Below, piece by piece: positions 1-64,000 of a stretch of DNA of 64,000 bases (its first letter is position 1; every line of letters starts with the position of its first letter). Source of the DNA: Microcoleus sp. bin48.metabat.b7b8b9.023 (lineage in GTDB: Bacteria; Cyanobacteriota; Cyanobacteriia; Cyanobacteriales; Microcoleaceae). Position numbers and translations under genes: made by a program. The notes beneath the pieces are model-generated. The model saw only the letters and a program-made list of their open reading frames with translations. It was not told the DNA's origin and did no database searches. Where the stretch lies: the NCBI RefSeq assembly GCF_013299185.1, contig NZ_JAAFKG010000045.1, positions 1 to 64,000 of the forward strand, written 5' to 3'.

Positions 1-117
1 GATTTGTTTGCAGCAGTTCGTTCGGTTGTTAATACTGGCAAGCGTCAGGGTTTAACTGCTTATCAATCTATTCAACAAGCTCTCTCTATTGATGGCTCCA
101 TTTTTTCCCCTAGTTGA
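1..117 (+). CDS. C-terminal end of an unidentified protein (possibly a transposase)
   Basis: An open frame enters from the left edge and ends at TGA 115-117, giving 38 residues that start DLFAAVRSVVNTGKRQG. The basic helical end is reminiscent of the C-terminus of a DDE transposase, but that is only an impression. Too little is present to assign a family. No inverted terminal repeat is evident just after the stop. Confidence 0.4.
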   Translation, partial: DLFAAVRSVVNTGKRQGLTAYQSIQQALSIDGSIFSPS

Positions 118-429
118 GCAATTACGTTATTAGTTATTAGTTAACAGTTAACAGTCAACAGTATATGTAAGGTGTGGATCCATCGACAATCTCTAAAAAA
201 GAGTGAAAATCTAATAGCGACGCACCTTATATCAAATCCGCCCTTCATCGTCCTGTATTAATCTCTCTCTTCTCTTCCTTTGCGTCCTTTGCGCCTTCGC
301 GGTTAAATCATTCTGATGCAACCGGAAACGATATTACACATTGGGTCAACGAAACAAACCCAACAATTTTATTGTAGCAACATTTTTTCTAAATGGTATT
401 ATTATGGTCATTCTTTACGCATATGTGAA
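118..429. other. Intergenic stretch with repeat debris, no gene seen
   Basis: Between the partial gene and the terminator-like hairpin there is heptamer-like sequence (TTAACAGTCAACAG at about 138-160). A hairpin of the GTAAGGTGTGG...GCGACGCACC type lies at about 166-228. At about 281-307 is the complement of the dispersed 'AACCGCGAAGGCGCAAAGGACGC' type of repeat. Short ORFs here look accidental. Confidence 0.5.
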
Positions 430-459
430 GTCAGACAGGAGTTTTAGCCCCTGTCTGAC
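430..459 (-). terminator. Perfect 10-bp hairpin, probable terminator of the lipoprotein gene
   Basis: GTCAGACAGG at 430-439 is the exact reverse complement of CCTGTCTGAC at 450-459, with a 10-nt loop. It lies 36 bp past the stop codon of the minus-strand lipoprotein gene. No clear U-run follows on that strand, so it may act as a processing or stability hairpin rather than a classic intrinsic terminator. Confidence 0.55.
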
Positions 460-495
460 TGCTGCTTTGATATACGGAAACAGCTTTATTTCAAA

Positions 496-1200
496 TTACT
501 CGATCGCGTCTACCGCTCTTTCAGCAGCTCGTTGAGTTCTGTCAATATCTCGATTTACTTTTGCGCGAACCTTGTCCGAGGCATCTTCAGCGTTGTATTT
601 TACATTTCGCGCTGCATCTTTGACATTTTCTTTGCCTTCGCTGACATTATATCTCAGCGACTCAGTACCCTCAGCAGCTCTTTCTTTTGCTCCCTCGGTG
701 GCTTCTTTAACAATCCCTTTTGCTCCCTTCAAGCCTTCGCGAGTATTTTCCTTAAGATTAGCAAAGCCTTGTTTTGTTTTGTCACCAAACTCATCAGCTT
801 TCTGCTGAGCGGTACGAACATTGTCATTCATCTTCTCGCCAATTTGGTCGAGTTTGTTCGGCGCGTCATCTGCTACCCGCCGGATATTTTCACGCACATT
901 GCTACTAGATTTGGTTTCGATGCGGCCCTGGGCTTCCTCTTTAAGAAGTTTAGCTTTTGCTTCTACTCCTACAACCCTTGGGTTTCTGGGATCGTCATCG
1001 CTGTATTGATTCTGACCGCCTTTGTATACGGAAGTTACAGCCTCTGAAGGCACTTCTTTTCTAATTTGGTCGGCAGTTTTTCCGGCTATGACATCAGATC
1101 CCTTGCAGGCAGTGCTCACAAATACTAAAATGCCGGCGAGAAACACTGTTAAAATTTGTACAGCTCGAATTTTTTTCAGAAATGCAGTTAGTCTGTTCAT
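496..1200 (-). CDS. Putative lipoprotein with long amphipathic helices
   Basis: 234 aa. The N-terminus has basic residues, a hydrophobic stretch (about 14-28) and STAC with Cys32, so a lipoprotein signal peptide is likely although the -3 position is not the usual Leu/Val. The mature part is hydrophilic. From about residue 75 it is a near-continuous Ala/Lys/Glu/Asp-rich helix with repeated 11-residue-like patterns (KENTREGLKGAKG, KERAAEGTESLR, KENVKDAARNVK), similar to LEA or apolipoprotein-type helices. Comparable proteins are common in cyanobacteria as a domain of unknown function. I infer an envelope- or membrane-associated protein, perhaps stress related. It stands alone and a strong hairpin follows the stop. 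Confidence 0.75.
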   Translation of the reverse strand: MNRLTAFLKKIRAVQILTVFLAGILVFVSTACKGSDVIAGKTADQIRKEVPSEAVTSVYKGGQNQYSDDDPRNPRVVGVEAKAKLLKEEAQGRIETKSSSNVRENIRRVADDAPNKLDQIGEKMNDNVRTAQQKADEFGDKTKQGFANLKENTREGLKGAKGIVKEATEGAKERAAEGTESLRYNVSEGKENVKDAARNVKYNAEDASDKVRAKVNRDIDRTQRAAERAVDAIE

Positions 1201-1415
1201 AAAAATGCTCCTTTCTATGGTGACTTATTTTTGGGAATATGTTTAAATGCCTGGTGGTTCTATAGGTGGCTACCATTACAAACATTAAGCACTCAAACAC
1301 TTGTTTAAATATACGAAGACAAACAGAAGTTTTTCATCTATCTGAAGTTACATTCCTTAAGTCATACTAGAAGCAATAACAAAAGCTTTAGTTATAGTCG
1401 CCAGAGCAGCTAAAT

Positions 1416-1501
1416 GGGAGCATCTCATTTTTTCAAAAAGCATTTTTCTTTCAGTGCGATCTTAAGAGCTCGCACTACAAATGCAAAACTGAGATGCTCC
1501 C
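1416..1501. repeat. MITE-like hairpin repeat, family 'GGGAGCATCTC', copy 1
   Basis: The left arm begins GGGAGCATCTCATTTTTT and the right arm ends AACTGAGATGCTCCC, about 13-15 bp of inverted repeat. The core keeps AGTGCGA...CTCGCACTAC. The same arms recur at 32037-32229 and 42051-42171, with a right arm alone near 33382-33413. No ORF is inside, so it would need a transposase supplied elsewhere. Confidence 0.7.
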
Positions 1502-1526
1502 AGCTAAATGATAGTAAAAAGCTTTT

Positions 1527-1640
1527 TTTACCCAAAAGAATTGGTTGAAAGCCTCTCCCTTTAAGGGAGAAATTAAAATCATACTATTGATTGCTCCAAT
1601 CCTCTGACTTAAGGGTATAGGTTGCTCTCAAACTGTCAAC
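1527..1640. repeat. Dispersed repeat of about 110 bp, copy 1 (pair with 10992-11100)
   Basis: AGAATTGGTTGAAAGCCTCT is followed by CCC...GGGAGAAATTAAAATCA, then an 'ACTATTSATT-CTCCAAT' block and a 'GGTWGCTCTC' block. The same blocks occur in the same order and strand in the ureB-GT61 intergenic region. The rest of 1201-1913 holds the hairpin repeat just upstream, the trpA terminator, and no gene that I can support. Confidence 0.65.
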
Positions 1641-1778
1641 TAAGAGGGCTATAACGGGGACAGTACCCCTACAACTGTCAACTGTTCAAGAGTTCTATTA
1701 CCGCCGCAAGTCATCTATACATATAGCGGCGATCGCGACAGGAATACTGTAGTTGAACTGTTTTGCGCTTTGGGAGCT

Positions 1779-1808
1779 AAAAAAACCTTCCGGTCAGGAA
1801 CCAGAAGG
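1779..1808 (-). terminator. Intrinsic terminator downstream of trpA
   Basis: Read on the minus strand: stem CCTTCTGGT, loop TCCTG, stem ACCGGAAGG, then seven T. There is one G-T pair in a 9-bp stem. It lies 105 bp beyond the trpA stop and is a good Rho-independent terminator for the ndhL-DUF3007-trpA transcript. Confidence 0.8.
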
Positions 1809-1913
1809 AAATGGGTGTACGATCTCAAGTACAACAAGGTCTTTAATGGCAATTGTCGCCGCACGTGCCGATCGCCCACATCTGTCTAATGGCGGAAAGT
1901 ATCTGCACAGTTA

Positions 1914-2711
1914 CTAATCATTTTGAATAGCTGTTTTTAGACTCTTGCAGAATTCGCCGATCGCCTCTAAACCCTCTTCTGGAGTTCCTTGGGCCAAGCG
2001 TTTGACAAAAGCACTACCAACAATCGCAGCATCTGCACCCCATTCTTTGACTTGACGGGCGTGTTCGGGTTTCGAGATACCAAAGCCGACGCCGATGGGT
2101 TTGTCGGTGATGCTGCGGATTTCTTGCAGCAACTCTTTTGCTCGCGTATCTAAGCCTTCCCGCACTCCTGTCACCCCCATCACGCTGACTAAGTAAATAA
2201 ATCCTTGAGACGCGCGAGCGATCGCTTCTATCCGACTTTTGGGACTTGTGGGAGCAACTAATAAGGTGAGTTCAATCCCTAATTTGTTGGCAGGTTGGAT
2301 GAGGCTGTCAGCTTCTTCTAAGGGCAAGTCTGGTACAAGCAATCCCTGAACTCCAGCACTTTTGATTTCCTGCAAGAAGGTTTCGATACCTCGGTACAAA
2401 ATCGGGTTGTAGTATGCGAAGAGAATGATGGGCGATCGCAAATTCGGACTAACTCTCGCTACCATTTCCAGCACCGAATCTAACCGCGTCCCCCGCTGTA
2501 GCGCCCTCGTAGCAGCAGCTTGAATCACCGGCCCGTCAGCTAGGGGATCGGAATAAGGTACGCCAAGCTCGATCGCATCTGCACCGTTATCATCCAAAAC
2601 TTGTAGCGCTTTAGCCGTTGTCTCCAAATCTGGATCGCCAGCAGTAATAAAAGGAATTAATCCACACTGGTTGCTTTTTCGCAACGTTTCAAAACAATGA
2701 GAAATAGTCAT
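1914..2711 (-). CDS. trpA: Tryptophan synthase alpha subunit
   Basis: 265 aa, the usual length for TrpA. It cleaves indole-3-glycerol phosphate to indole and glyceraldehyde-3-phosphate in the last step of tryptophan synthesis and works in the cytosol with TrpB. The family signature is clear: [12 protein letters not shown] near residue 18, then [16 protein letters not shown] carrying the catalytic Glu and Asp, [10 protein letters not shown], and the phosphate-binding end [12 protein letters not shown] and AAIVGSAFV. It is the last gene of a minus-strand run after ndhL and the DUF3007 gene, an order well known in cyanobacteria, separated from them by a heptamer repeat array. An intrinsic terminator follows. 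Confidence 0.97.
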
Positions 2712-2885
2712 TAGGCAGTTGGCAGTTGGTTGTTGGCAGTTGGTTGTTGGCAGTTGATTCTTCGCAGTTGATTCTTCGCAGTTGATTCTTGGTAGTTGGT
2801 TGTTGGCAGTTGATTCTTCGCAGTTGATTCTTCGCAGTTGATTCTTCGCAGTTGATTCTTGGTAGTTGGTTGTTGGCAGTTGGTA
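2712..2885. repeat. Heptamer tandem repeat (STRR) directly upstream of trpA
   Basis: About 170 bp made of alternating 7-mers such as GCAGTTG, GTTGTTG and ATTCTTC. On the minus strand it ends right at the trpA start codon, so it lies where the ribosome binding site should be and forms the leader. It is open in one frame only because of its period; I do not regard it as coding. Confidence 0.8.
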
Positions 2886-3253
2886 TTAGCTAATAACAAC
2901 TAATATCATGTCCGATTGATTAACCATAATATCCCGGTCGGGGCAGGTTTTTGAGATTGTCAATTATTGGCTGGTATTGTTGGCTCACGGGCCCCTACAA
3001 AAATCGAGGTCGCTCGACCGGACATGATATGACAACTAACAACTAACAACTAACAACTAATCACTAACCACTGATACCAATTTAATATGAAGTTGCACAT
3101 ATCTCGATCCCCCTCGCATCCCCCGAATCGTTGCGGGGACTTTGATAGGAATCTTGTCCCCCCCTTATCAAGGGGGGTTAGGGGGGATCCGAATTTGGGA
3201 GCAGCCTTATAAAAAATTGGTATGACAACTGACAACTGACAACTAACCACAGA
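2886..3253. repeat. Repeat-filled spacer between DUF3007 gene and trpA
   Basis: Contains AACTAAC heptamer runs at about 3031-3068 and 3225-3250, and a C/G-rich hairpin at about 3158-3188 of the form CCCCCCTTATCAAGGGGGG followed by TTAGGGGGGAT. The 'CCCCCCTTANNAAGGGGGG' element recurs at 13735-13805, 18164-18243 and 21571-21625. No gene seen. Confidence 0.65.
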
Positions 3254-3559
3254 CTAACTATCTTTTTCCTGCTCAATTTCGGCTTGAAGTTTGGCTAACT
3301 CTTCAGGAGTGAGTTCATCGAGGCGCTTCTGCAAAACAGCCTCTTTGTACTCTTGCAGTTGCTGACTGTAAGTCATCTTTTGAGTAAGCGCTCGAAACAA
3401 ATAAGTCACCAGCCAGCCAATCAAGCCAGCTATCAAAAATAACTGACTCCAAATCCCAGCATTCATGCTGTCGAGTCCGGCGAATTGTAGCACCAAGTAG
3501 GCCAACCCACCTGCTACAAAAAAGCCTAGACTGATTCCAATTACGTCAATACGTCGCAT
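3254..3559 (-). CDS. DUF3007 family small membrane protein
   Basis: 101 aa. Two hydrophobic segments (about 7-27 and 35-56) are followed by a charged, helical tail ending EELAKLQAEIEQEKDS. In cyanobacteria this small protein of unknown function is typically encoded just after ndhL, as here: the genes abut, with the ATG directly after the ndhL stop. Co-transcription with ndhL suggests a role linked to thylakoid membrane complexes, but that is inference from position only. Confidence 0.85.
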   Translation of the reverse strand: MRRIDVIGISLGFFVAGGLAYLVLQFAGLDSMNAGIWSQLFLIAGLIGWLVTYLFRALTQKMTYSQQLQEYKEAVLQKRLDELTPEELAKLQAEIEQEKDS

Positions 3560-3775
3560 TTAGGCTTCTATCTGCCGCCGTTTGGGGCGAAAATTCAAAA
3601 AAGGAGCGAGGAGAAACATACCAGGGAAAAAGAAGAACATCAAGAAGTACATGAAGCCACGCTCAAAAGAGGAGGCCACGTACCAGCGACTGTTCAGGTA
3701 AGCGTAGGTGCCCGCGGGTACTACCAGGAGGTAAGCTCCTCCCAAGACGGCGTAAAGCAGCAAGGTAATATACAT
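3560..3775 (-). CDS. ndhL: NAD(P)H-quinone oxidoreductase subunit L
   Basis: 71 aa, matching the short cyanobacterial NdhL. It is a small membrane subunit of the thylakoid NDH-1 complex, which carries electrons from ferredoxin to plastoquinone in cyclic flow, respiration and CO2 uptake. Two membrane segments are visible (about 5-25 and 38-58), with the conserved-looking region [20 protein letters not shown] between and inside them and the basic end [11 protein letters not shown]. It is first in the minus-strand operon ndhL-DUF3007-trpA. Its ATG lies about 200 bp from the divergent tRNA-Leu gene. Confidence 0.95.
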
Positions 3776-3974
3776 AGATTTGCTTTAAGGGAATAATAAC
3801 AGGGTAAGTCGGTTGACACGCTCAGCTAGCTGGTTAACTATTGTACCGCTTGGGGAGATACAGCGCGACTTTTGAGAATTTTTCAATTAGGGGTTGCGCT
3901 ATTTAGGGTTTTGCGTGTAGAATAAAAGGCTGTTGTTGTCAGTGGGTCAAAACCACAGCAGCAGCTTCACGAAA

Positions 3975-4059
3975 GGGGGTGTGGCGGAATGGTAGACGCT
4001 ACGGACTTAAAATCCGTTGACCCGAAACGGTCGTGTGGGTTCAAGTCCCTCCACCCCCA
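3975..4059 (+). tRNA. trnL-UAA: tRNA-Leu (anticodon UAA), without group I intron
   Basis: 85 nt. The acceptor stem GGGGGTG (3975-3981) pairs with CACCCCC (4052-4058), with discriminator A 4059. The anticodon stem is ACGGA/TCCGT (4001-4005/4013-4017) with loop CTTAAAA and anticodon TAA at 4008-4010. A long variable arm is present, as expected of tRNA-Leu, and the T-loop is GGGTTCAAGTCCC. CCA is not encoded. In many cyanobacteria this gene carries an ancient group I intron in the anticodon; here the anticodon loop is continuous. Confidence 0.96.
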
Positions 4060-4166
4060 TTAAATTTAAGTTGAGAAAGCGCGATCGAACCCTCCGGAGC
4101 GAACGAGTGCTGTCCCCGCGATCGAGCCTTCGGGAGCAAACAAACACGACGGCGCCACGTGCAATA

Positions 4167-5942
4167 TTAGGCTGCAACTGGCAAAGTAATCACAAATTCC
4201 GTACCATCTCCAATTTGAGAATTCATCTCAATTTTGCCTTGATGCTTGGCAACGATTTGATAGGAAATAGCCAATCCCAATCCAGTGCCTTTGCCGATCG
4301 ACTTTGTAGTAAAAAACGGGTCAAATATCTGTTGGGCAGTGGCTGCGGTAATTCCCGGCCCATTATCCCGAATCTTGACAGTGATAGCATTATCTGCCGT
4401 AACTTCCGTGCAGATCCAAATCGTTGGTGAAAACGCTCTGTCTGCCTTTTTTAGCTCCTCCAGCGCATCAATTGCATTGCCGAGTACGTTCATAAATACT
4501 TGATTCAGTTGCGCTCCATAGCACTCAACCAAAGGCAAATTAGCGTATTCTTTAATAACTTCGATACCTTGTTTGAGTCGGTGATTGAGAATTATCAGGG
4601 TGCTGTCTATTCCTTCGTGAATGTCCGCAGGTTTCATGTAACCGTCGTCTAAACGGGAAAAGTTACGCATGGATACGACAATTTCGCGAATGCGATCGGC
4701 TCCCATTTTCATCGAAGCAAGCGTTTTTGGCAAATCTTTGCTGAGAAAGTCCAATTCAATGTCTTCGATGCAGTCTTTAATTTCATCCGGTGGGTTGGGA
4801 TAGTATGCTTGATAGAGAGTTACCAAGTCTGCCAAATCTTGGATGTATCTATTAGCATGGTCAATGTTACCACCGATGAAGTTGACGGGATTGTTGATTT
4901 CGTGGGCGATCCCTGCCACCATTTGACCGAGAGACGACATTTTTTCAGTCTGAATTAATTGGGATTGAGTTTCTTTTAGTTCTTGTGTATAATCGCTAAC
5001 TCGCTGAATCAATTCATTGAAAGAAGCCGCTAAAACTCCGATTTCGTCTTCAGTTGTGACTGGTACTTGCAGGTTAAAATTAGATTCGCGGGCTACTTGC
5101 TGGGCTACGTTAGTCACGCTTTCGAGGGGTTGGGCAATGGCGCGGCTCGTTTTGTCCGCCAGTAACACGGCGAGGAGTCCGGAAATTACCATACTCCCGA
5201 GAATAATTCGGTTTCGCAAACTTTCAGCTTCTTCTAATGCTTCTACCCCTTGCAGTTTTTGAATTTCTACGGTAGCAATTAATTGGGTTAAATGGTCGGA
5301 AAGTGTATCTAGTACGATCGCCTCTTCGCCGCTGCGATTTCTCAACAATTGTAGCTGTGCCGACTCGATGCGGTTAGCTTCCAAATGCCACACTTCGGCT
5401 TCTTTTAATTGCAGTTTAGTTAGCCGATCGTAATAATCGATCACCATCGCATACCTTGGCAATATTGACTGCAAATCTTTCTCTTGTCTTGCTAGCCAGT
5501 CGGGATTTTTGAGCGCAAAAAATTGTATTTCCGCAATCAGGATTTTCGCCTGATTGATTTGCTGGACAAACCGATCGTGTTCGTATTGCAGCCACACCGT
5601 GTTTCCCAAAACTGCCGGGAATCTCGCTGCGTGCGATCGGGCTTCAAATATGCTATTTTGCAAATTTTGCAACAGTTGCTGTTGTTGTTGAGCAACATTT
5701 ACCTGAATTAAAGCTTGCTTGCGAAAGTAGTCTCCCACTTTCAGGCCCGCACCCGTTCCCAAAATCGCTATGCCGATAGCCAAAGCATAGCCATAGCTGA
5801 TTTTTTGGCCGATCCGCAAATGGTTGAATCGTTCCCTTAGCCAGTTTAAATTAATAAATCTATGGTGTAACAATTTTTTCTGAGCAGAGTTTGCTGGCTC
5901 TACTTTGCTATCTTGGGGCTGAGTGTCGGTCAATAATAACAT
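4167..5942 (-). CDS. Membrane sensor histidine kinase with HAMP domain
   Basis: 591 aa. Transmembrane segments lie at about 48-69 and 245-264, enclosing a helical periplasmic sensor of about 175 residues. A HAMP domain (about 264-317), a short coiled coil and a kinase core follow. The H-box is [12 protein letters not shown] with phospho-acceptor His347. The N-box region is NQVFMNVLGNAIDAL, and the G-boxes are DNGPGI and [10 protein letters not shown]. It should autophosphorylate on His347 and pass the phosphate to a separate response regulator; none is adjacent, so the partner is unknown. The kinase core resembles that of the REC-kinase at 53273. The start is the first ATG after a long spacer. 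Confidence 0.93.
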   Translation of the reverse strand: MLLLTDTQPQDSKVEPANSAQKKLLHHRFINLNWLRERFNHLRIGQKISYGYALAIGIAILGTGAGLKVGDYFRKQALIQVNVAQQQQQLLQNLQNSIFEARSHAARFPAVLGNTVWLQYEHDRFVQQINQAKILIAEIQFFALKNPDWLARQEKDLQSILPRYAMVIDYYDRLTKLQLKEAEVWHLEANRIESAQLQLLRNRSGEEAIVLDTLSDHLTQLIATVEIQKLQGVEALEEAESLRNRIILGSMVISGLLAVLLADKTSRAIAQPLESVTNVAQQVARESNFNLQVPVTTEDEIGVLAASFNELIQRVSDYTQELKETQSQLIQTEKMSSLGQMVAGIAHEINNPVNFIGGNIDHANRYIQDLADLVTLYQAYYPNPPDEIKDCIEDIELDFLSKDLPKTLASMKMGADRIREIVVSMRNFSRLDDGYMKPADIHEGIDSTLIILNHRLKQGIEVIKEYANLPLVECYGAQLNQVFMNVLGNAIDALEELKKADRAFSPTIWICTEVTADNAITVKIRDNGPGITAATAQQIFDPFFTTKSIGKGTGLGLAISYQIVAKHQGKIEMNSQIGDGTEFVITLPVAA

Positions 5943-6671
5943 CGAAAGTTCCTCCCAAACAAATCAGGAGTAGTTGACATCCTGCACAATTTTTTGCAAT
6001 ATCGAGAAACAGCATAAACCTGTATTTCTCAGTTAATCAGTAGATTTGTTGAAAAATTATAATACTTCGTATTCTACTCCCTAAAAAAACGATAGGGAGA
6101 TACGATAATTTTTCGGATTTTTAACTTTTTCGTTTTCTAGGCTGACAGTTAGTTGAGTACAAAATGTCAAACTAATCTTTCTATTGAATTTGCCAGATCA
6201 ATTGCTATTTGAGCTGCCAGCCGACGCGATTTACCCCATAACGCCTTAATTATCTCTGTTCTTAGACAAAAGTGTTTGTGATCTGTATCAACAATTTATG
6301 TGATTATACGCAACTTTACAAAAATCATAAAAAAAGCTACAGTATTTTCACTTACTTAGTTAAGGATACAAGCTCTAACTACGGGTTCTTCCGGTTTTTT
6401 TTGCCAGTTCTAGGTGGGATTTCAGCAATTTTGCGAAAATATCGTCGCTGTCAGTAAATCCATAAGCTTGCATCACATTGGCGATCGACCTTAAAATACA
6501 GTTTATAAAGTTAGCTAGTTGTTTCTTCAAAAAACTTATTATAAAATTGAGTAATTCCCCACTGTTTTGGCAACTTTTTTTACTTCGGTACTATAAAATA
6601 GTAAAATCGAAACACCATCGCATTTCTCATCCCTAAACATTTTCTCTTTTAATCGTGGAGCACGTGTAATC
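5943..6671. other. Long AT-rich intergenic region, no convincing gene
   Basis: About 730 bp between divergent genes. I see no repeat of the families found elsewhere. The minus strand at about 6389-6484 can encode a short hydrophilic peptide (MQAYGFTDSDDIFAKLLKS...), but upstream it is out of frame with other open segments, so a decayed gene is possible and unproven. The region presumably holds the promoters of both flanking genes. Confidence 0.4.
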
Positions 6672-7595
6672 ATGGTAAAGTCTCAGTATGAGGGATATTC
6701 CGTCGGCAAAAAACACACTTTCGCACTCAGGGAAAACTTCGGGAATGCCAAAGTGTATGCACAAAATGCACAATCAGTGCTTAACAAAGCTACTGGATTT
6801 ATCAGTGCTTACGATTTCACGCTAAATCCTTATCGGGGCTGTCAGTACGGATGCAGCTATTGTTATGCTGCTGCTTTCAGCCCGAATTCACAGATGCGAG
6901 ATGATTGGGGAAATTGGGTAATTATCAAGCAAAATGCAGTGGCAATTCTTAAGAAAGAGTTAGAACGTTGGCACAAGAAAAACCCCGATCGCCCACCGAC
7001 AATTTACATGAGTAGTGTCACAGATCCGTATCAGCCAATTGAATCGAAAGAACAACTAACTCGGCATTTGTTAGAAGTCATGGTTCCCTATCAGCCGACG
7101 CTGGTTATCCAAACTCGCAGTCCTATGATAACTAGAGATATCGATATTTTACAGCAATTCCAGCGATTGCGAATCAACATGAGCATTCCAACTGGTAGCG
7201 AAAAAGTGCGGAAAGATTTTGAACCAAAATCGCCGAGTATTACTGCAAGACTTAAAGCTATTGCCAAACTGAAATACAGCTTTCCTTATCAAGAAAATTG
7301 CGAAGTCAGATTTTCTATAACTGTGACCCCACTACTACCTACCCTACCAGAAGATGAAGGTAATTTTATTAGCAAGCTAGAAGTTGTCGATCGGGTAGTG
7401 ATTCAAGATTTTCATGCCAGCAACGAGCGATCGCTAATTGCGTCAACGCGCTCAGAAGCATTAGCTCTTAAACAAAAGTACGCTTGGTGGTACAATAGCG
7501 AACAGCAGAGTTATCGCAAGTTTAAAAATAAACTCAAGGCGATGCTCCCGGATGTTGAAATCATGGAAGGCAAAGAGGGATTTGGCTATGAATAA
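6672..7595 (+). CDS. Radical SAM protein of the SplB-like / PA0069 type
   Basis: 307 aa. The radical SAM cluster-binding motif CQYGCSYC (Cys57, Cys61, Cys64) is preceded by NPYRGC, typical of the spore photoproduct lyase-like subfamily. MSSVTDPYQPIE and QTRSPMITRDID are also characteristic. Such enzymes bind a [4Fe-4S] cluster and cleave S-adenosylmethionine to a radical; the substrate of this group is not established. The next gene, a methyltransferase, overlaps its end, so the two are probably one transcriptional unit. The ATG follows GTGGAGCACG, a weak ribosome binding site. Confidence 0.88.
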   Translation: MVKSQYEGYSVGKKHTFALRENFGNAKVYAQNAQSVLNKATGFISAYDFTLNPYRGCQYGCSYCYAAAFSPNSQMRDDWGNWVIIKQNAVAILKKELERWHKKNPDRPPTIYMSSVTDPYQPIESKEQLTRHLLEVMVPYQPTLVIQTRSPMITRDIDILQQFQRLRINMSIPTGSEKVRKDFEPKSPSITARLKAIAKLKYSFPYQENCEVRFSITVTPLLPTLPEDEGNFISKLEVVDRVVIQDFHASNERSLIASTRSEALALKQKYAWWYNSEQQSYRKFKNKLKAMLPDVEIMEGKEGFGYE

Positions 7596-8913
7596 TTTGG
7601 TAGCTAACTGGTGGCGTTCTCAAAAGTTTAACCAAGCCGTTAAGAGTCAAAATAATCGACTTGCCCAAAAACTGTTAAAAGAAATACAAAATTCAGGGGC
7701 AAAATTATCGTGGCAGGAGAAACTATATAAAGAATGGCTACAGCTTGAAAAATTACTGCAACAAAAAAATAACCGCCTCCAAGAAGGCGATCGGCGTTTA
7801 GCAGAGTTAGAAATGGAACTGGGGTTCGGAAAAATTGATGCCTTTCCCGGAGATATTGATGACTTAAGCTTATTGACTCCGGATACACAATTTATTGAAG
7901 TTATTTCACAAAGTTTCAAGCTTAAAGAATGCGATGCCAGCATGATTCAATGCACAGGGATTTATGAAAAAGTATTTGATAAGTTTGAACAACATTTGGC
8001 TGGTTTCATCAAAAATGAGCTGAATAATTTGAGTCGGAAAAAAACAAATTTTGATTCTTTACTTCAACAAGCTATTGACGATATACAAAAACTCAAAGAA
8101 GGACAAGATCCTCAATACAGTTTTGAGCTAAGTCCTCACATCTATTTAATGAGGTATTTCCTAGATAACGTCTATTGTGCATATCTAGCTTGGTTTCTCA
8201 TTTACAAAGCAGGATTATTACCAACTAAAGTCAATATCCTTGATATTGCCGCAGGGCCGGGGACAGTTGCCTACGGATTAGGTTTGTTCCTGCAAACTAT
8301 TAACGACTTTTGTTTAATACCGCCAATGCACATATCCTATTACTCTTTGGAACAGCAAAAAGCTTTTCAATATCGCGGACTCCAATTTTGGCGGCAATAT
8401 ATGGAACCCCACGCGATCAATGCTTACTTTCGGTTTGACACTTCTAGTATCTTTGATGGTGAAAGTCAATCTAGAAAAATTCCTCAAAACTTTTTTGATT
8501 TTATTGTAATTTCTCACTGTTTTTTTAACGATGAGGATAGAAGAGAAAAATCCCATCGAATTTATAAGGATATATTTACGAACTGCCTGACAGATTCTGG
8601 TTATGTTTTGCTAATTATTCAAGAAAAAAAGTTGATTAAACCTTACAATATTCGTCAAATTGATGATGACGGACAGGAGTTAAGCGTAGTAAAACAATTT
8701 GTTGACGATCTGGGGTTGAACTTAGTTTGGTATAAATATTTAAGTGCAACTGATAGCAGGAAATCCCTTCCTAACTTTGCAAAATTTGCTAGAGAAAGTT
8801 TACCTCTCCAGCAATTTATCAGTCCGCTTTTTCGCCAGCATTTTAAGTTACATTATGACTTAAATTATAAACTTGACGACTATGTGATATTGGCAAAAAA
8901 TAATTTTAAATAA
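7588..8913 (+). CDS. SAM-dependent methyltransferase-like protein
   Basis: 441 aa from ATG 7588, which overlaps the end of the radical SAM gene by 8 bp (ATGAATAA); a longer frame from 7552 exists but this start fits translational coupling. After a helical N-terminal half, a Rossmann motif I is seen at ILDIAAGPGTVAYGLG (Asp219 region), and FDFIVISHCFFND may be the post-motif acidic strand. The substrate is unknown. Local base composition is more AT-rich than the urease genes that follow. The pairing with a radical SAM enzyme suggests a joint modification pathway, which is inference. Confidence 0.7.
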   Translation: MNNLVANWWRSQKFNQAVKSQNNRLAQKLLKEIQNSGAKLSWQEKLYKEWLQLEKLLQQKNNRLQEGDRRLAELEMELGFGKIDAFPGDIDDLSLLTPDTQFIEVISQSFKLKECDASMIQCTGIYEKVFDKFEQHLAGFIKNELNNLSRKKTNFDSLLQQAIDDIQKLKEGQDPQYSFELSPHIYLMRYFLDNVYCAYLAWFLIYKAGLLPTKVNILDIAAGPGTVAYGLGLFLQTINDFCLIPPMHISYYSLEQQKAFQYRGLQFWRQYMEPHAINAYFRFDTSSIFDGESQSRKIPQNFFDFIVISHCFFNDEDRREKSHRIYKDIFTNCLTDSGYVLLIIQEKKLIKPYNIRQIDDDGQELSVVKQFVDDLGLNLVWYKYLSATDSRKSLPNFAKFARESLPLQQFISPLFRQHFKLHYDLNYKLDDYVILAKNNFK

Positions 8914-8977
8914 AGAAAACAAGTCTCACAAATCTTGACCAAATAAGTTTCAATTTTAATTTCAATTAGAAAAATCT

Positions 8978-9865
8978 GTGCTTCTAAATTCGACTGACAA
9001 ACCTACAAATAAATTTCAAAATGGTTGGCACGGCTGCCTCAATTTAGCCTACGCAAACCGCTCCGGCGCCACTCAAATTATTCACAATCAAATGCAAGCG
9101 CCCCTCAAGGTGCAGCGTCCGTTTTATCCTGAAGGGAAAGAGGTTTGTCACAGCGTAATTTTGCACACGGCTGGGGGAGTTGTCGGGGGCGATCGCCTTT
9201 CGCTCAATTTCCACCTCCAAGAAAACGCCAAAGCCTTAATCACCACCGCTGCGGCTGGTAAAATTTATCGCAGCAGCGGACAGTTAGCGCAACAAGATAT
9301 TGACATTCAACTAGATACTGGCGCTCATTTGGAATGGCTTCCCCAGGAAACCATCGTTTTTGACGGCGCAATTTACCGACAAGATTTACGGGTAGAATTA
9401 GCACCGCAAGCCAGTATTTTGCTGTGGGAAATTACGCGGTTCGGACGCAGTGCTAGGGGCGAAAAGTTCTTGTCTGGAGAATGGCGATCGCACACCGAAA
9501 TCTGGCAAAAAAACAGCCCTCTGTGGATTGACAGACAATGGCTCAAAGGTGGGGGCGAAATGCTCGAAAGCGCTCACGGCTTAGCAGGAAAACCCGTAGT
9601 TGCTACCCTCGCTTGGATCGGCGAACCAGTCACAGCCCAGATGCTGGAAAAAGTGCGAGCTTTGCGGTGCGAAGATACAATTTATTCCGGATCTGTAGCC
9701 GTTAATTCTGCTGCCGGCGTTACTCGCATTCCCAACGGTTTGCTGTGCCGATATCGCGGTTCGTCCACCGCTGCCGCCAGAGACTGGTTTGTCGCCATTT
9801 GGCAATTGCTGCGCTTGTCTTTTTCAGGACGCCCTTGCTGTTTGCCCAGAGTTTGGATAAAATAG
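8978..9865 (+). CDS. ureD: Urease accessory protein UreD
   Basis: 295 aa. UreD (UreH) binds apo-urease and, with UreF and UreG, helps deliver nickel and CO2 to the active site. Family features are GVVGGDRLSLNFHL, TTAAAGKIYRS, EWLPQETIVFDGA, the WEITRFGRSARGE block and the C-terminal RPCCLPRVW. The start used is GTG 8978. It precedes ureA by 316 bp on the same strand, so it may be co-transcribed with the structural genes. The nickel chaperones ureE, ureF and ureG are not in this window and must lie elsewhere. Confidence 0.95.
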   Translation: MLLNSTDKPTNKFQNGWHGCLNLAYANRSGATQIIHNQMQAPLKVQRPFYPEGKEVCHSVILHTAGGVVGGDRLSLNFHLQENAKALITTAAAGKIYRSSGQLAQQDIDIQLDTGAHLEWLPQETIVFDGAIYRQDLRVELAPQASILLWEITRFGRSARGEKFLSGEWRSHTEIWQKNSPLWIDRQWLKGGGEMLESAHGLAGKPVVATLAWIGEPVTAQMLEKVRALRCEDTIYSGSVAVNSAAGVTRIPNGLLCRYRGSSTAAARDWFVAIWQLLRLSFSGRPCCLPRVWIK

Positions 9866-10181
9866 CATTCTATTTTAGTTTCACCTAGTTTCTGTTTCCG
9901 CTGCAACACATCAAATGCAATACCCGCCCCCAGTACCCGACAGACAAATTCTTGCGATTGACATTCGTCATGACAAATATAGCCGATTTAAGTCAGAAAT
10001 ATGCGATCGGCAAAAAGTCGTTTTCGGTTCTTTGCTAAAGTCCAAAAACAAAAGGATAAATCACCTTGACACAAACCAGATGTTAACACTATCTTGAGTC
10101 ATGGGATGTAATTACCGATGATTTGCCACCGCTGATAGTTGAACTTGAATAAATAATGCGATCGCACTTAAAAGAATAAAA
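9866..10181. other. Spacer between ureD and ureA, nothing definite
   Basis: 316 bp with one HIP1 octamer near 10160. A possible coding frame at 9915 has no recognisable features. I looked for an NtcA site (GTA-N8-TAC) and did not find an exact one. The 16 bp before the ureA ATG are A-rich and lack a strong Shine-Dalgarno. Confidence 0.4.
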
Positions 10182-10484
10182 ATGCAACTCACCCCCCAAG
10201 AAAAAGACAAACTGCTGATTTTCACCGCCGCCCTGCTAGCAGAGCGTCGCAAACACAGAGGTTTAAAATTAAACTATCCAGAAGCACTAGCCTACATTTC
10301 CGCAGCGATCTTAGAAGGAGCAAGAGATGGCCTCACCGTCGCAGATTTAATGAGTTACGGGACAACTCTCCTGACGCGGGAAGATGTGATGGAAGGCATA
10401 CCGGAAATGGTGCATGAGGTGCAAGTTGAGGCGACTTTTCCCGACGGAACTAAGTTGGTGACAGTGCACGATCCAATTCGTTAA
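10182..10484 (+). CDS. ureA: Urease gamma subunit
   Basis: 100 aa, the normal length for a separate gamma subunit. It opens [20 protein letters not shown] and contains [20 protein letters not shown] and [20 protein letters not shown], all standard UreA sequence. It is a structural part of the (UreABC)3 enzyme that hydrolyses urea to ammonia and carbamate in the cytosol. ureB starts 36 bp downstream behind AGGAGA, so the two are surely one operon. Confidence 0.97.
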
Positions 10485-10520
10485 ATAATATTTAAACCCA
10501 CAGACTCGCAGGAGACAGAT

Positions 10521-10832
10521 ATGATTCCGGGAGAAATGATTGTTTCAGACGGTGAAATTGAGCTAAATGCCGATCGCCCAACAGTGCGGTTGCTGGTTGC
10601 AAATACGGGTGACAGGCCCATTCAAGTTGGTTCTCACTATCACTTTTACGAAGCGAACGAAGCCTTAGAATTTGAACGAGAACAAGCAAAAGGAATGCGG
10701 TTGGATATCCCCGCAGGTACAGCAGTGAGATTTGAGCCGGGAGATGAAAGAGAAATTCAATTAGTACCGTTTGTGGGTAGCCGTCAAGTCTACGGCTTTA
10801 ATGGAAAAGTGAACGGTCATCTGGAAGGTTAA
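10521..10832 (+). CDS. ureB: Urease beta subunit
   Basis: 103 aa, normal for UreB. It opens [16 protein letters not shown] and has the conserved [38 protein letters not shown] and [10 protein letters not shown] blocks. It forms the small structural subunit that packs against UreC. A good ribosome binding site (AGGAGA, about 10509-10514) precedes the ATG. The expected next gene, ureC, is displaced by 1.7 kb that contains a repeat and a glycosyltransferase. Confidence 0.97.
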
Positions 10833-11300
10833 GTATGAAAGCAGAAAATCGTTTGCAAGTGTTGAATGTTGAATTGGGAATTTGTTAACTTAAAACTCAT
10901 CCCAGTTAAAATAATGCAACTTTAACCTCGCAATCCCAACCAGGATCGCGCTCGGTCATCCTATGGAAAAGCTAAAATCAAAATGGTATCACTTACCAGA
11001 AAGAATTGGTTGAAAGCCTCTCCCCGATCGGGAGAAATTAAAATCAGACTATTCATTACTCCAATTCTCTTCCTTCTAGGTAGAGGTCGCTCTCCTTCGG
11101 TCAACTGTCAACTGCCAACTGTCAACTGTTGAACAGCACTACCCCTGGAGAGTGACAAAGCAATGTCAAAAAAATTCTCTGCATAAGTGTATAAATGCCT
11201 TTCTTTTGTTAGTGAAACCTCAGACTTTTGAGCGAGTTAAAATCGGCAGTTTGCGATCGATATTGGTATTCAAAACCGCAAACATACACAGCAAAAGCGC
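10833..11300. repeat. ureB-GT61 spacer with dispersed repeat copy 2 (about 10992-11100)
   Basis: The block starting AGAATTGGTTGAAAGCCTCT matches the copy at 1527-1640 in order and strand. It is followed at about 11101-11130 by CAACTGTCAACTG-type heptamers. No gene seen. The insertion separates ureB from the rest of the urease cluster. Confidence 0.65.
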
Positions 11301-12431
11301 ATGATGAATCCAAAATTAGTTGACCAGATCAAACAGATGTTGAAGCAGAGTTTGCTTGCAACGTCGAGGCGTATCTGGAGAACCCCGTTAGATCGGCGTA
11401 CCAGCATCAAATTATTAGATAACAGCATCGTTTACAAACAGCAGCACGAACCTGTCAACATACCTGCATTAACTTCAGTAAATGGAGTACCTTCTCGGTT
11501 TTTTACCACAGAAAAAACCGTGTCTTTTGACCCGGATTATGTGTGGAAAATTTCCGTGAATAAACAAGTAGAGGCTCTAACTATTTGTACGTCTGGAAAC
11601 ACGCTGCTAAATCACAAATTGCTGTTAGACCTAGATTTTCGGATTAGCGGCGCGGGTATTCTGGAATGGCCTTATAAACCCCACCAAATTACGTATCCGC
11701 TGGTAGTTGCTCCTTGGTCGCATTTGTGGTGCAGTTATTACGATTATGTAATTTTTGTACTGGCAAAACTTTGTAGGATTGAGGAGGCTTTAGGTAAGGA
11801 GATTTGGCAAGAAGCCAAAATTTGTTATCCTTTGCGTTATACAGATTTTGAATTAGATTTTCTGACAAAACTCGGTATTCCTAAAAGCTCGCTAATCGAC
11901 TCTCGGGCTGGAGATACAGCATATCATGCAGAAAGTTTAGTATTAGGAAACAATCAAGATTGGTATTTCCCCAGTCCTTACGATATAGAGCTTTTGCGGA
12001 ATAAATTCTGTATTAAGGAAAATGTCAAGCCTTACAGAAAATTGTATCTTTCTAGAAGCGGGCGGCGCCAGGTTAAAAATGAGGCACAAGTACGAGAGGT
12101 GTTGAAAGAGTTTGATTTTGAAATTTTGGAAGATATCTCGCGCACTGTGGATGAACAAATTCGCCTGTTTGCAGAAGCAGCGGTGGTTGTTGGCCCTCAC
12201 GGCGCTGGTTTTACAAATTTGTTGTGGTGTCAGCCTGGAACGAAAGTATTGGAATGCTTTTATGGCGGGTACACGCCGCCGTTTTTCTATTACATTTCCC
12301 AGATATTGGGATTAGAATACTCCCGTATGGTTGATAACAGCGACGATTCGGAAGATTGGAGTTTAATTAGCGTGGATATGACGGTGGATGTGGAGGTTTT
12401 GAGAAGGGAAGTCAAGAAAATGCTGGAATGA
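11301..12431 (+). CDS. GT61 (DUF563) family glycosyltransferase
   Basis: 376 aa. The C-terminal half has the GT61 pattern KLYLSRSGRRQVKNEAQV, then an 'EQIRLFAEAAVVVGPHGAGF' block followed by TNLLWCQPGTKVLECF. It probably transfers a sugar onto a polysaccharide or glycan; donor and acceptor are unknown. No signal peptide or membrane span is obvious, so it is likely cytosolic or membrane-associated. It lies between ureB and ureC, is unrelated to urease by function, and its neighbour upstream is a dispersed repeat, so I infer a later insertion into the cluster. ATG 11301 could equally be the second Met at 11304. Confidence 0.88.
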   Translation: MMNPKLVDQIKQMLKQSLLATSRRIWRTPLDRRTSIKLLDNSIVYKQQHEPVNIPALTSVNGVPSRFFTTEKTVSFDPDYVWKISVNKQVEALTICTSGNTLLNHKLLLDLDFRISGAGILEWPYKPHQITYPLVVAPWSHLWCSYYDYVIFVLAKLCRIEEALGKEIWQEAKICYPLRYTDFELDFLTKLGIPKSSLIDSRAGDTAYHAESLVLGNNQDWYFPSPYDIELLRNKFCIKENVKPYRKLYLSRSGRRQVKNEAQVREVLKEFDFEILEDISRTVDEQIRLFAEAAVVVGPHGAGFTNLLWCQPGTKVLECFYGGYTPPFFYYISQILGLEYSRMVDNSDDSEDWSLISVDMTVDVEVLRREVKKMLE

Positions 12432-12510
12432 ATTTACAAATCGACAAATGGGGCGATCGCACAAATATTGTAAATATTTGCTAACTTAGATTGAGTAACT
12501 CTGGGCATAG

Positions 12511-12516
12511 TATAAT
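12511..12516 (+). promoter_or_regulatory. Possible -10 box of a ureC promoter
   Basis: TATAAT at 12511-12516 lies 52 bp before the ureC ATG. A TTGAGT at 12491-12496 is only 14 bp away, too close for a standard -35, so activator-dependent transcription or chance are both possible. A separate promoter would make sense because the GT61 gene separates ureC from ureAB. Confidence 0.3.
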
Positions 12517-12567
12517 TTAAGCGAGCCTCAACTGCCAACTAAAAAATTATTTATATTAGGAGAAAGC

Positions 12568-14340
12568 ATGAGTTACAGAATGGATCGTCGCGCTTACGCG
12601 GAAACCTTCGGGCCGACAACGGGCGATCGCGTGCGGTTAGCTGATACTGAGTTATTCATAGAAGTTGAGCAAGATTTCACAACCTACGGGGATGAAGTTA
12701 AGTTTGGCGGCGGTAAAGTCATTCGCGATGGCATGGGACAGTCGCCTATTTCTAATGCTGATGGTGCTGTTGATACGGTAATTACTAATGCCTTGATATT
12801 GGATTGGTGGGGTATTGTCAAGGCAGATATTGGGATTAAAGATGGCAAAATTTTTAAAATTGGGAAAGCCGGAAATCCTTACATTCAAGATAGGATAGAT
12901 ATTATTATCGGGCCCGGAACGGAAGTAATTGCTGGTGAGGGAATGATTCTGACGGCGGGGGGAGTTGATACTCACATTCATTTTATTTGCCCGCAACAAA
13001 TCGAAGTGGCGATCGCCTCTGGAGTCACTACCATGATCGGCGGCGGCACTGGCCCAGCAACGGGTACAAACGCTACAACTTGCACTCCGGGGCCTTGGCA
13101 TATGTACAGAATGCTGCAAGCCGCCGATGCTTTCCCGGTGAATCTGGGATTTTTAGGTAAGGGAAATAGCAGTCAACCTCAAGGTTTAGTCGAGCAAGTT
13201 TTGGCCGGTGCAATGGGTTTGAAGCTTCATGAAGATTGGGGAACTACGCCAGCAACGATCGACAATTGTTTGAATGTAGCTGAGGAGTACGACGTGCAGG
13301 TGGCAATTCACACAGATACTCTGAATGAAGCGGGATTTGTGGAAGCTACAATTGCTGCGTTTAAAAATCGGGCTATTCACACTTACCACACAGAAGGTGC
13401 TGGCGGCGGACACGCACCGGATATTATTAAAGTGTGCGGCCAAGCTAATGTTTTGCCTTCGTCTACTAATCCGACTCGCCCTTATACTGTCAACACTTTG
13501 GAAGAACATTTAGATATGTTGATGGTTTGCCACCATTTGGATCGGGGGATTCCTGAGGATGTGGCTTTTGCTGAGTCGAGAATTAGAAGGGAAACTATTG
13601 CTGCTGAGGATATTTTGCACGATTTGGGTGCTTTTAGTATGATTTCTTCTGATTCTCAGGCCATGGGAAGAGTTGGAGAAGTGATTATTCGGACTTGGCA
13701 AACGGCGCATAAGATGAAGGTGCAAAGGGGGAATTTACCCCCCCTAGCCCCCCCTTACCAAGGGGGGAATTTACCCCCCCTAACCCCCCCTTACCAAGGG
13801 GGGGGAATAGAGGGAGGAAATGATAATTTTCGGGCGAAGCGGTATATTGCAAAATATACAATTAATCCGGCGATTACTCACGGAATTAGTCAGTATGTGG
13901 GTTCGGTGGAAGAGGGTAAGTTGGCGGATTTGTGTTTGTGGCGGCCGGCGTTTTTTGGGGTGAAACCGGAGTTGGTAATTAAGGGTGGTGCGATCGCCTA
14001 CGGGCAGATGGGAGACGCTAATGCGAGCATTCCGACGCCGCAGCCGGTGCATATGCGGCCGATGTTTGGCAGCTTTGGGGGGGCGATTGGGGCGACTTGT
14101 TTGACGTTTGTTTCGCAGGTGGCGCGCGATCGAGACATTGCAGCACAGCTCGGTTTACAAAAGCCAACTGTAGCAGTTTCCGGGACACGGCAGATTAGTA
14201 AAAGAGATATGAAACTCAACGATTATTTGCCGCACGTGGAAGTCGATCCAGAAACCTATGAAGTGAGGGCGGATGGACAATTGTTGACTTGCGAACCGGC
14301 AACTGTTTTGCCAATGGCGCAGAGATATTTTCTGTTTTGA
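12568..14340 (+). CDS. ureC: Urease alpha (catalytic) subunit with an in-frame repeat insertion
   Basis: 590 aa, about 20 longer than usual. Nickel ligands and catalytic residues are present: His136 and His138 in DTHIHF, the carbamylated Lys219 in GLKLHEDWG, and the flap with Cys321-His322-His323 in [12 protein letters not shown]. The C-terminal [16 protein letters not shown] and GKLADLCLW blocks are intact. At residues about 389-417, where the family has a short variable loop after HKMKVQRG, this protein carries a duplicated 12-residue unit NLPPL(A/T)PPYQGG encoded by the C/G-rich dispersed repeat. All catalytic residues lie outside it, so activity is plausible. AGGAGA precedes the ATG at a good distance. 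Confidence 0.96.
13728..13806. repeat. C/G-rich dispersed repeat inside ureC
   Basis: Two tandem 36-bp units, each running from GGGAATTTACCCCCCCTA to CTTACCAAGGGGGG, belong to the same family as intergenic copies at 3158-3188 and 18164-18243. The length is a multiple of three and the frame is kept. Confidence 0.85.
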
Positions 14341-14359
14341 TGGGTTGTGCAGCTTCATC

Positions 14360-14806
14360 AAAACAATCCCAAAATCCTGTAGGGGCGGCTTCACAAACCA
14401 TCTATGAAATCCACAAACCATCTCATAAACCTGCCCCATACCTGCGATTATTTACATGAACATTTTACCAATAAATTATGGTACAGTTGTATTGTTTGTC
14501 GGGCGGGGGCGGGTTTGTGAAATTATTCATTTTTACCGTAAATTGTTGGTGAACCCGCCCCTACAAATTTGGTTTCAATAGCCTCATCAAAACAATTCCA
14601 AAATCCCGTAGGGGCGGGTTCACCAACCATCTAAGAAAGTCACAAACAATCTTCTAAACCTGCCCCAGCCCCGCGATTATTTACATGAACATTTCGCAAT
14701 AAATGATGGTAGATTTGTATTGTGGGTGGCGCGGGGGCGGGTTTATGAAATTATTCATTTTTACCGTAAATTGTTGGTGAACCCGCCCCTACAAATTTGG
14801 TTTAAT
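14360..14806. repeat. Two tandem copies of a 229-bp inverted-repeat element
   Basis: Copy a spans about 14360-14580 and copy b about 14589-14806, offset 229 bp. Each starts near CCYGTAGGGGCGG(G/C)TTCAC and ends with GGTGAACCCGCCCCTAC (14548-14564 and 14776-14792). Terminal inverted repeats of about 17 bp flank a core containing GCGATTATTTACATGAACATTT and a C/G-rich hairpin. No ORF inside. It looks like a non-autonomous element. It fills nearly all of the gap after ureC. Confidence 0.75.
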
Positions 14807-14877
14807 AAGATAACAAATTGTTCTAACACGGCAAATTATGAATTACCAATTACAATTACCAATTACCAATTAAGCTT

Positions 14878-15354
14878 ATGCTATATTTAGCCCAAATACA
14901 AAAAAAGGAAATTTCAGATGAGATAAGTCTGCAATTGCTGGCTTGTCAAAATTCTGATGAGACATGGGCTATGGTTTTTCAAGAAACTGTTTTGACGCTA
15001 CCGCCAGATTGCGATCGAAATGTTGTAAATGAAGGGATGCTAGTATTAGCAGATATTGGCGAAAATAGCAAGATTTTGCATATTCAAACGGCTACAAACT
15101 GGGTGCTAGAATTAGTTCAGAAGTATTTAACAACAGGCTTTACTCCCGATTTTTTGCAGGAAGAAGCCCAGAAGGCGGAAGGGTGGCGGCAATCTCTCAC
15201 CTTGCAAAGTCAAGAGTTGTCTCGCCGCTTTATCGAAGTTGAAGCCCGCCGCGAACAAATTCAAAATTTAGAGGCCAAACTACAACAGGAAAAGGAATTG
15301 CTCGAAAGTACGATCGCCCAATTGAAAAATTCACCCACTGCACCACCAATTTGA
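14878..15354 (+). CDS. Conserved-looking hypothetical protein with C-terminal coiled coil
   Basis: 158 aa. I do not recognise a named family. The N-terminal 90 residues are mixed alpha/beta (MLYLAQIQKKEISDEISLQL, ETWAMVFQE, GMLVLADIGENSKILHI). Residues about 95-150 form a strongly charged coiled coil rich in Gln, Glu and Arg, ending in a short Pro-rich tail. No membrane span or signal peptide. It lies alone between the tandem repeat elements and the convergent crtB. A scaffold or regulatory partner role is a guess. Confidence 0.65.
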   Translation: MLYLAQIQKKEISDEISLQLLACQNSDETWAMVFQETVLTLPPDCDRNVVNEGMLVLADIGENSKILHIQTATNWVLELVQKYLTTGFTPDFLQEEAQKAEGWRQSLTLQSQELSRRFIEVEARREQIQNLEAKLQQEKELLESTIAQLKNSPTAPPI

Positions 15355-15496
15355 TTTAGATTAACACAAAACAGTTAAGGACACGGCAGTGCCGCGTCCC
15401 TACAAATCTCATTTGCAATTTGCTGGACATCATAAAATTTGTAACTTGACAAATAGCCCTTACCCCTTGCCGAATCGCCAGCCAAATTGCCCGCTG

Positions 15497-16426
15497 CTAA
15501 AGCACTTTTGACTTCAACCAAGCGGCGGGGAGACACAGCAGTTTCTGAGAATTGGTAACGTAGGCCCGCTTCTGAAACACATCGTACTGATTGCGCTCGA
15601 TCGCATTTAAGATCTTACTGTACAGCATTGTCGCAGCCCAAACTGTCCAGCGGATATCGGGACTCAGCACTTTAATTCCCGGTTCGGCGCTGGCGTATAA
15701 TTTGCGAGCTCGCTGAATTTGAAAGCGCATCAATTCCCGCCAGCGGTTGTCAATTACACCGTTGAATAAGTCTTCCTCAGTGTAGTTAAACAGCGCTAAG
15801 TCTTCTAAGGGAATGTAAATGCGGCCGCGGCGGGCGTCTTCTCCCACATCGCGCAGAATATTCGTCAACTGCTTGGCTATACCGAGGGCGACGGCTTCTT
15901 CTTTGGGAATTCTATTCCCCCAGTGCCAATTCCAATTAGCAGCGGAGTTGGATTCGTCTACGCCCATCACAGACATCGACATCAGCCCGACAGTGCCGGC
16001 TACTCGGTAACAGTAAAGATTGAGCTCTTCAAAAGTTTCGTAGCGACTGCGGTACAAGTCCATTTGCTGGCCCGCAATCATCTCTCGAAACGGCTGAATG
16101 TCGATCGGGAAACGAGACAGCGTATCCACCAAAGCCACGTCATAATCATCGTGGGGATGGCCCGCAAACACAGATTCTAGGCGTTTTTCCCACAAATTTA
16201 GCGTTTCAGGGGTCGTAGCCTCAGAACCAGGCCCGTCTACGAGTTCGTCGGTGCGGCGGCACCAGACGTAAATCGCCCAGATTGCCCGACGCTTGGCTTC
16301 GGGCATGAGTTGAGTGCCTAAATAAAAATTTTTGGCATAACTCGCTGTGACTTGGCGGCACAGTTCGTAGGATTCATCCAAAGAGGCCAGAGTTCTCATG
16401 CACTGGAGTTTTGACAGTTGCAGCAT
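15497..16426 (-). CDS. crtB: 15-cis-phytoene synthase
   Basis: 309 aa. It condenses two geranylgeranyl diphosphates to phytoene, the first committed step of carotenoid synthesis. Both Asp-rich, Mg-diphosphate-binding motifs are visible: DELVD (60-64) and DVGED (193-197), with YAKNFYLGTQLMP, WAIYVWCRRTDE and GRIYIPLEDL around them. It lies downstream of crtP on the same strand, 208 bp apart, the usual cyanobacterial crtP-crtB order. The spacer contains a hairpin repeat (about 16520-16588). A second Met at residue 10 could be the true start. Confidence 0.96.
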   Translation of the reverse strand: MLQLSKLQCMRTLASLDESYELCRQVTASYAKNFYLGTQLMPEAKRRAIWAIYVWCRRTDELVDGPGSEATTPETLNLWEKRLESVFAGHPHDDYDVALVDTLSRFPIDIQPFREMIAGQQMDLYRSRYETFEELNLYCYRVAGTVGLMSMSVMGVDESNSAANWNWHWGNRIPKEEAVALGIAKQLTNILRDVGEDARRGRIYIPLEDLALFNYTEEDLFNGVIDNRWRELMRFQIQRARKLYASAEPGIKVLSPDIRWTVWAATMLYSKILNAIERNQYDVFQKRAYVTNSQKLLCLPAAWLKSKVL

Positions 16427-16519
16427 CCGAGAATAAGAAATTTAAAGATTAGAACTGACATTCCCCCGTTGAGACAACAGGAGATTCTTTTACGTCTTGA
16501 GGACTTACGCATCTGAACA

Positions 16520-16588
16520 AAGAAACTGGGTTTTTGAACCGAGATTGAGGGTTTTAAGCAAATATTTTGGCTAAAAACCCGGTTTCTG
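16520..16588. repeat. 'AAACCGGGTTTTT' hairpin repeat, copy 1
   Basis: AGAAACTGGGTTTTTGAACC pairs with CTAAAAACCCGGTTTCTGG, about 14 bp apart from one mismatch. The other copies lie at 18331-18398, 19136-19206 and 22813-22878. This one lies in the crtP-crtB spacer and may affect read-through. Confidence 0.75.
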
Positions 16589-16634
16589 GTCGCCCGTGCG
16601 TCAGCCCCAGTCTTTATGAAAAATTCTTAATTTT

Positions 16635-18458
<1,824 letters not shown>

Positions 18459-19124
18459 ATGAATTTTGATAAATCAATTAAGTTTATGGTACAAACAATT
18501 CAAGCTCGAAATGTCACGATGTACGACTTGAGAACAAAATTTGGAATTAAATTAGTCAGAGATGACCAATTCTTTCGCGAGTGGCAGGATAATTTGCCAG
18601 AAATCTCAGAAGCTGAGAAACAGCGATTAGACAGAGTGCAAGCCAGTTACACAAATTTGCTAGAATATCCCCCGCTTCTAGAAAATACAGTCAAAATGGT
18701 AGTATTGTCTCCATTATTAGACTTGGCTGATTTTTATCTTGCTCCTTTTCACGTTACTTCAGAAAAGTCTGTAGAAATTATTGACGAAGATGAAGGAATG
18801 ATTGTCAGGGGACAGTTGGATGTTTTAGCCTTGTTTCAGGAGTTTTGGGTAGTAGTTATCGAGTCCAAGAAAGCCGCGTTCTCTTTGGAAGTAGGGATTC
18901 CGCAGTTGCTAGCTTATATGTTAGCTAATCTGAAGAGCGATCGACCTACTTACGGATTGTTAATGAATGGGGCAGATTTTCTATTTGTCAAATTAGTTAA
19001 GGGGGAAACACCGCAGTACGCTTTTTCTCGGAAGTTTTGCCTTTTAAATCCAGGGAACGAGTTGTACACCGTGCTGAGTATTTTGAAGCGCCTCGGCGAG
19101 TTGAATGTGGGTAATCTGGCTTAG
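18459..19124 (+). CDS. HsdR N-terminal-like PD-(D/E)XK nuclease domain protein
   Basis: 221 aa from ATG 18459; the frame extends 47 codons upstream, but only through repeat DNA. The core GQLDVLALF followed by WVVVIESKKAAFSLEVGIPQLLAYM fits a PD-(D/E)XK nuclease (Asp, then Glu-X-Lys, then a Gln) of the type found at the N-terminus of type I restriction subunit R. The helicase part of a real HsdR is missing and the full family often stands alone in cyanobacteria. DNA cleavage is inferred. It is convergent with the Eco57I-type methylase gene and marks the edge of the defence-like region. Confidence 0.75.
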   Translation: MNFDKSIKFMVQTIQARNVTMYDLRTKFGIKLVRDDQFFREWQDNLPEISEAEKQRLDRVQASYTNLLEYPPLLENTVKMVVLSPLLDLADFYLAPFHVTSEKSVEIIDEDEGMIVRGQLDVLALFQEFWVVVIESKKAAFSLEVGIPQLLAYMLANLKSDRPTYGLLMNGADFLFVKLVKGETPQYAFSRKFCLLNPGNELYTVLSILKRLGELNVGNLA

Positions 19125-19135
19125 TCGGGGAATCA

Positions 19136-19206
19136 GAAACCGGGTTTTTTTCCGAAAGTCTTTGGTTTTCACCCACAGATTCAGTAAAAAACCCGGTTTC
19201 TTTGGT
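19136..19206. repeat. 'AAACCGGGTTTTT' hairpin repeat, copy 3
   Basis: AGAAACCGGGTTTTTTTCCG at the left pairs with AAAAAACCCGGTTTCTTTGG at the right. It sits between two convergent genes, where a hairpin could serve as a bidirectional terminator. Confidence 0.75.
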
Positions 19207-19252
19207 TGGAGTGCATAAGTCTTGAAATGGATGATTTCAGGAGGTTCCCCAG

Positions 19253-22200
19253 TTATACCGCAAAGGTGCGATAGGCTGCTAATGCTGCATCTTTCACGGT
19301 TTCGGGGACGATCGGAAAAGTAGTCAAAATATACGCAAATTCGGCTTCGGTTAATCCGTAAAGGTGGGCGATGATGCCATCTAATTCGGCTCGCAATTTA
19401 GCGCGTTCTGTTTCATCGCTAACGCCTTCTCGGTGGGAGTTTAAGCCGACTTCTTGGGCTAATTCGTCAAATTCTGGGGTGGTGCAGATCAGTTTGGCGG
19501 CGCGCTGTACGATATCGGAGAAGTATTTGTCACCTGATGTTAATCGCGGGACAGGAAGTTGGTATATGTAGAACATATTGAGAGTTGTAGTCACTTTTTG
19601 ACGGAGAAACCAATCCACAATAAAAGAGTTACACATTGCACAAAAAGCCAACATTTCTGCTTGACCAATTTTAGATTTACCTAAATCGATACTGGTACTA
19701 TTATTATCAAAGAACACTCTGCTGGGAGCAATGGTCGTAATTAATGTACGCGAGTCAGTATTACGAGCAATTCGTCGATGTACCCAACGATAGCATTGAT
19801 AATCAAGTATCTGATTGCAATCTTTATTATTTCCAAGTAATTCTTTTCTCCCCATTTTTTCTTCGATCCAGTATGGCGCAGATTCATCAGTTTTAGTGAA
19901 TTGATGAAACATTTTTCCTACAAAAAGTGGTAGACTATTGCTTGTGGCTTGAAGTTGAAAAAAATCAGTTCTGTTACCCCTGTCAAATTCGCGATGTAGT
20001 ATACAATTCCATTTCCCCTTAATCTGTTCGCCAAGTAACGGAAATTGCAGCATTTTTTCAGCAATCCGAATATCTCCATCATTTTTAAACTCCATCACCG
20101 ACAGAGAGTCAGGAGATAACTTCCGCACTAATTCAACGCTAATTCGCAAGCTATCAGCATTAGGAAACCTTTGTAGTTCCTCCACATCAAGACGCATAAA
20201 AGCAGAGGAAAACTCAGTTGTTATCCCATCCTTCTCAAAAGTAAGAACAACTATTTTGAAACTCTTATGAACCCCTTCAAAAATTGTTTTACGATTTTCT
20301 AAACAAAATAACCCCGTGACTTGTGTTTGACTAAATAACATTTCCCGCAGTTGCTTCGTACCCAAGTCAGTGTAAATGCCGCTGGGAATCACAATCCCGC
20401 ACTCGCCACCTCTGCGTAAGAGATTAAAACATTGCTCTACAAAAAGTTTGTAGAGATTAATATCCGTACCTGCTTTTTTACCATTGACAATTGAAATCTG
20501 ATTTTTATACTGTTCTGCTGAACGATAGTAAGCACTAATGTGGGGAAAATTGCTCTGATATTCCAACCAAGCATTAGCAACTTCAGAATCTTGCAAGAGT
20601 TTCTTTTGCTCTTTTTCAAAGCTCTTAATATCCATCTTTTTTTTCGTCACTAAATTGCTATGATTAGCAAAAAACTCCTTAGCATCTGGCTTAAAAACTT
20701 CCCAAGGTGGATTAGCAATAATCGCATCAAAACCTCCCCGTTCTAAAATTCTATCGAAGTGATATCCCCAGTGAAACGGTTGCAATTTTGCAATATCATC
20801 AATACTTAAAACTCGTTTCTGCGGTTTCCCCGCCAACTGCACTTCTTCATACTTAATTTTCAGCCTGGTAAACTCATCAAACAATAACTGATTTAACTTG
20901 AATTGCGATTCCTGGTTTAACTTTTCAATATGCTGCCGCAAATTCAATAATCGCGATTCTTGAGAAGTTCCTTCCTGTTTCCCGGACTGAAAAGCGTGTT
21001 TTTTATACAAATCAATCGACTTATTCTTGTCTGCTAAAATTTTTTTGTAATTAGCAGAAGCTAAAATTTGCAGCAAATTACCTTGGCGCGAATTTCCTAC
21101 AGAATCAAATCGTTCTTCATCCACCCGAATCAATCCAATTAAGGAATTCCCCGCCATGATGTTAAAATCAATATTCGGCAGCGGTTCCAATTCGCTGACA
21201 TCGTGGGCGGCCGAAACTAAGGCTAAAAACAGTCGCAGTTTGGCAATTTCCACTGCTTCGGGCATGATGTCCACGCCGTAGAGATTGTCGCTAATAATCC
21301 GTTTTTTGATGTAGTAGTTGAGTGATGAATGCTCTGTTTCGATGTTTTTTAGTAAGTCGTTGAGGTGGTGGTCGGTTAAAAACTTGCTTGTACCGATGAT
21401 GATTGAATAGATGTAAATTAGCGTTTTCATGGCTGCGACTAAAAACGCGCCGGAACCGCAGGCTGGGTCTAATAATGTGAGGTTTGGGAGGATTTCTTCT
21501 AGCAGGCGGCGGCAGAGATTTGCGTCGAGATTGGTGAGGAGTTCGGTGATGGTTTCAAATTTATGAGAAGAACCCCCCCGGCCCCCCTTGCTAAGGGGGG
21601 AGAAAGAGGGGGAGGGGGAGGAAGAGTTGGAGGAGTTGAGGGATTGGTTGACTTTATCGAGGATTAGTTTGTTGATAGTGCGATCGCACAAATATTCAGT
21701 AATCTCCGGCCTGGTATAATAAGCACCAAAGGCTTTTTGGTTAATGTATTTCTCAAAGATGTATCCCAAAACTGCCGGATTAATTTCGTTTTCCTTCCCG
21801 CCCACCGTATCGTCGAGATTCCAAGAATAGCGCGCAAATAAATCTAAGATTTTCTCAAAAGCAACATCAGGTATAGAAATATTCGGATAATTCTGTTCGA
21901 TAGAATGTTCCAGAAACAGTCCGCCATTCAAATATTTAATATTGCCAATCAGCCTTTCAACCTGAACAGTTCGTTCATGTTGTGGCTTAGCAAATCCCTC
22001 AAAAAACAGTGTTTTCAAGAATTCCGAGTAAAATAAATCCGTTCCCCGCTGCTTGCTTTCGGCTAACTTTTCCTGCAAATACATCAATCTGTCATTGTCG
22101 ATAAACCCTTTGCGCTGCAAAAAATAAACAAACATCAAACGGTTGAGTAAAACTGAAGTATACCAGCGCCTATCTGTCTCCTTGTCAATGCCGCGAATCG

Positions 22201-22741
22201 CATTCAAAAATTCAACGTGTTGCTGTTTAAACTCTTCAAAAAACTTCTTAGTAATTCGTTCGACATCCAATCCAGCCTGCAATCTTTGGGCGACATCAAT
22301 CACCGACAGCGTTTCTAATTCTGCTAATTCAACTTTTAAAGCTGTCACCTTACTCAACAGCAAATCGCAAGGTTCCCGTTTCACATATACATGATCGCGA
22401 GGATAAAGTTTTGTACCTTCGCACTTCACCCAATACCAAAGAGATTTAGTCCGATTTGCATCAATAAAAATTAATATATTTTCGCGGGATATCTGGACAA
22501 TTTCGCGATAAATTGTCAGTCTTTTGGCTGCATTGGGAATGTTACCGATAGCGGTAGTAATTTCATATACAACTACTCCTAAAAGTTGGGCGATTTGTTT
22601 TCGGGAATAAGTCTCGCCTTCTATTTCTGCGGGTATGGTTTTGCGGGATGATGGATTATCCCAACCGAGTTGTTGGACGAATAGTTTGTTGAATTCAAAG
22701 TCTTGGAGAAGTTGACGGGATTGTTCGAGTGTTTGTGGCAT
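19253..22741 (-). CDS. Eco57I-type adenine methylase (restriction-modification type)
   Basis: 1162 aa. The SAM-binding motif I LLDPACGSGAFLV (about 423-435) and catalytic motif NPPW (677-680, in FDAIIANPPWEVF) show an N6-adenine DNA methyltransferase of the Eco57I class. A long N-terminal domain (about 340 residues, with NILIFIDANRTKSLWYWV near 88) and a C-terminal target-recognition-like region (about 850-1100) follow the type IIG/PglX-like layout. I could not identify a nuclease motif in the N-terminus. Residues about 369-394 (NSSSPSPSFSPLSKGGRGG) are encoded by a C/G-rich dispersed repeat and interrupt the region before motif I. It is the last of a minus-strand run with a Uma2 gene and a PLD-SNF2 helicase. 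Confidence 0.88.
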   Translation of the reverse strand: MPQTLEQSRQLLQDFEFNKLFVQQLGWDNPSSRKTIPAEIEGETYSRKQIAQLLGVVVYEITTAIGNIPNAAKRLTIYREIVQISRENILIFIDANRTKSLWYWVKCEGTKLYPRDHVYVKREPCDLLLSKVTALKVELAELETLSVIDVAQRLQAGLDVERITKKFFEEFKQQHVEFLNAIRGIDKETDRRWYTSVLLNRLMFVYFLQRKGFIDNDRLMYLQEKLAESKQRGTDLFYSEFLKTLFFEGFAKPQHERTVQVERLIGNIKYLNGGLFLEHSIEQNYPNISIPDVAFEKILDLFARYSWNLDDTVGGKENEINPAVLGYIFEKYINQKAFGAYYTRPEITEYLCDRTINKLILDKVNQSLNSSNSSSPSPSFSPLSKGGRGGSSHKFETITELLTNLDANLCRRLLEEILPNLTLLDPACGSGAFLVAAMKTLIYIYSIIIGTSKFLTDHHLNDLLKNIETEHSSLNYYIKKRIISDNLYGVDIMPEAVEIAKLRLFLALVSAAHDVSELEPLPNIDFNIMAGNSLIGLIRVDEERFDSVGNSRQGNLLQILASANYKKILADKNKSIDLYKKHAFQSGKQEGTSQESRLLNLRQHIEKLNQESQFKLNQLLFDEFTRLKIKYEEVQLAGKPQKRVLSIDDIAKLQPFHWGYHFDRILERGGFDAIIANPPWEVFKPDAKEFFANHSNLVTKKKMDIKSFEKEQKKLLQDSEVANAWLEYQSNFPHISAYYRSAEQYKNQISIVNGKKAGTDINLYKLFVEQCFNLLRRGGECGIVIPSGIYTDLGTKQLREMLFSQTQVTGLFCLENRKTIFEGVHKSFKIVVLTFEKDGITTEFSSAFMRLDVEELQRFPNADSLRISVELVRKLSPDSLSVMEFKNDGDIRIAEKMLQFPLLGEQIKGKWNCILHREFDRGNRTDFFQLQATSNSLPLFVGKMFHQFTKTDESAPYWIEEKMGRKELLGNNKDCNQILDYQCYRWVHRRIARNTDSRTLITTIAPSRVFFDNNSTSIDLGKSKIGQAEMLAFCAMCNSFIVDWFLRQKVTTTLNMFYIYQLPVPRLTSGDKYFSDIVQRAAKLICTTPEFDELAQEVGLNSHREGVSDETERAKLRAELDGIIAHLYGLTEAEFAYILTTFPIVPETVKDAALAAYRTFAV
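21571..21625. repeat. C/G-rich dispersed repeat inside the methylase gene
   Basis: CCCCCCCGGCCCCCCTTGCT is followed by AAGGGGGGAGAAAGAGGG, the same family as the copies at 3158, 13728 and 18164. It is in frame and codes for a Ser/Pro/Gly-rich linker. Confidence 0.8.
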
Positions 22742-22812
22742 GGTTAAGAAAGTTCGGCAACGGATTTTGTAGCGGATGTAACGGATGTTATGGGAATTGG
22801 GGGCGGGTGGTT

Positions 22813-22878
22813 AGAAACCGGGTTTTTGCGAGAATACTGGTTTATAATCCTTAATCTCGGAAAAGACCCGGTTTCTTG
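22813..22878. repeat. 'AAACCGGGTTTTT' hairpin repeat, copy 4
   Basis: AGAAACCGGGTTTTTGCGAG pairs with AAAAGACCCGGTTTCTTGG. It lies between the Uma2 gene and the methylase gene, inside the presumed operon. Confidence 0.75.
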
Positions 22879-22906
22879 GCGTAGTCGATAAATCAGAAAG
22901 ACGGAA

Positions 22907-23476
22907 TTAATTAACTTGTAAAAAACTAAAAATATCTTCAACTCGTAATTGCCAATCGCCTAACACATTCAGAACTGGTATAATATCAGTGTCATATTTC
23001 ACTTCTGGTAACTGATTTGGTTGAAATACCATCACAGAACGATCGTTAGGATCTATAAATAAACCTAATTTAGTTTGGTGCTGAATCGAAAAAATAATCT
23101 TATTAATTACACGATTAGGAGACTGTTCTGGTGACAAGATTTCAATCACCCAATCGGGATGACTTTCAAATCGATTTGCAATTTCTCCATTTTCATCAAC
23201 AGGGATGCGAGGCCATTCAAAAACAGCAATGTCTGGTACTAAGGAACGTCCTCCAAATGTGCAGCGTAACTCAGTCAAAGCTAAAGCTAGTTTTCTGGGT
23301 TTACCCTGTTGATTAATCGTTGAGGCAAATTCAGTTTGAATCAGACTATGTTTTCCTTGAGGCATCGGTTTTTGATAAATTTGACCGTTGATGTATTCAC
23401 TCGCAGGTTCGGTTTCTGATAAATTCAAGAATGCTGCCAGAGAAAGCTTGGATTTAGGCTCAATTGATAGCGTCAT
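22907..23476 (-). CDS. Uma2 family putative endonuclease
   Basis: 189 aa. Uma2 (DUF820) proteins have a PD-(D/E)XK fold and are greatly expanded in cyanobacteria; their targets are unknown. The core is visible as SLVPDIAVFEWPRIP, then PDWVIEILSPEQSPNRVINK with the Glu-Ile-x-Ser-Pro pattern, and IQHQTKLGLFIDPNDRSVMVF. It sits between the methylase and the helicase genes on the same strand. A nuclease role in the module is possible. Uma2 genes are so common in these genomes that chance placement is also reasonable. Confidence 0.88.
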   Translation of the reverse strand: MTLSIEPKSKLSLAAFLNLSETEPASEYINGQIYQKPMPQGKHSLIQTEFASTINQQGKPRKLALALTELRCTFGGRSLVPDIAVFEWPRIPVDENGEIANRFESHPDWVIEILSPEQSPNRVINKIIFSIQHQTKLGLFIDPNDRSVMVFQPNQLPEVKYDTDIIPVLNVLGDWQLRVEDIFSFLQVN

Positions 23477-23479
23477 AAT

Positions 23480-23599
23480 TTTAAAATAAAGCTATTATTC
23501 ATTGTACATCTTATTTGTTCTGGAACAGGTGGTATGGTGCGTCGCTCGATAATATTTGTCAGCAGCGAGAATTGTTCCCGGCGACGCACCCTACTTTAA
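23480..23599. repeat. 'GGTGCGTCGC...GCGACGCACC' hairpin in the Uma2-helicase spacer
   Basis: ATGGTGCGTCGCTCG (from about 23533) faces GGCGACGCACCCTAC (to about 23593). The GTAGGGTGCGTC hairpin family also occurs at 33308-33373 and 62841-62905. Confidence 0.6.
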
Positions 23600-26500
23600 T
23601 TATATCTCCTGAAACAAGCCTAAAGAACAAATAATCATCGGTTCCCGTTTGTCTCCATCTTCACTAACTATACAAAAACGGTCATCCATTCTCAATCCTA
23701 CAACTAATTCTGCTAATGCCCGATCGCCTATACCGCTTTTTAACTGCCGGTTCAACGTGTCAATTGCCGACTGACGCAGGGGATAGCGGTAAATTTCATC
23801 AATGGCTTTTGATAATTCATCCGATGCGAATATTGTACCACGCATGGACTGTGCGTAATTTTTCAAACGTTCGTAGGTTCGGAACCGAGCACCGGAGGAT
23901 CTCCCTAATTGTCCGCCCGCAGTTAACTCTTCTTCTGCTATCAACTCAGCACCTTTTTTGACTAATTCGTGATGCTGTTTGTCTCTCGGAATCGCCGGAG
24001 TCGCTTCGTCGCAGGCGGCAATTCTTAATATGGCGAGTTGCGATTGTGTGACGCTGTTTCCATTGCGATCGACCCAAATCAACGAATCATTACCCTCGGC
24101 AGTTTTCATGTACAATAAAACTCCTTCTGGCTGCAATGGTTCGGGTGTATGAGCGCGAGTTGAGTAAACTACATTGGGCATTGACTCAATGGTTTTTTTC
24201 AAAGTCGGATTATTGTCAGTCGCATTTTTCCAAATCTGAAAAGCTTCTGATGTTAAGTCAACTTCGGCATCTTCTTCGCCATCTAAAATCCCGGATTTTT
24301 CATTGTAAATATCCAGAATGACTTGCGGTGAATCATCCTCAAAAAATGTCTCGTCGGTGCCGACAACTTCGGCATTTTCCTGTAAGCGTCGGCGCAGTCT
24401 TTCCCGCAGGTTGATAATCCGTTCCACTCCTTCCTCTGGCAAAAATGAATAGCACAAAATGCGATCGGCTGTTTGCCCAATTCTGTCCACTCTTCCCGCC
24501 CGCTGAATCAACCGAATGATTGCCCAAGGTAAGTCATAATTAACGATAATTGCACTGTCTTGTAAGTTATGACCTTCACTCAGAATATCAGTGGTAATTA
24601 AAACCCGCAATTCTTGTTCTGGTGAGATTTTGTTACGCCTACCGTTGCTAGCTGGACTAAACCGAAATGTGAGTTCTGTGGGGTCTTTTGATTTGCCTGT
24701 CACCGATGCAATGCCTGCAATTTTTAGCTTGGTTAAGTTATCAGTTATATAGCGGACTGTATCGGCAAATTGAGTAAAAATTAGTATCTTCTCATGGGGA
24801 TGAGTTTCTGCAATCAATGTCACCAAAGCTGCTAACTTTTCATCTGGTTGAGAATGCCATACACTGCAAGTTTGCAATACTTCAATTAAAGAGCGGGCAT
24901 CTGCTAGTAAATCTCGTTTTAATTTCTTGGTGTCAAAAAAATCTGATTTCAGCCATTTAAACCTGCGCTGGTAGCGTGTTTGATATTCTCCATAAACTAC
25001 TTCTGCGCGCTGTTTAAAACTTTTTTCGTCTAACTGCAATTGGGCTTCGATATCTGAAAGTTCCCCCGATTCATCTTCGATTTCTTCCGTATCAAAACTG
25101 CTCATTACCACTGAATCAGCATCTTCATCGCTGTTGCGGGTATCCAACAATTCTGCATCCTGGGTGCCGATCGGGATATCGGAGTTTTGCCCGATCGCAT
25201 ACAAGTAAATAAAATTCCGCAGGATGTGCCGTTCGATGGACTGAATAAAGGCACTGCCGCTGCTTTCTAGCCGTTTAAACAGATTTGTCCGCGAAAAACC
25301 CATCAACCGACGACCGCCACGGAATAGGGCATTTAACTGTCGCTGCTCTGCTTCAGTCGGCTGTTGTTTGGGTTTTTTGGCGATGTAATTTCCCAGCCCG
25401 TAACGGGGCAGATTTAGGGCGTTGATGACTTCGACAATTTCCTCAAAGTCAAGCTGGGAGTTAGTTGTGGAAGTTTCCGAGGAAAACTTAATTGTTTTGG
25501 GAATGCGATCGGGAAAATAGGAACGAGTGCCATTGGCAAATTCTAGATATTTGCGATCGGTTTCTGCCTGATTTTTCGCATAATTCTCTTTAATAAACGA
25601 GCGAGTTCGCCTCACCATATAGCGCTTCATTAAGTCTCGCCAATCATCCGGATGTTCGCTCTTTTCAAAAGCAGCTAAAGAGCGCACTGAACATTGATGT
25701 CGCTTCATAAATTCTAACTCTCCTTGACTGCCGCCACCCAATTGATTGAGCAAAGCTTCCGGCCGCAATCCTAAATTTTGGTCTTCGGGAATAAACAGCC
25801 GTAACTGAGAAGATAAATCTAAATAGGTTTTGTTGTAAGGAGTTGCCGAAAGCAGAATACATTTACTTTCATTGATGGTGATATATTCTTGAATTGCTCG
25901 ATATCGCTTGCCTTCTCGGTTTCTGAGGTTGTGACTTTCATCAATTAACACAACTCGATAGCGCCGCAATTCTGGCAATTCTTGCTGCACCCGACTGATC
26001 GATAAGACTTTGGCCAGCAGGCGATATTTATCAGCATACTCCTGCCACATTTTGACCAAGTTTTTCGGACAAATAATTAAGGTTTCCAAGAGACAGTCTT
26101 CTTGGAGAATTTTGGCAATCGCCGTACCGACTAAAGTTTTGCCCAAACCTACCACATCGCCAATAATCACGCCTCCCCGTTTGGTAATGTGACGGGCGGC
26201 TAACTTAACGGCTTCTTCTTGAAACTGAAATAAATTATTAAAATCGCGGGGAATCTGAAATTCGGCAATACCTGCGATCGCCTCGCGGGACAAATGATAG
26301 ACAATGTTGAGATAGATGTGATAAGGTGGAATTGGTTCGGAGCGCGCCCAACTGCGATCGAGAATTTCTGAAAGTTCTTGAGAAATATCAATACAACCGT
26401 ATTCTTCCCAGCGATTTTCAAACCATTTTTGTAATTTATCACAAGCATCTTGATCGAGAATATCAATATTCAATTCTCCTTGTTTTGAGAGTCCCGATAA

Positions 26501-26992
26501 AGTCAGATTACTGCTACCCAAAAAGCCAACTATCGGACTGTTTGGATCGTGACGGTGAACGAGATATAGCTTAGCGTGTAGATGATAAGCTAAAAATAAT
26601 TTAACAATGACTTTTCCGGTTTTAATCTGATAGCTCAACCTGCGTAATCCCTGCTCGTCGATATCACTGGGAGCGCCTATTGTCAACTGCTGGCGAAATT
26701 CCTCTGCTATCCGTTTTTTGAGTCGAATAATGGCACTATTGTCAATCCCCCGGTGATGGGAAATCAGACTAAAACTAGCATTCAATTCATCGGATGGCAA
26801 ACTTTGCATTCCCACCAAAAGGCGGCAGCAGGCTCCTCGATTTCCCATATATGCTTCGATTAAATCGCCAATGCTTCGCCATCCCCGGAGGTTGAAATAG
26901 CCAACGCAAAAATCGGCCCGGTAGGAGAGTTTGATGGTTTCTCGTAATACTGGTAGGAGAGATAGTTCGATGTTGTCAAAAATGCGCGGCAC
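23600..26992 (-). CDS. PLD-domain SNF2-family helicase
   Basis: 1130 aa. An N-terminal phospholipase D-like nuclease domain carries HAKLYLV (His139, Lys141) and GSSN (159-162). It is followed by an SNF2/superfamily 2 helicase: Walker A GDVVGLGKT (278-286), Walker B LIDESHNLRN (DESH 351-354), LLSATPYNK, and the C-terminal TTDILSEGHNLQD and RAGRVDRIGQ. The fusion would couple ATP-driven DNA tracking with cleavage. Only one HxK motif is present, so PLD activity would need a dimer. It lies upstream of Uma2 and the Eco57I-type methylase on the same strand; helicase plus methylase plus nuclease is the composition of a restriction-like defence system. Confidence 0.9.
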   Translation of the reverse strand: MPRIFDNIELSLLPVLRETIKLSYRADFCVGYFNLRGWRSIGDLIEAYMGNRGACCRLLVGMQSLPSDELNASFSLISHHRGIDNSAIIRLKKRIAEEFRQQLTIGAPSDIDEQGLRRLSYQIKTGKVIVKLFLAYHLHAKLYLVHRHDPNSPIVGFLGSSNLTLSGLSKQGELNIDILDQDACDKLQKWFENRWEEYGCIDISQELSEILDRSWARSEPIPPYHIYLNIVYHLSREAIAGIAEFQIPRDFNNLFQFQEEAVKLAARHITKRGGVIIGDVVGLGKTLVGTAIAKILQEDCLLETLIICPKNLVKMWQEYADKYRLLAKVLSISRVQQELPELRRYRVVLIDESHNLRNREGKRYRAIQEYITINESKCILLSATPYNKTYLDLSSQLRLFIPEDQNLGLRPEALLNQLGGGSQGELEFMKRHQCSVRSLAAFEKSEHPDDWRDLMKRYMVRRTRSFIKENYAKNQAETDRKYLEFANGTRSYFPDRIPKTIKFSSETSTTNSQLDFEEIVEVINALNLPRYGLGNYIAKKPKQQPTEAEQRQLNALFRGGRRLMGFSRTNLFKRLESSGSAFIQSIERHILRNFIYLYAIGQNSDIPIGTQDAELLDTRNSDEDADSVVMSSFDTEEIEDESGELSDIEAQLQLDEKSFKQRAEVVYGEYQTRYQRRFKWLKSDFFDTKKLKRDLLADARSLIEVLQTCSVWHSQPDEKLAALVTLIAETHPHEKILIFTQFADTVRYITDNLTKLKIAGIASVTGKSKDPTELTFRFSPASNGRRNKISPEQELRVLITTDILSEGHNLQDSAIIVNYDLPWAIIRLIQRAGRVDRIGQTADRILCYSFLPEEGVERIINLRERLRRRLQENAEVVGTDETFFEDDSPQVILDIYNEKSGILDGEEDAEVDLTSEAFQIWKNATDNNPTLKKTIESMPNVVYSTRAHTPEPLQPEGVLLYMKTAEGNDSLIWVDRNGNSVTQSQLAILRIAACDEATPAIPRDKQHHELVKKGAELIAEEELTAGGQLGRSSGARFRTYERLKNYAQSMRGTIFASDELSKAIDEIYRYPLRQSAIDTLNRQLKSGIGDRALAELVVGLRMDDRFCIVSEDGDKREPMIICSLGLFQEI

Positions 26993-27019
26993 TTAGTTTA
27001 TTCTCTATAGGTTAGTTGT

Positions 27020-27092
27020 AAATAAAAAGTTTGTAGTAAGGACTTCAGTCCTTGATAATTAAGATAGAAGGACTAAAGTCCTCACTACGAAC
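27020..27092. repeat. 'GGACTTTAGTCC' hairpin repeat, single copy
   Basis: GTTTGTAGTAAGGACTTCAG is matched by GACTAAAGTCCTCACTACGA in inverted orientation. Same family as the six-copy array at 37617-38100 and copies near 53183, 57504 and 63220. It separates the helicase gene from the upstream Uma2 gene. Confidence 0.75.
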
Positions 27093-27096
27093 CTGT

Positions 27097-27846
27097 TTAT
27101 AATTGCGGCTCGATTCCGGCCGATCGCAATTGGGCGCGCAACTGCTCTAATTGGTCTTCGGCGCGATCGGCTCTTTGGGCCCCCGATAACAACAGATTAC
27201 CTGCACTATCCCACCAGCGCAACCAAGGTAATTCCATATTTTGATAACTACCTTGCCAAATTCCCAACTCCACTCCTAACGGTGCGATCGGATAATGACC
27301 GCGCTCATTTGCAGCAACTAATTCATACCTACCTTGGCTGAGATAATACACTTCAACACTAGCCTTGTTGACTTCGTAGATTCCATAAAATGCGGGACGA
27401 ATCACATTTTCATAAATCCAGAATCTCCCCGGTTTAGTTTCCTGTTTTCCCGATCGCAATAAAGGCGTTCTATCCCGTTCTTCCGACCCATTACCCGATA
27501 CAAACTCTAACACGATTAATGGTGCTACAAACTCTTGCCACATCACGTAAGAACGCCGATATTTACCGTCTAGTGTTGGCGGGACATTGGGAACGTAAAA
27601 CCAGTCAGGCGCTTCTGCACCCTTTTCTAACGGGTCAGCTAATCGCCAATAAATGCCACTGTCTTGACCGATACAATAGTTACCGTCAGCGTGAATTGTT
27701 TCTAAAACGGGAGTAATGGAATCGGTTAGTAAAATGCTTTGGGGATGTTCTTGAAAGTTCTTCACAAAAGTACCGTCTGATTCGGGTAGTTGAGTATGAT
27801 CTGGCCAGCCTGTGGGATTGTTTTCTACATCTAAGGAGAATTTCAT
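27097..27846 (-). CDS. Uma2 family putative endonuclease, long form
   Basis: 249 aa. Family features include APDWFYVPNVPPT, APLIVLEFVSGNGSEERD (the Leu-Glu-Phe-Val-Ser element), GRFWIYENVI and FYGIYEVNKASVEVY. The C-terminus is a short coiled coil, AEDQLEQLRAQLRSAG. This long form with a helical tail is common in filamentous cyanobacteria. It is co-directional with, and upstream of, the PLD-SNF2 helicase but separated by a hairpin repeat, so membership in that operon is uncertain. Divergent from dnaK. Confidence 0.88.
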   Translation of the reverse strand: MKFSLDVENNPTGWPDHTQLPESDGTFVKNFQEHPQSILLTDSITPVLETIHADGNYCIGQDSGIYWRLADPLEKGAEAPDWFYVPNVPPTLDGKYRRSYVMWQEFVAPLIVLEFVSGNGSEERDRTPLLRSGKQETKPGRFWIYENVIRPAFYGIYEVNKASVEVYYLSQGRYELVAANERGHYPIAPLGVELGIWQGSYQNMELPWLRWWDSAGNLLLSGAQRADRAEDQLEQLRAQLRSAGIEPQL

Positions 27847-28144
27847 AGTTTTATGGTGATTGGAGGTGTTTGTGCGATCCTCTTCGAGGGCTGCGCTAAC
27901 GGCTTTTAATTTTGATGTTGATGATAGGATAACTTTTGCTCTCCATTCTAATCAATTTGCTCCTCAGTCTCTGCGCCAAAGCCATATGGAAAAAAGGTCG
28001 ATCGCACCCAACCAACCCCAACCGCTACCCCGAAGTGAGATAACCCCCCGCAGCCCCGTGGCTCGACGCGGTACAATAAATGCGATCGAACTTAACGCTT
28101 ATATTGAAAAAGCTACACACAACGCCACAGGAGACAACGGACGT

Positions 28145-30283
28145 ATGGGAAAAGTAGTTGGCATTGACCTCGGAACGACAAACTCAGTAGTAGCCGTCAT
28201 GGAAGGCGGCAAACCGGTTGTGATTGCCAACGCAGAAGGGATGCGGACAACTCCTTCGGTGGTTGCTTTCACCAAGGAAGGGGAACGCCTTGTCGGACAA
28301 ATGGCCAGACGCCAAAATGTTCTCAACCCCCAAAACACCTTTTACGCCGTCAAACGGTACATCGGGCGCAAATATACCGAACTGACTCCAGAAGCAAAGC
28401 GCGTCCCTTACACAACTCGCCGCGACGAAAACGGAAACATCAAAATCAAATGCCCTCGCCTGAAAAAAGATTTCGCCCCAGAGGAAATTTCGGCGATGGT
28501 GTTGCGGAAGTTGGCCGATGAAGCCAGCCGCTATCTGGGACAAGAAGTTACGGGGGCTGTAATCACTGTTCCGGCTTATTTCAACGACTCGCAGCGACAG
28601 GCGACGCGGGATGCTGGTAGAATTGCCGGACTTGATGTGAAGCGGATTTTAAATGAGCCGACTGCGGCTTCTTTGGCCTACGGTTTGGAAAGGCGAGAAA
28701 GTCAAACAATCTTAGTTTTTGATTTGGGCGGCGGTACTTTTGATGTATCTATCTTAGATGTTGGAGATGGAGTATTTGAAGTTAAAGCAACTAGCGGCGA
28801 TACTCAGTTGGGTGGCAATGATTTTGATTCCAAAATTGTTGATTGGTTGGCTGAACAATTCTTAGAAAAAGAAGGCGTGGATTTACGCAAAAACCGCCAA
28901 GCTTTGCAGCGTTTGATCGAAGCGGCAGAAAAAGCAAAAATAGAGCTGTCGGGAGTTGGCGTCACTGAGATTAATTTGCCGTTTATTGATGCAAATGAAG
29001 ATGGGCCTTTGCATTTGGAAACGCGCTTGACTCGCGGTCAATTTGAGGGGCTGTGCAGCGATTTGGTGCAGCGGATGCGCCGTCCGGTGAAACAAGCTTT
29101 GGCTGATGCCAATATGAGTCCTTCTCGGATTGATGAAGTTGTTTTGGTGGGCGGTTCGACTCGCATTCCTTTGGTGCAGGAAATTGTGCGGAGTTTGATC
29201 GATCGCGAACCGAATCAAAATGTCAATCCCGATGAGGTTGTGGCGGTGGGTGCTGCTATTCAGGCGGGGATTTTGGGCGGGGATGTCCGGGACGTGCTGC
29301 TGTTGGATGTGACGCCCCTGTCCCTGGGCTTGGAAACCATCGGCGGGGTGATGAAAAAACTGATTCCGCGCAATACTACTATTCCAGTTAGGCGATCGGA
29401 TATTTTTTCGACTGCTGAAAACAACCAAACTGTGGTAGAAGTTCACATCATCCAAGGGGAACGGGAATTAGGTAGAGATAATAAGTCTTTGGGACGGTTT
29501 AAATTAACGGGAATTCCGCCGGCACCGCGAGGGATTCCGCAGGTACAAGTGGCTTTTGATATTGATGCTAACGGGATGCTGTTGGTGACTGCTTTGGACA
29601 AAACTACCGGCAGGGAACAAAGCATTACTGTGCAAGGTGCTTCGACGCTGAGCCAGCAGGAAGTGAATCAAATGATTCGCGATGCGGAACAGTTTGCTCA
29701 AGCTGATAAGTTGCAGCGGGAAAAGGTGGAAAAACGCAATCGCGCTGAGGCTTTGGCTTATCAAGCTGAGCGACAGTTGCGGGAAGTTGCACTCGATCGC
29801 GGAATGCAGTTTGCCCAAAGAAGCCGCCAGCGAATTGAAACTTTAATTCGGGAATTGCGAGACAGTTTGGAACGTAAGGATGAGCGGGGGGTTGACCAAG
29901 TTGGCTCGGATTTGCAGGATGCTCTTTACGATCTGAGTCGCGAAGTTGCAGCTTTTGCAATGGATGACGATGATGATGATTTCTTTGAGTCTGTGAAGCG
30001 GACTTTTACAGGCGATAGTACCAAGCGGCGCAGCGATGACAGCAGCTATTATCAAAATGCTAAGCCCTACAGGCGATCGACTGTCGATCCAATGCCAGAT
30101 CGCCCTTACGATCGCTCTTACGATCGCGATCGGATGCCAGATCGCGATCGTATGGGCGATCGATCCTACGATCGCGATCGATCCTACGATCGCACACCCG
30201 ATCGCAGAACCAGCAATAACCGCCCAACTCGCCCCTATCAAAACCAAAGCGACGACTGGGATGACGACGATGATTGGTTGTAA
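28145..30283 (+). CDS. dnaK: Hsp70 chaperone DnaK with charged C-terminal tail
   Basis: 712 aa from ATG 28145; the frame runs 95 codons further upstream but only the part from [14 protein letters not shown] is Hsp70. It binds exposed hydrophobic peptides in an ATP-controlled cycle with a J-protein. Nucleotide-binding motifs are clear ([32 protein letters not shown]), followed by the linker [15 protein letters not shown]. After the lid comes an acidic stretch (MDDDDDDFF) and about 90 residues of Arg/Asp/Tyr-rich tail ending [10 protein letters not shown], not found in standard DnaK. The tail and a dnaJ gene 0.7 kb downstream resemble cyanobacterial dnaK3-dnaJ organisation; the paralogue number is inference. 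Confidence 0.95.
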
Positions 30284-30285
30284 TT

Positions 30286-30350
30286 GAAGGAAGAAGGAAG
30301 AAGGAAGAAGGAAGAAGGAAGAAGGAAGAAGGAAGAAGGAAGAAGGAAAA
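30286..30350. repeat. GGAAGAA heptamer array (STRR)
   Basis: About nine GGAAGAA units directly after the dnaK stop codon. A related array on the other strand (CCTTCTT) lies at about 55590-55629. Confidence 0.9.
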
Positions 30351-30471
30351 TAGCGGATTTTTAGCAGAGAATATGTGACCGCCCTTTTTCCACTTCTTCT
30401 GGACTTCTTTTTTCTCTCACTAGACTTCTTGGAAATAGATAGAGATTACTATAATCAGCAAGGAGAAAACT

Positions 30472-30832
30472 ATGTTATATAGCCCATAGAGAACAATACA
30501 TCTGGCAGCGGGGTATTTATCTTTGTCAACTTTGCTACGAATTAACCAAATCATTTCATCCATCTGAACTTTATGGTATTACCAGTCAAATTCGCCGTGC
30601 ATCTGTATCAATACCAGCTAACATTGCTGAGGGATATGGACGTGTTACCCGACAAGAGTATATTAGATATTTGCGAATAGCTCTCGGTTCGCTCAGAGAA
30701 CTGGATACTCATCTAGTGATTTCTGAAAAAGTGGGGTTTGCCGCACTATAAAAAATCTCACCCGTTGTCAAACAAGTAGATGAACTCACACGACTAATGG
30801 TCAGCAATATCAATAAACTTCACACAGAATAA
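30472..30832 (+). pseudogene. Broken four-helix-bundle (S23-type) protein gene
   Basis: A ribosome binding site AAGGAG (30460-30465) precedes ATG 30472, but that frame stops after five codons (CCA TAG). From about 30485, shifted by one base, the frame reads a typical four-helix-bundle protein: WQRGIYLCQLCYELTKSF, YGITSQIRRASVSIPANIAE, GYGRVTRQEYIRYLRIALGS, LRELDTHLVISEKVGF. An in-frame TAA then interrupts at about 30750, after which KISPVVKQVDELTRLMVSNI continues to TAA 30830-30832. One frameshift plus one nonsense codon make this a pseudogene. Intact members are about 115-120 aa and are often found in cyanobacteria or inserted in 23S rRNA genes. Confidence 0.8.
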
Positions 30833-30964
30833 AAAATTTTCATTCTTCCCTCTTCCTTCTTCCCTCTTCCGACTTCCATCGGACTTACATCGGACTTACA
30901 TCCGTTACATCCGTTACATCCGCTACAAAATCCGTTGCCGAACTTCCTTCTTCCTTCCCAAATT

Positions 30965-32026
30965 ATGCAAAACTTTCGTAATTACTATCAAATACTGGGA
31001 GTACCCAGAGATGCTACGGCTGACGAGATAAAAAAAGCCTATCGACGACTGGCGAGACAGTTGCACCCTGACGTAAATCCGGGAGATAAATCTGCTGAAG
31101 ATAGGTTTAAAGATATTAATGAAGCTTACGATATTCTGTCCGATCTCGAAAAGCGCGCTCAATACGACCAGTTTAGTAAATTCTGGAAGCAAAAGGGATT
31201 TCAAGGCAAACAAGGCGTAAAACTTCCCAATTTCACAAGTTGGGGAAACAACAAAGGTAGCCGCAGAAAACCAGCGGAAGATATCGATTTTAGCGATTAC
31301 TCAGATTTTAATAAATTTCTCGATCAAGTGCTCGGAAGGCGCCGTGAAGTGAGGATGGCGACAGAGAATGATGCACCGCGAGTTCCCACTTCAGAACCGT
31401 GGAATACGGCTTCTAAGAAAACGAGTTATGTTGCTAATTCTCGGGAAGATAGGAGGGATTTGGACGATCGCGAAATTCGACGCGAAACCAGGGAAATAGA
31501 CGATCGCGAAATCAGAAGAGACATTGATGCGAGGCTAACTCTGCCTTTGGAAAGAGCTTATTCGGGCGGTACCGAGCGCATCCGCTTGGACGACGGGCGG
31601 TGGATCGAGGTAAATATGCCGGGGGCGATGGTATCGGGCCAGCGAATTCGCCTGCGAAATCAAGGTATTGGCGGTGGCGATTTGTACTTAAAAATCACGG
31701 TTTCTCCCCATCCATTTTTCCGCTTGGAAATGTCGGATATTTGCTGCGAATTGCCGCTGACACCCTGCGAAGCGGTACTTGGTGGAGACATTGAAGTGCC
31801 GACTCTAGACGGCTTGGTGAAGATGAAACTGCCACCTGGAGTCACGTCTGGGAAGCGGTTGCGGCTGGCGAATAAGGGTTATCCGACTGGAAATGGCGAT
31901 CGGGGAGATCAGCTAGTAGAAATTCAGGTATTAATTCCCAAGGAAATTAGCGACGAAGAACGGGAATTGTACGAGAAATTGCGGCAAATTCAGACTTTCA
32001 AACCCCGTCAAGATTTGTCGGTTTAA
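30965..32026 (+). CDS. dnaJ: J-domain co-chaperone, DnaJ C-terminal type
   Basis: 353 aa from ATG 30965 ([20 protein letters not shown]); ten further codons upstream are unlikely. The J domain (1-70) has HPD at 34-36, needed to stimulate DnaK ATP hydrolysis. A linker of about 110 residues contains repeated DDREIRR units. The rest is the DnaJ C-terminal substrate-binding domain ([24 protein letters not shown]-like loops, [17 protein letters not shown]). There is no zinc-finger, so this is a type II (CbpA-like) J-protein. It lies downstream of dnaK with its charged tail, and the two are probable partners. Confidence 0.93.
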
Positions 32027-32036
32027 TTTTGTAGAG

Positions 32037-32229
32037 GGGAGCATCTCTTTTTTGCAAGAAGCATTTTTTATTGTAGAGCTGTCCTAAATGATTCATCAAG
32101 ATTGGTAGGGGTAGTGCCCCGTGCCTACCCCCTATCTATCGGGGCAACCGGATCTTAAAGAACCCCCTACAAGAACTATGAAAATGATGCGAGTATTGCT
32201 ATATATAAATGAAAAACTGATATGCTCCC
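32037..32229. repeat. 'GGGAGCATCTC' MITE-like repeat, copy 2
   Basis: The left arm is GGGGAGCATCTCTTTTTTGC and the right arm ends AAAAACTGATATGCTCCCC. The core is longer than in copy 1 and holds GGTAGGGGTAGTGCCCC and CTACCCCC inverted pieces. Together with the 107 bp up to the Rpn gene it fills the 310-bp spacer; no gene is present. Confidence 0.7.
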
Positions 32230-32336
32230 CTGTGGGTGCGCGCTGCACGCGGGAAATCTTGTTTGTATAATATAGATAGTAGAGTGCGCCTCCCGCACCT
32301 GAAACCTCAACCATTACAAATTCACCGATTATCTAT

Positions 32337-33299
32337 ATGTTCACATTCATCAATCCTAAAACTGATTTCGCATTCAAAAAAATCTTCGGTTCACAAAATA
32401 GCAAAGACATTCTCAAGAGTTTTTTGAATGCCTTGTTGTATGACAATCAGCCCACCATCGAATATTTGCAAATCCTCGATCCTCATTCATTACCGCTAAT
32501 CCGAGGGCTGAAGGATACTTACGTAGATATTAGAGCGAAATTAAATGACGGCACAGAGGTAATTATCGAGATGCAGGTTTTGAACGTAGAGGCTTTTGAA
32601 AAGCGGATTTTGTACAATGCAGCCAAAGCTTATTCAACGCAATTAGAAACAGCAGAACAATATGTAATGTTGAATCCAGTGATTGCCTTGACCATCACTG
32701 ATTTTGAGATGTTTGAGGATTTTAGGAAAGTAATTTCGCGGTTTGTGCTAAAAGAAAGAGAGTTCTTAAGCGATTATCCTATTTTCGATTTTGAATTGGT
32801 TTTTGTTGAGTTACCCAAGTTCCAAAAAAGTTTGAACGAGTTACAAACATTAGCCGATAAGTGGATTTATTTTCTCAAAACTGCTAGGGACTTAAACTCA
32901 GTACCTGCAACAATGGAAGAGGTGCCAGAGATTAGTCAAGCATTTACAATAGCGACTAAAGCTAATTTGAGCTATGACGAATTAAGCGAGTTGCAAAAAC
33001 AGGAAATTTACATCCAAGACCGTCGGGGAGCAATCACTAAAGCGGTCAGTATAGCAACAGAAAAAGGCAGACAAGAAGGCAAACAAGAAGGCAGACAAGA
33101 AGGAATTAAGGAAGGACAATTCGCACTAATTATCCGTTTGTTAGAACGTCGTGTAGGTGCGATCGCTCCCGAAGTTCAAAATCAAATTCAGGAATTGTCG
33201 ATCGCGAAATTAGAAAATTTAGCAGAAGCTTTGCTCAATTTTACCCAAATCTCGGATTTAACAGCTTGGCTGGAAACACAAGATTTACCCGCCCGATAG
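32337..33299 (+). CDS. Rpn family recombination-promoting nuclease
   Basis: 320 aa. Rpn proteins (PD-(D/E)XK 'transposase_31') are divalent-ion-dependent DNA endonucleases that promote RecA-independent recombination; they move often between genomes. Visible are the start FINPKTDFAFKKIFG, the nuclease core TYVDIRAKLNDG then VIIEMQVLN (Asp, Glu-x-Gln variant), KRILYNAAKAYSTQL and VIALTITDFEMF. A flexible repeat linker RQEGKQEGRQEGIKEGQ precedes a C-terminal helical domain. No terminal repeats of a mobile element were seen at its borders, but a MITE-like repeat lies just upstream. Confidence 0.9.
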   Translation: MFTFINPKTDFAFKKIFGSQNSKDILKSFLNALLYDNQPTIEYLQILDPHSLPLIRGLKDTYVDIRAKLNDGTEVIIEMQVLNVEAFEKRILYNAAKAYSTQLETAEQYVMLNPVIALTITDFEMFEDFRKVISRFVLKEREFLSDYPIFDFELVFVELPKFQKSLNELQTLADKWIYFLKTARDLNSVPATMEEVPEISQAFTIATKANLSYDELSELQKQEIYIQDRRGAITKAVSIATEKGRQEGKQEGRQEGIKEGQFALIIRLLERRVGAIAPEVQNQIQELSIAKLENLAEALLNFTQISDLTAWLETQDLPAR

Positions 33300-33307
33300 C
33301 CGACTCT

Positions 33308-33413
33308 GTAGGGTGCGTCAGCGATTAGCCTAATTTTCAGATGTTCCGTCAGAAGTGGCTGACGCACCCTACTACAAATGTGAGTGTCATGTGTACAAAA
33401 ATGAGATGCTCCC
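33308..33413. repeat. 'GTAGGGTGCGTCAGC' hairpin joined to a MITE right arm
   Basis: GTAGGGTGCGTCAGCGATTA faces GTGGCTGACGCACCCTACTAC (to about 33375). It is followed by ACAAAAATGAGATGCTCCC (to 33413), the right arm of the 'GGGAGCATCTC' family whose left arm is missing here. Confidence 0.65.
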
Positions 33414-33519
33414 GATCGCACTCGATAACATAAGTAAAATTACTGTTGCAATTCTTCAGGAACTAGCCGAAAATTAACCTCAAGCTAATTTTCCCACACT
33501 ACAGGAGCATTCCGCCACA

Positions 33520-35955
33520 ATGACTCAAATGCCGCCTCAATGCAAAAATCTGCAAGAGCAAGTTGACTCTCTACTCCAACTGCTGCGTCAAGAATCGTCT
33601 CTGCGACAACAAGATATCACGGCGGTACAATCTTCTCTGAAAAAGGCAATTTCTCCTGAGTTTGAGATTGTGTTTGCGGGCGCTTTTAGTGCGGGAAAAT
33701 CAATGCTGATCAATGCTTTGCTGGAGCGAGAATTGCTCTACAGCGCTGAAGGACACGCAACCGGTACTGAATGCTATATCGCCTACGCTGAATCGGCCCA
33801 AAAAGAGCGTGTTGTTCTCACTTTTTCGAGCGAAGTTGAGATTCGCCAGCAAGCCTATGCTCTGTGCGAGCAGTTAAATTTAACGACTGAAATCGATATT
33901 AATCTCACAGATGTAGTTAAAATTTTAGCTCAGGGATGCAGCATAATTATCGAAAAGGAAGGCGGAGAAAATAAATCGGAGCGAGCTAAACAAGCAAAGG
34001 CTCTTACTTTGCTATTAGAAGGGTTTGAAGCGAATCGCGATCGCATTCAAGCTGTGGAAAATGCAACTTATTCGATGGAACAGTTTAATTTTTCCAATCT
34101 CAAGGAAGCTGCAAGTTATGCGCGGCGCGGTAGCAACAGTGCTGTACTCAAGCGAGTTGAATATTACTGTTACCATCCGCTGCTGCAAGATGGGAATATT
34201 ATTATTGATACGCCCGGAATTGATGCGCCTGTCAAACAGGATGCGGCATTGACCTATGATAAGATTGAAAGCCCGGATACTTCGGCGGTTGTTTGCGTCT
34301 TGAAGGCTGCGTCGTCTGGCGAAATGACGACGGAAGAGACGGAGTTGATGGAAAAAACGCGATCGAATCCCGGAATTCGCGATCGGCTGTTTTACATTTT
34401 CAACCGCATTGACGAAACTTGGTACAACGCGCAACTGCGACAACGCTTGGAAAATCTGATTAATTCCGACTTTCGCGACACCGCCAGAGTCTATAAAACC
34501 AGCGGATTGCTGGGATTTTACGGGAGTTTGATTAAAGGGACAACCGGGCGCGATCGTTTTGGTTTGGATAGCATTTTTGTCCAAAGTCGCGATCGAGTTG
34601 ATGCAGACACAAATGCGGGTAGTAAAAGCGAAAACAGTGAAGAAACACCGCAATTTGTCAGCGAATTTAACCGCTACTGCGCGAATTCCGGCAAACTATC
34701 TCCCAGCAAATTTCGGATTTCAGTTAACAGCTACGAAACGCCCAGTCAAAACTACGTGCGGATTCTGGCGGAACAAGGTCAACCGTTAATTCAGCAATTA
34801 ATTCAAGATAGCGGCATCGAAGATTTTCGCACAGCCATCACCGATTATCTCACAAAAGAAAAGCGCCCGCAACTCTTCAGAAATCTCGCTGACGATTTAG
34901 AGGATTTGTGCATTCAACTGCGGAAACAATACCAAACAATTCAGCGGAATTTGGACAGCCAGCCCCGCGAAATTGAAGCGATGAAAGCCCAAGAACTTTT
35001 ACGCCTAAATCAAGAATTGCAGCAAGTCGGACAGGAATTTCGAGAACATATCGCCAAAGAAGTAAATGATATGATTATGAACAGATGCGATATTTTCGAT
35101 ACAGATTTTCGCCAACTGCAATCTCGGATGATTCGCCGCTTGGATGAATTGCTAGATGGATTTTCGGTTGAGGCGGCTTACGGACGCACTTTGATGACTC
35201 ATCCGCGCAATGCTACTGCACCTTTAATTGCGGTTTTAGTGGAAGCGCTTTATTATTTAGCGAATCAGTTGGAAGATATTTTAGTAGAGGCTACTAAGTC
35301 ACTGGTTGAGAATTATTTCCAGTATTTGAAAGACAGCATTCGCAAGTCAGAATATTATCGATTACTTTATCGGTTGTTGGGGAATGACGGGGGAATTGAA
35401 CAGCAGTTAGAGGAGTTGTCACAGCAGGTTTCTCGTGCTTTGGTGAATGCGGCGGGCGTGGAGTGCGATCGCTACGTGCGAGAAAGTCCCCGTTTTTACG
35501 ACGAAGGCACGTTTTCGATTTACCAATTCCGGGAAACATTGCAGCAAACATCCCAAGGTTTTGACTGCGAAAATATGGTAGACGCGCAACCAGCAATTAG
35601 ACAATTATTGAGGCTAGATTTTGAGCCGAAAGTATCGAAAACCATTCGGCAAACTTTCCGCCAAACTGTGAATCAAACGCTGAAAGAGCATTTGTTACCG
35701 ATGGCGGAACAGCAAGCTGATGATATTTTGCAGAAATACAGTCAAGCCCGCGATTATTTGGAGCAAACTTTGGCGCAGGAAGCTGAGGAGAAAATTGCTA
35801 GGAATCTGCGGTTGCAAGCTGAGAATGAAGAGAAGGTTCAAGAGTACGATCGGGCGGTTTCGGGGATTAATAGTTGTTTGCAAGCAATGAAGTTGCACGA
35901 GCATTTGTTGCCCGTAATTGGAGATAATAATAGCGTTGTTGTGGATTGTGAATGA
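33520..35955 (+). CDS. Bacterial dynamin-like GTPase
   Basis: 811 aa. GTPase motifs: P-loop GAFSAGKS (54-61), a conserved Thr region ATGTEC, DTPG (230-233) and NRID (295-298). Long helical stalk segments follow (about 440-800), and a hydrophobic patch near 570-600 (TAPLIAVLVEALYYLANQ) could be the membrane-binding paddle. This matches the dynamin family, of which Nostoc BDLP is the best-known cyanobacterial example; such proteins bind, tubulate or fuse membranes. A spacer of about 105 bp separates it from the upstream repeat. The gene ends at the start of a long repeat region. Confidence 0.92.
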   Translation: MTQMPPQCKNLQEQVDSLLQLLRQESSLRQQDITAVQSSLKKAISPEFEIVFAGAFSAGKSMLINALLERELLYSAEGHATGTECYIAYAESAQKERVVLTFSSEVEIRQQAYALCEQLNLTTEIDINLTDVVKILAQGCSIIIEKEGGENKSERAKQAKALTLLLEGFEANRDRIQAVENATYSMEQFNFSNLKEAASYARRGSNSAVLKRVEYYCYHPLLQDGNIIIDTPGIDAPVKQDAALTYDKIESPDTSAVVCVLKAASSGEMTTEETELMEKTRSNPGIRDRLFYIFNRIDETWYNAQLRQRLENLINSDFRDTARVYKTSGLLGFYGSLIKGTTGRDRFGLDSIFVQSRDRVDADTNAGSKSENSEETPQFVSEFNRYCANSGKLSPSKFRISVNSYETPSQNYVRILAEQGQPLIQQLIQDSGIEDFRTAITDYLTKEKRPQLFRNLADDLEDLCIQLRKQYQTIQRNLDSQPREIEAMKAQELLRLNQELQQVGQEFREHIAKEVNDMIMNRCDIFDTDFRQLQSRMIRRLDELLDGFSVEAAYGRTLMTHPRNATAPLIAVLVEALYYLANQLEDILVEATKSLVENYFQYLKDSIRKSEYYRLLYRLLGNDGGIEQQLEELSQQVSRALVNAAGVECDRYVRESPRFYDEGTFSIYQFRETLQQTSQGFDCENMVDAQPAIRQLLRLDFEPKVSKTIRQTFRQTVNQTLKEHLLPMAEQQADDILQKYSQARDYLEQTLAQEAEEKIARNLRLQAENEEKVQEYDRAVSGINSCLQAMKLHEHLLPVIGDNNSVVVDCE

Positions 35956-36165
35956 TTGAAATTAAGGCGATTGGAAACCGGGGAGATTGAAATTAAGGCG
36001 ATTGGAAATCCGGGCGATTGAAATTAAGGCGATTGGAAACCGCCGCGATTGGAAACCGGGCGATTGGAAACCGGGTGATTGGAAACCGCCGCGATTGGAA
36101 ACCGGGCGATTGGAAACCGGGCGATTGGAAACCGGGCGATTGGAAATCGGGCGATTGGAAATCGC
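35956..36165. repeat. Tandem array of 15-bp GGCGATTGGAAACCG-type units
   Basis: About 12-13 imperfect copies of GGCGATTGGAAACCG, the first ones interspersed with GATTGAAATTAA. It starts right after the dynamin gene stop. The last units (GGCGATTGGAAATCG) also form the beginning of each 144-bp unit that follows, so the two arrays share an origin. All frames stay open because of the period; I do not call a gene. Confidence 0.85.
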
Positions 36166-36870
36166 GGCTACACAGACAAAACCCGCCTCCGCGGGTTGAA
36201 GACATTCTTAATTTTTAGTCCGCGGAGGCGGACATCGTTTGTATAGCCGCGAATTCTATTCGCCGGGATTCTTGCTAAAAGAGCATCAATTACGGCGATT
36301 GGAAATCGTGGCTACACAGACAAAACCCGCCTCCGCGGGTTGAAGACATTCTTAATTCTTAGTCCGCGGAGGCGGACATCGTTTGTATAGTCGCGAATTC
36401 TATTCGCCGGGATTCTTGCTAAAAGAGCATCAATTACGGCGATTGGAAATCGCGGCTACACAGACAAAACCCGCCTCCGCGGGTTGAAGACATTCTTAAT
36501 TCTTAGTCCGCGGAGGCGGACATCGTTTGTATAGCCGCGAATTCTATTCGCCGGGATTCTTGCTAAAAGAGCATCAATTACGGCGATTGGAAATCGCGGC
36601 TACACAGACAAAACCCGCCTCCGCGGGTTGAAGACATTCTTAATTCTTAGTCCGCGGAGGCGGACATCGTTTGTATAGCCGCGAATTCTATTCGCCGGGA
36701 TTCTTGCTAAAAGAGCATCAATTACGGCGATTGGAAATCGCGGCTACACAGACAAAACCCGCCTCCGCGGGTTGAAGACATTCTTAATTCTTAGTCCGCG
36801 GAGGCGGACATCGTTTGTATAGCCGCGAATTCTATTCGCCGGGATTCTTGCCAAAAATGAGGCAATACCC
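36151..36870. repeat. Tandem array, five 144-bp palindromic units
   Basis: CACAGACAAA recurs at 36171, 36315, 36459, 36603 and 36747, exactly 144 bp apart. Copies are nearly identical (for example TCGTGG against TCGCGG). Each unit is a nested palindrome: GGCTACACAGACAAA faces TTTGTATAGCC, and inside it CCCGCCTCCGCGGG faces TCCGCGGAGGCGGA. It looks like one interspersed hairpin element that has been amplified in tandem. No ORF crosses it. Confidence 0.92.
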
Positions 36871-36912
36871 GATAATCGTTAATAGAGTATTTTGCAAAAA
36901 TCAACCATAAAT

Positions 36913-37347
36913 ATGCAACAACATATTTTTCTAGAAAATTACGGAAATGATGATGTTTTTTCCTTTGGATCTACGATATTTAAAGTAGGTAGGCTTAGGG
37001 AAATAATGAGAACGTCAGTTGTTTCTAACCTAGAATCCGCAGTTCAGGATTTATCTAAAACTCAATTGTTAAAAATAAATACGAATGAATATAATGCACG
37101 GCTTAACTGTAGTCAGCAACAACAATGGTTTGGTAACGGGATAAACTGTGAAGCCTTAAAAATAGGGGCTAAAGGTTGGCAAAAAGGTAAAGTTAAAATT
37201 AGAGTCATTGTAGAGTTTTGCCCAGACGAACCCGAAGTCGAAGAAACACCAGAAAACAACCAATCAGAAACTAGCCAACCAGAATCACCCCTCGATGATT
37301 TGCGCCGCCAACTACTAAACCATGAAAATCAATCGAACAATTCATGA
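36913..37347 (+). CDS. KGK domain protein
   Basis: 144 aa from ATG 36913; a TTG 21 bp upstream is less likely. The KGK family is a short cyanobacterial domain of unknown function named after the tripeptide seen here in GWQKGKVKIRVIVEFCPDEP. The N-terminal half reads DDVFSFGSTIFKVGRLREIM. The C-terminal 35 residues are Pro/Glu/Gln-rich and disordered. It overlaps the HNH gene by 4 bp (ATGA), so the two are translationally coupled. Confidence 0.85.
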   Translation: MQQHIFLENYGNDDVFSFGSTIFKVGRLREIMRTSVVSNLESAVQDLSKTQLLKINTNEYNARLNCSQQQQWFGNGINCEALKIGAKGWQKGKVKIRVIVEFCPDEPEVEETPENNQSETSQPESPLDDLRRQLLNHENQSNNS

Positions 37348-37589
37348 GCAAAACTCCTAGAATCTCCATTCCCCCAGAAGTCAGAAAATACGTATTCACT
37401 CGCAACAAATACCAGTGCCAAAGTTGCGGCCAAACCAAACAAGAAACCCAACTGTCGATCGATCATATCATCCCCCTAGCCCGCGGCGGCAGCAACGACA
37501 TCAGCAACCTGCAAACCCTGTGTCTCGCCTGCAACCAACGGAAAACCGACAAACTAGACCCCCGATTCCGGCGACACTTTGACTTATAA
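37344..37589 (+). CDS. Small HNH endonuclease
   Basis: 81 aa. A compact HNH (beta-beta-alpha-metal) nuclease: zinc-type Cys pair CQSCG (near 26-30) and CLACN, catalytic LSIDHIIPLARGGSND with the His of DHI, Asn in SNLQTLC and the final His/Asn region. It contains no RuvC-like, recognition or intein domain, so it is not an IscB or Cas9 relative. It overlaps the KGK gene and is followed at once by a hairpin array. Possible roles are DNA nicking in defence, repair or mobility; none can be chosen from sequence. Confidence 0.9.
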   Translation: MSKTPRISIPPEVRKYVFTRNKYQCQSCGQTKQETQLSIDHIIPLARGGSNDISNLQTLCLACNQRKTDKLDPRFRRHFDL

Positions 37590-37616
37590 TATTAGTTTTA
37601 TCGAGATAGAAATGAC

Positions 37617-38100
37617 TGTTTGTAGTGCGGACTTCAGTCCGTTCTGAGAAATTTTGACCCTATGCGGACTAAAGTCCTCACTACAAACCTCTATTATCTG
37701 TTTGTAGTGCGGACTTCAGTCCGTTCTGAGAAATTTTGACCCTATGCGGACTAAAGTCCTCACTACAAACCTCTATTATCTGTTTGTAGTGCGGACTTCA
37801 GTCCGTTCTGAGAAATTTTGACCCTATGCGGACTAAAGTCCTCACTACAAACCTCTATTATCTGTTTGTAGTGCGGACTTCAGTCCGTTCTGAGAAATTT
37901 TGACCCTATGCGGACTAAAGTCCTCGCTACAAACCTCTATTATCTGTTTGTAGTGCGGACTTCAGTCCGTTCTGAGAAATTTTGACCCAATGCGGACTAA
38001 AGTCCTCACTACAAACCTCTATTATTTGTTTGTAGTGCGGAATTCAGTCCGTTCCAAGAAATTTTGACCCTATGCGGACTAAAGTCCTCACTACAAACCT
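37617..38100. repeat. Tandem array, six 82-bp hairpin units
   Basis: TGTTTGTAGTGCGGA begins at 37617, 37699, 37781, 37863, 37945 and 38027, always 82 bp apart. Each unit is an inverted repeat: GTAGTGCGGACTTCAGTCCG against ATGCGGACTAAAGTCCTCAC, with flanking GTTTGTAG and CTACAAAC. Copies differ by a few bases. Single copies are dispersed at 27020, 53183, 57504 and 63220. It ends 8 bp before the stop of the GH2 gene and could terminate both converging transcripts. Confidence 0.92.
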
Positions 38101-38108
38101 TATAAATT

Positions 38109-41100
38109 CTACCATCTATAATACCGATAAGGATCGTCGCCATTCTCAAAATCTGTCTTATAATCCGGGTGATAAAACTCCTGACTCGAACCGTTAAATA
38201 CAGCACCATCAGCCTTAAAACTCGCCCCTAAATTAGCCAAAATCTGAGCATTTGCCCGAGTTTGCCGCCAGCGAGTAAAACGCAAATAAGTCTTAGCATC
38301 AGCATTCAAACTATCCGGGTCAATTTGAGAGAAAATCGCCACGCCCTTACCTACAGCAACCCGGCTTAACAAACCGTCAGCACCGATTTCTCCCCCAGAC
38401 TTAATCAACCAAGTATCATAAAAAGAGCGCGATCGCAAATCCGAACCGCTAAGCCCCTTCATCTCATCCCAAACTGGCACCGCCAGCGAACCTCCGAAAT
38501 CCTTCGCCTGCTGCAAACCCACGCCCAAACCCGCAACAGGTACTTGACGCGGCAAGAAAAACGCATTCCCGCCACCATTCAAATAAGCACGCAAATCTGC
38601 ATCTTTCAGATTCGCTTCGGCACCCACAATCGCCAAACCAACATCCTGAGAAAGCGCATTAGCCCGCTGATAAATTACCCCCAAACTGTCCAACTTCTTG
38701 GCATCTTTGTCTCCCCCAATTAAAACCACTTTATCCGGCTTTCCAAGCATTGGAGAATTCGTCCCGTAACTCACAAGTTGCTGGACTAACTGCGCCGCCC
38801 CACCATCTACAGAATAATGGTCTTCCACATCCAACTCGTTTAAAATTAGCCGCCCTTTTCCATAATCCAATTCCATCAGCGGCGAATAAGCTAAATCAAA
38901 CTCAGATTCCAAAATTGGTCGCCAACCGCTGCGGTGCGGCTTCTCAATTGAAGCGCTGCTGACTGCGCCGCGATTTCCCCAATGCCAGCCGTACCAAGGC
39001 ATATTTGCTGGACTCAATCTTGACCCAGTTTGAGTTGTATCTGGATAAGCTTCAAGCAGCGTACTTTCCCCCATCCAATCCCGCATATCTTCACCGTCTA
39101 AACCGATAATTGCTGGATGATTGCTGTCAACTGGATAGGCGCGGCGGCTGATGTGTTCGGCAACTCTCAAACCCATGTTTTTCAGCCATTCCCGGCGCTG
39201 AGAAAATACTATTGCTTTGCCACCGTTTCGCACGAAAGTTTCTACATTTCCTGGGAAATTTTGCCCGCTAGAAAAGGCTTCCCGACCGATAATTAATAGC
39301 GATAAAACTTGCGAACCATTCCAAGGAACCAGACTATAACCTAACTGCTTTAACATGGCCGATGTTTTGCCAACTGGATCGAAGATTGTTAGCGTATCCT
39401 TGACTTTGGTTTGAGCGGCAAACACCCGGAAAGGAAATGTATCAGAATGCGGCCGATCGCCAATTCGTGCAGTTAAACGAATTTCGCCGTCAGCTTTGCT
39501 AGAAATTGTATTTGGCAATTTCACGTCAATTGGGAAAAATAGCGTGCCTGCCGTGTCAATTTTCCCCTTCTTCTCCCCAGTTGCTACCTCTTCTCCCCCG
39601 ACCATAACTCGCCAATTTACTGCAAAATCCTGCTGCGCTCTCGTATCGTTAATTAATACTATTTGCTTAGCCAATTTGCTGCCTGCAAAAAAGCTGCGAT
39701 CTTTGGCAGCAAAAGCCTGATTAGCACCAGCAATCCAAGCTAAAGTAGGGCCGTTATTATTCATAATTGCCTCCCCTGCCGGATAAATTTTGTAAGCTTC
39801 TGGTTGCAAATGATGCATCAGATTGTTGGACACTTGCTTCAAATAAACACCTCGGCGACCCGATTGAAATCCTCCCAGATCTACCTTGGTTCTGCCAGCA
39901 TCCGAAACATCCCAACCGTGTCCTTGCTGCCAAGGAATCATGCCCCCAGACATTCCAAAAGTCCGCCAAGTCCGCCAAGTATTCGTACTGAATAAATACT
40001 GCAACTTTTGAAAAGCAGGTGCAAAGTCTAAATCCTTGCTCATGTGCCAGCTTTTATACTGCATATCCTTGACAAATTGCTCGCGAATTTTACGTTTATA
40101 AGTGGGAGTTTCTAAGTCGTAAGCTTGTTTGCCAAAGTAAATTGCTGCAAATTCAGTCATCCAAGGTTCGCTAACAATCACCTTATCAAAACCTTGGCGG
40201 TTCCGCATCATGGTCGCGTGCAGAGGCGTGCCAAATTCTACTACCATGTAGGGCATTTCTCCGGTTTTACTCCACTCTGAAATCCATTCTTCCCTTTCTT
40301 GCAACGGCATCACATTTAAATAAGAATTTAGCGAATAAACATCGCCAAAAGTGCCACCTTGATGTACCATTACAGGTCTGGTTGGGTCTACAGATTTCAT
40401 GGCAGCAAAAGCTTCATTTCCCAGGGGGGTTTTTGCCCGCAAACGCTGGTCTTCCACGGGGCCGATTGTTCCTTCTACTGTTTTCTTGCCGATGCGGCGG
40501 GGATTTTGGTCGTCACCGTTGCCGAAATAATTAGGACTTGTCGCCCACATTAATACTGAGGGATGATTGCGGTAGCGGCGCATTTCTGCTGTCATTCGCC
40601 CTTTCCAGCGATCGATAATTTGGCGGTTATTCCACTGTTCGCTCCAAGCTATGGGAGTAATATCTAATGCGGGAGCCATAATTGGAAAACCTTTGAGATC
40701 TGCGCGTTCGGAAAATAGTTCTCGGAAGTGCCATCTACCCCGTTCGTCGTGATTCCAAGGCCAGATTTCTGCTATATTGAAACCAGCTTTTACATAGCCG
40801 TCTATTAAACTGTCTGAAACTTCTACTGTGCCACCTTCCCAAGTATCGGAATGCAAGGCTGGACGCAGGCGAAACTCGGTGCCATTTAAGAAAAATTTGC
40901 GCCCTTCTACCCAAAATTCCCGGAATCCGAAGGGTTGGTGATATTGCGTTTTTACGCCGCTGCCTGTTACTTCTAGTTGCAGGGTGTAAAGGTTGGGTTT
41001 GCCGGCATCCCAAAGGCGGGGACTTGGCCAATCCCATTGGACTTTTACGGTTTGAATTGGTTTGGCTTGAACGGTTGCAGTGCCTGTAAATTTTTGTTCG

Positions 41101-41921
41101 ACTTTGCCTTTTTCGTCGAGCATTTGTGCTACAAGCTGAACTTGACCGTTTTGGGTAATGTCTTTGAGTTCTACATCTAATTTAATTTGCTTTTTTCTGG
41201 TGGAAGTTTGGACGTAGACATCGCTAACTAGCGGGCCTTGTGGAACGCTAAGAACCCTGACTTCGCCGATGATTCCCCGCGATTGCAAGTTGGATTTTGT
41301 GGTGTATATTTCTGTGGGACTCATAATCACGGCTTTGTCTTTTTCGTCGGAGACTGCCGCGACTAAAATAGATATGGTATTTTGACCTGGTTTGGCTACT
41401 TTGGTAATTTCAATATTGCCGTAGGGCCATTCGATTTGACCGCAGTTAATGCCGTTGACAAAGATAATTGCATCGGTGCTGACTCTGGCTAAGTCGATAA
41501 AAATGCGGCGGTTTTTCCAGTCGCCGGGAATGTCTATTTTTTTCTGATACCAAGCTTTTGATAGTTGTTTGCTGTTGAAGTTTTCCCAGTCTTTGCCGGT
41601 GCCGCGAGTGATGATTCCGGGTATGAATTCGTTTTTTTCTTCTTGCCAGTCTCCGGGTACTTGGATGGAACCCCAATTGGGGGAGGCGGGGGGACTTTGG
41701 GGGTTGCCTGTGGCGGGGACAAATTGCCAGGTGCCGTTGAGATAGATTTGGTTGCGCTGGTTGTCGATCGCGCTGGCGGTAGCTGGGGTAAGATTGGGAA
41801 AGCCGATCGACATTACTGAGTTGCTGACCGAGTTGGGATTTTGCACCGCGTAACCGATGAATCCGAAGACGATGGCGGCTGCGAAAAATAATCCGATAAT
41901 TTTTGCCAGCTTGTGATTCAT
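38109..41921 (-). CDS. Large GH2-like glycoside hydrolase, N-terminally anchored
   Basis: 1270 aa. One N-terminal hydrophobic segment (about 7-27) suggests a signal anchor, so the protein faces outside the cytoplasm. A GH2 sugar-binding domain (about 55-220, YLNGTWQF, AWYQKKIDIPGDW), an Ig-like middle domain and a TIM barrel (FREFWVEGRKFFLNGTEFRL, HPSVLMWATSPN, DPTRPVMVHQGG, MVVEFGTP) follow. A further 450 residues include a glutamine-amidotransferase-like region. The nucleophile-type Glu is present in VVEFG, but the usual Asn-Glu acid/base pair after the 'VLMW' strand reads Asn-Tyr (WATSPNYFGN). Activity or substrate is therefore uncertain. Confidence 0.8.
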   Translation of the reverse strand: MNHKLAKIIGLFFAAAIVFGFIGYAVQNPNSVSNSVMSIGFPNLTPATASAIDNQRNQIYLNGTWQFVPATGNPQSPPASPNWGSIQVPGDWQEEKNEFIPGIITRGTGKDWENFNSKQLSKAWYQKKIDIPGDWKNRRIFIDLARVSTDAIIFVNGINCGQIEWPYGNIEITKVAKPGQNTISILVAAVSDEKDKAVIMSPTEIYTTKSNLQSRGIIGEVRVLSVPQGPLVSDVYVQTSTRKKQIKLDVELKDITQNGQVQLVAQMLDEKGKVEQKFTGTATVQAKPIQTVKVQWDWPSPRLWDAGKPNLYTLQLEVTGSGVKTQYHQPFGFREFWVEGRKFFLNGTEFRLRPALHSDTWEGGTVEVSDSLIDGYVKAGFNIAEIWPWNHDERGRWHFRELFSERADLKGFPIMAPALDITPIAWSEQWNNRQIIDRWKGRMTAEMRRYRNHPSVLMWATSPNYFGNGDDQNPRRIGKKTVEGTIGPVEDQRLRAKTPLGNEAFAAMKSVDPTRPVMVHQGGTFGDVYSLNSYLNVMPLQEREEWISEWSKTGEMPYMVVEFGTPLHATMMRNRQGFDKVIVSEPWMTEFAAIYFGKQAYDLETPTYKRKIREQFVKDMQYKSWHMSKDLDFAPAFQKLQYLFSTNTWRTWRTFGMSGGMIPWQQGHGWDVSDAGRTKVDLGGFQSGRRGVYLKQVSNNLMHHLQPEAYKIYPAGEAIMNNNGPTLAWIAGANQAFAAKDRSFFAGSKLAKQIVLINDTRAQQDFAVNWRVMVGGEEVATGEKKGKIDTAGTLFFPIDVKLPNTISSKADGEIRLTARIGDRPHSDTFPFRVFAAQTKVKDTLTIFDPVGKTSAMLKQLGYSLVPWNGSQVLSLLIIGREAFSSGQNFPGNVETFVRNGGKAIVFSQRREWLKNMGLRVAEHISRRAYPVDSNHPAIIGLDGEDMRDWMGESTLLEAYPDTTQTGSRLSPANMPWYGWHWGNRGAVSSASIEKPHRSGWRPILESEFDLAYSPLMELDYGKGRLILNELDVEDHYSVDGGAAQLVQQLVSYGTNSPMLGKPDKVVLIGGDKDAKKLDSLGVIYQRANALSQDVGLAIVGAEANLKDADLRAYLNGGGNAFFLPRQVPVAGLGVGLQQAKDFGGSLAVPVWDEMKGLSGSDLRSRSFYDTWLIKSGGEIGADGLLSRVAVGKGVAIFSQIDPDSLNADAKTYLRFTRWRQTRANAQILANLGASFKADGAVFNGSSQEFYHPDYKTDFENGDDPYRYYRW

Positions 41922-42468
41922 CGTAAGTTCCTCCCAGAAATCAACTTATCCAGTTTGTCTCTTCATTTATCATAAGCTGCTGCGCGCATCAATTGCTTGG
42001 TTTCGACGAGTGGAGAAAGGGGAGAGTGGGAGAGGGGGAGAGGGGGAGAGGGGTGCATCTGGTTTTTGTAAAAAGTATTTTTTATTGTAGTGCGAGCGTC
42101 CCCGCTCGCGAGTGTGTATAGCTCGCGAGCGGGGACGCTCGCACTATAAAAGCTTGTGCGTAGATGCTTCCGATGGGAGAGTGGGAAAGGGGAATAGTGA
42201 GAGCATTTTTCTGATTACCTCTGACTGATGACTAATAACGTTCGGGAGTGGGGACGCTCGAACTACTGATGACTAATGACTGATGACTGATGACTAATGA
42301 CAACTATCAACTATCAACTGACTTTTGCAAATCTATCTGTGGGAAGATGGCACGGCGCCGACAAATGTGGTTTGTTATAGAAAAAACACATAATTTTTTT
42401 TAACCATGTTGTTTTATAGGCACAAACAGAAATAGTGCGATCGCGCCATCGCTACAGGTCAAAAAAAA
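41922..42468. repeat. Divergent spacer with a nested MITE-like repeat (42051-42171)
   Basis: Outer arms GGGTGCATCTGGTTTTTG and GTGCGTAGATGCTTCC match the 'GGGAGCATCTC' family (copy 3). Inside is a 23-bp perfect palindrome arm, GTGCGAGCGTCCCCGCTCGC (from 42090) against CTCGCGAGCGGGGACGCTCG (from 42122). AGAGGGGG and TGACTAATGA heptamer-like runs surround it. The spacer must contain promoters for the GH2 gene and the hybrid kinase; none was recognised. Confidence 0.75.
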
Positions 42469-45400
42469 ATGAGTCGGTTTCAGGTCTTGCCTTTACCCAT
42501 TAAATCTTACAGCATTGCTACATTTACCGCAGGCACGGCCTTACTGCTGACAACTCTGTTACTGTTTGCACTTCAGGCAACTCCTGCAATCTTACTTCTT
42601 GCCACTGCAATGGTTGGCGGCTGGTATGCTGGTTTAAAGTCCGCAGAACAAGAACTAGAAATAGAACGCCAGATTATCTCAAAAGTAACTGATACCACAG
42701 CTTGCTTGATTGTAGTTCTCGACAGTCGAGGACGAATTGTCCGCTTCAACCAAGCTTGCGAAAAAACCACAGGCTACTCGGCAGCCGAAGTTCTGGATAA
42801 ATATGTTTGGGATCTGTTCTTGATTCCCGAAGAAGTTGAGGCAGCCCAAACAGTTTTTGCTAATCTAAACGCAGAAGTTGTTTACAGCGAATATCAAAAC
42901 TATTGGCGCACTAAAAATGGCGACAAGCGCTTCATTTCTTGGTCGAATACAGTGATGCTGGGTATTGATGGCTTGGTAGAATATGCGATCGCAAGTGGTA
43001 TCGATATTACCGATCGCAAATTAGCAGAAATAGCCCTGGCTTCATCCTACACCACGCTAGAAAACTGCGTCAAACAGCGCACGGCTGAGCTAACAGTAGC
43101 TAAAGAAGCGCTGCAAGCTCAAGAAGAGCGATTTCGCTGTTTGAGTTCCTGTTCGCCTGTGGGAATTTTCATGGCAGATTTTGAGGGGCGCTACACCTAT
43201 GCAAACCCTCGCACTCAGGCGATTTGCGGCTTGAGTTTGGCAGAACTTTTAGGAGACGGTTGGGAAAATTGCATTCACCCGGAAGACCGATCTCGCGTAT
43301 TGAGCCGATGGCTGGATTATACTCGGGAACCTGGGGAATATGCGATCGAGTATCGCCTGCAAACAGCAGAGGGGATTGTGCGCTGGATTAATGTTGGTTC
43401 GGCGCCGATGTTCTCCGACTGTGGGGAACTCATCGGACACGTGGGCACGGTGCGAGATGTTACTGAAAGACAGCAAACACAAGCAGCTTTGTCTAGCAGC
43501 GAACAGCAACTGAGAACGCTGCTAGAAAATACGCCCGATGTGATTATCCGCACCGATAAAGAACTGCGTTATATTTATGTCAACGAAGCAGTTGCTAGAA
43601 GTCAAGGAAAACCAATTTCATTCTTCCTCGGGAAAACCAGTCAAGAGACAGGAATGCCGCCGGAACTTTGCCAGAGGTGGGATGAAACTCTCCGCAAAGT
43701 GTTAGAAACTGGTCGAGAAGAAATCATCGAATTTCAGGCTTACTCAACCGACGGCATCAGAAGTTATCAATCTCGCGTAGTTCCAGAGTTTGACAAAGAC
43801 GGCGTACCAGAATCGGCGTTAATTGTTGCCCGCGATATCACAGAACTCAAACTTACAGAAAGTCAAAGATTGCAGTTGGCAACCGAGCAAGCAGCCCGAG
43901 AAAAAGCCCAAATAGAACAGCAGCGATCGGCATTTTTAGCAGAAGTTAGCAAAATTTTGGCTGCTGCGTTTGACGGAGAAACAGTGCTGCAAAATGTCGC
44001 TGAATTAGCAGTTAATTCTGTTGCTGACGGGTGCTGCATTCATTTGACCGAAACTGACTCAAAAGTCCGCAAAGTCGCTGTGGCTCACGCAGAAGCCTCT
44101 ACGGTTGATACGATTAATAAGTTGAGAGTTTGCAGCCCGATCGCCGATCGCGCTGTTAACGGCTATCCGCTAGTAATTCGCACCGGCCAATCCCAACTAA
44201 TTGCCGAAGTGGATGAGGAGATTTTAGGAGAAACAGCCGAAAATGCAGCAGAAATTGAAATGTTGCAATCGCTCAATATCGGATCTTACGCTTGCGTACC
44301 GCTGAAGGCGCGCGGGCGGGTAATGGGTGCGATCAGTTGCTTTACCTCAAAGTTGGGGCGCCGCTACAGTGCAGAAGATATGGCAATGCTAGAAGATTTA
44401 GCATACCGCGTGGCGATCGCCCTGGACAACGCCAGACTTTATGCAGAAGCGCAGCAAGCACTAGCTCAAACATCGCAATCCTTCGCCTTAATTGACTCGC
44501 TGTTAGAAGCATCTCCCCTAGCGATTTGCTTTCTCGATCGCGAAATGCGCTTCATCCGCATCAACCAAGTATTAGCAGAACTCAACGGTTTGTCAGCCCA
44601 ACAGCATCTCGGCCAAGACTACCGTCAATTGTTGCCAGAATCCGCAGCCAATTTTGCACCAATAATTCAGCAAGTTCTAGAAACCGGCGAACCTGTTTTA
44701 AATGTAGAAGTCAGCGGCGAACATGGGGGAAGACCCGGATATTTCGGCTACTGGCTCGCCAACTACTACCCGGTGAAAAATGAAAGGGGAGAAATCATCG
44801 GCGCTGGCATAATTATCGCAGATGTTACCGCAGCCAAACAAACAGAATTAGCTTTGCGGGAAAGTGAAACGCGCTTCCGCAGCGTGGTAGATTCTAACAT
44901 GATCGGCATCGGTTTTTGGGAGGCAGGCGGCGCAATTACTGAAGCTAACGACGCCTTTCTGGACATGATTGCATATACGAGAGAAGACTTAATTTCAGGA
45001 AGAATCCACTGGAGCAATATCACGCCGCCGGAATACGCAGAACTCGATCGCGCGGCCATCGCCCAAATCGCAATATCAGGAAGTTGTGCGCCTTATGAAA
45101 AAGAATTCATCCGCAAAGATGGGACGCGCTTTCCAATTTTAATCGGGGGCGGAAACTTGCAAGGATGCACAGACAAAGGCTCGTTCTTCGTGGTCGATAT
45201 CACCGATCGCAAACAAGCTCAAAACCAGATCCGAGAAAACGAAATTCGCATTCGCAACCAACTAGCAGAACTCGACTTAGTTTACAACACCACACCAGTC
45301 GGGCTGTGCTTTCTCGATACCAATTTGCGCTACATCCGCATGAACGAATTCCTGGCTGCGATCAACGGCCGCACGATCGCAGATCACATCGGACGCACCG

Positions 45401-47979
45401 TCAGAGAAGCGATACCGGAACTTGCCGATCTCGTAGAGCCGATTTACCGCCAAGTGCTCGCTACGCAAACCCCCGTACTCGACATGGAACTTAAGGCAGA
45501 AACCCTTCAACAGCCGGGAGTTGTGCGGGATTGGCAAGTCAGCTTTTACCCCGTGATCGATGAATCGGGAACGCTGTTGGGAGTCAGCACCGTGGTTGCC
45601 GAAATCACCGATCGCAACCAAGCAAAACGGGTAATCCAGCAAAGTGAAGCTTTATTCCGGCGACTGTTAGACTCAAATATTTTCGGAGTCGCGATCGGCG
45701 ATTTTACCGGCCGCATCGCCTACGCCAACGACTCCCTGCTCAACATGGTGGGCTATACTCGCTTAGACGTACTCTCCGGTCAAATGCGGTGGGACAATAT
45801 GACCCCCTCCGAATACCTCCACCTCGACGCCCGGGCGGCCGGGGAACTGCGGGCGTCGGGAGTCGCAACTCCTTTTAAGAAAGAGTACATCCGCAAAGAT
45901 GGCAGTCGGGTGCCGGTGCTGATGGGCGCGACGACTTTGTGCCCTGACAAGGCCGAACCGGAGACGATCGTCGGATTCTACATTGACTTGACCGAAATCT
46001 CGCGGGTGGAAGCAGAACTCAAAAACAATCAACAACGGCTGCAAATCGCTCAGCAAGCAGGCAAAATCGGAACTTTTGAATGGAACGTCCAAACAGGAGA
46101 ACTCGCCTGTACGCCGGAGTTAGAGGCTTTGTACGGGCTGCCGGCCGGCGGTTTTTTGAGCAGCTATCAAAATTTGCTGGCAATGGTGCATCCAGACGAT
46201 CGCACTTTCACCGAACAGCAGATAGAGGCGGCGGCGACTTCCGGCGAGGAATTAAACATCGAGTTCCGCATCTGCCGCCCCGACAGCAGCATCGGCTGGA
46301 TTGCTTGCAGGGCTAGGGTATTTCAGGACGATCGCGGTTTGCCCCTGCGAACGATCGGCGTGAACGTCGATATCACCGATCGCAAACAAGCAGAAGAAGC
46401 GCGATCGCAAATCAATCAAACTTTGGAAGCCTTGATCCAGGCTTGTCCCCTGGGAATTACCGTTTTGGGCGCCGACGACGGGATTGTGAAAATGTGGAAC
46501 CCAGCCGCTGAGAGGATTTTTGGCTGGCCAGAATCAGAAGTGGTAGGTAAATTTTTGCCCAGCGTTCCCCCAGACAAGCGGGAGGAATTCAGGGCGAACT
46601 TGAAAGGAATTCGCGCCGGAAATGCGATCGCCGGAGTGGAAACCCAGCGCCAAAGAAAAGACGGCACTTCGATCGATATCGGTTTGTGGGCAACTCCTGT
46701 CCGCGACGCCAAGGGTAACATTAACTGTATGTCGATCGTCGCCGACATCAGCGATCGCAAGCAAGTCGAGGCAGAACTCGCTCAGTTGCTCGATCGCGAA
46801 CAAGCCGCGCGGGCAGAAGCAGAAGCCATCAACCGCCGGAAAGACGAGTTTCTAGCCACTCTTTCCCACGAACTGCGGACACCTTTAAACGCAATTCTGG
46901 GTTGGGCCCAAATGCTCCGCACCCGCCCGTACACACCAGATTCTTTAGCCTGCGGTTTAGAAGCGATCGAGCGTCAGTCCAGGGTGCAAACGCAGCTAGT
47001 CGAAGATTTGCTCGATGTTTCCCGGATTATTCAAGGCAAGCTGGTTCTAAAACCCGGCTGGTTCGTCATGACAAAGACGATCGAAGTTGCCCTCAATTGT
47101 GTCAGTTTCGCCGCTCAGGCTAAGTCTGTGACTGTTTCCTCGGAATTTGACCCCGCAGTCAGTTTGATGTGGGGCGACGCCCAGAGGTTGCAGCAGGTAG
47201 TCTCGAATTTGCTGACTAACGCCGTCAAGTTTACGCCATCCGGGGGAACTGTCCAACTGCGTTTGTCTGCGGTAGCTGTTGCTAATTCCCCATCACCTAA
47301 TTACGTACAAATTATTGTCAGCGATACCGGCAAAGGCATTTCTCCTGAGTTTTTGCCCTACGTGTTCGATCGCTTCCGACAAGCAGATGGCTCAATTACT
47401 AAGGCTTACGGGGGTTTGGGACTGGGATTGGCGATCGTCCGGCACTTGGTGGAACTCCACGGCGGCACTGTACGCGCCGAAAGTCCCGGAGAGGGACTCG
47501 GGGCGACATTTACAGTAATGCTGCCCCTGAAACAGCGTCGGAGTCAGCAGCCGCAGTTGAGAGAAGAAAGGCAATTAGCTGCCGTGAGTCCTGGTATTTT
47601 GGCTGGTTTAAAGGTGTTGGTAGTTGATGACGAACCCGACAACCGCGAGTTTTTGGTTTTGGCGCTGAAACAGTTGGGGGCTCTGGCGATGGCTGCTGCT
47701 TCAGCCCAAGAGGCGATCGACATTTTACAGCAGTCGCCGCCGGATATTTTAGTCAGCGACATCGGGATGCCGGTTGAGGATGGCTACTCGTTAATCCGCA
47801 AAGTGCGATCGTCCGAATCTGACAAAATCAAGCGCTTGGCCGCTGTGGCGCTGACAGCTTATGCTAGCGAACAAGACCGGCATCGGGCGATCGAGGCCGG
47901 TTACGACGAACACTTAGCAAAGCCGATCGATTCTGCTCGATTCGCCACAGTTTTAGCTCAGTTAAAAACCTTAAACTAA
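42469..47979 (+). CDS. Giant multi-PAS/GAF hybrid histidine kinase
   Basis: 1836 aa. Two hydrophobic segments (about 17-57) anchor it. Three PAS domains (about 70-465), a GAF domain (about 490-665, CCIHLTETDSKVRKVAVAHA start) and about six further PAS/PAC units (to about 1430) follow, each ending in an 'ITDRKQAE'-like element. The kinase core has H-box [20 protein letters not shown] (His1467), NLLTNAVKFTPSGG, DTGKGI and GGLGLGLAI. A C-terminal receiver starts at VLVVDDEPDN with phospho-acceptor Asp1764 (SDIGMP). There is no HPt domain, so phosphate must leave through a separate protein. PAS duplications are unequal, suggesting recent internal repeats. Next to another hybrid kinase. Confidence 0.94.
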   Translation: MSRFQVLPLPIKSYSIATFTAGTALLLTTLLLFALQATPAILLLATAMVGGWYAGLKSAEQELEIERQIISKVTDTTACLIVVLDSRGRIVRFNQACEKTTGYSAAEVLDKYVWDLFLIPEEVEAAQTVFANLNAEVVYSEYQNYWRTKNGDKRFISWSNTVMLGIDGLVEYAIASGIDITDRKLAEIALASSYTTLENCVKQRTAELTVAKEALQAQEERFRCLSSCSPVGIFMADFEGRYTYANPRTQAICGLSLAELLGDGWENCIHPEDRSRVLSRWLDYTREPGEYAIEYRLQTAEGIVRWINVGSAPMFSDCGELIGHVGTVRDVTERQQTQAALSSSEQQLRTLLENTPDVIIRTDKELRYIYVNEAVARSQGKPISFFLGKTSQETGMPPELCQRWDETLRKVLETGREEIIEFQAYSTDGIRSYQSRVVPEFDKDGVPESALIVARDITELKLTESQRLQLATEQAAREKAQIEQQRSAFLAEVSKILAAAFDGETVLQNVAELAVNSVADGCCIHLTETDSKVRKVAVAHAEASTVDTINKLRVCSPIADRAVNGYPLVIRTGQSQLIAEVDEEILGETAENAAEIEMLQSLNIGSYACVPLKARGRVMGAISCFTSKLGRRYSAEDMAMLEDLAYRVAIALDNARLYAEAQQALAQTSQSFALIDSLLEASPLAICFLDREMRFIRINQVLAELNGLSAQQHLGQDYRQLLPESAANFAPIIQQVLETGEPVLNVEVSGEHGGRPGYFGYWLANYYPVKNERGEIIGAGIIIADVTAAKQTELALRESETRFRSVVDSNMIGIGFWEAGGAITEANDAFLDMIAYTREDLISGRIHWSNITPPEYAELDRAAIAQIAISGSCAPYEKEFIRKDGTRFPILIGGGNLQGCTDKGSFFVVDITDRKQAQNQIRENEIRIRNQLAELDLVYNTTPVGLCFLDTNLRYIRMNEFLAAINGRTIADHIGRTVREAIPELADLVEPIYRQVLATQTPVLDMELKAETLQQPGVVRDWQVSFYPVIDESGTLLGVSTVVAEITDRNQAKRVIQQSEALFRRLLDSNIFGVAIGDFTGRIAYANDSLLNMVGYTRLDVLSGQMRWDNMTPSEYLHLDARAAGELRASGVATPFKKEYIRKDGSRVPVLMGATTLCPDKAEPETIVGFYIDLTEISRVEAELKNNQQRLQIAQQAGKIGTFEWNVQTGELACTPELEALYGLPAGGFLSSYQNLLAMVHPDDRTFTEQQIEAAATSGEELNIEFRICRPDSSIGWIACRARVFQDDRGLPLRTIGVNVDITDRKQAEEARSQINQTLEALIQACPLGITVLGADDGIVKMWNPAAERIFGWPESEVVGKFLPSVPPDKREEFRANLKGIRAGNAIAGVETQRQRKDGTSIDIGLWATPVRDAKGNINCMSIVADISDRKQVEAELAQLLDREQAARAEAEAINRRKDEFLATLSHELRTPLNAILGWAQMLRTRPYTPDSLACGLEAIERQSRVQTQLVEDLLDVSRIIQGKLVLKPGWFVMTKTIEVALNCVSFAAQAKSVTVSSEFDPAVSLMWGDAQRLQQVVSNLLTNAVKFTPSGGTVQLRLSAVAVANSPSPNYVQIIVSDTGKGISPEFLPYVFDRFRQADGSITKAYGGLGLGLAIVRHLVELHGGTVRAESPGEGLGATFTVMLPLKQRRSQQPQLREERQLAAVSPGILAGLKVLVVDDEPDNREFLVLALKQLGALAMAAASAQEAIDILQQSPPDILVSDIGMPVEDGYSLIRKVRSSESDKIKRLAAVALTAYASEQDRHRAIEAGYDEHLAKPIDSARFATVLAQLKTLN

Positions 47980-47984
47980 CAGAA

Positions 47985-48262
47985 GGCACGTAGTTGCGAT
48001 GAAAGCGCTCTTAGGTACGTAGTTGCGATGAAAGCGCTCCGAAAGGCACGTAGTTGCGATGAAAGCGCTCCGAAAGGTACGTAGTTGCGATGAAAGCGCT
48101 CCGAAAGGCACGTAGTTGCGATGAAAGCGCTCCGAAAGGTACGTAGTTGCGATGAAAGCGCTCCGAAAGGTACGTAGTTGCGATGAAAGCGCTCCGAAAG
48201 GTACGTAGTTGCGATGAAAGCGCTCCGAAAGGTACGTAGTTGCGATGAAAGCGCTCTGAGCT
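47985..48262. repeat. Tandem array A, nine units of about 31 bp
   Basis: ACGTAGTTGCGATGAAAGCG recurs at 47988, 48017 and then every 31 bp (48048, 48079, 48110, 48141, 48172, 48203, 48234). The linker is CTCCGAAAGG(T/C). Units are nearly identical and contain no unique spacers. It begins 6 bp after the stop of the 1836-aa kinase. Confidence 0.92.
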
Positions 48263-48273
48263 TATATATAACC

Positions 48274-48470
48274 AAGAGCGCTTAAGCGCAACTACATACC
48301 TAAATCAAGAGCGCTTAAGCGCAACTACATACCTCAATCAAGAGCGCTTAAGCGCAACTACATACCTAAATCAAGAGCGCTTAAGCGCAACTACATACCT
48401 AAATCAAGAGCGCTTAAGCGCAACTACATACCTAAATCAAGAGCGCTTAAGCGCAACTACATACCTAGAA
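48274..48470. repeat. Tandem array B, six units of 33 bp, inverted relative to array A
   Basis: AAGAGCGCTTAAGCGCAACT recurs at 48274, 48307, 48340, 48373, 48406 and 48439. Its reverse complement contains TAGTTGCGCTTAAGCGCTC, a diverged version of the array A unit TAGTTGCGATGAAAGCGCTC. The two arrays face each other across an 11-bp TA-rich centre and could fold into a long stem. Unit length differs (31 against 33), so the halves are not a simple inversion. Confidence 0.9.
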
Positions 48471-48534
48471 ATTAACCTCGCAGAAGACTGCAACAGTTAA
48501 AATTCGATCGCCAGCCCAACTCCTCGATCGCGTC

Positions 48535-51500
48535 ATGCTCATTAATCCCCTCAACCGCCCAACCGCCGAAATTTTCAGCAAACCTCGCCTGGGAACAGTT
48601 GTGATTGTTCCCTTTGTGTTGCTAACAGTCAGCGCCGTCGGGCTAGTGGGTTATCTTTCTTTCAAAAGCAGCCGGGAATCCGTCGAGGATCTAGCACAGC
48701 AGTTAATGGAACAAGTAGGAGAGCGAATTGGCGATCGGCTCACCAACTACCTCAACGCCCCCCAGAACGCCGTAGCAGCCAACCGTCTAGCAGTAGAACA
48801 AGGAATGCTGAACCTCAACAACACTCAGCAACTGCGACAGAAACTTTGGCAGCAAATAATCCTCAACCCCACACTGCAATCGAGCTTTTTTGTCAATGAG
48901 CGAGGAGAACAAATTGGGTACGGGCGCCTGATGAGCGAGGAATTTGTGCAACAAGTCACAAAAGTGACAGGAGAGAAATTCTCAGTCGGTACGCGTTTTT
49001 TTGGCAGCATGAAAAGTACCGACCTGGGTAAAATGAAATACTACTCGGTTGACTCCAAAGGCAATCCCCTAAAACTGCTCTATAGCATCCCTATGGATAA
49101 CCGCGAAACTGCTTGGTTTCGCCACGCCAAAGCCTCCAACAAACAAACTTGGTCGCCAATTGTTGTTTTCAACGTTATGCCGAAGTTAGGAATTGTTGCG
49201 GTGTCTCCCATCAAGGATGCTGCTGGCAAATGGCGGGGGGTTTTTACTTCAAATTATGGGCTGTCGGCAATTAGCAGTTTTCTCGATCGCCTCTACTTCC
49301 CTAAATCGGGACAGACCTTTATTATGGAGCGATCGGGCAATCTGGTTGCTACATCCACCCTAGAAACGCCCTTTGTCAAGCAAGGAAAACAGCCACCGAC
49401 GCGATTGCTAGCCACCAACAGCCAGGATACCCGCACCCGAGACATTGCTCGGCAACTCACCAACCGCTTTGCCAACTTGAGTTCGCTGGATAGAGCTCAG
49501 CAATTTACCATGACGAGCAACGGATCTCCGCAGTTTGTCAGCGTCGCTCCCTATGGAGATGCCTATGGCTTGGATTGGTTGATTGTGGTGGTGGTGCCAG
49601 AGTCGGATTTCATGGCTCGCATTCAAGCAAATACCTACAATACATTGTACTTGTGTGCAGGTACGCTGGTGTTGGCGATCGCGATCGGATTGTTGACTGC
49701 CCGTTGGCTAACACAACGCATTTTGCGCTTGAATACCGCCGCCAAAAATTTAGGAAAAGGAGAATGGCATCGACCTTTAGAAATTAGACGCTTCGATGAA
49801 CTCGGAGACCTCACCAGTTCCTTCAATCTGATGGCAGTGCAACTGCAACAGGCTTTTTCCGAACAAAAATCTTTAACACAAGCTTTAGCGCAAAGCGAGA
49901 GCCAACTCAAGCAATTTCTGGAAGCCATACCAGCGGGGATATCTATCCACGATGCCTCGGGTAAAGTCGTCTATTTAAACCAAACTGCCAAGCATTTGAT
50001 CGGCGTACAAAATATTCCCGATGCGACCTTAGAAGAAATGGCAGAAGTTTATCAACTCTACTACGAAAACCAGCTTTGTCCAACTGAAAAATTTCCGGCC
50101 TTCCGAGCACTGCGGGGCGAAACGTTGCTCGTTGAGGATTTAGAAATTCATCGATATGGGGAAATTATTAAGCTTGAGGTGCGCGCCACACCAATTTTCG
50201 ATACAGGCGGCAAGATTATTTATGCCATCAATACTTTTACTGACATCTCAGGGCGCAAACAATCTGAAAAACTATTAACTGACTACAATCGCACTTTAGC
50301 CGCCGAAGTTGCGGAACGTACTGCTGACCTAGCTCTGGCTAACGAACTATTAAATGATGAAGTTGCAGAGCGCAAGTTGATAGAACAAAAACTTGACAGT
50401 TCTACTCAAAGAATTCTGAAAATTTTTGAGTCAATTGCAGATATTATACTAATTTTAGAATTACCAGAAAAAACAATTCAAGTTATACCTACTAAGGGAA
50501 TTTTTCAAGACAACGATCAGACAGAGCAGCTCGACTCTATCCTAGAACAAATTTTTAATGAGAGCTCCCAAGACATTTATTTCACTCAAGTTCGAGAGGC
50601 ATTAGAAACCCAGCAAACTATAAATTTTGATTACAGGATGCAGATTAACAACCAAGAAGTTTGGTTTGCTGCTAAAATTTCGCCATTGTCCGATCGCTCT
50701 GTGGTTTGGGTGGCCAGGGACATTAGCGATCGCCAGTTGGCAGAAGCCCGACTGCTGGAAGCCCAAAAAATTGCCAGGATTGGCAGTTGGGAATACGATA
50801 TAGGCCAAGCAACAAGCACTTGGAGTGAAGAACTCTATCGTATGTTCGAGATCGAACCGACTCAAAAACCCGTAGCAACCCCAGAATTAGTCGAGCGTTT
50901 TCATCCCGAAGATCGATCGCCCTATCTGACCATGCTCCAGGAGAGAGCGATTAATAAAAAAAGCTTTGAACTCGATCTGCGACTGATCCGCAGAGATGGC
51001 TCGCTCACTTACATAGAAGTGAGAGGGAAACCCGTTTTTGATAGAAAAGGGCAGTTGATCCGTTGGTTCGGCACTGTCTTGGATATTACCGCTTACAAAC
51101 AAGCCGAAGCAGCTTTGCGAGAAAGCGCCCAGCGGGAACAAGCAATCGGGCGCAGCATCGATCGCATCCGTCAGTCCTTAGATATTGATACCATATTCCA
51201 AACCACAACCTCAGAATTGCGAGAAACACTCAAATGCGATCGAGTCGCTATCTATCGTTTTAATCCAGATTGGAGTGGCGAATTTGTTGCCGAGTCAATG
51301 GGGGAGGGCTGGATATCTGTGATACAACAATTGGACGAACTTAATTTACCAAACAATCTCGCCACCGACTTTCGCTGTGCGGCGACAAACTTACAAGCCT
51401 GCGGTGAAGGAGTACGAGATACCTACCTACAAAAAAATCAAGGCGGTATCTACGATATAGGTGTTTGTTACCGCATGGTTGAAGACATATACACTGCTGG

Positions 51501-53157
51501 ATTTAGTCCTTGTTACGTGGAAGTGTTAGAGCAATTTCAAGCCAGAGCCTACATTATTTGCCCCATATTCTGCGGCAGTCAACTTTGGGGTTTGCTCGCC
51601 AGCTATCAAAATTCTGGGCCCCGCACTTGGCGCGCAGCAGAAATCAATATTGCGCTGCAAATTAGCACTCAACTCGAAGTCGCCTTACAACAAGCTCAAT
51701 TGCTCGAAGCCACTCAACAGCAAGCCGTAGAACTCCAACAAGCCGCCTTAGCAGCAGAAGCAGCCAACCTCGCCAAAAGCACTTTTCTGGCCAACATGAG
51801 CCACGAATTACGCACCCCTCTTAACTCAATTCTGGGATTCTCCCAATTGATGCAGCGATCTGCCAACCTCAACCGCGAACAACAGGAAAATATCGGCATC
51901 ATCAACCGCAGCGGAGAACACTTGCTAAGTCTGATCAATCAAATATTAGATTTAGCCAAAATAGAGGCAGGACGCATTACACTCAACCCAACAGACTTTC
52001 AATTAAGCAGACTGCTAAACGAGGTGGAAGAGATGTTCCAACTTCAGGCGCGCGAGCAACAATTGGAGTTAATATTTAGCTACTCTAGGAATATTCCAGA
52101 ATATTTGCACGCCGATCAAGTTAAGTTGCGCCAAGTTTTAATTAATCTGCTTTCTAACGCCATTAAGTTTACGAAGGAGGGAGGCATTGCAGTAAGAGTA
52201 AGTTCGGTAATTGAACAGGAAAATCAGCAATTACCAATCAATTACAAATTACATTTTGAAATAGAAGATACAGGCTGCGGCATGACTCCCGATGAGTTAG
52301 ATCAGCTTTTTCAAGCCTTTGTCCAAACCAAAACAGGAAAAACATCTCAGCAGGGAACCGGTTTGGGGCTGGCCATCAGCCAACACTTTGTCAAGCTGAT
52401 GGGCGACATCATTACTGTACGCAGTAAAGTAGGACACGGGACTACCTTCGCCTTTGATATCCCCGTCAGCGCAGTTGAGGCGGCGGCGATTGAACCGGTA
52501 CAGCCGTCGCGTCGGGCGATCGCCCTAGAATCCAACCAACCGCGCTATCGTATATTGATTGTGGACGATCGCGAGGACAACCGCCAACTGCTGCTCAAAA
52601 TCCTTGCAACCTTTGACTTTGAGCTCAAAGAAGCCTGTAATGGTGTAGAAGCCATTGAAGTGTGGACGAGTTTTGAGCCGGACTTAATTTTTATGGATAT
52701 GTGGATGCCCGTAATGGATGGAGGTGAAGCCACGCAACGCATTAAAGCCACCGTTAAAGGTGAAACTACCGTCATTATTGCCGTGAGTGCCGCTAACGCC
52801 GAAGAAGCGCGAAGTGTTACTGTATCAAATGATTGGGATGACTTTATCCACAAACCCTTTCGAGAGACAGACATCTTTGCCACCCTCCACAAACATCTCG
52901 GAGTGCGTTACATTTACGATGAACCGGAGAGTGTGCCGGAGCCAACTCAAATCGAGGCTCCGACTCCAGAAAACGTTGCAGCTTTACCAACGGATTGGCT
53001 GACAGCTTTAGAAAAAGCCACTATTGAGTGCGATTTAGAGCTGATTCTCAGTCAAATAGAGCAAATTCGCGATCGAAATGACCCATTAGCTAGCGCTCTC
53101 GCCGCCTTAGCTAACGAGTTTCAGTTCAATCAAATACTAGCTCTCATCCGTCCCTAA
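48535..53157 (+). CDS. Hybrid histidine kinase with Cache, PAS and phytochrome-like GAF domains
   Basis: 1540 aa. A transmembrane segment at about 20-42 and another near 365-390 enclose an extracytoplasmic double-Cache sensor. HAMP, three PAS regions and a GAF (about 865-1050) follow. The GAF has the bilin-type pattern [50 protein letters not shown] with Cys993 where cyanobacteriochromes attach chromophore (Tyr, not His, follows). The kinase core has [14 protein letters not shown] (His1090), NLLSNAIKF and [10 protein letters not shown] receiver with Asp1388 (FMDMWMP) and a 60-residue helical tail end the protein. Sensing of both an external ligand and light is possible but inferred. Confidence 0.93.
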
Positions 53158-53182
53158 ACCAAATAAAAATGATATTAGATCG

Positions 53183-53255
53183 GGTTCGTAGTGAGGACTT
53201 TAGTCCTCATCAAACTTTGAGGACTAAAGTCCGAACGATCAAACCTACAAAGGTT
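53183..53255. repeat. 'GGACTTTAGTCC' hairpin repeat, single copy
   Basis: GTTCGTAGTGAGGACTTTAG faces GAGGACTAAAGTCCGAACG. It lies in the 115-bp spacer between the hybrid kinase and the REC-kinase and may weaken read-through. Confidence 0.7.
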
Positions 53256-53272
53256 ATTTTACCAGACTAGAT

Positions 53273-54616
53273 ATGAATTACGAAGCAACTCCCGTCTTAA
53301 AAGGGAATATTTTAATTGTTGACGATGTTCCCAATAATTTGCACCTTCTAGCTAAAATACTATCGAGGCATGGCTACAAAACACGCACTGCACCCGACGG
53401 TCAACTAGCCCTAAGGTCGATCGAATCAACACCTCCTGACTTGATTTTGCTGGACATCATGATGCCCAGTATGGACGGCTACACAGTCTGCAAAGTATTG
53501 AAAGCTTCTGCCACCACCAAAGACATTCCCGTCATTTTTATCAGCGCTTTAAATGAAGTGTTAGATAAAGTCAAAGCCTTTGAAGTTGGCGGTGTAGATT
53601 ATATCACAAAACCTTTTCAGGAACAAGAAGTTTTGGCGCGCGTCTCAAATCAACTCTTGCAGCGCCAGTTGTTGCAGCAAACACAATCCTACGCGCAGCA
53701 ACTCGAAGAAACTTTAACTGAACTCAAGAAGACTCAATCTCAGTTAATACAGAAGGAAAAAATGGCTTCTTTAGGGCAACTAGCCGCAGGGATTGCTCAC
53801 GAAATCAACAATCCAGTCAACTTTATCTCCGGCAATATTACTATGGCTGCTGACTATGCACAAGACTTGGTTCGCCTCATCAAATTATACCGACATTACT
53901 ACCCGCATCCCGTGGCAGAAATTGTCGGCGAATTGGAAAAAATTCAACCCGAATTCATTGCAGATGATTATCCAAAACTGCTAAGTTCGATGAAAGAAGG
54001 TACTTCTCGAATTAGCGAGATTGTGCTGTCTTTTCGCAACTTCTCCCGCCTGGGTCAAGAAAAGTGCAAGCCAGTGGATATTCATGAAGGCATTGACAAT
54101 ACTTTAGTTATTTTGCAACACCGCCTCAAAGGAGCCAACAATATCGGTGAGATTGAAGTGAGAAAACACTACAGTAAACTGCCAAAAATCACCTGTTATG
54201 CCAGTCTATTAAATCAGGTATTTATGAATCTGCTAATCAATGCTATTGATGCGCTGGAATCTCAACCTTATCCCCGAAAAATTACCATCAGCACTTCAGT
54301 AAGTTCAGATTCAGAACCTGCGTTGTACAATCCAAATTCAAACTTGGCAACTCAAAAGTCTCAGTCCGTTATGATTTTAATTGCCGATAACGGTTGCGGG
54401 ATTTGCGAGGCAGTGCGCCACCGGATATTTGACCCATTTTTTACTACCAAGCCTGTCGGCAGGGGTACTGGATTGGGCTTGGCAATCAGTCACGATATTA
54501 TAGTAGAAAAACATGGAGGTAAAATCAGTTGTATTTCGATTCCCGGTGGGGGAACAGAGTTCATTTTGCAGATTCCGATATCTGTTCAATGTGACGTATT
54601 AAATGTTAACATTTAA
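53273..54616 (+). CDS. Receiver-histidine kinase (REC-HisKA-HATPase)
   Basis: 447 aa. An N-terminal receiver (10-130; [10 protein letters not shown], Asp61 in [21 protein letters not shown]) is joined by a coiled coil to a kinase with [12 protein letters not shown] (His176), [22 protein letters not shown] and [11 protein letters not shown]. No membrane span, so it is soluble. The layout suggests an intermediate in a phosphorelay, receiving phosphate at Asp61 and then acting as a kinase. It lies directly after two hybrid kinases that lack an HPt, making it a plausible downstream partner. Its kinase core is close to that of the 591-aa kinase at 4167. Confidence 0.94.
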
Positions 54617-54911
54617 AGATGAAATATCGTAGGGAAACGGCACTATTTTTCAAGGTATGTAGTTGCGCTTCAGCGCTCTTTATAATACAATAGTAATCTT
54701 CAAGGTACGTAGTTGCGCTTCAGCGCTCTTTATAATACAATACGGTTCAGTTAAGGCTTTTGGACGAATTTCCGATCGCGATTTTATAGGCGATACAGGC
54801 ATTTCTAGAAACTCAGATTGTTCTTAAGTCAACCGTATTGCTTTATAATCTTAAGAAAGAGCGCTGAAGCGCAACTACGTACCTCCCGGTTGGCAGTCAG
54901 GACTATTGTAG
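54617..54911. repeat. Relatives of arrays A and B, two direct units and one inverted
   Basis: TAGTTGCGCTTCAGCGCTCT appears near 54660 and 54711, each followed by TTATAATACAATA. The reverse form AGAGCGCTGAAGCGCAACTA is near 54857. The pair of direct units and the inverted one enclose about 110 bp and can form a hairpin. No gene seen here. Confidence 0.8.
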
Positions 54912-55451
54912 TTACTTCAAATCCAGCAAGCCGCTAGTTTTTAGCTTGGGATTAAACCGGATTTCTTCAGTTACACCGCGAGATTTGAGCAGCGCTAAAA
55001 TTTCATTTTCCACGCGGCGAGCTACATTTTTCAACAATTTATCTTTGGCAAGTTCATCGGCGACAATACCTTCATAATTTGCTACTTCTTGCGAAGTCAT
55101 GACAGTTTTGGTGTCAATGGGATCGTTCCACTTGGTAGCATCGGCACCGTTTCCCTGGGGCTGGGAACCGTTTTCGGCAATCCAACTCGCTCGGATGCTT
55201 TCTAGAATAGTGCGGCTGGGCTTGTCGATAGTTTGGACTTTCAGCCAGTAGCAGTTGTGCGGTTGGCGCACCAGATACTGTTTGAGGCTGAGGTAAATAT
55301 CGCGAGAATAGCCGACAAATTGCAGCACTTTCCGATCGTCAAAAATCGCGCAAACGCCGATTTTTCCCTGCACGAACTCCGGCAATTTTCCCTCAGCATC
55401 AATGTAGGGAATAAATTCTAAACTAGCTAAATTCTGAATCTCTTCTGTCAT
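54912..55451 (-). CDS. GIY-YIG nuclease family protein
   Basis: 179 aa. The region GKIGVCAIFDDRKVLQFVGYSRD resembles the GIY-YIG core (the second element is FVGYSRD), followed by SLKQYLVRQP and a conserved Arg/Glu-containing helix (SRTILESIRASWIAENG). The first GIY triplet is diverged (IGV), so catalysis is doubtful. This short form is widespread in cyanobacteria with unknown role. The C-terminal helical part (about 130-179) is not part of the nuclease fold. Confidence 0.75.
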   Translation of the reverse strand: MTEEIQNLASLEFIPYIDAEGKLPEFVQGKIGVCAIFDDRKVLQFVGYSRDIYLSLKQYLVRQPHNCYWLKVQTIDKPSRTILESIRASWIAENGSQPQGNGADATKWNDPIDTKTVMTSQEVANYEGIVADELAKDKLLKNVARRVENEILALLKSRGVTEEIRFNPKLKTSGLLDLK

Positions 55452-55589
55452 TTTTTGTGAATAGTCGATCGTAAATTATTCCTACCGTTTACCTGCATTT
55501 CTAGCAATTTCCAAGACGGTTATAACACATTCGACTGCGCGAGGGTGCATCGCGGTTTTAATCGCTGAAACCATTGCTATTATTGCATA

Positions 55590-55629
55590 TTCCTTCTTCC
55601 TTCTTCCTTCTTCCTTCTTCCTTCTTCTT
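55590..55629. repeat. CCTTCTT heptamer array (STRR)
   Basis: About five to six units of CCTTCTT. On the minus strand it lies just after the stop of the 108-aa gene. It is the reverse complement of the GGAAGAA array after dnaK. Confidence 0.85.
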
Positions 55630-55632
55630 TAC

Positions 55633-55959
55633 CTAATTCTTGAAAACGCGATAAACGGCACAGAGGCGGCTGGGTTTAAATATTTTGGCTTGAAACATGA
55701 AATTAGGCGGGACGTTGACGATCGCAAAATCGATCGATTCGTGATACTTTTCAAATTCCGCAGGCATTCCCTTGGGCGTCTCGCTGCTGTAAGGGACTGG
55801 CTGAAAAAGTAACTCGGCAAACTCAATCCGCGAGCACTGCAATTGTATCGCTACTTGTTGGAGAAAGCTTTCACCTGTTAGTGAATGGAAGAGTGCGGCT
55901 TTAGCATCCGGTTCTAGGACAAAACTGCTATCATAGCTTTCAATAATCTTGAGACCCAT
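55633..55959 (-). CDS. Unrecognised 108-aa protein
   Basis: 108 aa, no family recognised. No signal peptide or membrane span. The sequence is balanced and protein-like (MGLKIIESYDSSFVLEPDAK, SRIEFAELLFQPVPY, HESIDFAIVNVPPNFMFQA), and codon use matches its neighbours. It is isolated between a heptamer array and the mosaic region at 56 kb. I would not assign a function. Confidence 0.6.
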   Translation of the reverse strand: MGLKIIESYDSSFVLEPDAKAALFHSLTGESFLQQVAIQLQCSRIEFAELLFQPVPYSSETPKGMPAEFEKYHESIDFAIVNVPPNFMFQAKIFKPSRLCAVYRVFKN

Positions 55960-56064
55960 TTTCTGTATACTCCTGACAGACGGCGGTTAACGGTTGTCGG
56001 TTAACTTTTAGGCGATCGACATATCCTGAATTTTACCTGAGACTGGCCGTGTTGAAAGCAAAAA

Positions 56065-56515
56065 TTATTCAGCAGAGCTGCCGATAGAAATATGATAATC
56101 CCGAAATTTTGACCAGAAAACTAGACGCAAGCCCCCGGCTTGAGACGTGGGGATTAGTCGGTCTGCGGTTTTAACCGCCAGTAAATATTGTATTTGGGGA
56201 CTAAGCATGGTAATGTAATTGGGTGAGTATGAATAACCGTCTGCGCGTTGAATCATCCTAGTACGGAGAAATCCCGGCAACTCAGATATCCGGCTAGAAC
56301 CGGAATACTTAGAAAGGGCAAATAATGGCAGGTTGAGGAGCGTACCTATCTGGCTTGTGATGGACTCCCAAAGCAAAAGAAAAACTAAAAGTAAGCCCAA
56401 CTGCAACACCTCTAGTATTGGTAGTTGATTTGAAGGGTCTAGGGGGATATTTGCCTATCCCTTCCAAGTTCGGCTTGGAGAATCCCCCGGCGACCGCCGT
56501 GGGGAGTGTCAAAAA
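56065..56515 (+). mobile_element. Probable relic of a TnpB (IS200/IS605-type) element end
   Basis: GAATCCCCCGGCG ACC GCCGTGGGGAGTGTCAA at 56479-56511 has the layout of the right end (and guide-RNA 3' hairpin) of cyanobacterial TnpB elements, GAATCCC-hairpin-GGGAGTGTCAA; the same layout occurs at 59561-59597 beside a recognisable tnpB. A second hairpin of similar make (CAAGCCCCCGGCTTG at about 56119-56133) lies to the left. No TnpB protein frame could be traced between them, so only the end is supported. Confidence 0.4.
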
Positions 56516-56587
56516 TAGCCCTGATTTATTTGCCGATCGCTCTTATCATGTCGGTATCGCAATCTATCAGACTACGACTAAAAGGCT

Positions 56588-57385
56588 ATGCAGAAGATCG
56601 AAGACGCATCATTCCCCACGATGAGAATTTCCCCAAACCAGCAGGATTGGCTAGAATTGGCAGAATACGCCTCTATTGCCGGTTCAGCGATTGGCACCAT
56701 TGCTGCGGGATTGTCGGGGCAAATTCTCTACGCTGCCGCCCCGCTAACCGCAGCACTCTCGCTGAATCTCGCCAATCGCCAGCGTTTTGAGCAAAAAATC
56801 CAACAAAAGGCAAATTCTGCCATCGCAGAGGTACAGGCCGTAGCAGAAGCTCGATCGCAGCAAGTTCAGAAACTACCTGGAGAACTTACCAAACTTGATT
56901 CTACCGTCTCCGACTTAAAACAAAAACTCGGTATTTTGGAATCCGGCGCCATCGCCGACATACAAGCTGCGGTAGCCGCACTCGAACGCCAAGCGCAGGC
57001 ACTTCCTGCCGATTCTCAAGAACTCTACAGCATCCTGTCGGGTTTGCAGGAAAAACTCCGCATTCTGGAAAATAGCGCCCTCAGAGAGCATGATTGGGAA
57101 AATGTCAACGTCCGATTTTTGTTGCTAGACGAGAAGTTAACTGAGGTTAGAACTATTACAGCAGAGTTGCAGGAGCGATCGAACGAAGTAGACTTGGATC
57201 GAATCCAAGGTTCTTTGAAGCAATTGCAGGATTTGCTCGATCGACCGACAATAGACACAGCGACTCTGCAAACCGAGATTCAGCACTTGCAGGAGCAAGT
57301 TTCCGAGTTGCAGCGGCAAAATCAAGAAATTGTCAAGCCTTATTTGCTGCGCTTGACTCGCGCTGTCAAGAAACTTAGTCAGTAG
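56588..57385 (+). CDS. Unrecognised membrane-associated coiled-coil protein
   Basis: 265 aa (or 254 from ATG 56621, which starts MRISPNQQDWLELAEYASIA and looks more natural). A hydrophobic segment spans about 28-62 (SIAGSAIGTIAAGLSGQILYAAAP), then an almost unbroken coiled coil to the end, with heptads of Leu/Gln/Glu. I recognise the N-terminal pattern from uncharacterised cyanobacterial proteins but know no function. It may be a membrane-anchored scaffold. Glu/Gln-rich composition makes similarity searches unreliable. Confidence 0.7.
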   Translation: MQKIEDASFPTMRISPNQQDWLELAEYASIAGSAIGTIAAGLSGQILYAAAPLTAALSLNLANRQRFEQKIQQKANSAIAEVQAVAEARSQQVQKLPGELTKLDSTVSDLKQKLGILESGAIADIQAAVAALERQAQALPADSQELYSILSGLQEKLRILENSALREHDWENVNVRFLLLDEKLTEVRTITAELQERSNEVDLDRIQGSLKQLQDLLDRPTIDTATLQTEIQHLQEQVSELQRQNQEIVKPYLLRLTRAVKKLSQ

Positions 57386-57503
57386 TTATTGGTGATTGGT
57401 TATTGGTTATTGGTTGTTTGTTATTTACCTTGTTTTCTGGCTTTGCTGCCAATAACCGATCGCAAATAATCTCAGATACGCTCAATTACCGATAAGAAAA
57501 AAT

Positions 57504-57562
57504 GTTTGTAGTGAGGACTTTAGTCCTTGATTTATGAGGACTAAAGTCCTCACTACGAACTA
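57504..57562. repeat. 'GGACTTTAGTCC' hairpin repeat, single copy
   Basis: GTTTGTAGTGAGGACTTTAG faces GAGGACTAAAGTCCTCACTA. It lies between convergent genes and can act as a terminator for either. Confidence 0.75.
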
Positions 57563-57601
57563 ATTTTATAGTCTGATAGCGGAGACTCTCTAACCCTTGC
57601 A

Positions 57602-57636
57602 AATAACTAATAACTAATAACTAATAACTAATAACG
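57602..57636. repeat. AATAACT heptamer run (STRR) overlapping the TauE/SafE stop codon
   Basis: Five units of AATAACT; the minus-strand permease gene ends within it (TAT TAG), so the last residues or the stop codon of that gene may derive from the repeat. Confidence 0.8.
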
Positions 57637-58452
57637 AAACTTTTGCCAAGCTTGCCAGAAAATATAGATTGATAAAATTGCTAAGAGCGATCGAAATGCT
57701 AAACTAATAGTGCGATCGGGCAATCTCGGCAAAAACCTGGTGCTGATTTGCGCGCCCAACAAACCGCCAGCGCCTAGAATCAACCCCACAACCCACAAAA
57801 CATTCCCGCGCGCCGCGTGTCCCGCCGTCGCCGAAATTGCCGTAATCACGATGACGCCCAAACTCGTTTGAATTGCCTTTTTAATGCTTTCCCCTAACAG
57901 CAAAATTTGCAAGGGAACCATAATCACGCCGCCGCCTACGCCGAACAAACCTGCCAATAAACCGGCAGCACTGCCTGTCGCAATTTTAGCAAAAGTTGGA
58001 TTAAATAAAATATTTGAATTATTTGAGAATTGGGAACTGGGAATTGAGCCTGATTCTTCCCCTTCTTCTTCCGCTTTCTTAGCAGTCAGGCGCTTGCGAA
58101 CTTCAATCAAATAAATATTCAGCCACAACAACAACCCAAAAGTAACTAACAGCAAATAAGGAGGAAATATCCCCGCCAAATAAGCACCAATTTGTGCTGT
58201 GATGACGGCGGGAAATCCGATGCCTGCGACTTGACTCAAGTTGAGATAGCCCATACGCCAATTCTGGATGCTGCCAGAAAGAGCCGTAATTACGATCGAC
58301 AAACCGCTAGTAGCAACCGCTTGCACCGGAGCATACTTGAGAGCCACCAACAACGGCACGAGTACCGTACCGCCACCGATACCCAAAAAACCAGCTAGAA
58401 TACCGGCAAACAGTCCGGCAGCACCCAGAATCAATAATTCACTGACAGTCAT
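57628..58452 (-). CDS. TauE/SafE family permease
   Basis: 274 aa from the ATG ending at 58452 (MTVSELLILGAAGLFAGILA); a longer frame adds 29 residues without membrane character. About eight membrane segments and two homologous halves are visible, each with the family motif (GFLGIGGGTVLVPLLVAL and GLFGVGGGVIMVPLQILL). The family (sulfite exporter TauE/SafE, DUF81) moves sulfonates, sulfite or other anions; the substrate here is unknown. A charged loop (KKAEEEGEESGS) separates the halves. It lies beside heptamer arrays on both sides. Confidence 0.9.
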   Translation of the reverse strand: MTVSELLILGAAGLFAGILAGFLGIGGGTVLVPLLVALKYAPVQAVATSGLSIVITALSGSIQNWRMGYLNLSQVAGIGFPAVITAQIGAYLAGIFPPYLLLVTFGLLLWLNIYLIEVRKRLTAKKAEEEGEESGSIPSSQFSNNSNILFNPTFAKIATGSAAGLLAGLFGVGGGVIMVPLQILLLGESIKKAIQTSLGVIVITAISATAGHAARGNVLWVVGLILGAGGLLGAQISTRFLPRLPDRTISLAFRSLLAILSIYIFWQAWQKFRY

Positions 58453-58564
58453 TATATCAAGTCCGGTTAATTGCTGGATAAACCTGTACGGGCATAGGGC
58501 ATTGGGCATTGGGAATTGGGCATGGGCATGGTCGGACAAAAGTATGATAACTATTCAACCGGAC

Positions 58565-58636
58565 ATGATATTAGTCAGTAGTTCAGTAGTTAACAGTCAA
58601 CAGTCAACAGTCAACAGTCAACAGTTAACAGTTAAC
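58565..58636. repeat. CAGTCAA / CAGTTAA heptamer array (STRR)
   Basis: About eight units of CAGTCAA and CAGTTAA directly after the pentapeptide gene (on the minus strand). Confidence 0.85.
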
Positions 58637-58638
58637 TC

Positions 58639-59481
58639 TTAAGACTCATTAGTAGCCCCGTCAGGCATAATTGCCCGCCTCAAATCTGCATCGCGGAAGT
58701 TAGTTCGATTGAGATTAGCATCAATCAAAACCGCTTCCACCAAAACAGCCCCGCTCAAATTAGACCAACACAGCTTCGCCCGGTACAAATTAGCACCGCT
58801 CAAGTTAGCACCGCGCAGAGTTGACCAACTCATATTGGCAACTCTCAAATTAGCATTGCTCAGATTAGCTTCGCTAAGATTAGCTCCAACCATCGTGACT
58901 TGGCGCAAGTCTGCACCAGTCAGGTTGGCCCCGCTCAGCATCGCCCCACTGAGAATTGCCTGAGTCAGATTGGCTCTTTCTAAAAGCGAATCGCTGAGGA
59001 TAGCATTTGTCAGGTTTACGGCTTTGAGAGTTGACCAACTCAAATTGGCCTTCATCAAATTAGTGCGAATCATACTAGCTTCGGTTAAGTTAGCCGCAAA
59101 CAAATTCGCTTCGGTAAAGTTGGCTTCTGTCAAATTTGCTTCCGTCAAATTTGCCTTAGTCATGTTGACTTCTCTCGCCATTGAGCCGCGGAGGTTTGCT
59201 CCCACCAGGTTAGCCCCGCTGAGATTGGCGCGGGTCAAATCGGTACCGATGAGATTTGCTTCGGTGAGGTTGGCTTCCGTCATGTCCACCCCACCCAATT
59301 TCACCTCGCGCAAGTTCGCTCCCGTCAGGTTAGCGCCTTTGAGGTTTGCGTTTTGGAAATTCGCTCGGGTAAAATTAGCCTCGCTGAGGTTTGCCCCTTT
59401 TAAGTCGGCTCCCGCGAGGTTAATCTCTCGAAAAGTTCTTTCTCCGGCCGCATATTGCCTCAGAATTCGATCGGCCTCCAT
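58639..59481 (-). CDS. Pentapeptide repeat protein
   Basis: 280 aa. After about 20 residues nearly all of the chain is the A(D/N)LXX pentapeptide repeat (LAGADLKGANLSEANFTRAN, and so on), around 48-50 units, which fold into a right-handed quadrilateral beta-helix. No signal peptide, so it is cytosolic. Such proteins are very common in cyanobacteria and their functions are mostly unknown; some mimic DNA. The short N-terminal element EADRILRQYAAGERTFREIN is a frequent cap. Confidence 0.93.
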   Translation of the reverse strand: MEADRILRQYAAGERTFREINLAGADLKGANLSEANFTRANFQNANLKGANLTGANLREVKLGGVDMTEANLTEANLIGTDLTRANLSGANLVGANLRGSMAREVNMTKANLTEANLTEANFTEANLFAANLTEASMIRTNLMKANLSWSTLKAVNLTNAILSDSLLERANLTQAILSGAMLSGANLTGADLRQVTMVGANLSEANLSNANLRVANMSWSTLRGANLSGANLYRAKLCWSNLSGAVLVEAVLIDANLNRTNFRDADLRRAIMPDGATNES

Positions 59482-59560
59482 GTCATTCGCCTCGCAATTT
59501 TTGTTTCAAACGTTAGAGTGATGGGTTTTGCCACACACATCATCCCACTTGACATACTCC

Positions 59561-59597
59561 CTGACTATCAGATGCAGGGATTCCAAGAATTAATTCT
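59561..59597 (-). mobile_element. Right end of a TnpB element
   Basis: On the minus strand: GGAATCCCTGCATCTGATAG, then TCAGGGAGTATGTCAAG. The hairpin CCCTG/CAGGG and the trailing GTCAA form the right end typical of cyanobacterial tnpB-only elements. It lies close to the truncated tnpB gene, so the two belong to one shortened element. Confidence 0.6.
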
Positions 59598-59648
59598 TAG
59601 ATTTTCTGCTTTTTAGCAACTGCCCTTCAGAAGTGTTTCTATCGGGTC

Positions 59649-60392
59649 TTACGTTCGCTCTCGCGTACTGACCGCGACTTTCAAACTGTCTTTATATCTA
59701 TTGTTAGGTGCTTTTTGCTGATAATTCAAAGCCTTCTGCACTCTACACAATTTACGATTCTTAGCTTGAAAAGTTTTAGAATTACCAAATTTTGCACCTG
59801 TACTTAATGTAATCAAGTTGGTAATATCTAAGTCGATCTCTATTTGATTAGAAGATGCAGGTGATGGTTCAAGATCGACATCCACCAACAGAGAAACAGT
59901 CCATCTTCCCGGTGGTGAAAAATTCACCGTAACAGTAGATTGTTCAACACAGGAAGAAATCTCTCTGATCCCATAAATATTTAATGGCTCGGAAAATTTA
60001 GGTAAAAATACTTGGCTATCTTTCAACCGAAAAGTAGCTTTCGTATATTCAGCAGTGCCACCATTCTGTTGCTTTTTGAAGTTCGGGTATTTTGCCCGAC
60101 CTGCAAAGAAGTTGGTAAATGCTGTTTGGAGGTGTTGCCATCCCTGTTGGAGTGGGACGTTGCTAACTTCCGTTAAAAACCGTAAATCTTCTTGTTTTTT
60201 CGATTGAGCCAGCATTACATTAGTTTCCACATACCTTACTCGTTCTTGTCGATCGCACCCAGCCTCTGTGGTAGTGGCGACGGCACAATTGTAGACAAGA
60301 CGCGGGCCACCCACAGTCTGCCTCAACAGGGATTCCTGTTCGGACGTTGGGTAAAAGCGGTACTTGAATGCTCTCTGTGTCATGTGTTGCAT
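59649..60392 (-). pseudogene. tnpB: Truncated TnpB (IS200/IS605 family nuclease)
   Basis: 247 aa against about 380-420 for complete TnpB. The N-terminus is intact (MTQRAFKYRFYPTSEQESLL, GGPRLVYNCAV), through the wedge domain to the first RuvC Asp in EIDLDITNLITLSTG. After NRYKDSLKVAVSTRERT the frame ends, and the remaining RuvC Glu and Asp motifs and the zinc ribbon are absent. The element's right end follows within about 55-90 bp. This shows an internal deletion that removed about 40 percent of the gene; the product cannot be an active nuclease. Confidence 0.85.
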
Positions 60393-60738
60393 TATAGAAT
60401 CTATTCTGTAAATATTACGGTTTAATTAAGCCATCCTAGAAAGACGGGGTTTTAAAATCCAATTTGTCGATCGCCACGGTATTGTGCCTGCACAATTGTA
60501 ATCTCGGTATAATTTTTGCACTGTGCTGTCGTGATAATACTGTGCAGATACTCCAAGCCCGGAGAGTTCCACTCCCAAGTGGTCTGACAAATATCAACGC
60601 TTCTGAGAAAATCAAAAATAGCGTAAAACTCTCAGCACTGGGCAATCAGTCGATTTCAGATTTTAGATTATAGGTTTACTTCACAGATTCATCACCGGAT
60701 CTGGAACTTTGGTCTAAAATTAGAGCTCACCAGGACGA
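60393..60738. other. Spacer upstream of tnpB and of the 63-aa gene
   Basis: The left end of the TnpB element is probably near 60430-60450 (GACGGGGTTTTAAAATCC). TATAAT at 60508-60513 in CTCGGTATAATTTTTG is a -10-like sequence, with no good -35 at 17 bp. No gene seen. Confidence 0.4.
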
Positions 60739-60930
60739 TTGTCGGGGGCTTATATCCGTTTTTGGGCGGAGCGAACAGGCAGTAGCAAAGACAGAGCTAA
60801 GGCTAAAAAATGGTTGGACGCGCGGATTACAGCGGTAAAGCGTAAACTGCACACCCTACTAAATATAGAGGTTTTGCGTCCCGAACCGAAACAAAAACAG
60901 ACAACACAACAACAGACAAAGGAAGTTTGA
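60739..60930 (+). CDS. Small basic hypothetical protein upstream of ilvD
   Basis: 63 aa from TTG 60739. It is strongly basic and helical ([33 protein letters not shown]). Protein-like composition and the stop placed 3 bp before the ilvD start suggest it is real and translationally coupled with ilvD, but the start codon is weak and I know no family. It could be a fragment. Confidence 0.45.
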
Positions 60931-60932
60931 GA

Positions 60933-62618
60933 ATGCCTGAAAATTTAAGAAGCCAAGCCGTGACTGGGGGCGTGCAGCGCGCACCCAACCGAGCAATGCT
61001 GCGCGCCGTGGGTTTTGGCGACGGCGATTTCACTAAGCCCATTGTGGGGATTGCTAACGGCTACAGCACTATTACGCCCTGCAATATGGGATTGAATGAA
61101 CTGGCGCTGCGCGCGACTGCGGGTGCAAAAGAAGCTGGCGCGATGCCGCAGATGTTCGGTACGATTACGATCAGCGACGGAATCTCGATGGGAACTGAAG
61201 GGATGAAATATTCTCTGGTATCGAGAGATGTGATTGCAGATTCGATCGAAACTGTTTGCAACGGTCAAAGTATGGACGGCGTGCTGGCTGTGGGCGGTTG
61301 CGACAAGAATATGCCGGGGGCGATGATTGCGATCGCCCGCATGAACATTCCTGCTATTTTTGTTTACGGTGGCACGATCAAACCGGGACACCACAACGGA
61401 CGCGATTTAACCGTGGTGAGCGCTTTTGAAGCTGTCGGTCAATTCAGTGCGGGCAAAATTGACGAAACAGAGCTCAATGCAGTGGAACAAAAAGCTTGTC
61501 CCGGTGCGGGTTCCTGCGGCGGAATGTACACGGCAAATACGATGTCCAGTGCTTTTGAAGCAATGGGAATGAGTTTGCCCTATTCTTCGACAATGGCTGC
61601 GGAAGATGCCGAAAAAGCCGACAGCGCTGAGGAATCTGCAAAAGTTGTCGTAGAAGCGATTCGCAAACAGTTGTTACCGAGCCAAATTTTAACTCGCAAA
61701 GCCTTTGAAAATGCGATCGCCACAATTATGGCGATCGGCGGTTCAACCAACGCCGTATTACACTTATTGGCTATTTCAAATGCGATCGGCGTTGAGTTGT
61801 GCCTCGACGATTTTGAAACAATTAGAGCCAAAGTACCCGTATTGTGCGATCTCAAACCAAGCGGCAAATACGTAGCAACCGACTTGCACAAAGCCGGCGG
61901 CATTCCTCAAGTAATGAAAATGCTTTTGGAACGCGGATTGCTCCACGGAGATGCGCTGACAATTACAGGTCAAACAATTGCCGAATCCCTATCAGATATT
62001 CCCAGCGAACCCCGCGCCGATCAAGATGTAATTCGGCCTTGGAACAATCCGATGTACGCCCAAGGACATTTAGCAATTCTTCGCGGCAATCTGGCAACAG
62101 AAGGATCGGTTGCTAAAATTACAGGCGTTAAAAAACCGCAAATCACCGGCCCAGCAAGGGTATTTGAATCCGAGGAAAATTGTTTGGCTGCCATCTTGGC
62201 TGGCAAAATTCAAGCCGGAGATATCATTGTCATCCGGTACGAAGGGCCCAAAGGCGGGCCGGGAATGCGCGAAATGCTAGCACCAACTTCGGCAATTATT
62301 GGTGCAGGTTTAGGCGATTCTGTCGGGTTAATTACTGACGGCCGCTTTTCCGGCGGAACCTACGGCATGGTTGTCGGTCACGTTGCACCCGAGGCGCAAG
62401 TTGGCGGCACAATTGCTCTGGTAAATGAGGGCGATTCGATTACGATCGATGCTACCAATCGCTTGTTGCAGCTCAATGTTGATGATGCAGAATTAGAGCG
62501 GCGGCGCGCTCTTTGGCAAGCTCCTAAACCCCGGTATACTAAGGGTGTTTTGGCTAAATACGCTAAGTTGGTTTCTTCTAGCAGTGTCGGCGCTGTAACT
62601 GATTTGGGTTTGGGTTAG
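60933..62618 (+). CDS. ilvD: Dihydroxy-acid dehydratase
   Basis: 561 aa from ATG 60933 ([20 protein letters not shown]). It dehydrates 2,3-dihydroxy-3-methyl-acids to the 2-keto acids that lead to valine, leucine and isoleucine. Fe-S cluster cysteines lie in NPC-like [19 protein letters not shown] and [16 protein letters not shown]. The blocks [28 protein letters not shown] and [16 protein letters not shown] are standard IlvD. GGAAG lies upstream of the ATG. A soluble cytosolic enzyme, housekeeping in character. Confidence 0.97.
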
Positions 62619-63334
62619 AAGAAAACCTATTTTTAACCGCAGATGAATGCAGATAAACGCAGATGAAATCCCATCAGCGTTCATCTGTGTTCATCCGCTG
62701 ATATCTGCGGTTAAAATTCTAATCTAGTTAAGGTATAGCCTTTCGAGAACCTATAGGATGTACTCGTGGGCGTAGGCCAAACCGGGCATAGAGTATAGGC
62801 CTCCGCGAGCATAAGCTGTTGAGCATTTAAAATGGTATTGTAGGGTGGGTCAGTTTTAAGGCGTTTCCCATGTATAGTCAGTGTTGTAGCTGACGCACCC
62901 TACGTAAATAGTTAGTGGTTTAAATGCTCCACAGCTTAGCTCACCATGCTTGAGAACCGCTACATACATATGTGCGCTCCCTCCGCTAGCTAACATAATC
63001 GTCCTCGGAAGTGGCCTTTGCTGAATCCTTCAGTCTCACCGTCGGTCAAATGTTCAGTTGGCTGACTCAGTAGCGTAACCTCAATCTATGAAGGATTTTT
63101 TAACCGCAGAGGCCGCAGAGGGCGCAGAGGTAGAGAAGAGAGAGCTCTCTACGGATTTGGTTTGAGCGAATGTGCGGGCGATCGCTTATACTGGAGTATC
63201 TGGTTGTCAGCTTTTCAAGGATGAGAGGACTAAAGTCCTCACTACAAACTTAATTATGATTATTTAATCGGACTTGATATCAACTCTCAGTTAACCGCTA
63301 ACTACTAACTAAGTACAAAAAACGTTTCTGAACA
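62619..63334. repeat. Repeat-rich spacer between ilvD and ileS
   Basis: From left to right: an inverted repeat AACCGCAGATGAATGCAGAT facing TGATATCTGCGGTTAA (62637-62715); a GTAGGGTGGGTCAG to GCTGACGCACCCTACG hairpin (62841-62905); AACCGCAGAGGCCGCAGAGG (about 63102-63130), the common cyanobacterial coding-like repeat; and a 'GGACTAAAGTCCTCACTACA' half-hairpin (63220-63250). No gene seen. Confidence 0.6.
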
Positions 63335-64000
63335 ATGGAAGCAAAATCCTACAAAGACACGGTAAATTTGCCCAAAACCAAGTTTGATATGCGCGCCAAC
63401 GCTACCAAACGCGAACCAGAATTGCAACAATTTTGGGCAGATGAAGATATTTACGATCGCCTTTCCCAGGATAACCCGGGCGATTTGTTCATCCTCCACG
63501 ACGGCCCGCCCTACGCCAACGGACAACTCCACATCGGCCACGCCCTCAACAAAATCCTCAAGGATTTTATCAACCGCTACCAAATGCTGCGCGGTAAAAA
63601 AGTCCGCTATGTGCCCGGTTGGGATTGTCACGGATTGCCGATCGAACTTAAGGTGTTGCAAAACATGAAATCGGACGATCGGCTCAATCTTACCCCGATC
63701 GACCTCCGCCGCAAAGCCGCCACTTTCGCCCAGGAAACAATGGCCCAGCAGCGGACATCGTTTCAGCGCTACGGCGTTTGGGGCGACTGGGAACACCCGT
63801 ATTTAACCCTGAAACCCGAATACGAAGCGGCTCAAATCGGCGTTTTCGGTCAAATGGTGCTCAAAGGCTACATCTTCCGCGGCTTCAAACCCGTGCACTG
63901 GAGTCCGAGCTCGAAAACAGCCCTCGCCGAAGCTGAATTGGAATATCCCGAAGGCCACGTTTCGCGCAGCATCTACGTCGGCTTTCACGTCAGAAAATTG
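63335..64000 (+). CDS. ileS: Isoleucyl-tRNA synthetase, N-terminal part
   Basis: 222 residues are in the window and the frame is open at the right edge; complete IleS is about 950 aa. It charges tRNA-Ile with isoleucine. Class I signature [11 protein letters not shown] (HIGH) follows [25 protein letters not shown], and [17 protein letters not shown], with [20 protein letters not shown], are typical of IleS. ATG 63335 is preceded by AAAAACG; no clear Shine-Dalgarno. The KMSKS motif lies beyond the window. Confidence 0.97.

Follow-up and report, generated by a model that had tools for sequence, protein, structure and literature searches.

A PLD-SNF2 helicase and an Eco57I-type methylase form a recurrent gene pair and a probable two-subunit restriction-modification system

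The window analysed here is a stretch of 64,000 nucleotides from a Microcoleus genome (contig NZ_JAAFKG010000045.1), in which a sequence-only reading had proposed a restriction-like module of four genes, namely an adenine methylase, a PLD-SNF2 helicase and two Uma2 genes. All four open reading frames lie on the minus strand where that reading had placed them, and every motif it had named in the translations (DPACGSG, NPPW, HxK, GSSN, Walker A and DESH) was found. The genes and their parts, with the helicase and the methylase abbreviated as HEL and MT, are the following:

23600..26992, minus strand: HEL, a PLD-SNF2 helicase of 1130 aa with a GTG start (Pfam and conservation in 111 relatives); proposed restriction (motor and nuclease) subunit
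26408..26932, minus strand: PLD nuclease domain of HEL, aa 21-195, with H139, K141, N162 and E173 (Pfam range and conservation)
24473..26275, minus strand: SNF2 motor of HEL, about aa 240-840
19253..22741, minus strand: MT, an Eco57I-type N6-adenine methylase of 1162 aa, class 0 (Pfam Eco57I and MmeI_Mtase); proposed modification and specificity subunit
22280..22741, minus strand: N-terminal domain (about aa 1-154) of MT, where Type IIG/IIL enzymes have their nuclease domain
20624..21502, minus strand: catalytic core of MT, aa 414-706, with DPACGSG and NPPW (Pfam; motifs in the translation)
19562..20044, minus strand: presumed target-recognition domain of MT, about aa 900-1060 (overlap with the densest mismatch windows)
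22907..23476, minus strand: inner Uma2 gene, 189 aa, between HEL and MT; judged outside the system
27097..27846, minus strand: outer Uma2 gene, 249 aa; judged a site resident outside the system
18318..19124, plus strand: HsdR-N-like gene; judged outside the system

Pfam matches MT to Eco57I (E 1.5e-23) and places PLDc_2 (E 1.8e-10), SNF2-rel_dom (8.9e-12) and Helicase_C (2.4e-15) in the single HEL chain, bearing out the claimed fusion of a PLD domain to an SNF2 helicase; both Uma2 genes are recovered as such (E 8.8e-33 and 5.9e-15). The scan covered 27 of the 29 window ORFs with 190 aa or more, together with a minority of the shorter ones; the remaining two run antisense to larger genes. Among the 27 it reported no domain of the DrmA/DrmB, PglZ, DUF499, DUF3780 or HsdS kind, in agreement with the earlier remark that drmA, drmB, pglZ and hsdS were not visible. 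Flanking genes with Pfam amine oxidase and HSP70 matches were read as pds and dnaK. A PDB sequence search with HEL returned 30 matches of helicase or ATPase type; the lack of a PLD nuclease among the HEL matches listed by VIA-align says little, since the rows align mainly over aa 233-860 and the list comprises at most 50 entries. The same PDB search with MT gave no match at E 0.001, and neither did a Foldseek search of the PDB with the low-confidence MT model, the AlphaFold models being poor (mean pLDDT 58.1 with a 13-row and 57.7 with an 11-row alignment).

Comparison of the site among genomes shows that the module is the HEL-MT pair and not a four-gene set. The inner Uma2 gene is missing from the orthologous gap between HEL and MT in L214, L215 and L216, the three further carriers at this site, and a homologue of the outer one is present at the site in 5 of 9 genomes that lack the pair. 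The genome studied here holds 113 Uma2 matches in all. The HsdR-N-like gene does exist at the edge, as had been noticed, with a weak HSDR_N match (E 6.7e-4, 20.0 bits) under the Pfam cut-off of 25.1; its homologue occurs at the site in six of the nine pair-less genomes and is missing in two carriers, L215 and L216. Uma2 and HsdR-N-like genes are gained and lost independently of the pair, and the former suggestion that Uma2 may serve as an accessory is not supported.

The recurrence of helicase and methylase as neighbours, which the sequence-only reading had itself put forward as a check, is strong, and the lack of recurrence that would have told against that reading was not seen. In the 80 best-scoring HEL loci, drawn from at least 568 in a one-genome-per-species collection and spread over 20 named phyla, MT or a piece of it is the next gene 3' of HEL on the same strand in 75, and the remaining five are cut off by a contig end; as these are the most HEL-like of the loci, the pairing rule holds for that clade. 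Among the 75 MTs found downstream, 22 fall short of 950 aa, for which contig ends account in some cases and perhaps not in all. In a HEL clade further removed (about 28% identity), 11 of 19 loci have an MT homologue. No third gene family occurs in more than 27 of the 80 HEL loci, the commonest (27/80) being DprA-like. In two loci, L087 and L094, an intact HEL stands beside a broken MT, which would fit a HEL that does no harm in the absence of MT. Distant MT relatives were also seen in two genomes (G215 and G170) without a listed HEL partner. No description of the pair was found in the open-licence literature of PubMed Central, and print elsewhere may differ.

The two proteins vary in very different ways. 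The PLD histidine and lysine, the Walker A lysine and threonine and the motif VI arginines are identical in all 111 full-length HELs, and the DESH histidine is kept in 106 of them, with glutamine in the other five; such near-invariance of the PLD residues favours the earlier proposal that the PLD domain of the helicase may be the nuclease, which we now consider likely. In seven close pairs, a non-independent set drawn from six genomes of a single genus, identity is 98.1-99.2% for HEL and drops to 46-70% in the densest 120-column mismatch window of MT, against 93-99% in the rest of MT. Of 46 close MT pairs, 33 have this densest window overlapping the presumed recognition domain and 13 have it elsewhere, and more distant pairs show variable stretches in HEL too. 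L075-L078, L227 and L228, of a genus that is probably Microcystis, have HEL in common and diverge in the recognition stretch of MT. On a tree of 98 HELs the class of the adjoining MT switches 8 times, at least 6 of them forced, the N-terminal 360 residues being common to both MT classes. Local change in MT next to a near-constant HEL, together with these class switches, strongly suggests that specificity resides in MT and is used by HEL, so that MT would probably supply specificity and HEL the motor and the nuclease, much as in Type III systems.

We compared the pair with the ATP-dependent and methylase-based systems that it resembles. The Res subunit of Type III enzymes carries a PD-(D/E)XK nuclease and belongs to another helicase branch. 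The likeness to Type III (Mod/Res) lies in a separate restriction subunit with an SF2 motor adjoining the methylase, in the specificity proposed for the methylase and, in the Synechocystis PCC 6803 relative, in a site assigned by elimination where just one of the strands can bear m6A; the difference lies in HEL being a PLD-SNF2 protein with an N-terminal nuclease and in a large, Eco57I/MmeI-like MT. Type ISP enzymes are single chains that combine nuclease, motor, methylase and recognition domain, whereas HEL and MT are two separate genes. MT has the domain order of Type IIG/IIL enzymes such as MmeI and DrdV (N-terminal nuclease-like region, helical region, MTase core, recognition domain). It could be a stand-alone enzyme of that kind cutting with its own N-terminal nuclease, HEL being an independent or merely enhancing neighbour. 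We consider this unlikely: no conserved D...(D/E)xK signature was found when the N-terminal domains of 77 MTs, 40 of class 0 and 37 of class 1, were compared (the structural model of MT being poor), a PLD-SNF2 partner is fixed at its side in 75 of 75 testable loci, and the catalytic residues of that partner are conserved.

It is quite unlikely, in our judgement, that the pair instead blocks phage DNA without sequence-specific cutting, as proposed for BREX, or that it is a reduced DISARM or DUF499 'BR' system needing partners elsewhere in the genome, even though the PADLOC matches of HEL include DrmD, BrxH and HmaA models and those of MT include DrmMI and PglX. Class 1 DISARM (DrmD, DrmMI, DrmC) likewise brings together an SNF2 helicase, an adenine methylase and a PLD protein, but no DrmA or DrmB domain was found in the scanned window ORFs, the DrmMI matches are partial, and HEL reaches only 114.0 of 610 bits with NF038317 and 82.0 of 950 with NF038318, both DrmD-type. 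For BREX, the PglX-type model NF033452 gives 52.4 of 500 bits, and PglZ and BrxC domains were not reported in the same ORFs. Both proteins fall far under the NCBIfam cut-offs in the DISARM, BREX and Pgl check, which speaks for a compact system distinct from DISARM and BREX, as had been envisaged, as does the fact that no third gene family goes beyond 27 of the 80 loci. According to Rakesh and Krishnan 2026 (PMC12839542), Type-2 BR systems pair a Swi2/Snf2 helicase bearing an HKD/PLD nuclease at its N-terminus with an N6-adenine methylase, around a core of a DUF499 ATPase and a DUF3780 gene and with DUF1156 in the methylase. HEL has the same N-terminal HKD-Swi2/Snf2 fusion, but DUF499 and DUF3780 were not reported in the scanned ORFs and MT matches Eco57I and MmeI_Mtase, not DUF1156, in Pfam. 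The layout of HEL is shared by SauUSI, a Type IV enzyme described in PMC7913695 as a translocating dimer joined at its PLD domains, with the PLD nuclease at the N-terminus and the SF2 ATPase after it, and cutting modified DNA. That HEL attacks modified DNA in this manner, with MT as a neighbour in another role, appears most improbable to us, given the fixed pairing, the near-constancy of HEL while the variable stretch of MT changes, and the lack of any SRA or other reader domain in HEL by Pfam, as opposed to the SRA domain of SauUSI itself. CglI and NgoAVII also combine a PLD nuclease and an SF2 ATPase in a restriction-modification system, but there the PLD nuclease and the ATPase are separate chains, and the former has its own B3 recognition domain (PMC7913695).

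Our preferred reading, which we hold to be probable, is a restriction-modification system that depends on ATP and has HEL and MT as its two subunits.

A relative of the pair is located on plasmid pSYSX of Synechocystis PCC 6803, a standard laboratory cyanobacterium; HEL is SGL_RS01585 there and MT, of class 1, is SGL_RS01600. In the older nomenclature we take slr6047 to be HEL and slr6050 to be MT. The database annotates HEL as an anonymous 'helicase-related protein' and PADLOC labels the PCC 6803 MT as Type IIG. One methylase of this strain, M.Ssp6803IV, reportedly owes its name to Hagemann et al. 2018. According to PMC7296061 and PMC6604393, GA(m6A)GGC is methylated at 1446 of 1451 sites and M.Ssp6803IV is encoded on pSYSX; by elimination, and with these published data, the pSYSX MT is M.Ssp6803IV and marks GA(m6A)GGC, a site in which m6A is possible on one strand only. 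This assignment concerns the class-1 relative, and the site of the class-0 MT of the window may differ.

On this reading the two subunits would work together as follows. The variable domain of MT would recognise an asymmetric site and place m6A on one strand of the host DNA, and HEL, devoid of sequence recognition of its own, would be recruited by MT bound at an unmodified site, perhaps via the N-terminal 360 residues shared by the MT classes. HEL would then move along the DNA by its SNF2 motor and cut with a PLD active site made of two HxK half-sites, which calls for a HEL dimer or for two meeting complexes; SauUSI, joined at its PLD domains, is a dimer and translocates. If only one strand carries the mark, replication produces one daughter duplex that bears none, and cutting would be expected to depend on a pair of sites in a defined orientation, as it does in Type III and Type ISP. 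We infer for the pair complex formation, translocation, cutting, this two-site rule and a role in phage defence.

If this is right, a common two-gene system of 20 named phyla is at present filed as a lone Type IIG enzyme plus an anonymous helicase, and sequence recognition and a PLD-motor nuclease would be splittable between subunits and re-paired in evolution. A further step, to which we give about even weight, is that the pair represents a type of ATP-dependent restriction enzyme in its own right, distributed across phyla and falling outside Types I, III and ISP, in which an MmeI-like methylase with a dead nuclease lends recognition in trans to a SauUSI-like PLD-SNF2 cutter, joined in many non-cyanobacterial versions by a DprA-like third protein. 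Were this so, it would be wrong to label the methylase Type IIG, and M.Ssp6803IV would gain a restriction partner; already on the two-subunit reading, HEL would be the candidate restriction partner for GA(m6A)GGC methylation in Synechocystis PCC 6803.

The four ORFs that the sequence-only reading had grouped as a restriction-like module proved to be real and, as it held, all lie on one strand, which is the minus strand of the window. Together with the gene at their edge they are as follows:

18318-19124, plus strand: HsdR-N-like gene
19253-22741, minus strand: MT, an Eco57I-type N6-adenine methylase (1162 aa)
22907-23476, minus strand: inner Uma2 gene (189 aa)
23600-26992, minus strand: HEL, a PLD-SNF2 helicase (1130 aa)
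27097-27846, minus strand: outer Uma2 gene (249 aa)

Pfam profiles matched Eco57I in the 1162-aa ORF, Uma2 in both the 189-aa and the 249-aa ORFs, and PLD, SNF2 and Helicase_C within the single 1130-aa chain, the HSDR_N match of the plus-strand edge gene being weak and under the cut-off. The scan took in 27 of the 29 ORFs in the window that reach 190 aa and few of the shorter ones; no DISARM, BREX, DUF499, DUF3780 or HsdS domain was reported in those 27. Elsewhere in the window, the ORF at 59649-60392 gave weak to moderate matches to the OrfB_IS605 transposase and its HTH domain.

The grouping of four genes itself has to be revised. The module is flanked by a phytoene-desaturase-like gene (amine-oxidase match in Pfam) and a dnaK-like gene (HSP70 match). 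Among 29 genomes of the genus, 13 have both flanking genes on one contig, and all 13 were examined. The HEL-MT pair occupies this site in four genomes (the window, L214, L215 and L216) and is absent from it in nine (L217-L225). The HEL-to-MT gap of L214, L215 and L216 measures 175-286 nt and holds no Uma2 gene, homologues of the outer Uma2 and of the HsdR-N-like gene occur at the site in five and six, respectively, of the nine pair-less genomes, and the HsdR-N-like gene is missing beside the pair in L215 and L216. Given this pattern of presence and absence, only HEL and MT belong together, being gained and lost as a module at a site of variable content where the remaining genes reside independently, so that the accessory role suggested for Uma2 is not supported. 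Uma2 matches number 113 across the window's genome (111 exceed the cut-off), and Uma2 neighbours therefore carry little meaning. The L214 assembly shows HEL broken into two ORFs beside a whole MT, and mere pieces of both genes remain in another genome (G195, locus L099). The interval between the flanking genes (window 16635-27860 and L214-L225) is variable, its inserts differing among the 13 genomes compared.

The pair is recurrent well beyond this genus. In a phylum survey of 339 genomes (E 1e-10), 117 matched HEL and 100 matched MT, counts that take in distant helicases and methylases. Among 40 cyanobacterial loci picked for close HEL matches, 33 encode a full-length HEL (at least 950 aa), with MT or a fragment on the same strand downstream in 26 and upstream in five; the other two loci end first. 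From a one-genome-per-species collection the 80 most HEL-like loci of at least 568 confirmed relatives were kept, 78 of them assigned to 20 named phyla; in 75 of these best 80, an MT, whole or as an in-frame fragment, lies next downstream of HEL on the same strand, and the remaining five end within 1.7 kb of HEL. MT reaches at least 950 aa in 53 of the 75, and in 36 the distance from HEL to MT does not exceed 60 bp (overlaps counted). In a HEL clade further removed (~28% identity), an MT homologue occurs in just 11 of 19 loci. HEL and MT are frequently separated by small genes in cyanobacteria, whereas outside that phylum they are frequently contiguous. In the cyanobacterial loci L069-L107, DUF29-type genes were seen no more than 5 kb from the pair in 9/40 and nucleotidyltransferase-type genes in 7/40.

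That the system stands apart from DISARM and BREX, as had been proposed, agrees with profile scores far under the NCBIfam cut-offs for DrmD (114.0 of 610 bits), PglX (52.4 of 500) and the PLD anti-phage model (150.2 of 1100). Among PADLOC models HEL scores highest with C3a139 'HKD+Snf2' (174.4 bits), a model to which a distant clade-B helicase encoded in this genome is much the closer match (437.7 bits). In the passages cited here, the nearest published architecture is a Type-2 BREX-related system combining an HKD-Swi2/Snf2 helicase, an N6-MTase, a DUF499 ATPase and DUF3780 (PMC12839542), of which an archaeal form has been described (PMC7641849). Compared with the system as those passages present it, the window pair lacks DUF499 and DUF3780 among the scanned ORFs and has an MTase of another type. 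No description of the two-gene pair was found in the open-licence literature searched. We rate it as a probable ATP-dependent two-subunit restriction-modification system, with PLD-SNF2 HEL as the proposed restriction subunit and the MmeI-like MT in the role of modification subunit. The same genome carries a second, distant PLD-SNF2 helicase (L108:6624-17287, contig C90), whose gene overlaps by 4 bp that of a protein of 2451 aa. This large protein has sigma-70 regions 1.2, 2, 3 and 4 near its N-terminus, the sigma part matching MzaA in PADLOC, and an AAA_22 domain far downstream; its relatives adjoin such helicases in three other loci (L109, L122, L123).

Full-length MTs split into two classes (n=40 and n=37), the window's MT belonging to class 0. 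In five cross-class alignments the N-terminal part (roughly residues 1-360) and the MTase core show 29-47% identity and the C-terminal part scarcely matches, whereas HEL identity between loci of different MT class reaches 75.6%. A quick HEL tree was built from 98 rows, 49 per class (14 of 112 HELs being omitted as unclassifiable); along it MT class switches 8 times as against ~33 with shuffled labels, and starred branches force at least 6 of the 8 switches. Besides HEL and MT, a single gene family is prominent, found in 27 of the best 80 loci (the next commonest in 4): a DprA-like gene (PF02481; of four members scanned, three above the cut-off and one just below) on the MT side, downstream of MT, as in L145, L149, L154, L172 and 23 other loci. 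It accompanies 23/37 full class-1 MTs, 2/16 full class-0 MTs and 2/27 loci with short or no MT in this set; the one member scanned with PADLOC matched PsyrA best, and none was seen among the scanned window ORFs. The MTs of L072:4168-8163 and L095:5110-9177 bear an additional C-terminal domain of ~150-170 aa in alignment, AlbA_2/Schlafen-like by eye.

A class-1 relative lies on plasmid pSYSX of Synechocystis PCC 6803, where the HEL search found a match of ~54% identity. The annotation table gives the order:

43696-47151: HEL
between HEL and MT: a small ORF and a VapC-family toxin gene
47827-51129: MT

This HEL retains LHAKLY, GSSN, GDVVGLGKT, DESHN and QRAGRVDRIG, and its MT, of class 1, retains DPTCGSG and NPPY. 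According to the cited passages, PCC 6803 has five DNA methyltransferases, M.Ssp6803IV and V being on pSYSX (PMC6604393); V goes with the Type I genes slr6095-97 and IV with GA(m6A)GGC, methylated at 1446/1451 sites in the wild type (PMC7296061). Across all 106,004 bp of pSYSX two loci alone match PF07669/PF02384, the class-1 MT and a Type I HsdM, and the annotation up to 100,900 lists the same two DNA methyltransferases only. Since the HsdM is the one tied to V, the pSYSX MT is by elimination M.Ssp6803IV. The complement of GAAGGC, GCCTTC, lacks adenine at every position, so m6A is possible on one strand only. One-strand m6A is a trait of Type III, ISP and IIL systems. The PADLOC 'Type IIG' model PDLC03628 matches the pSYSX MT over its whole length (2661.8 bits), so the source of the model was evidently this protein or a nearly identical one. 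GA(m6A)GGC is assigned in this way to the class-1 relative; the window's MT is of the other class, and its own site may differ. Directly after the pSYSX MT (L208:16924-19545; pSYSX 51619-54240), the annotation shows a multiubiquitin, E2/UBC, ThiF and DUF6527 cluster, a possible second defence-type cassette.

Variation in MT is localised. Among 46 MT pairs of close relatives, the mismatch clustering seen was not reached by any of 300 shuffles in 44. In 33 pairs the densest 120-column window begins at residue 870 or beyond, where the presumed target-recognition domain lies, and in 13 it is found elsewhere (e.g. 533-652, 650-785, 754-892). In seven pairs with HELs 98.1-99.2% identical, drawn from six genomes of one genus and hence not independent, the densest MT window is 46-70% identical as against 93-99% elsewhere, and falls at 940-1062 in six; HEL mismatches are not notably clustered in six of the seven (for L227/L228, 6/300 shuffles were as high). 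More distant pairs show variable stretches in HEL as well. Judging from these sequences, a near-constant HEL should draw its specificity from MT, whose recognition part changes, because the host genome would otherwise be exposed whenever MT recognition changed. Loci with HEL intact and MT broken (L087, L094), or with an intact MT and no HEL in the locus (L127), fit such a dependence. The pairing, the conservation of residues and the localised variation are direct observations, and the methylation is assigned by elimination. Most likely, MT would recognise the target site and mark it, and HEL would be recruited by MT sitting at an unmarked site and travel along the DNA using ATP, with two PLD half-sites needed for the cut and probably a second recognition site as well; assembled in this manner, HEL and MT would act in defence.
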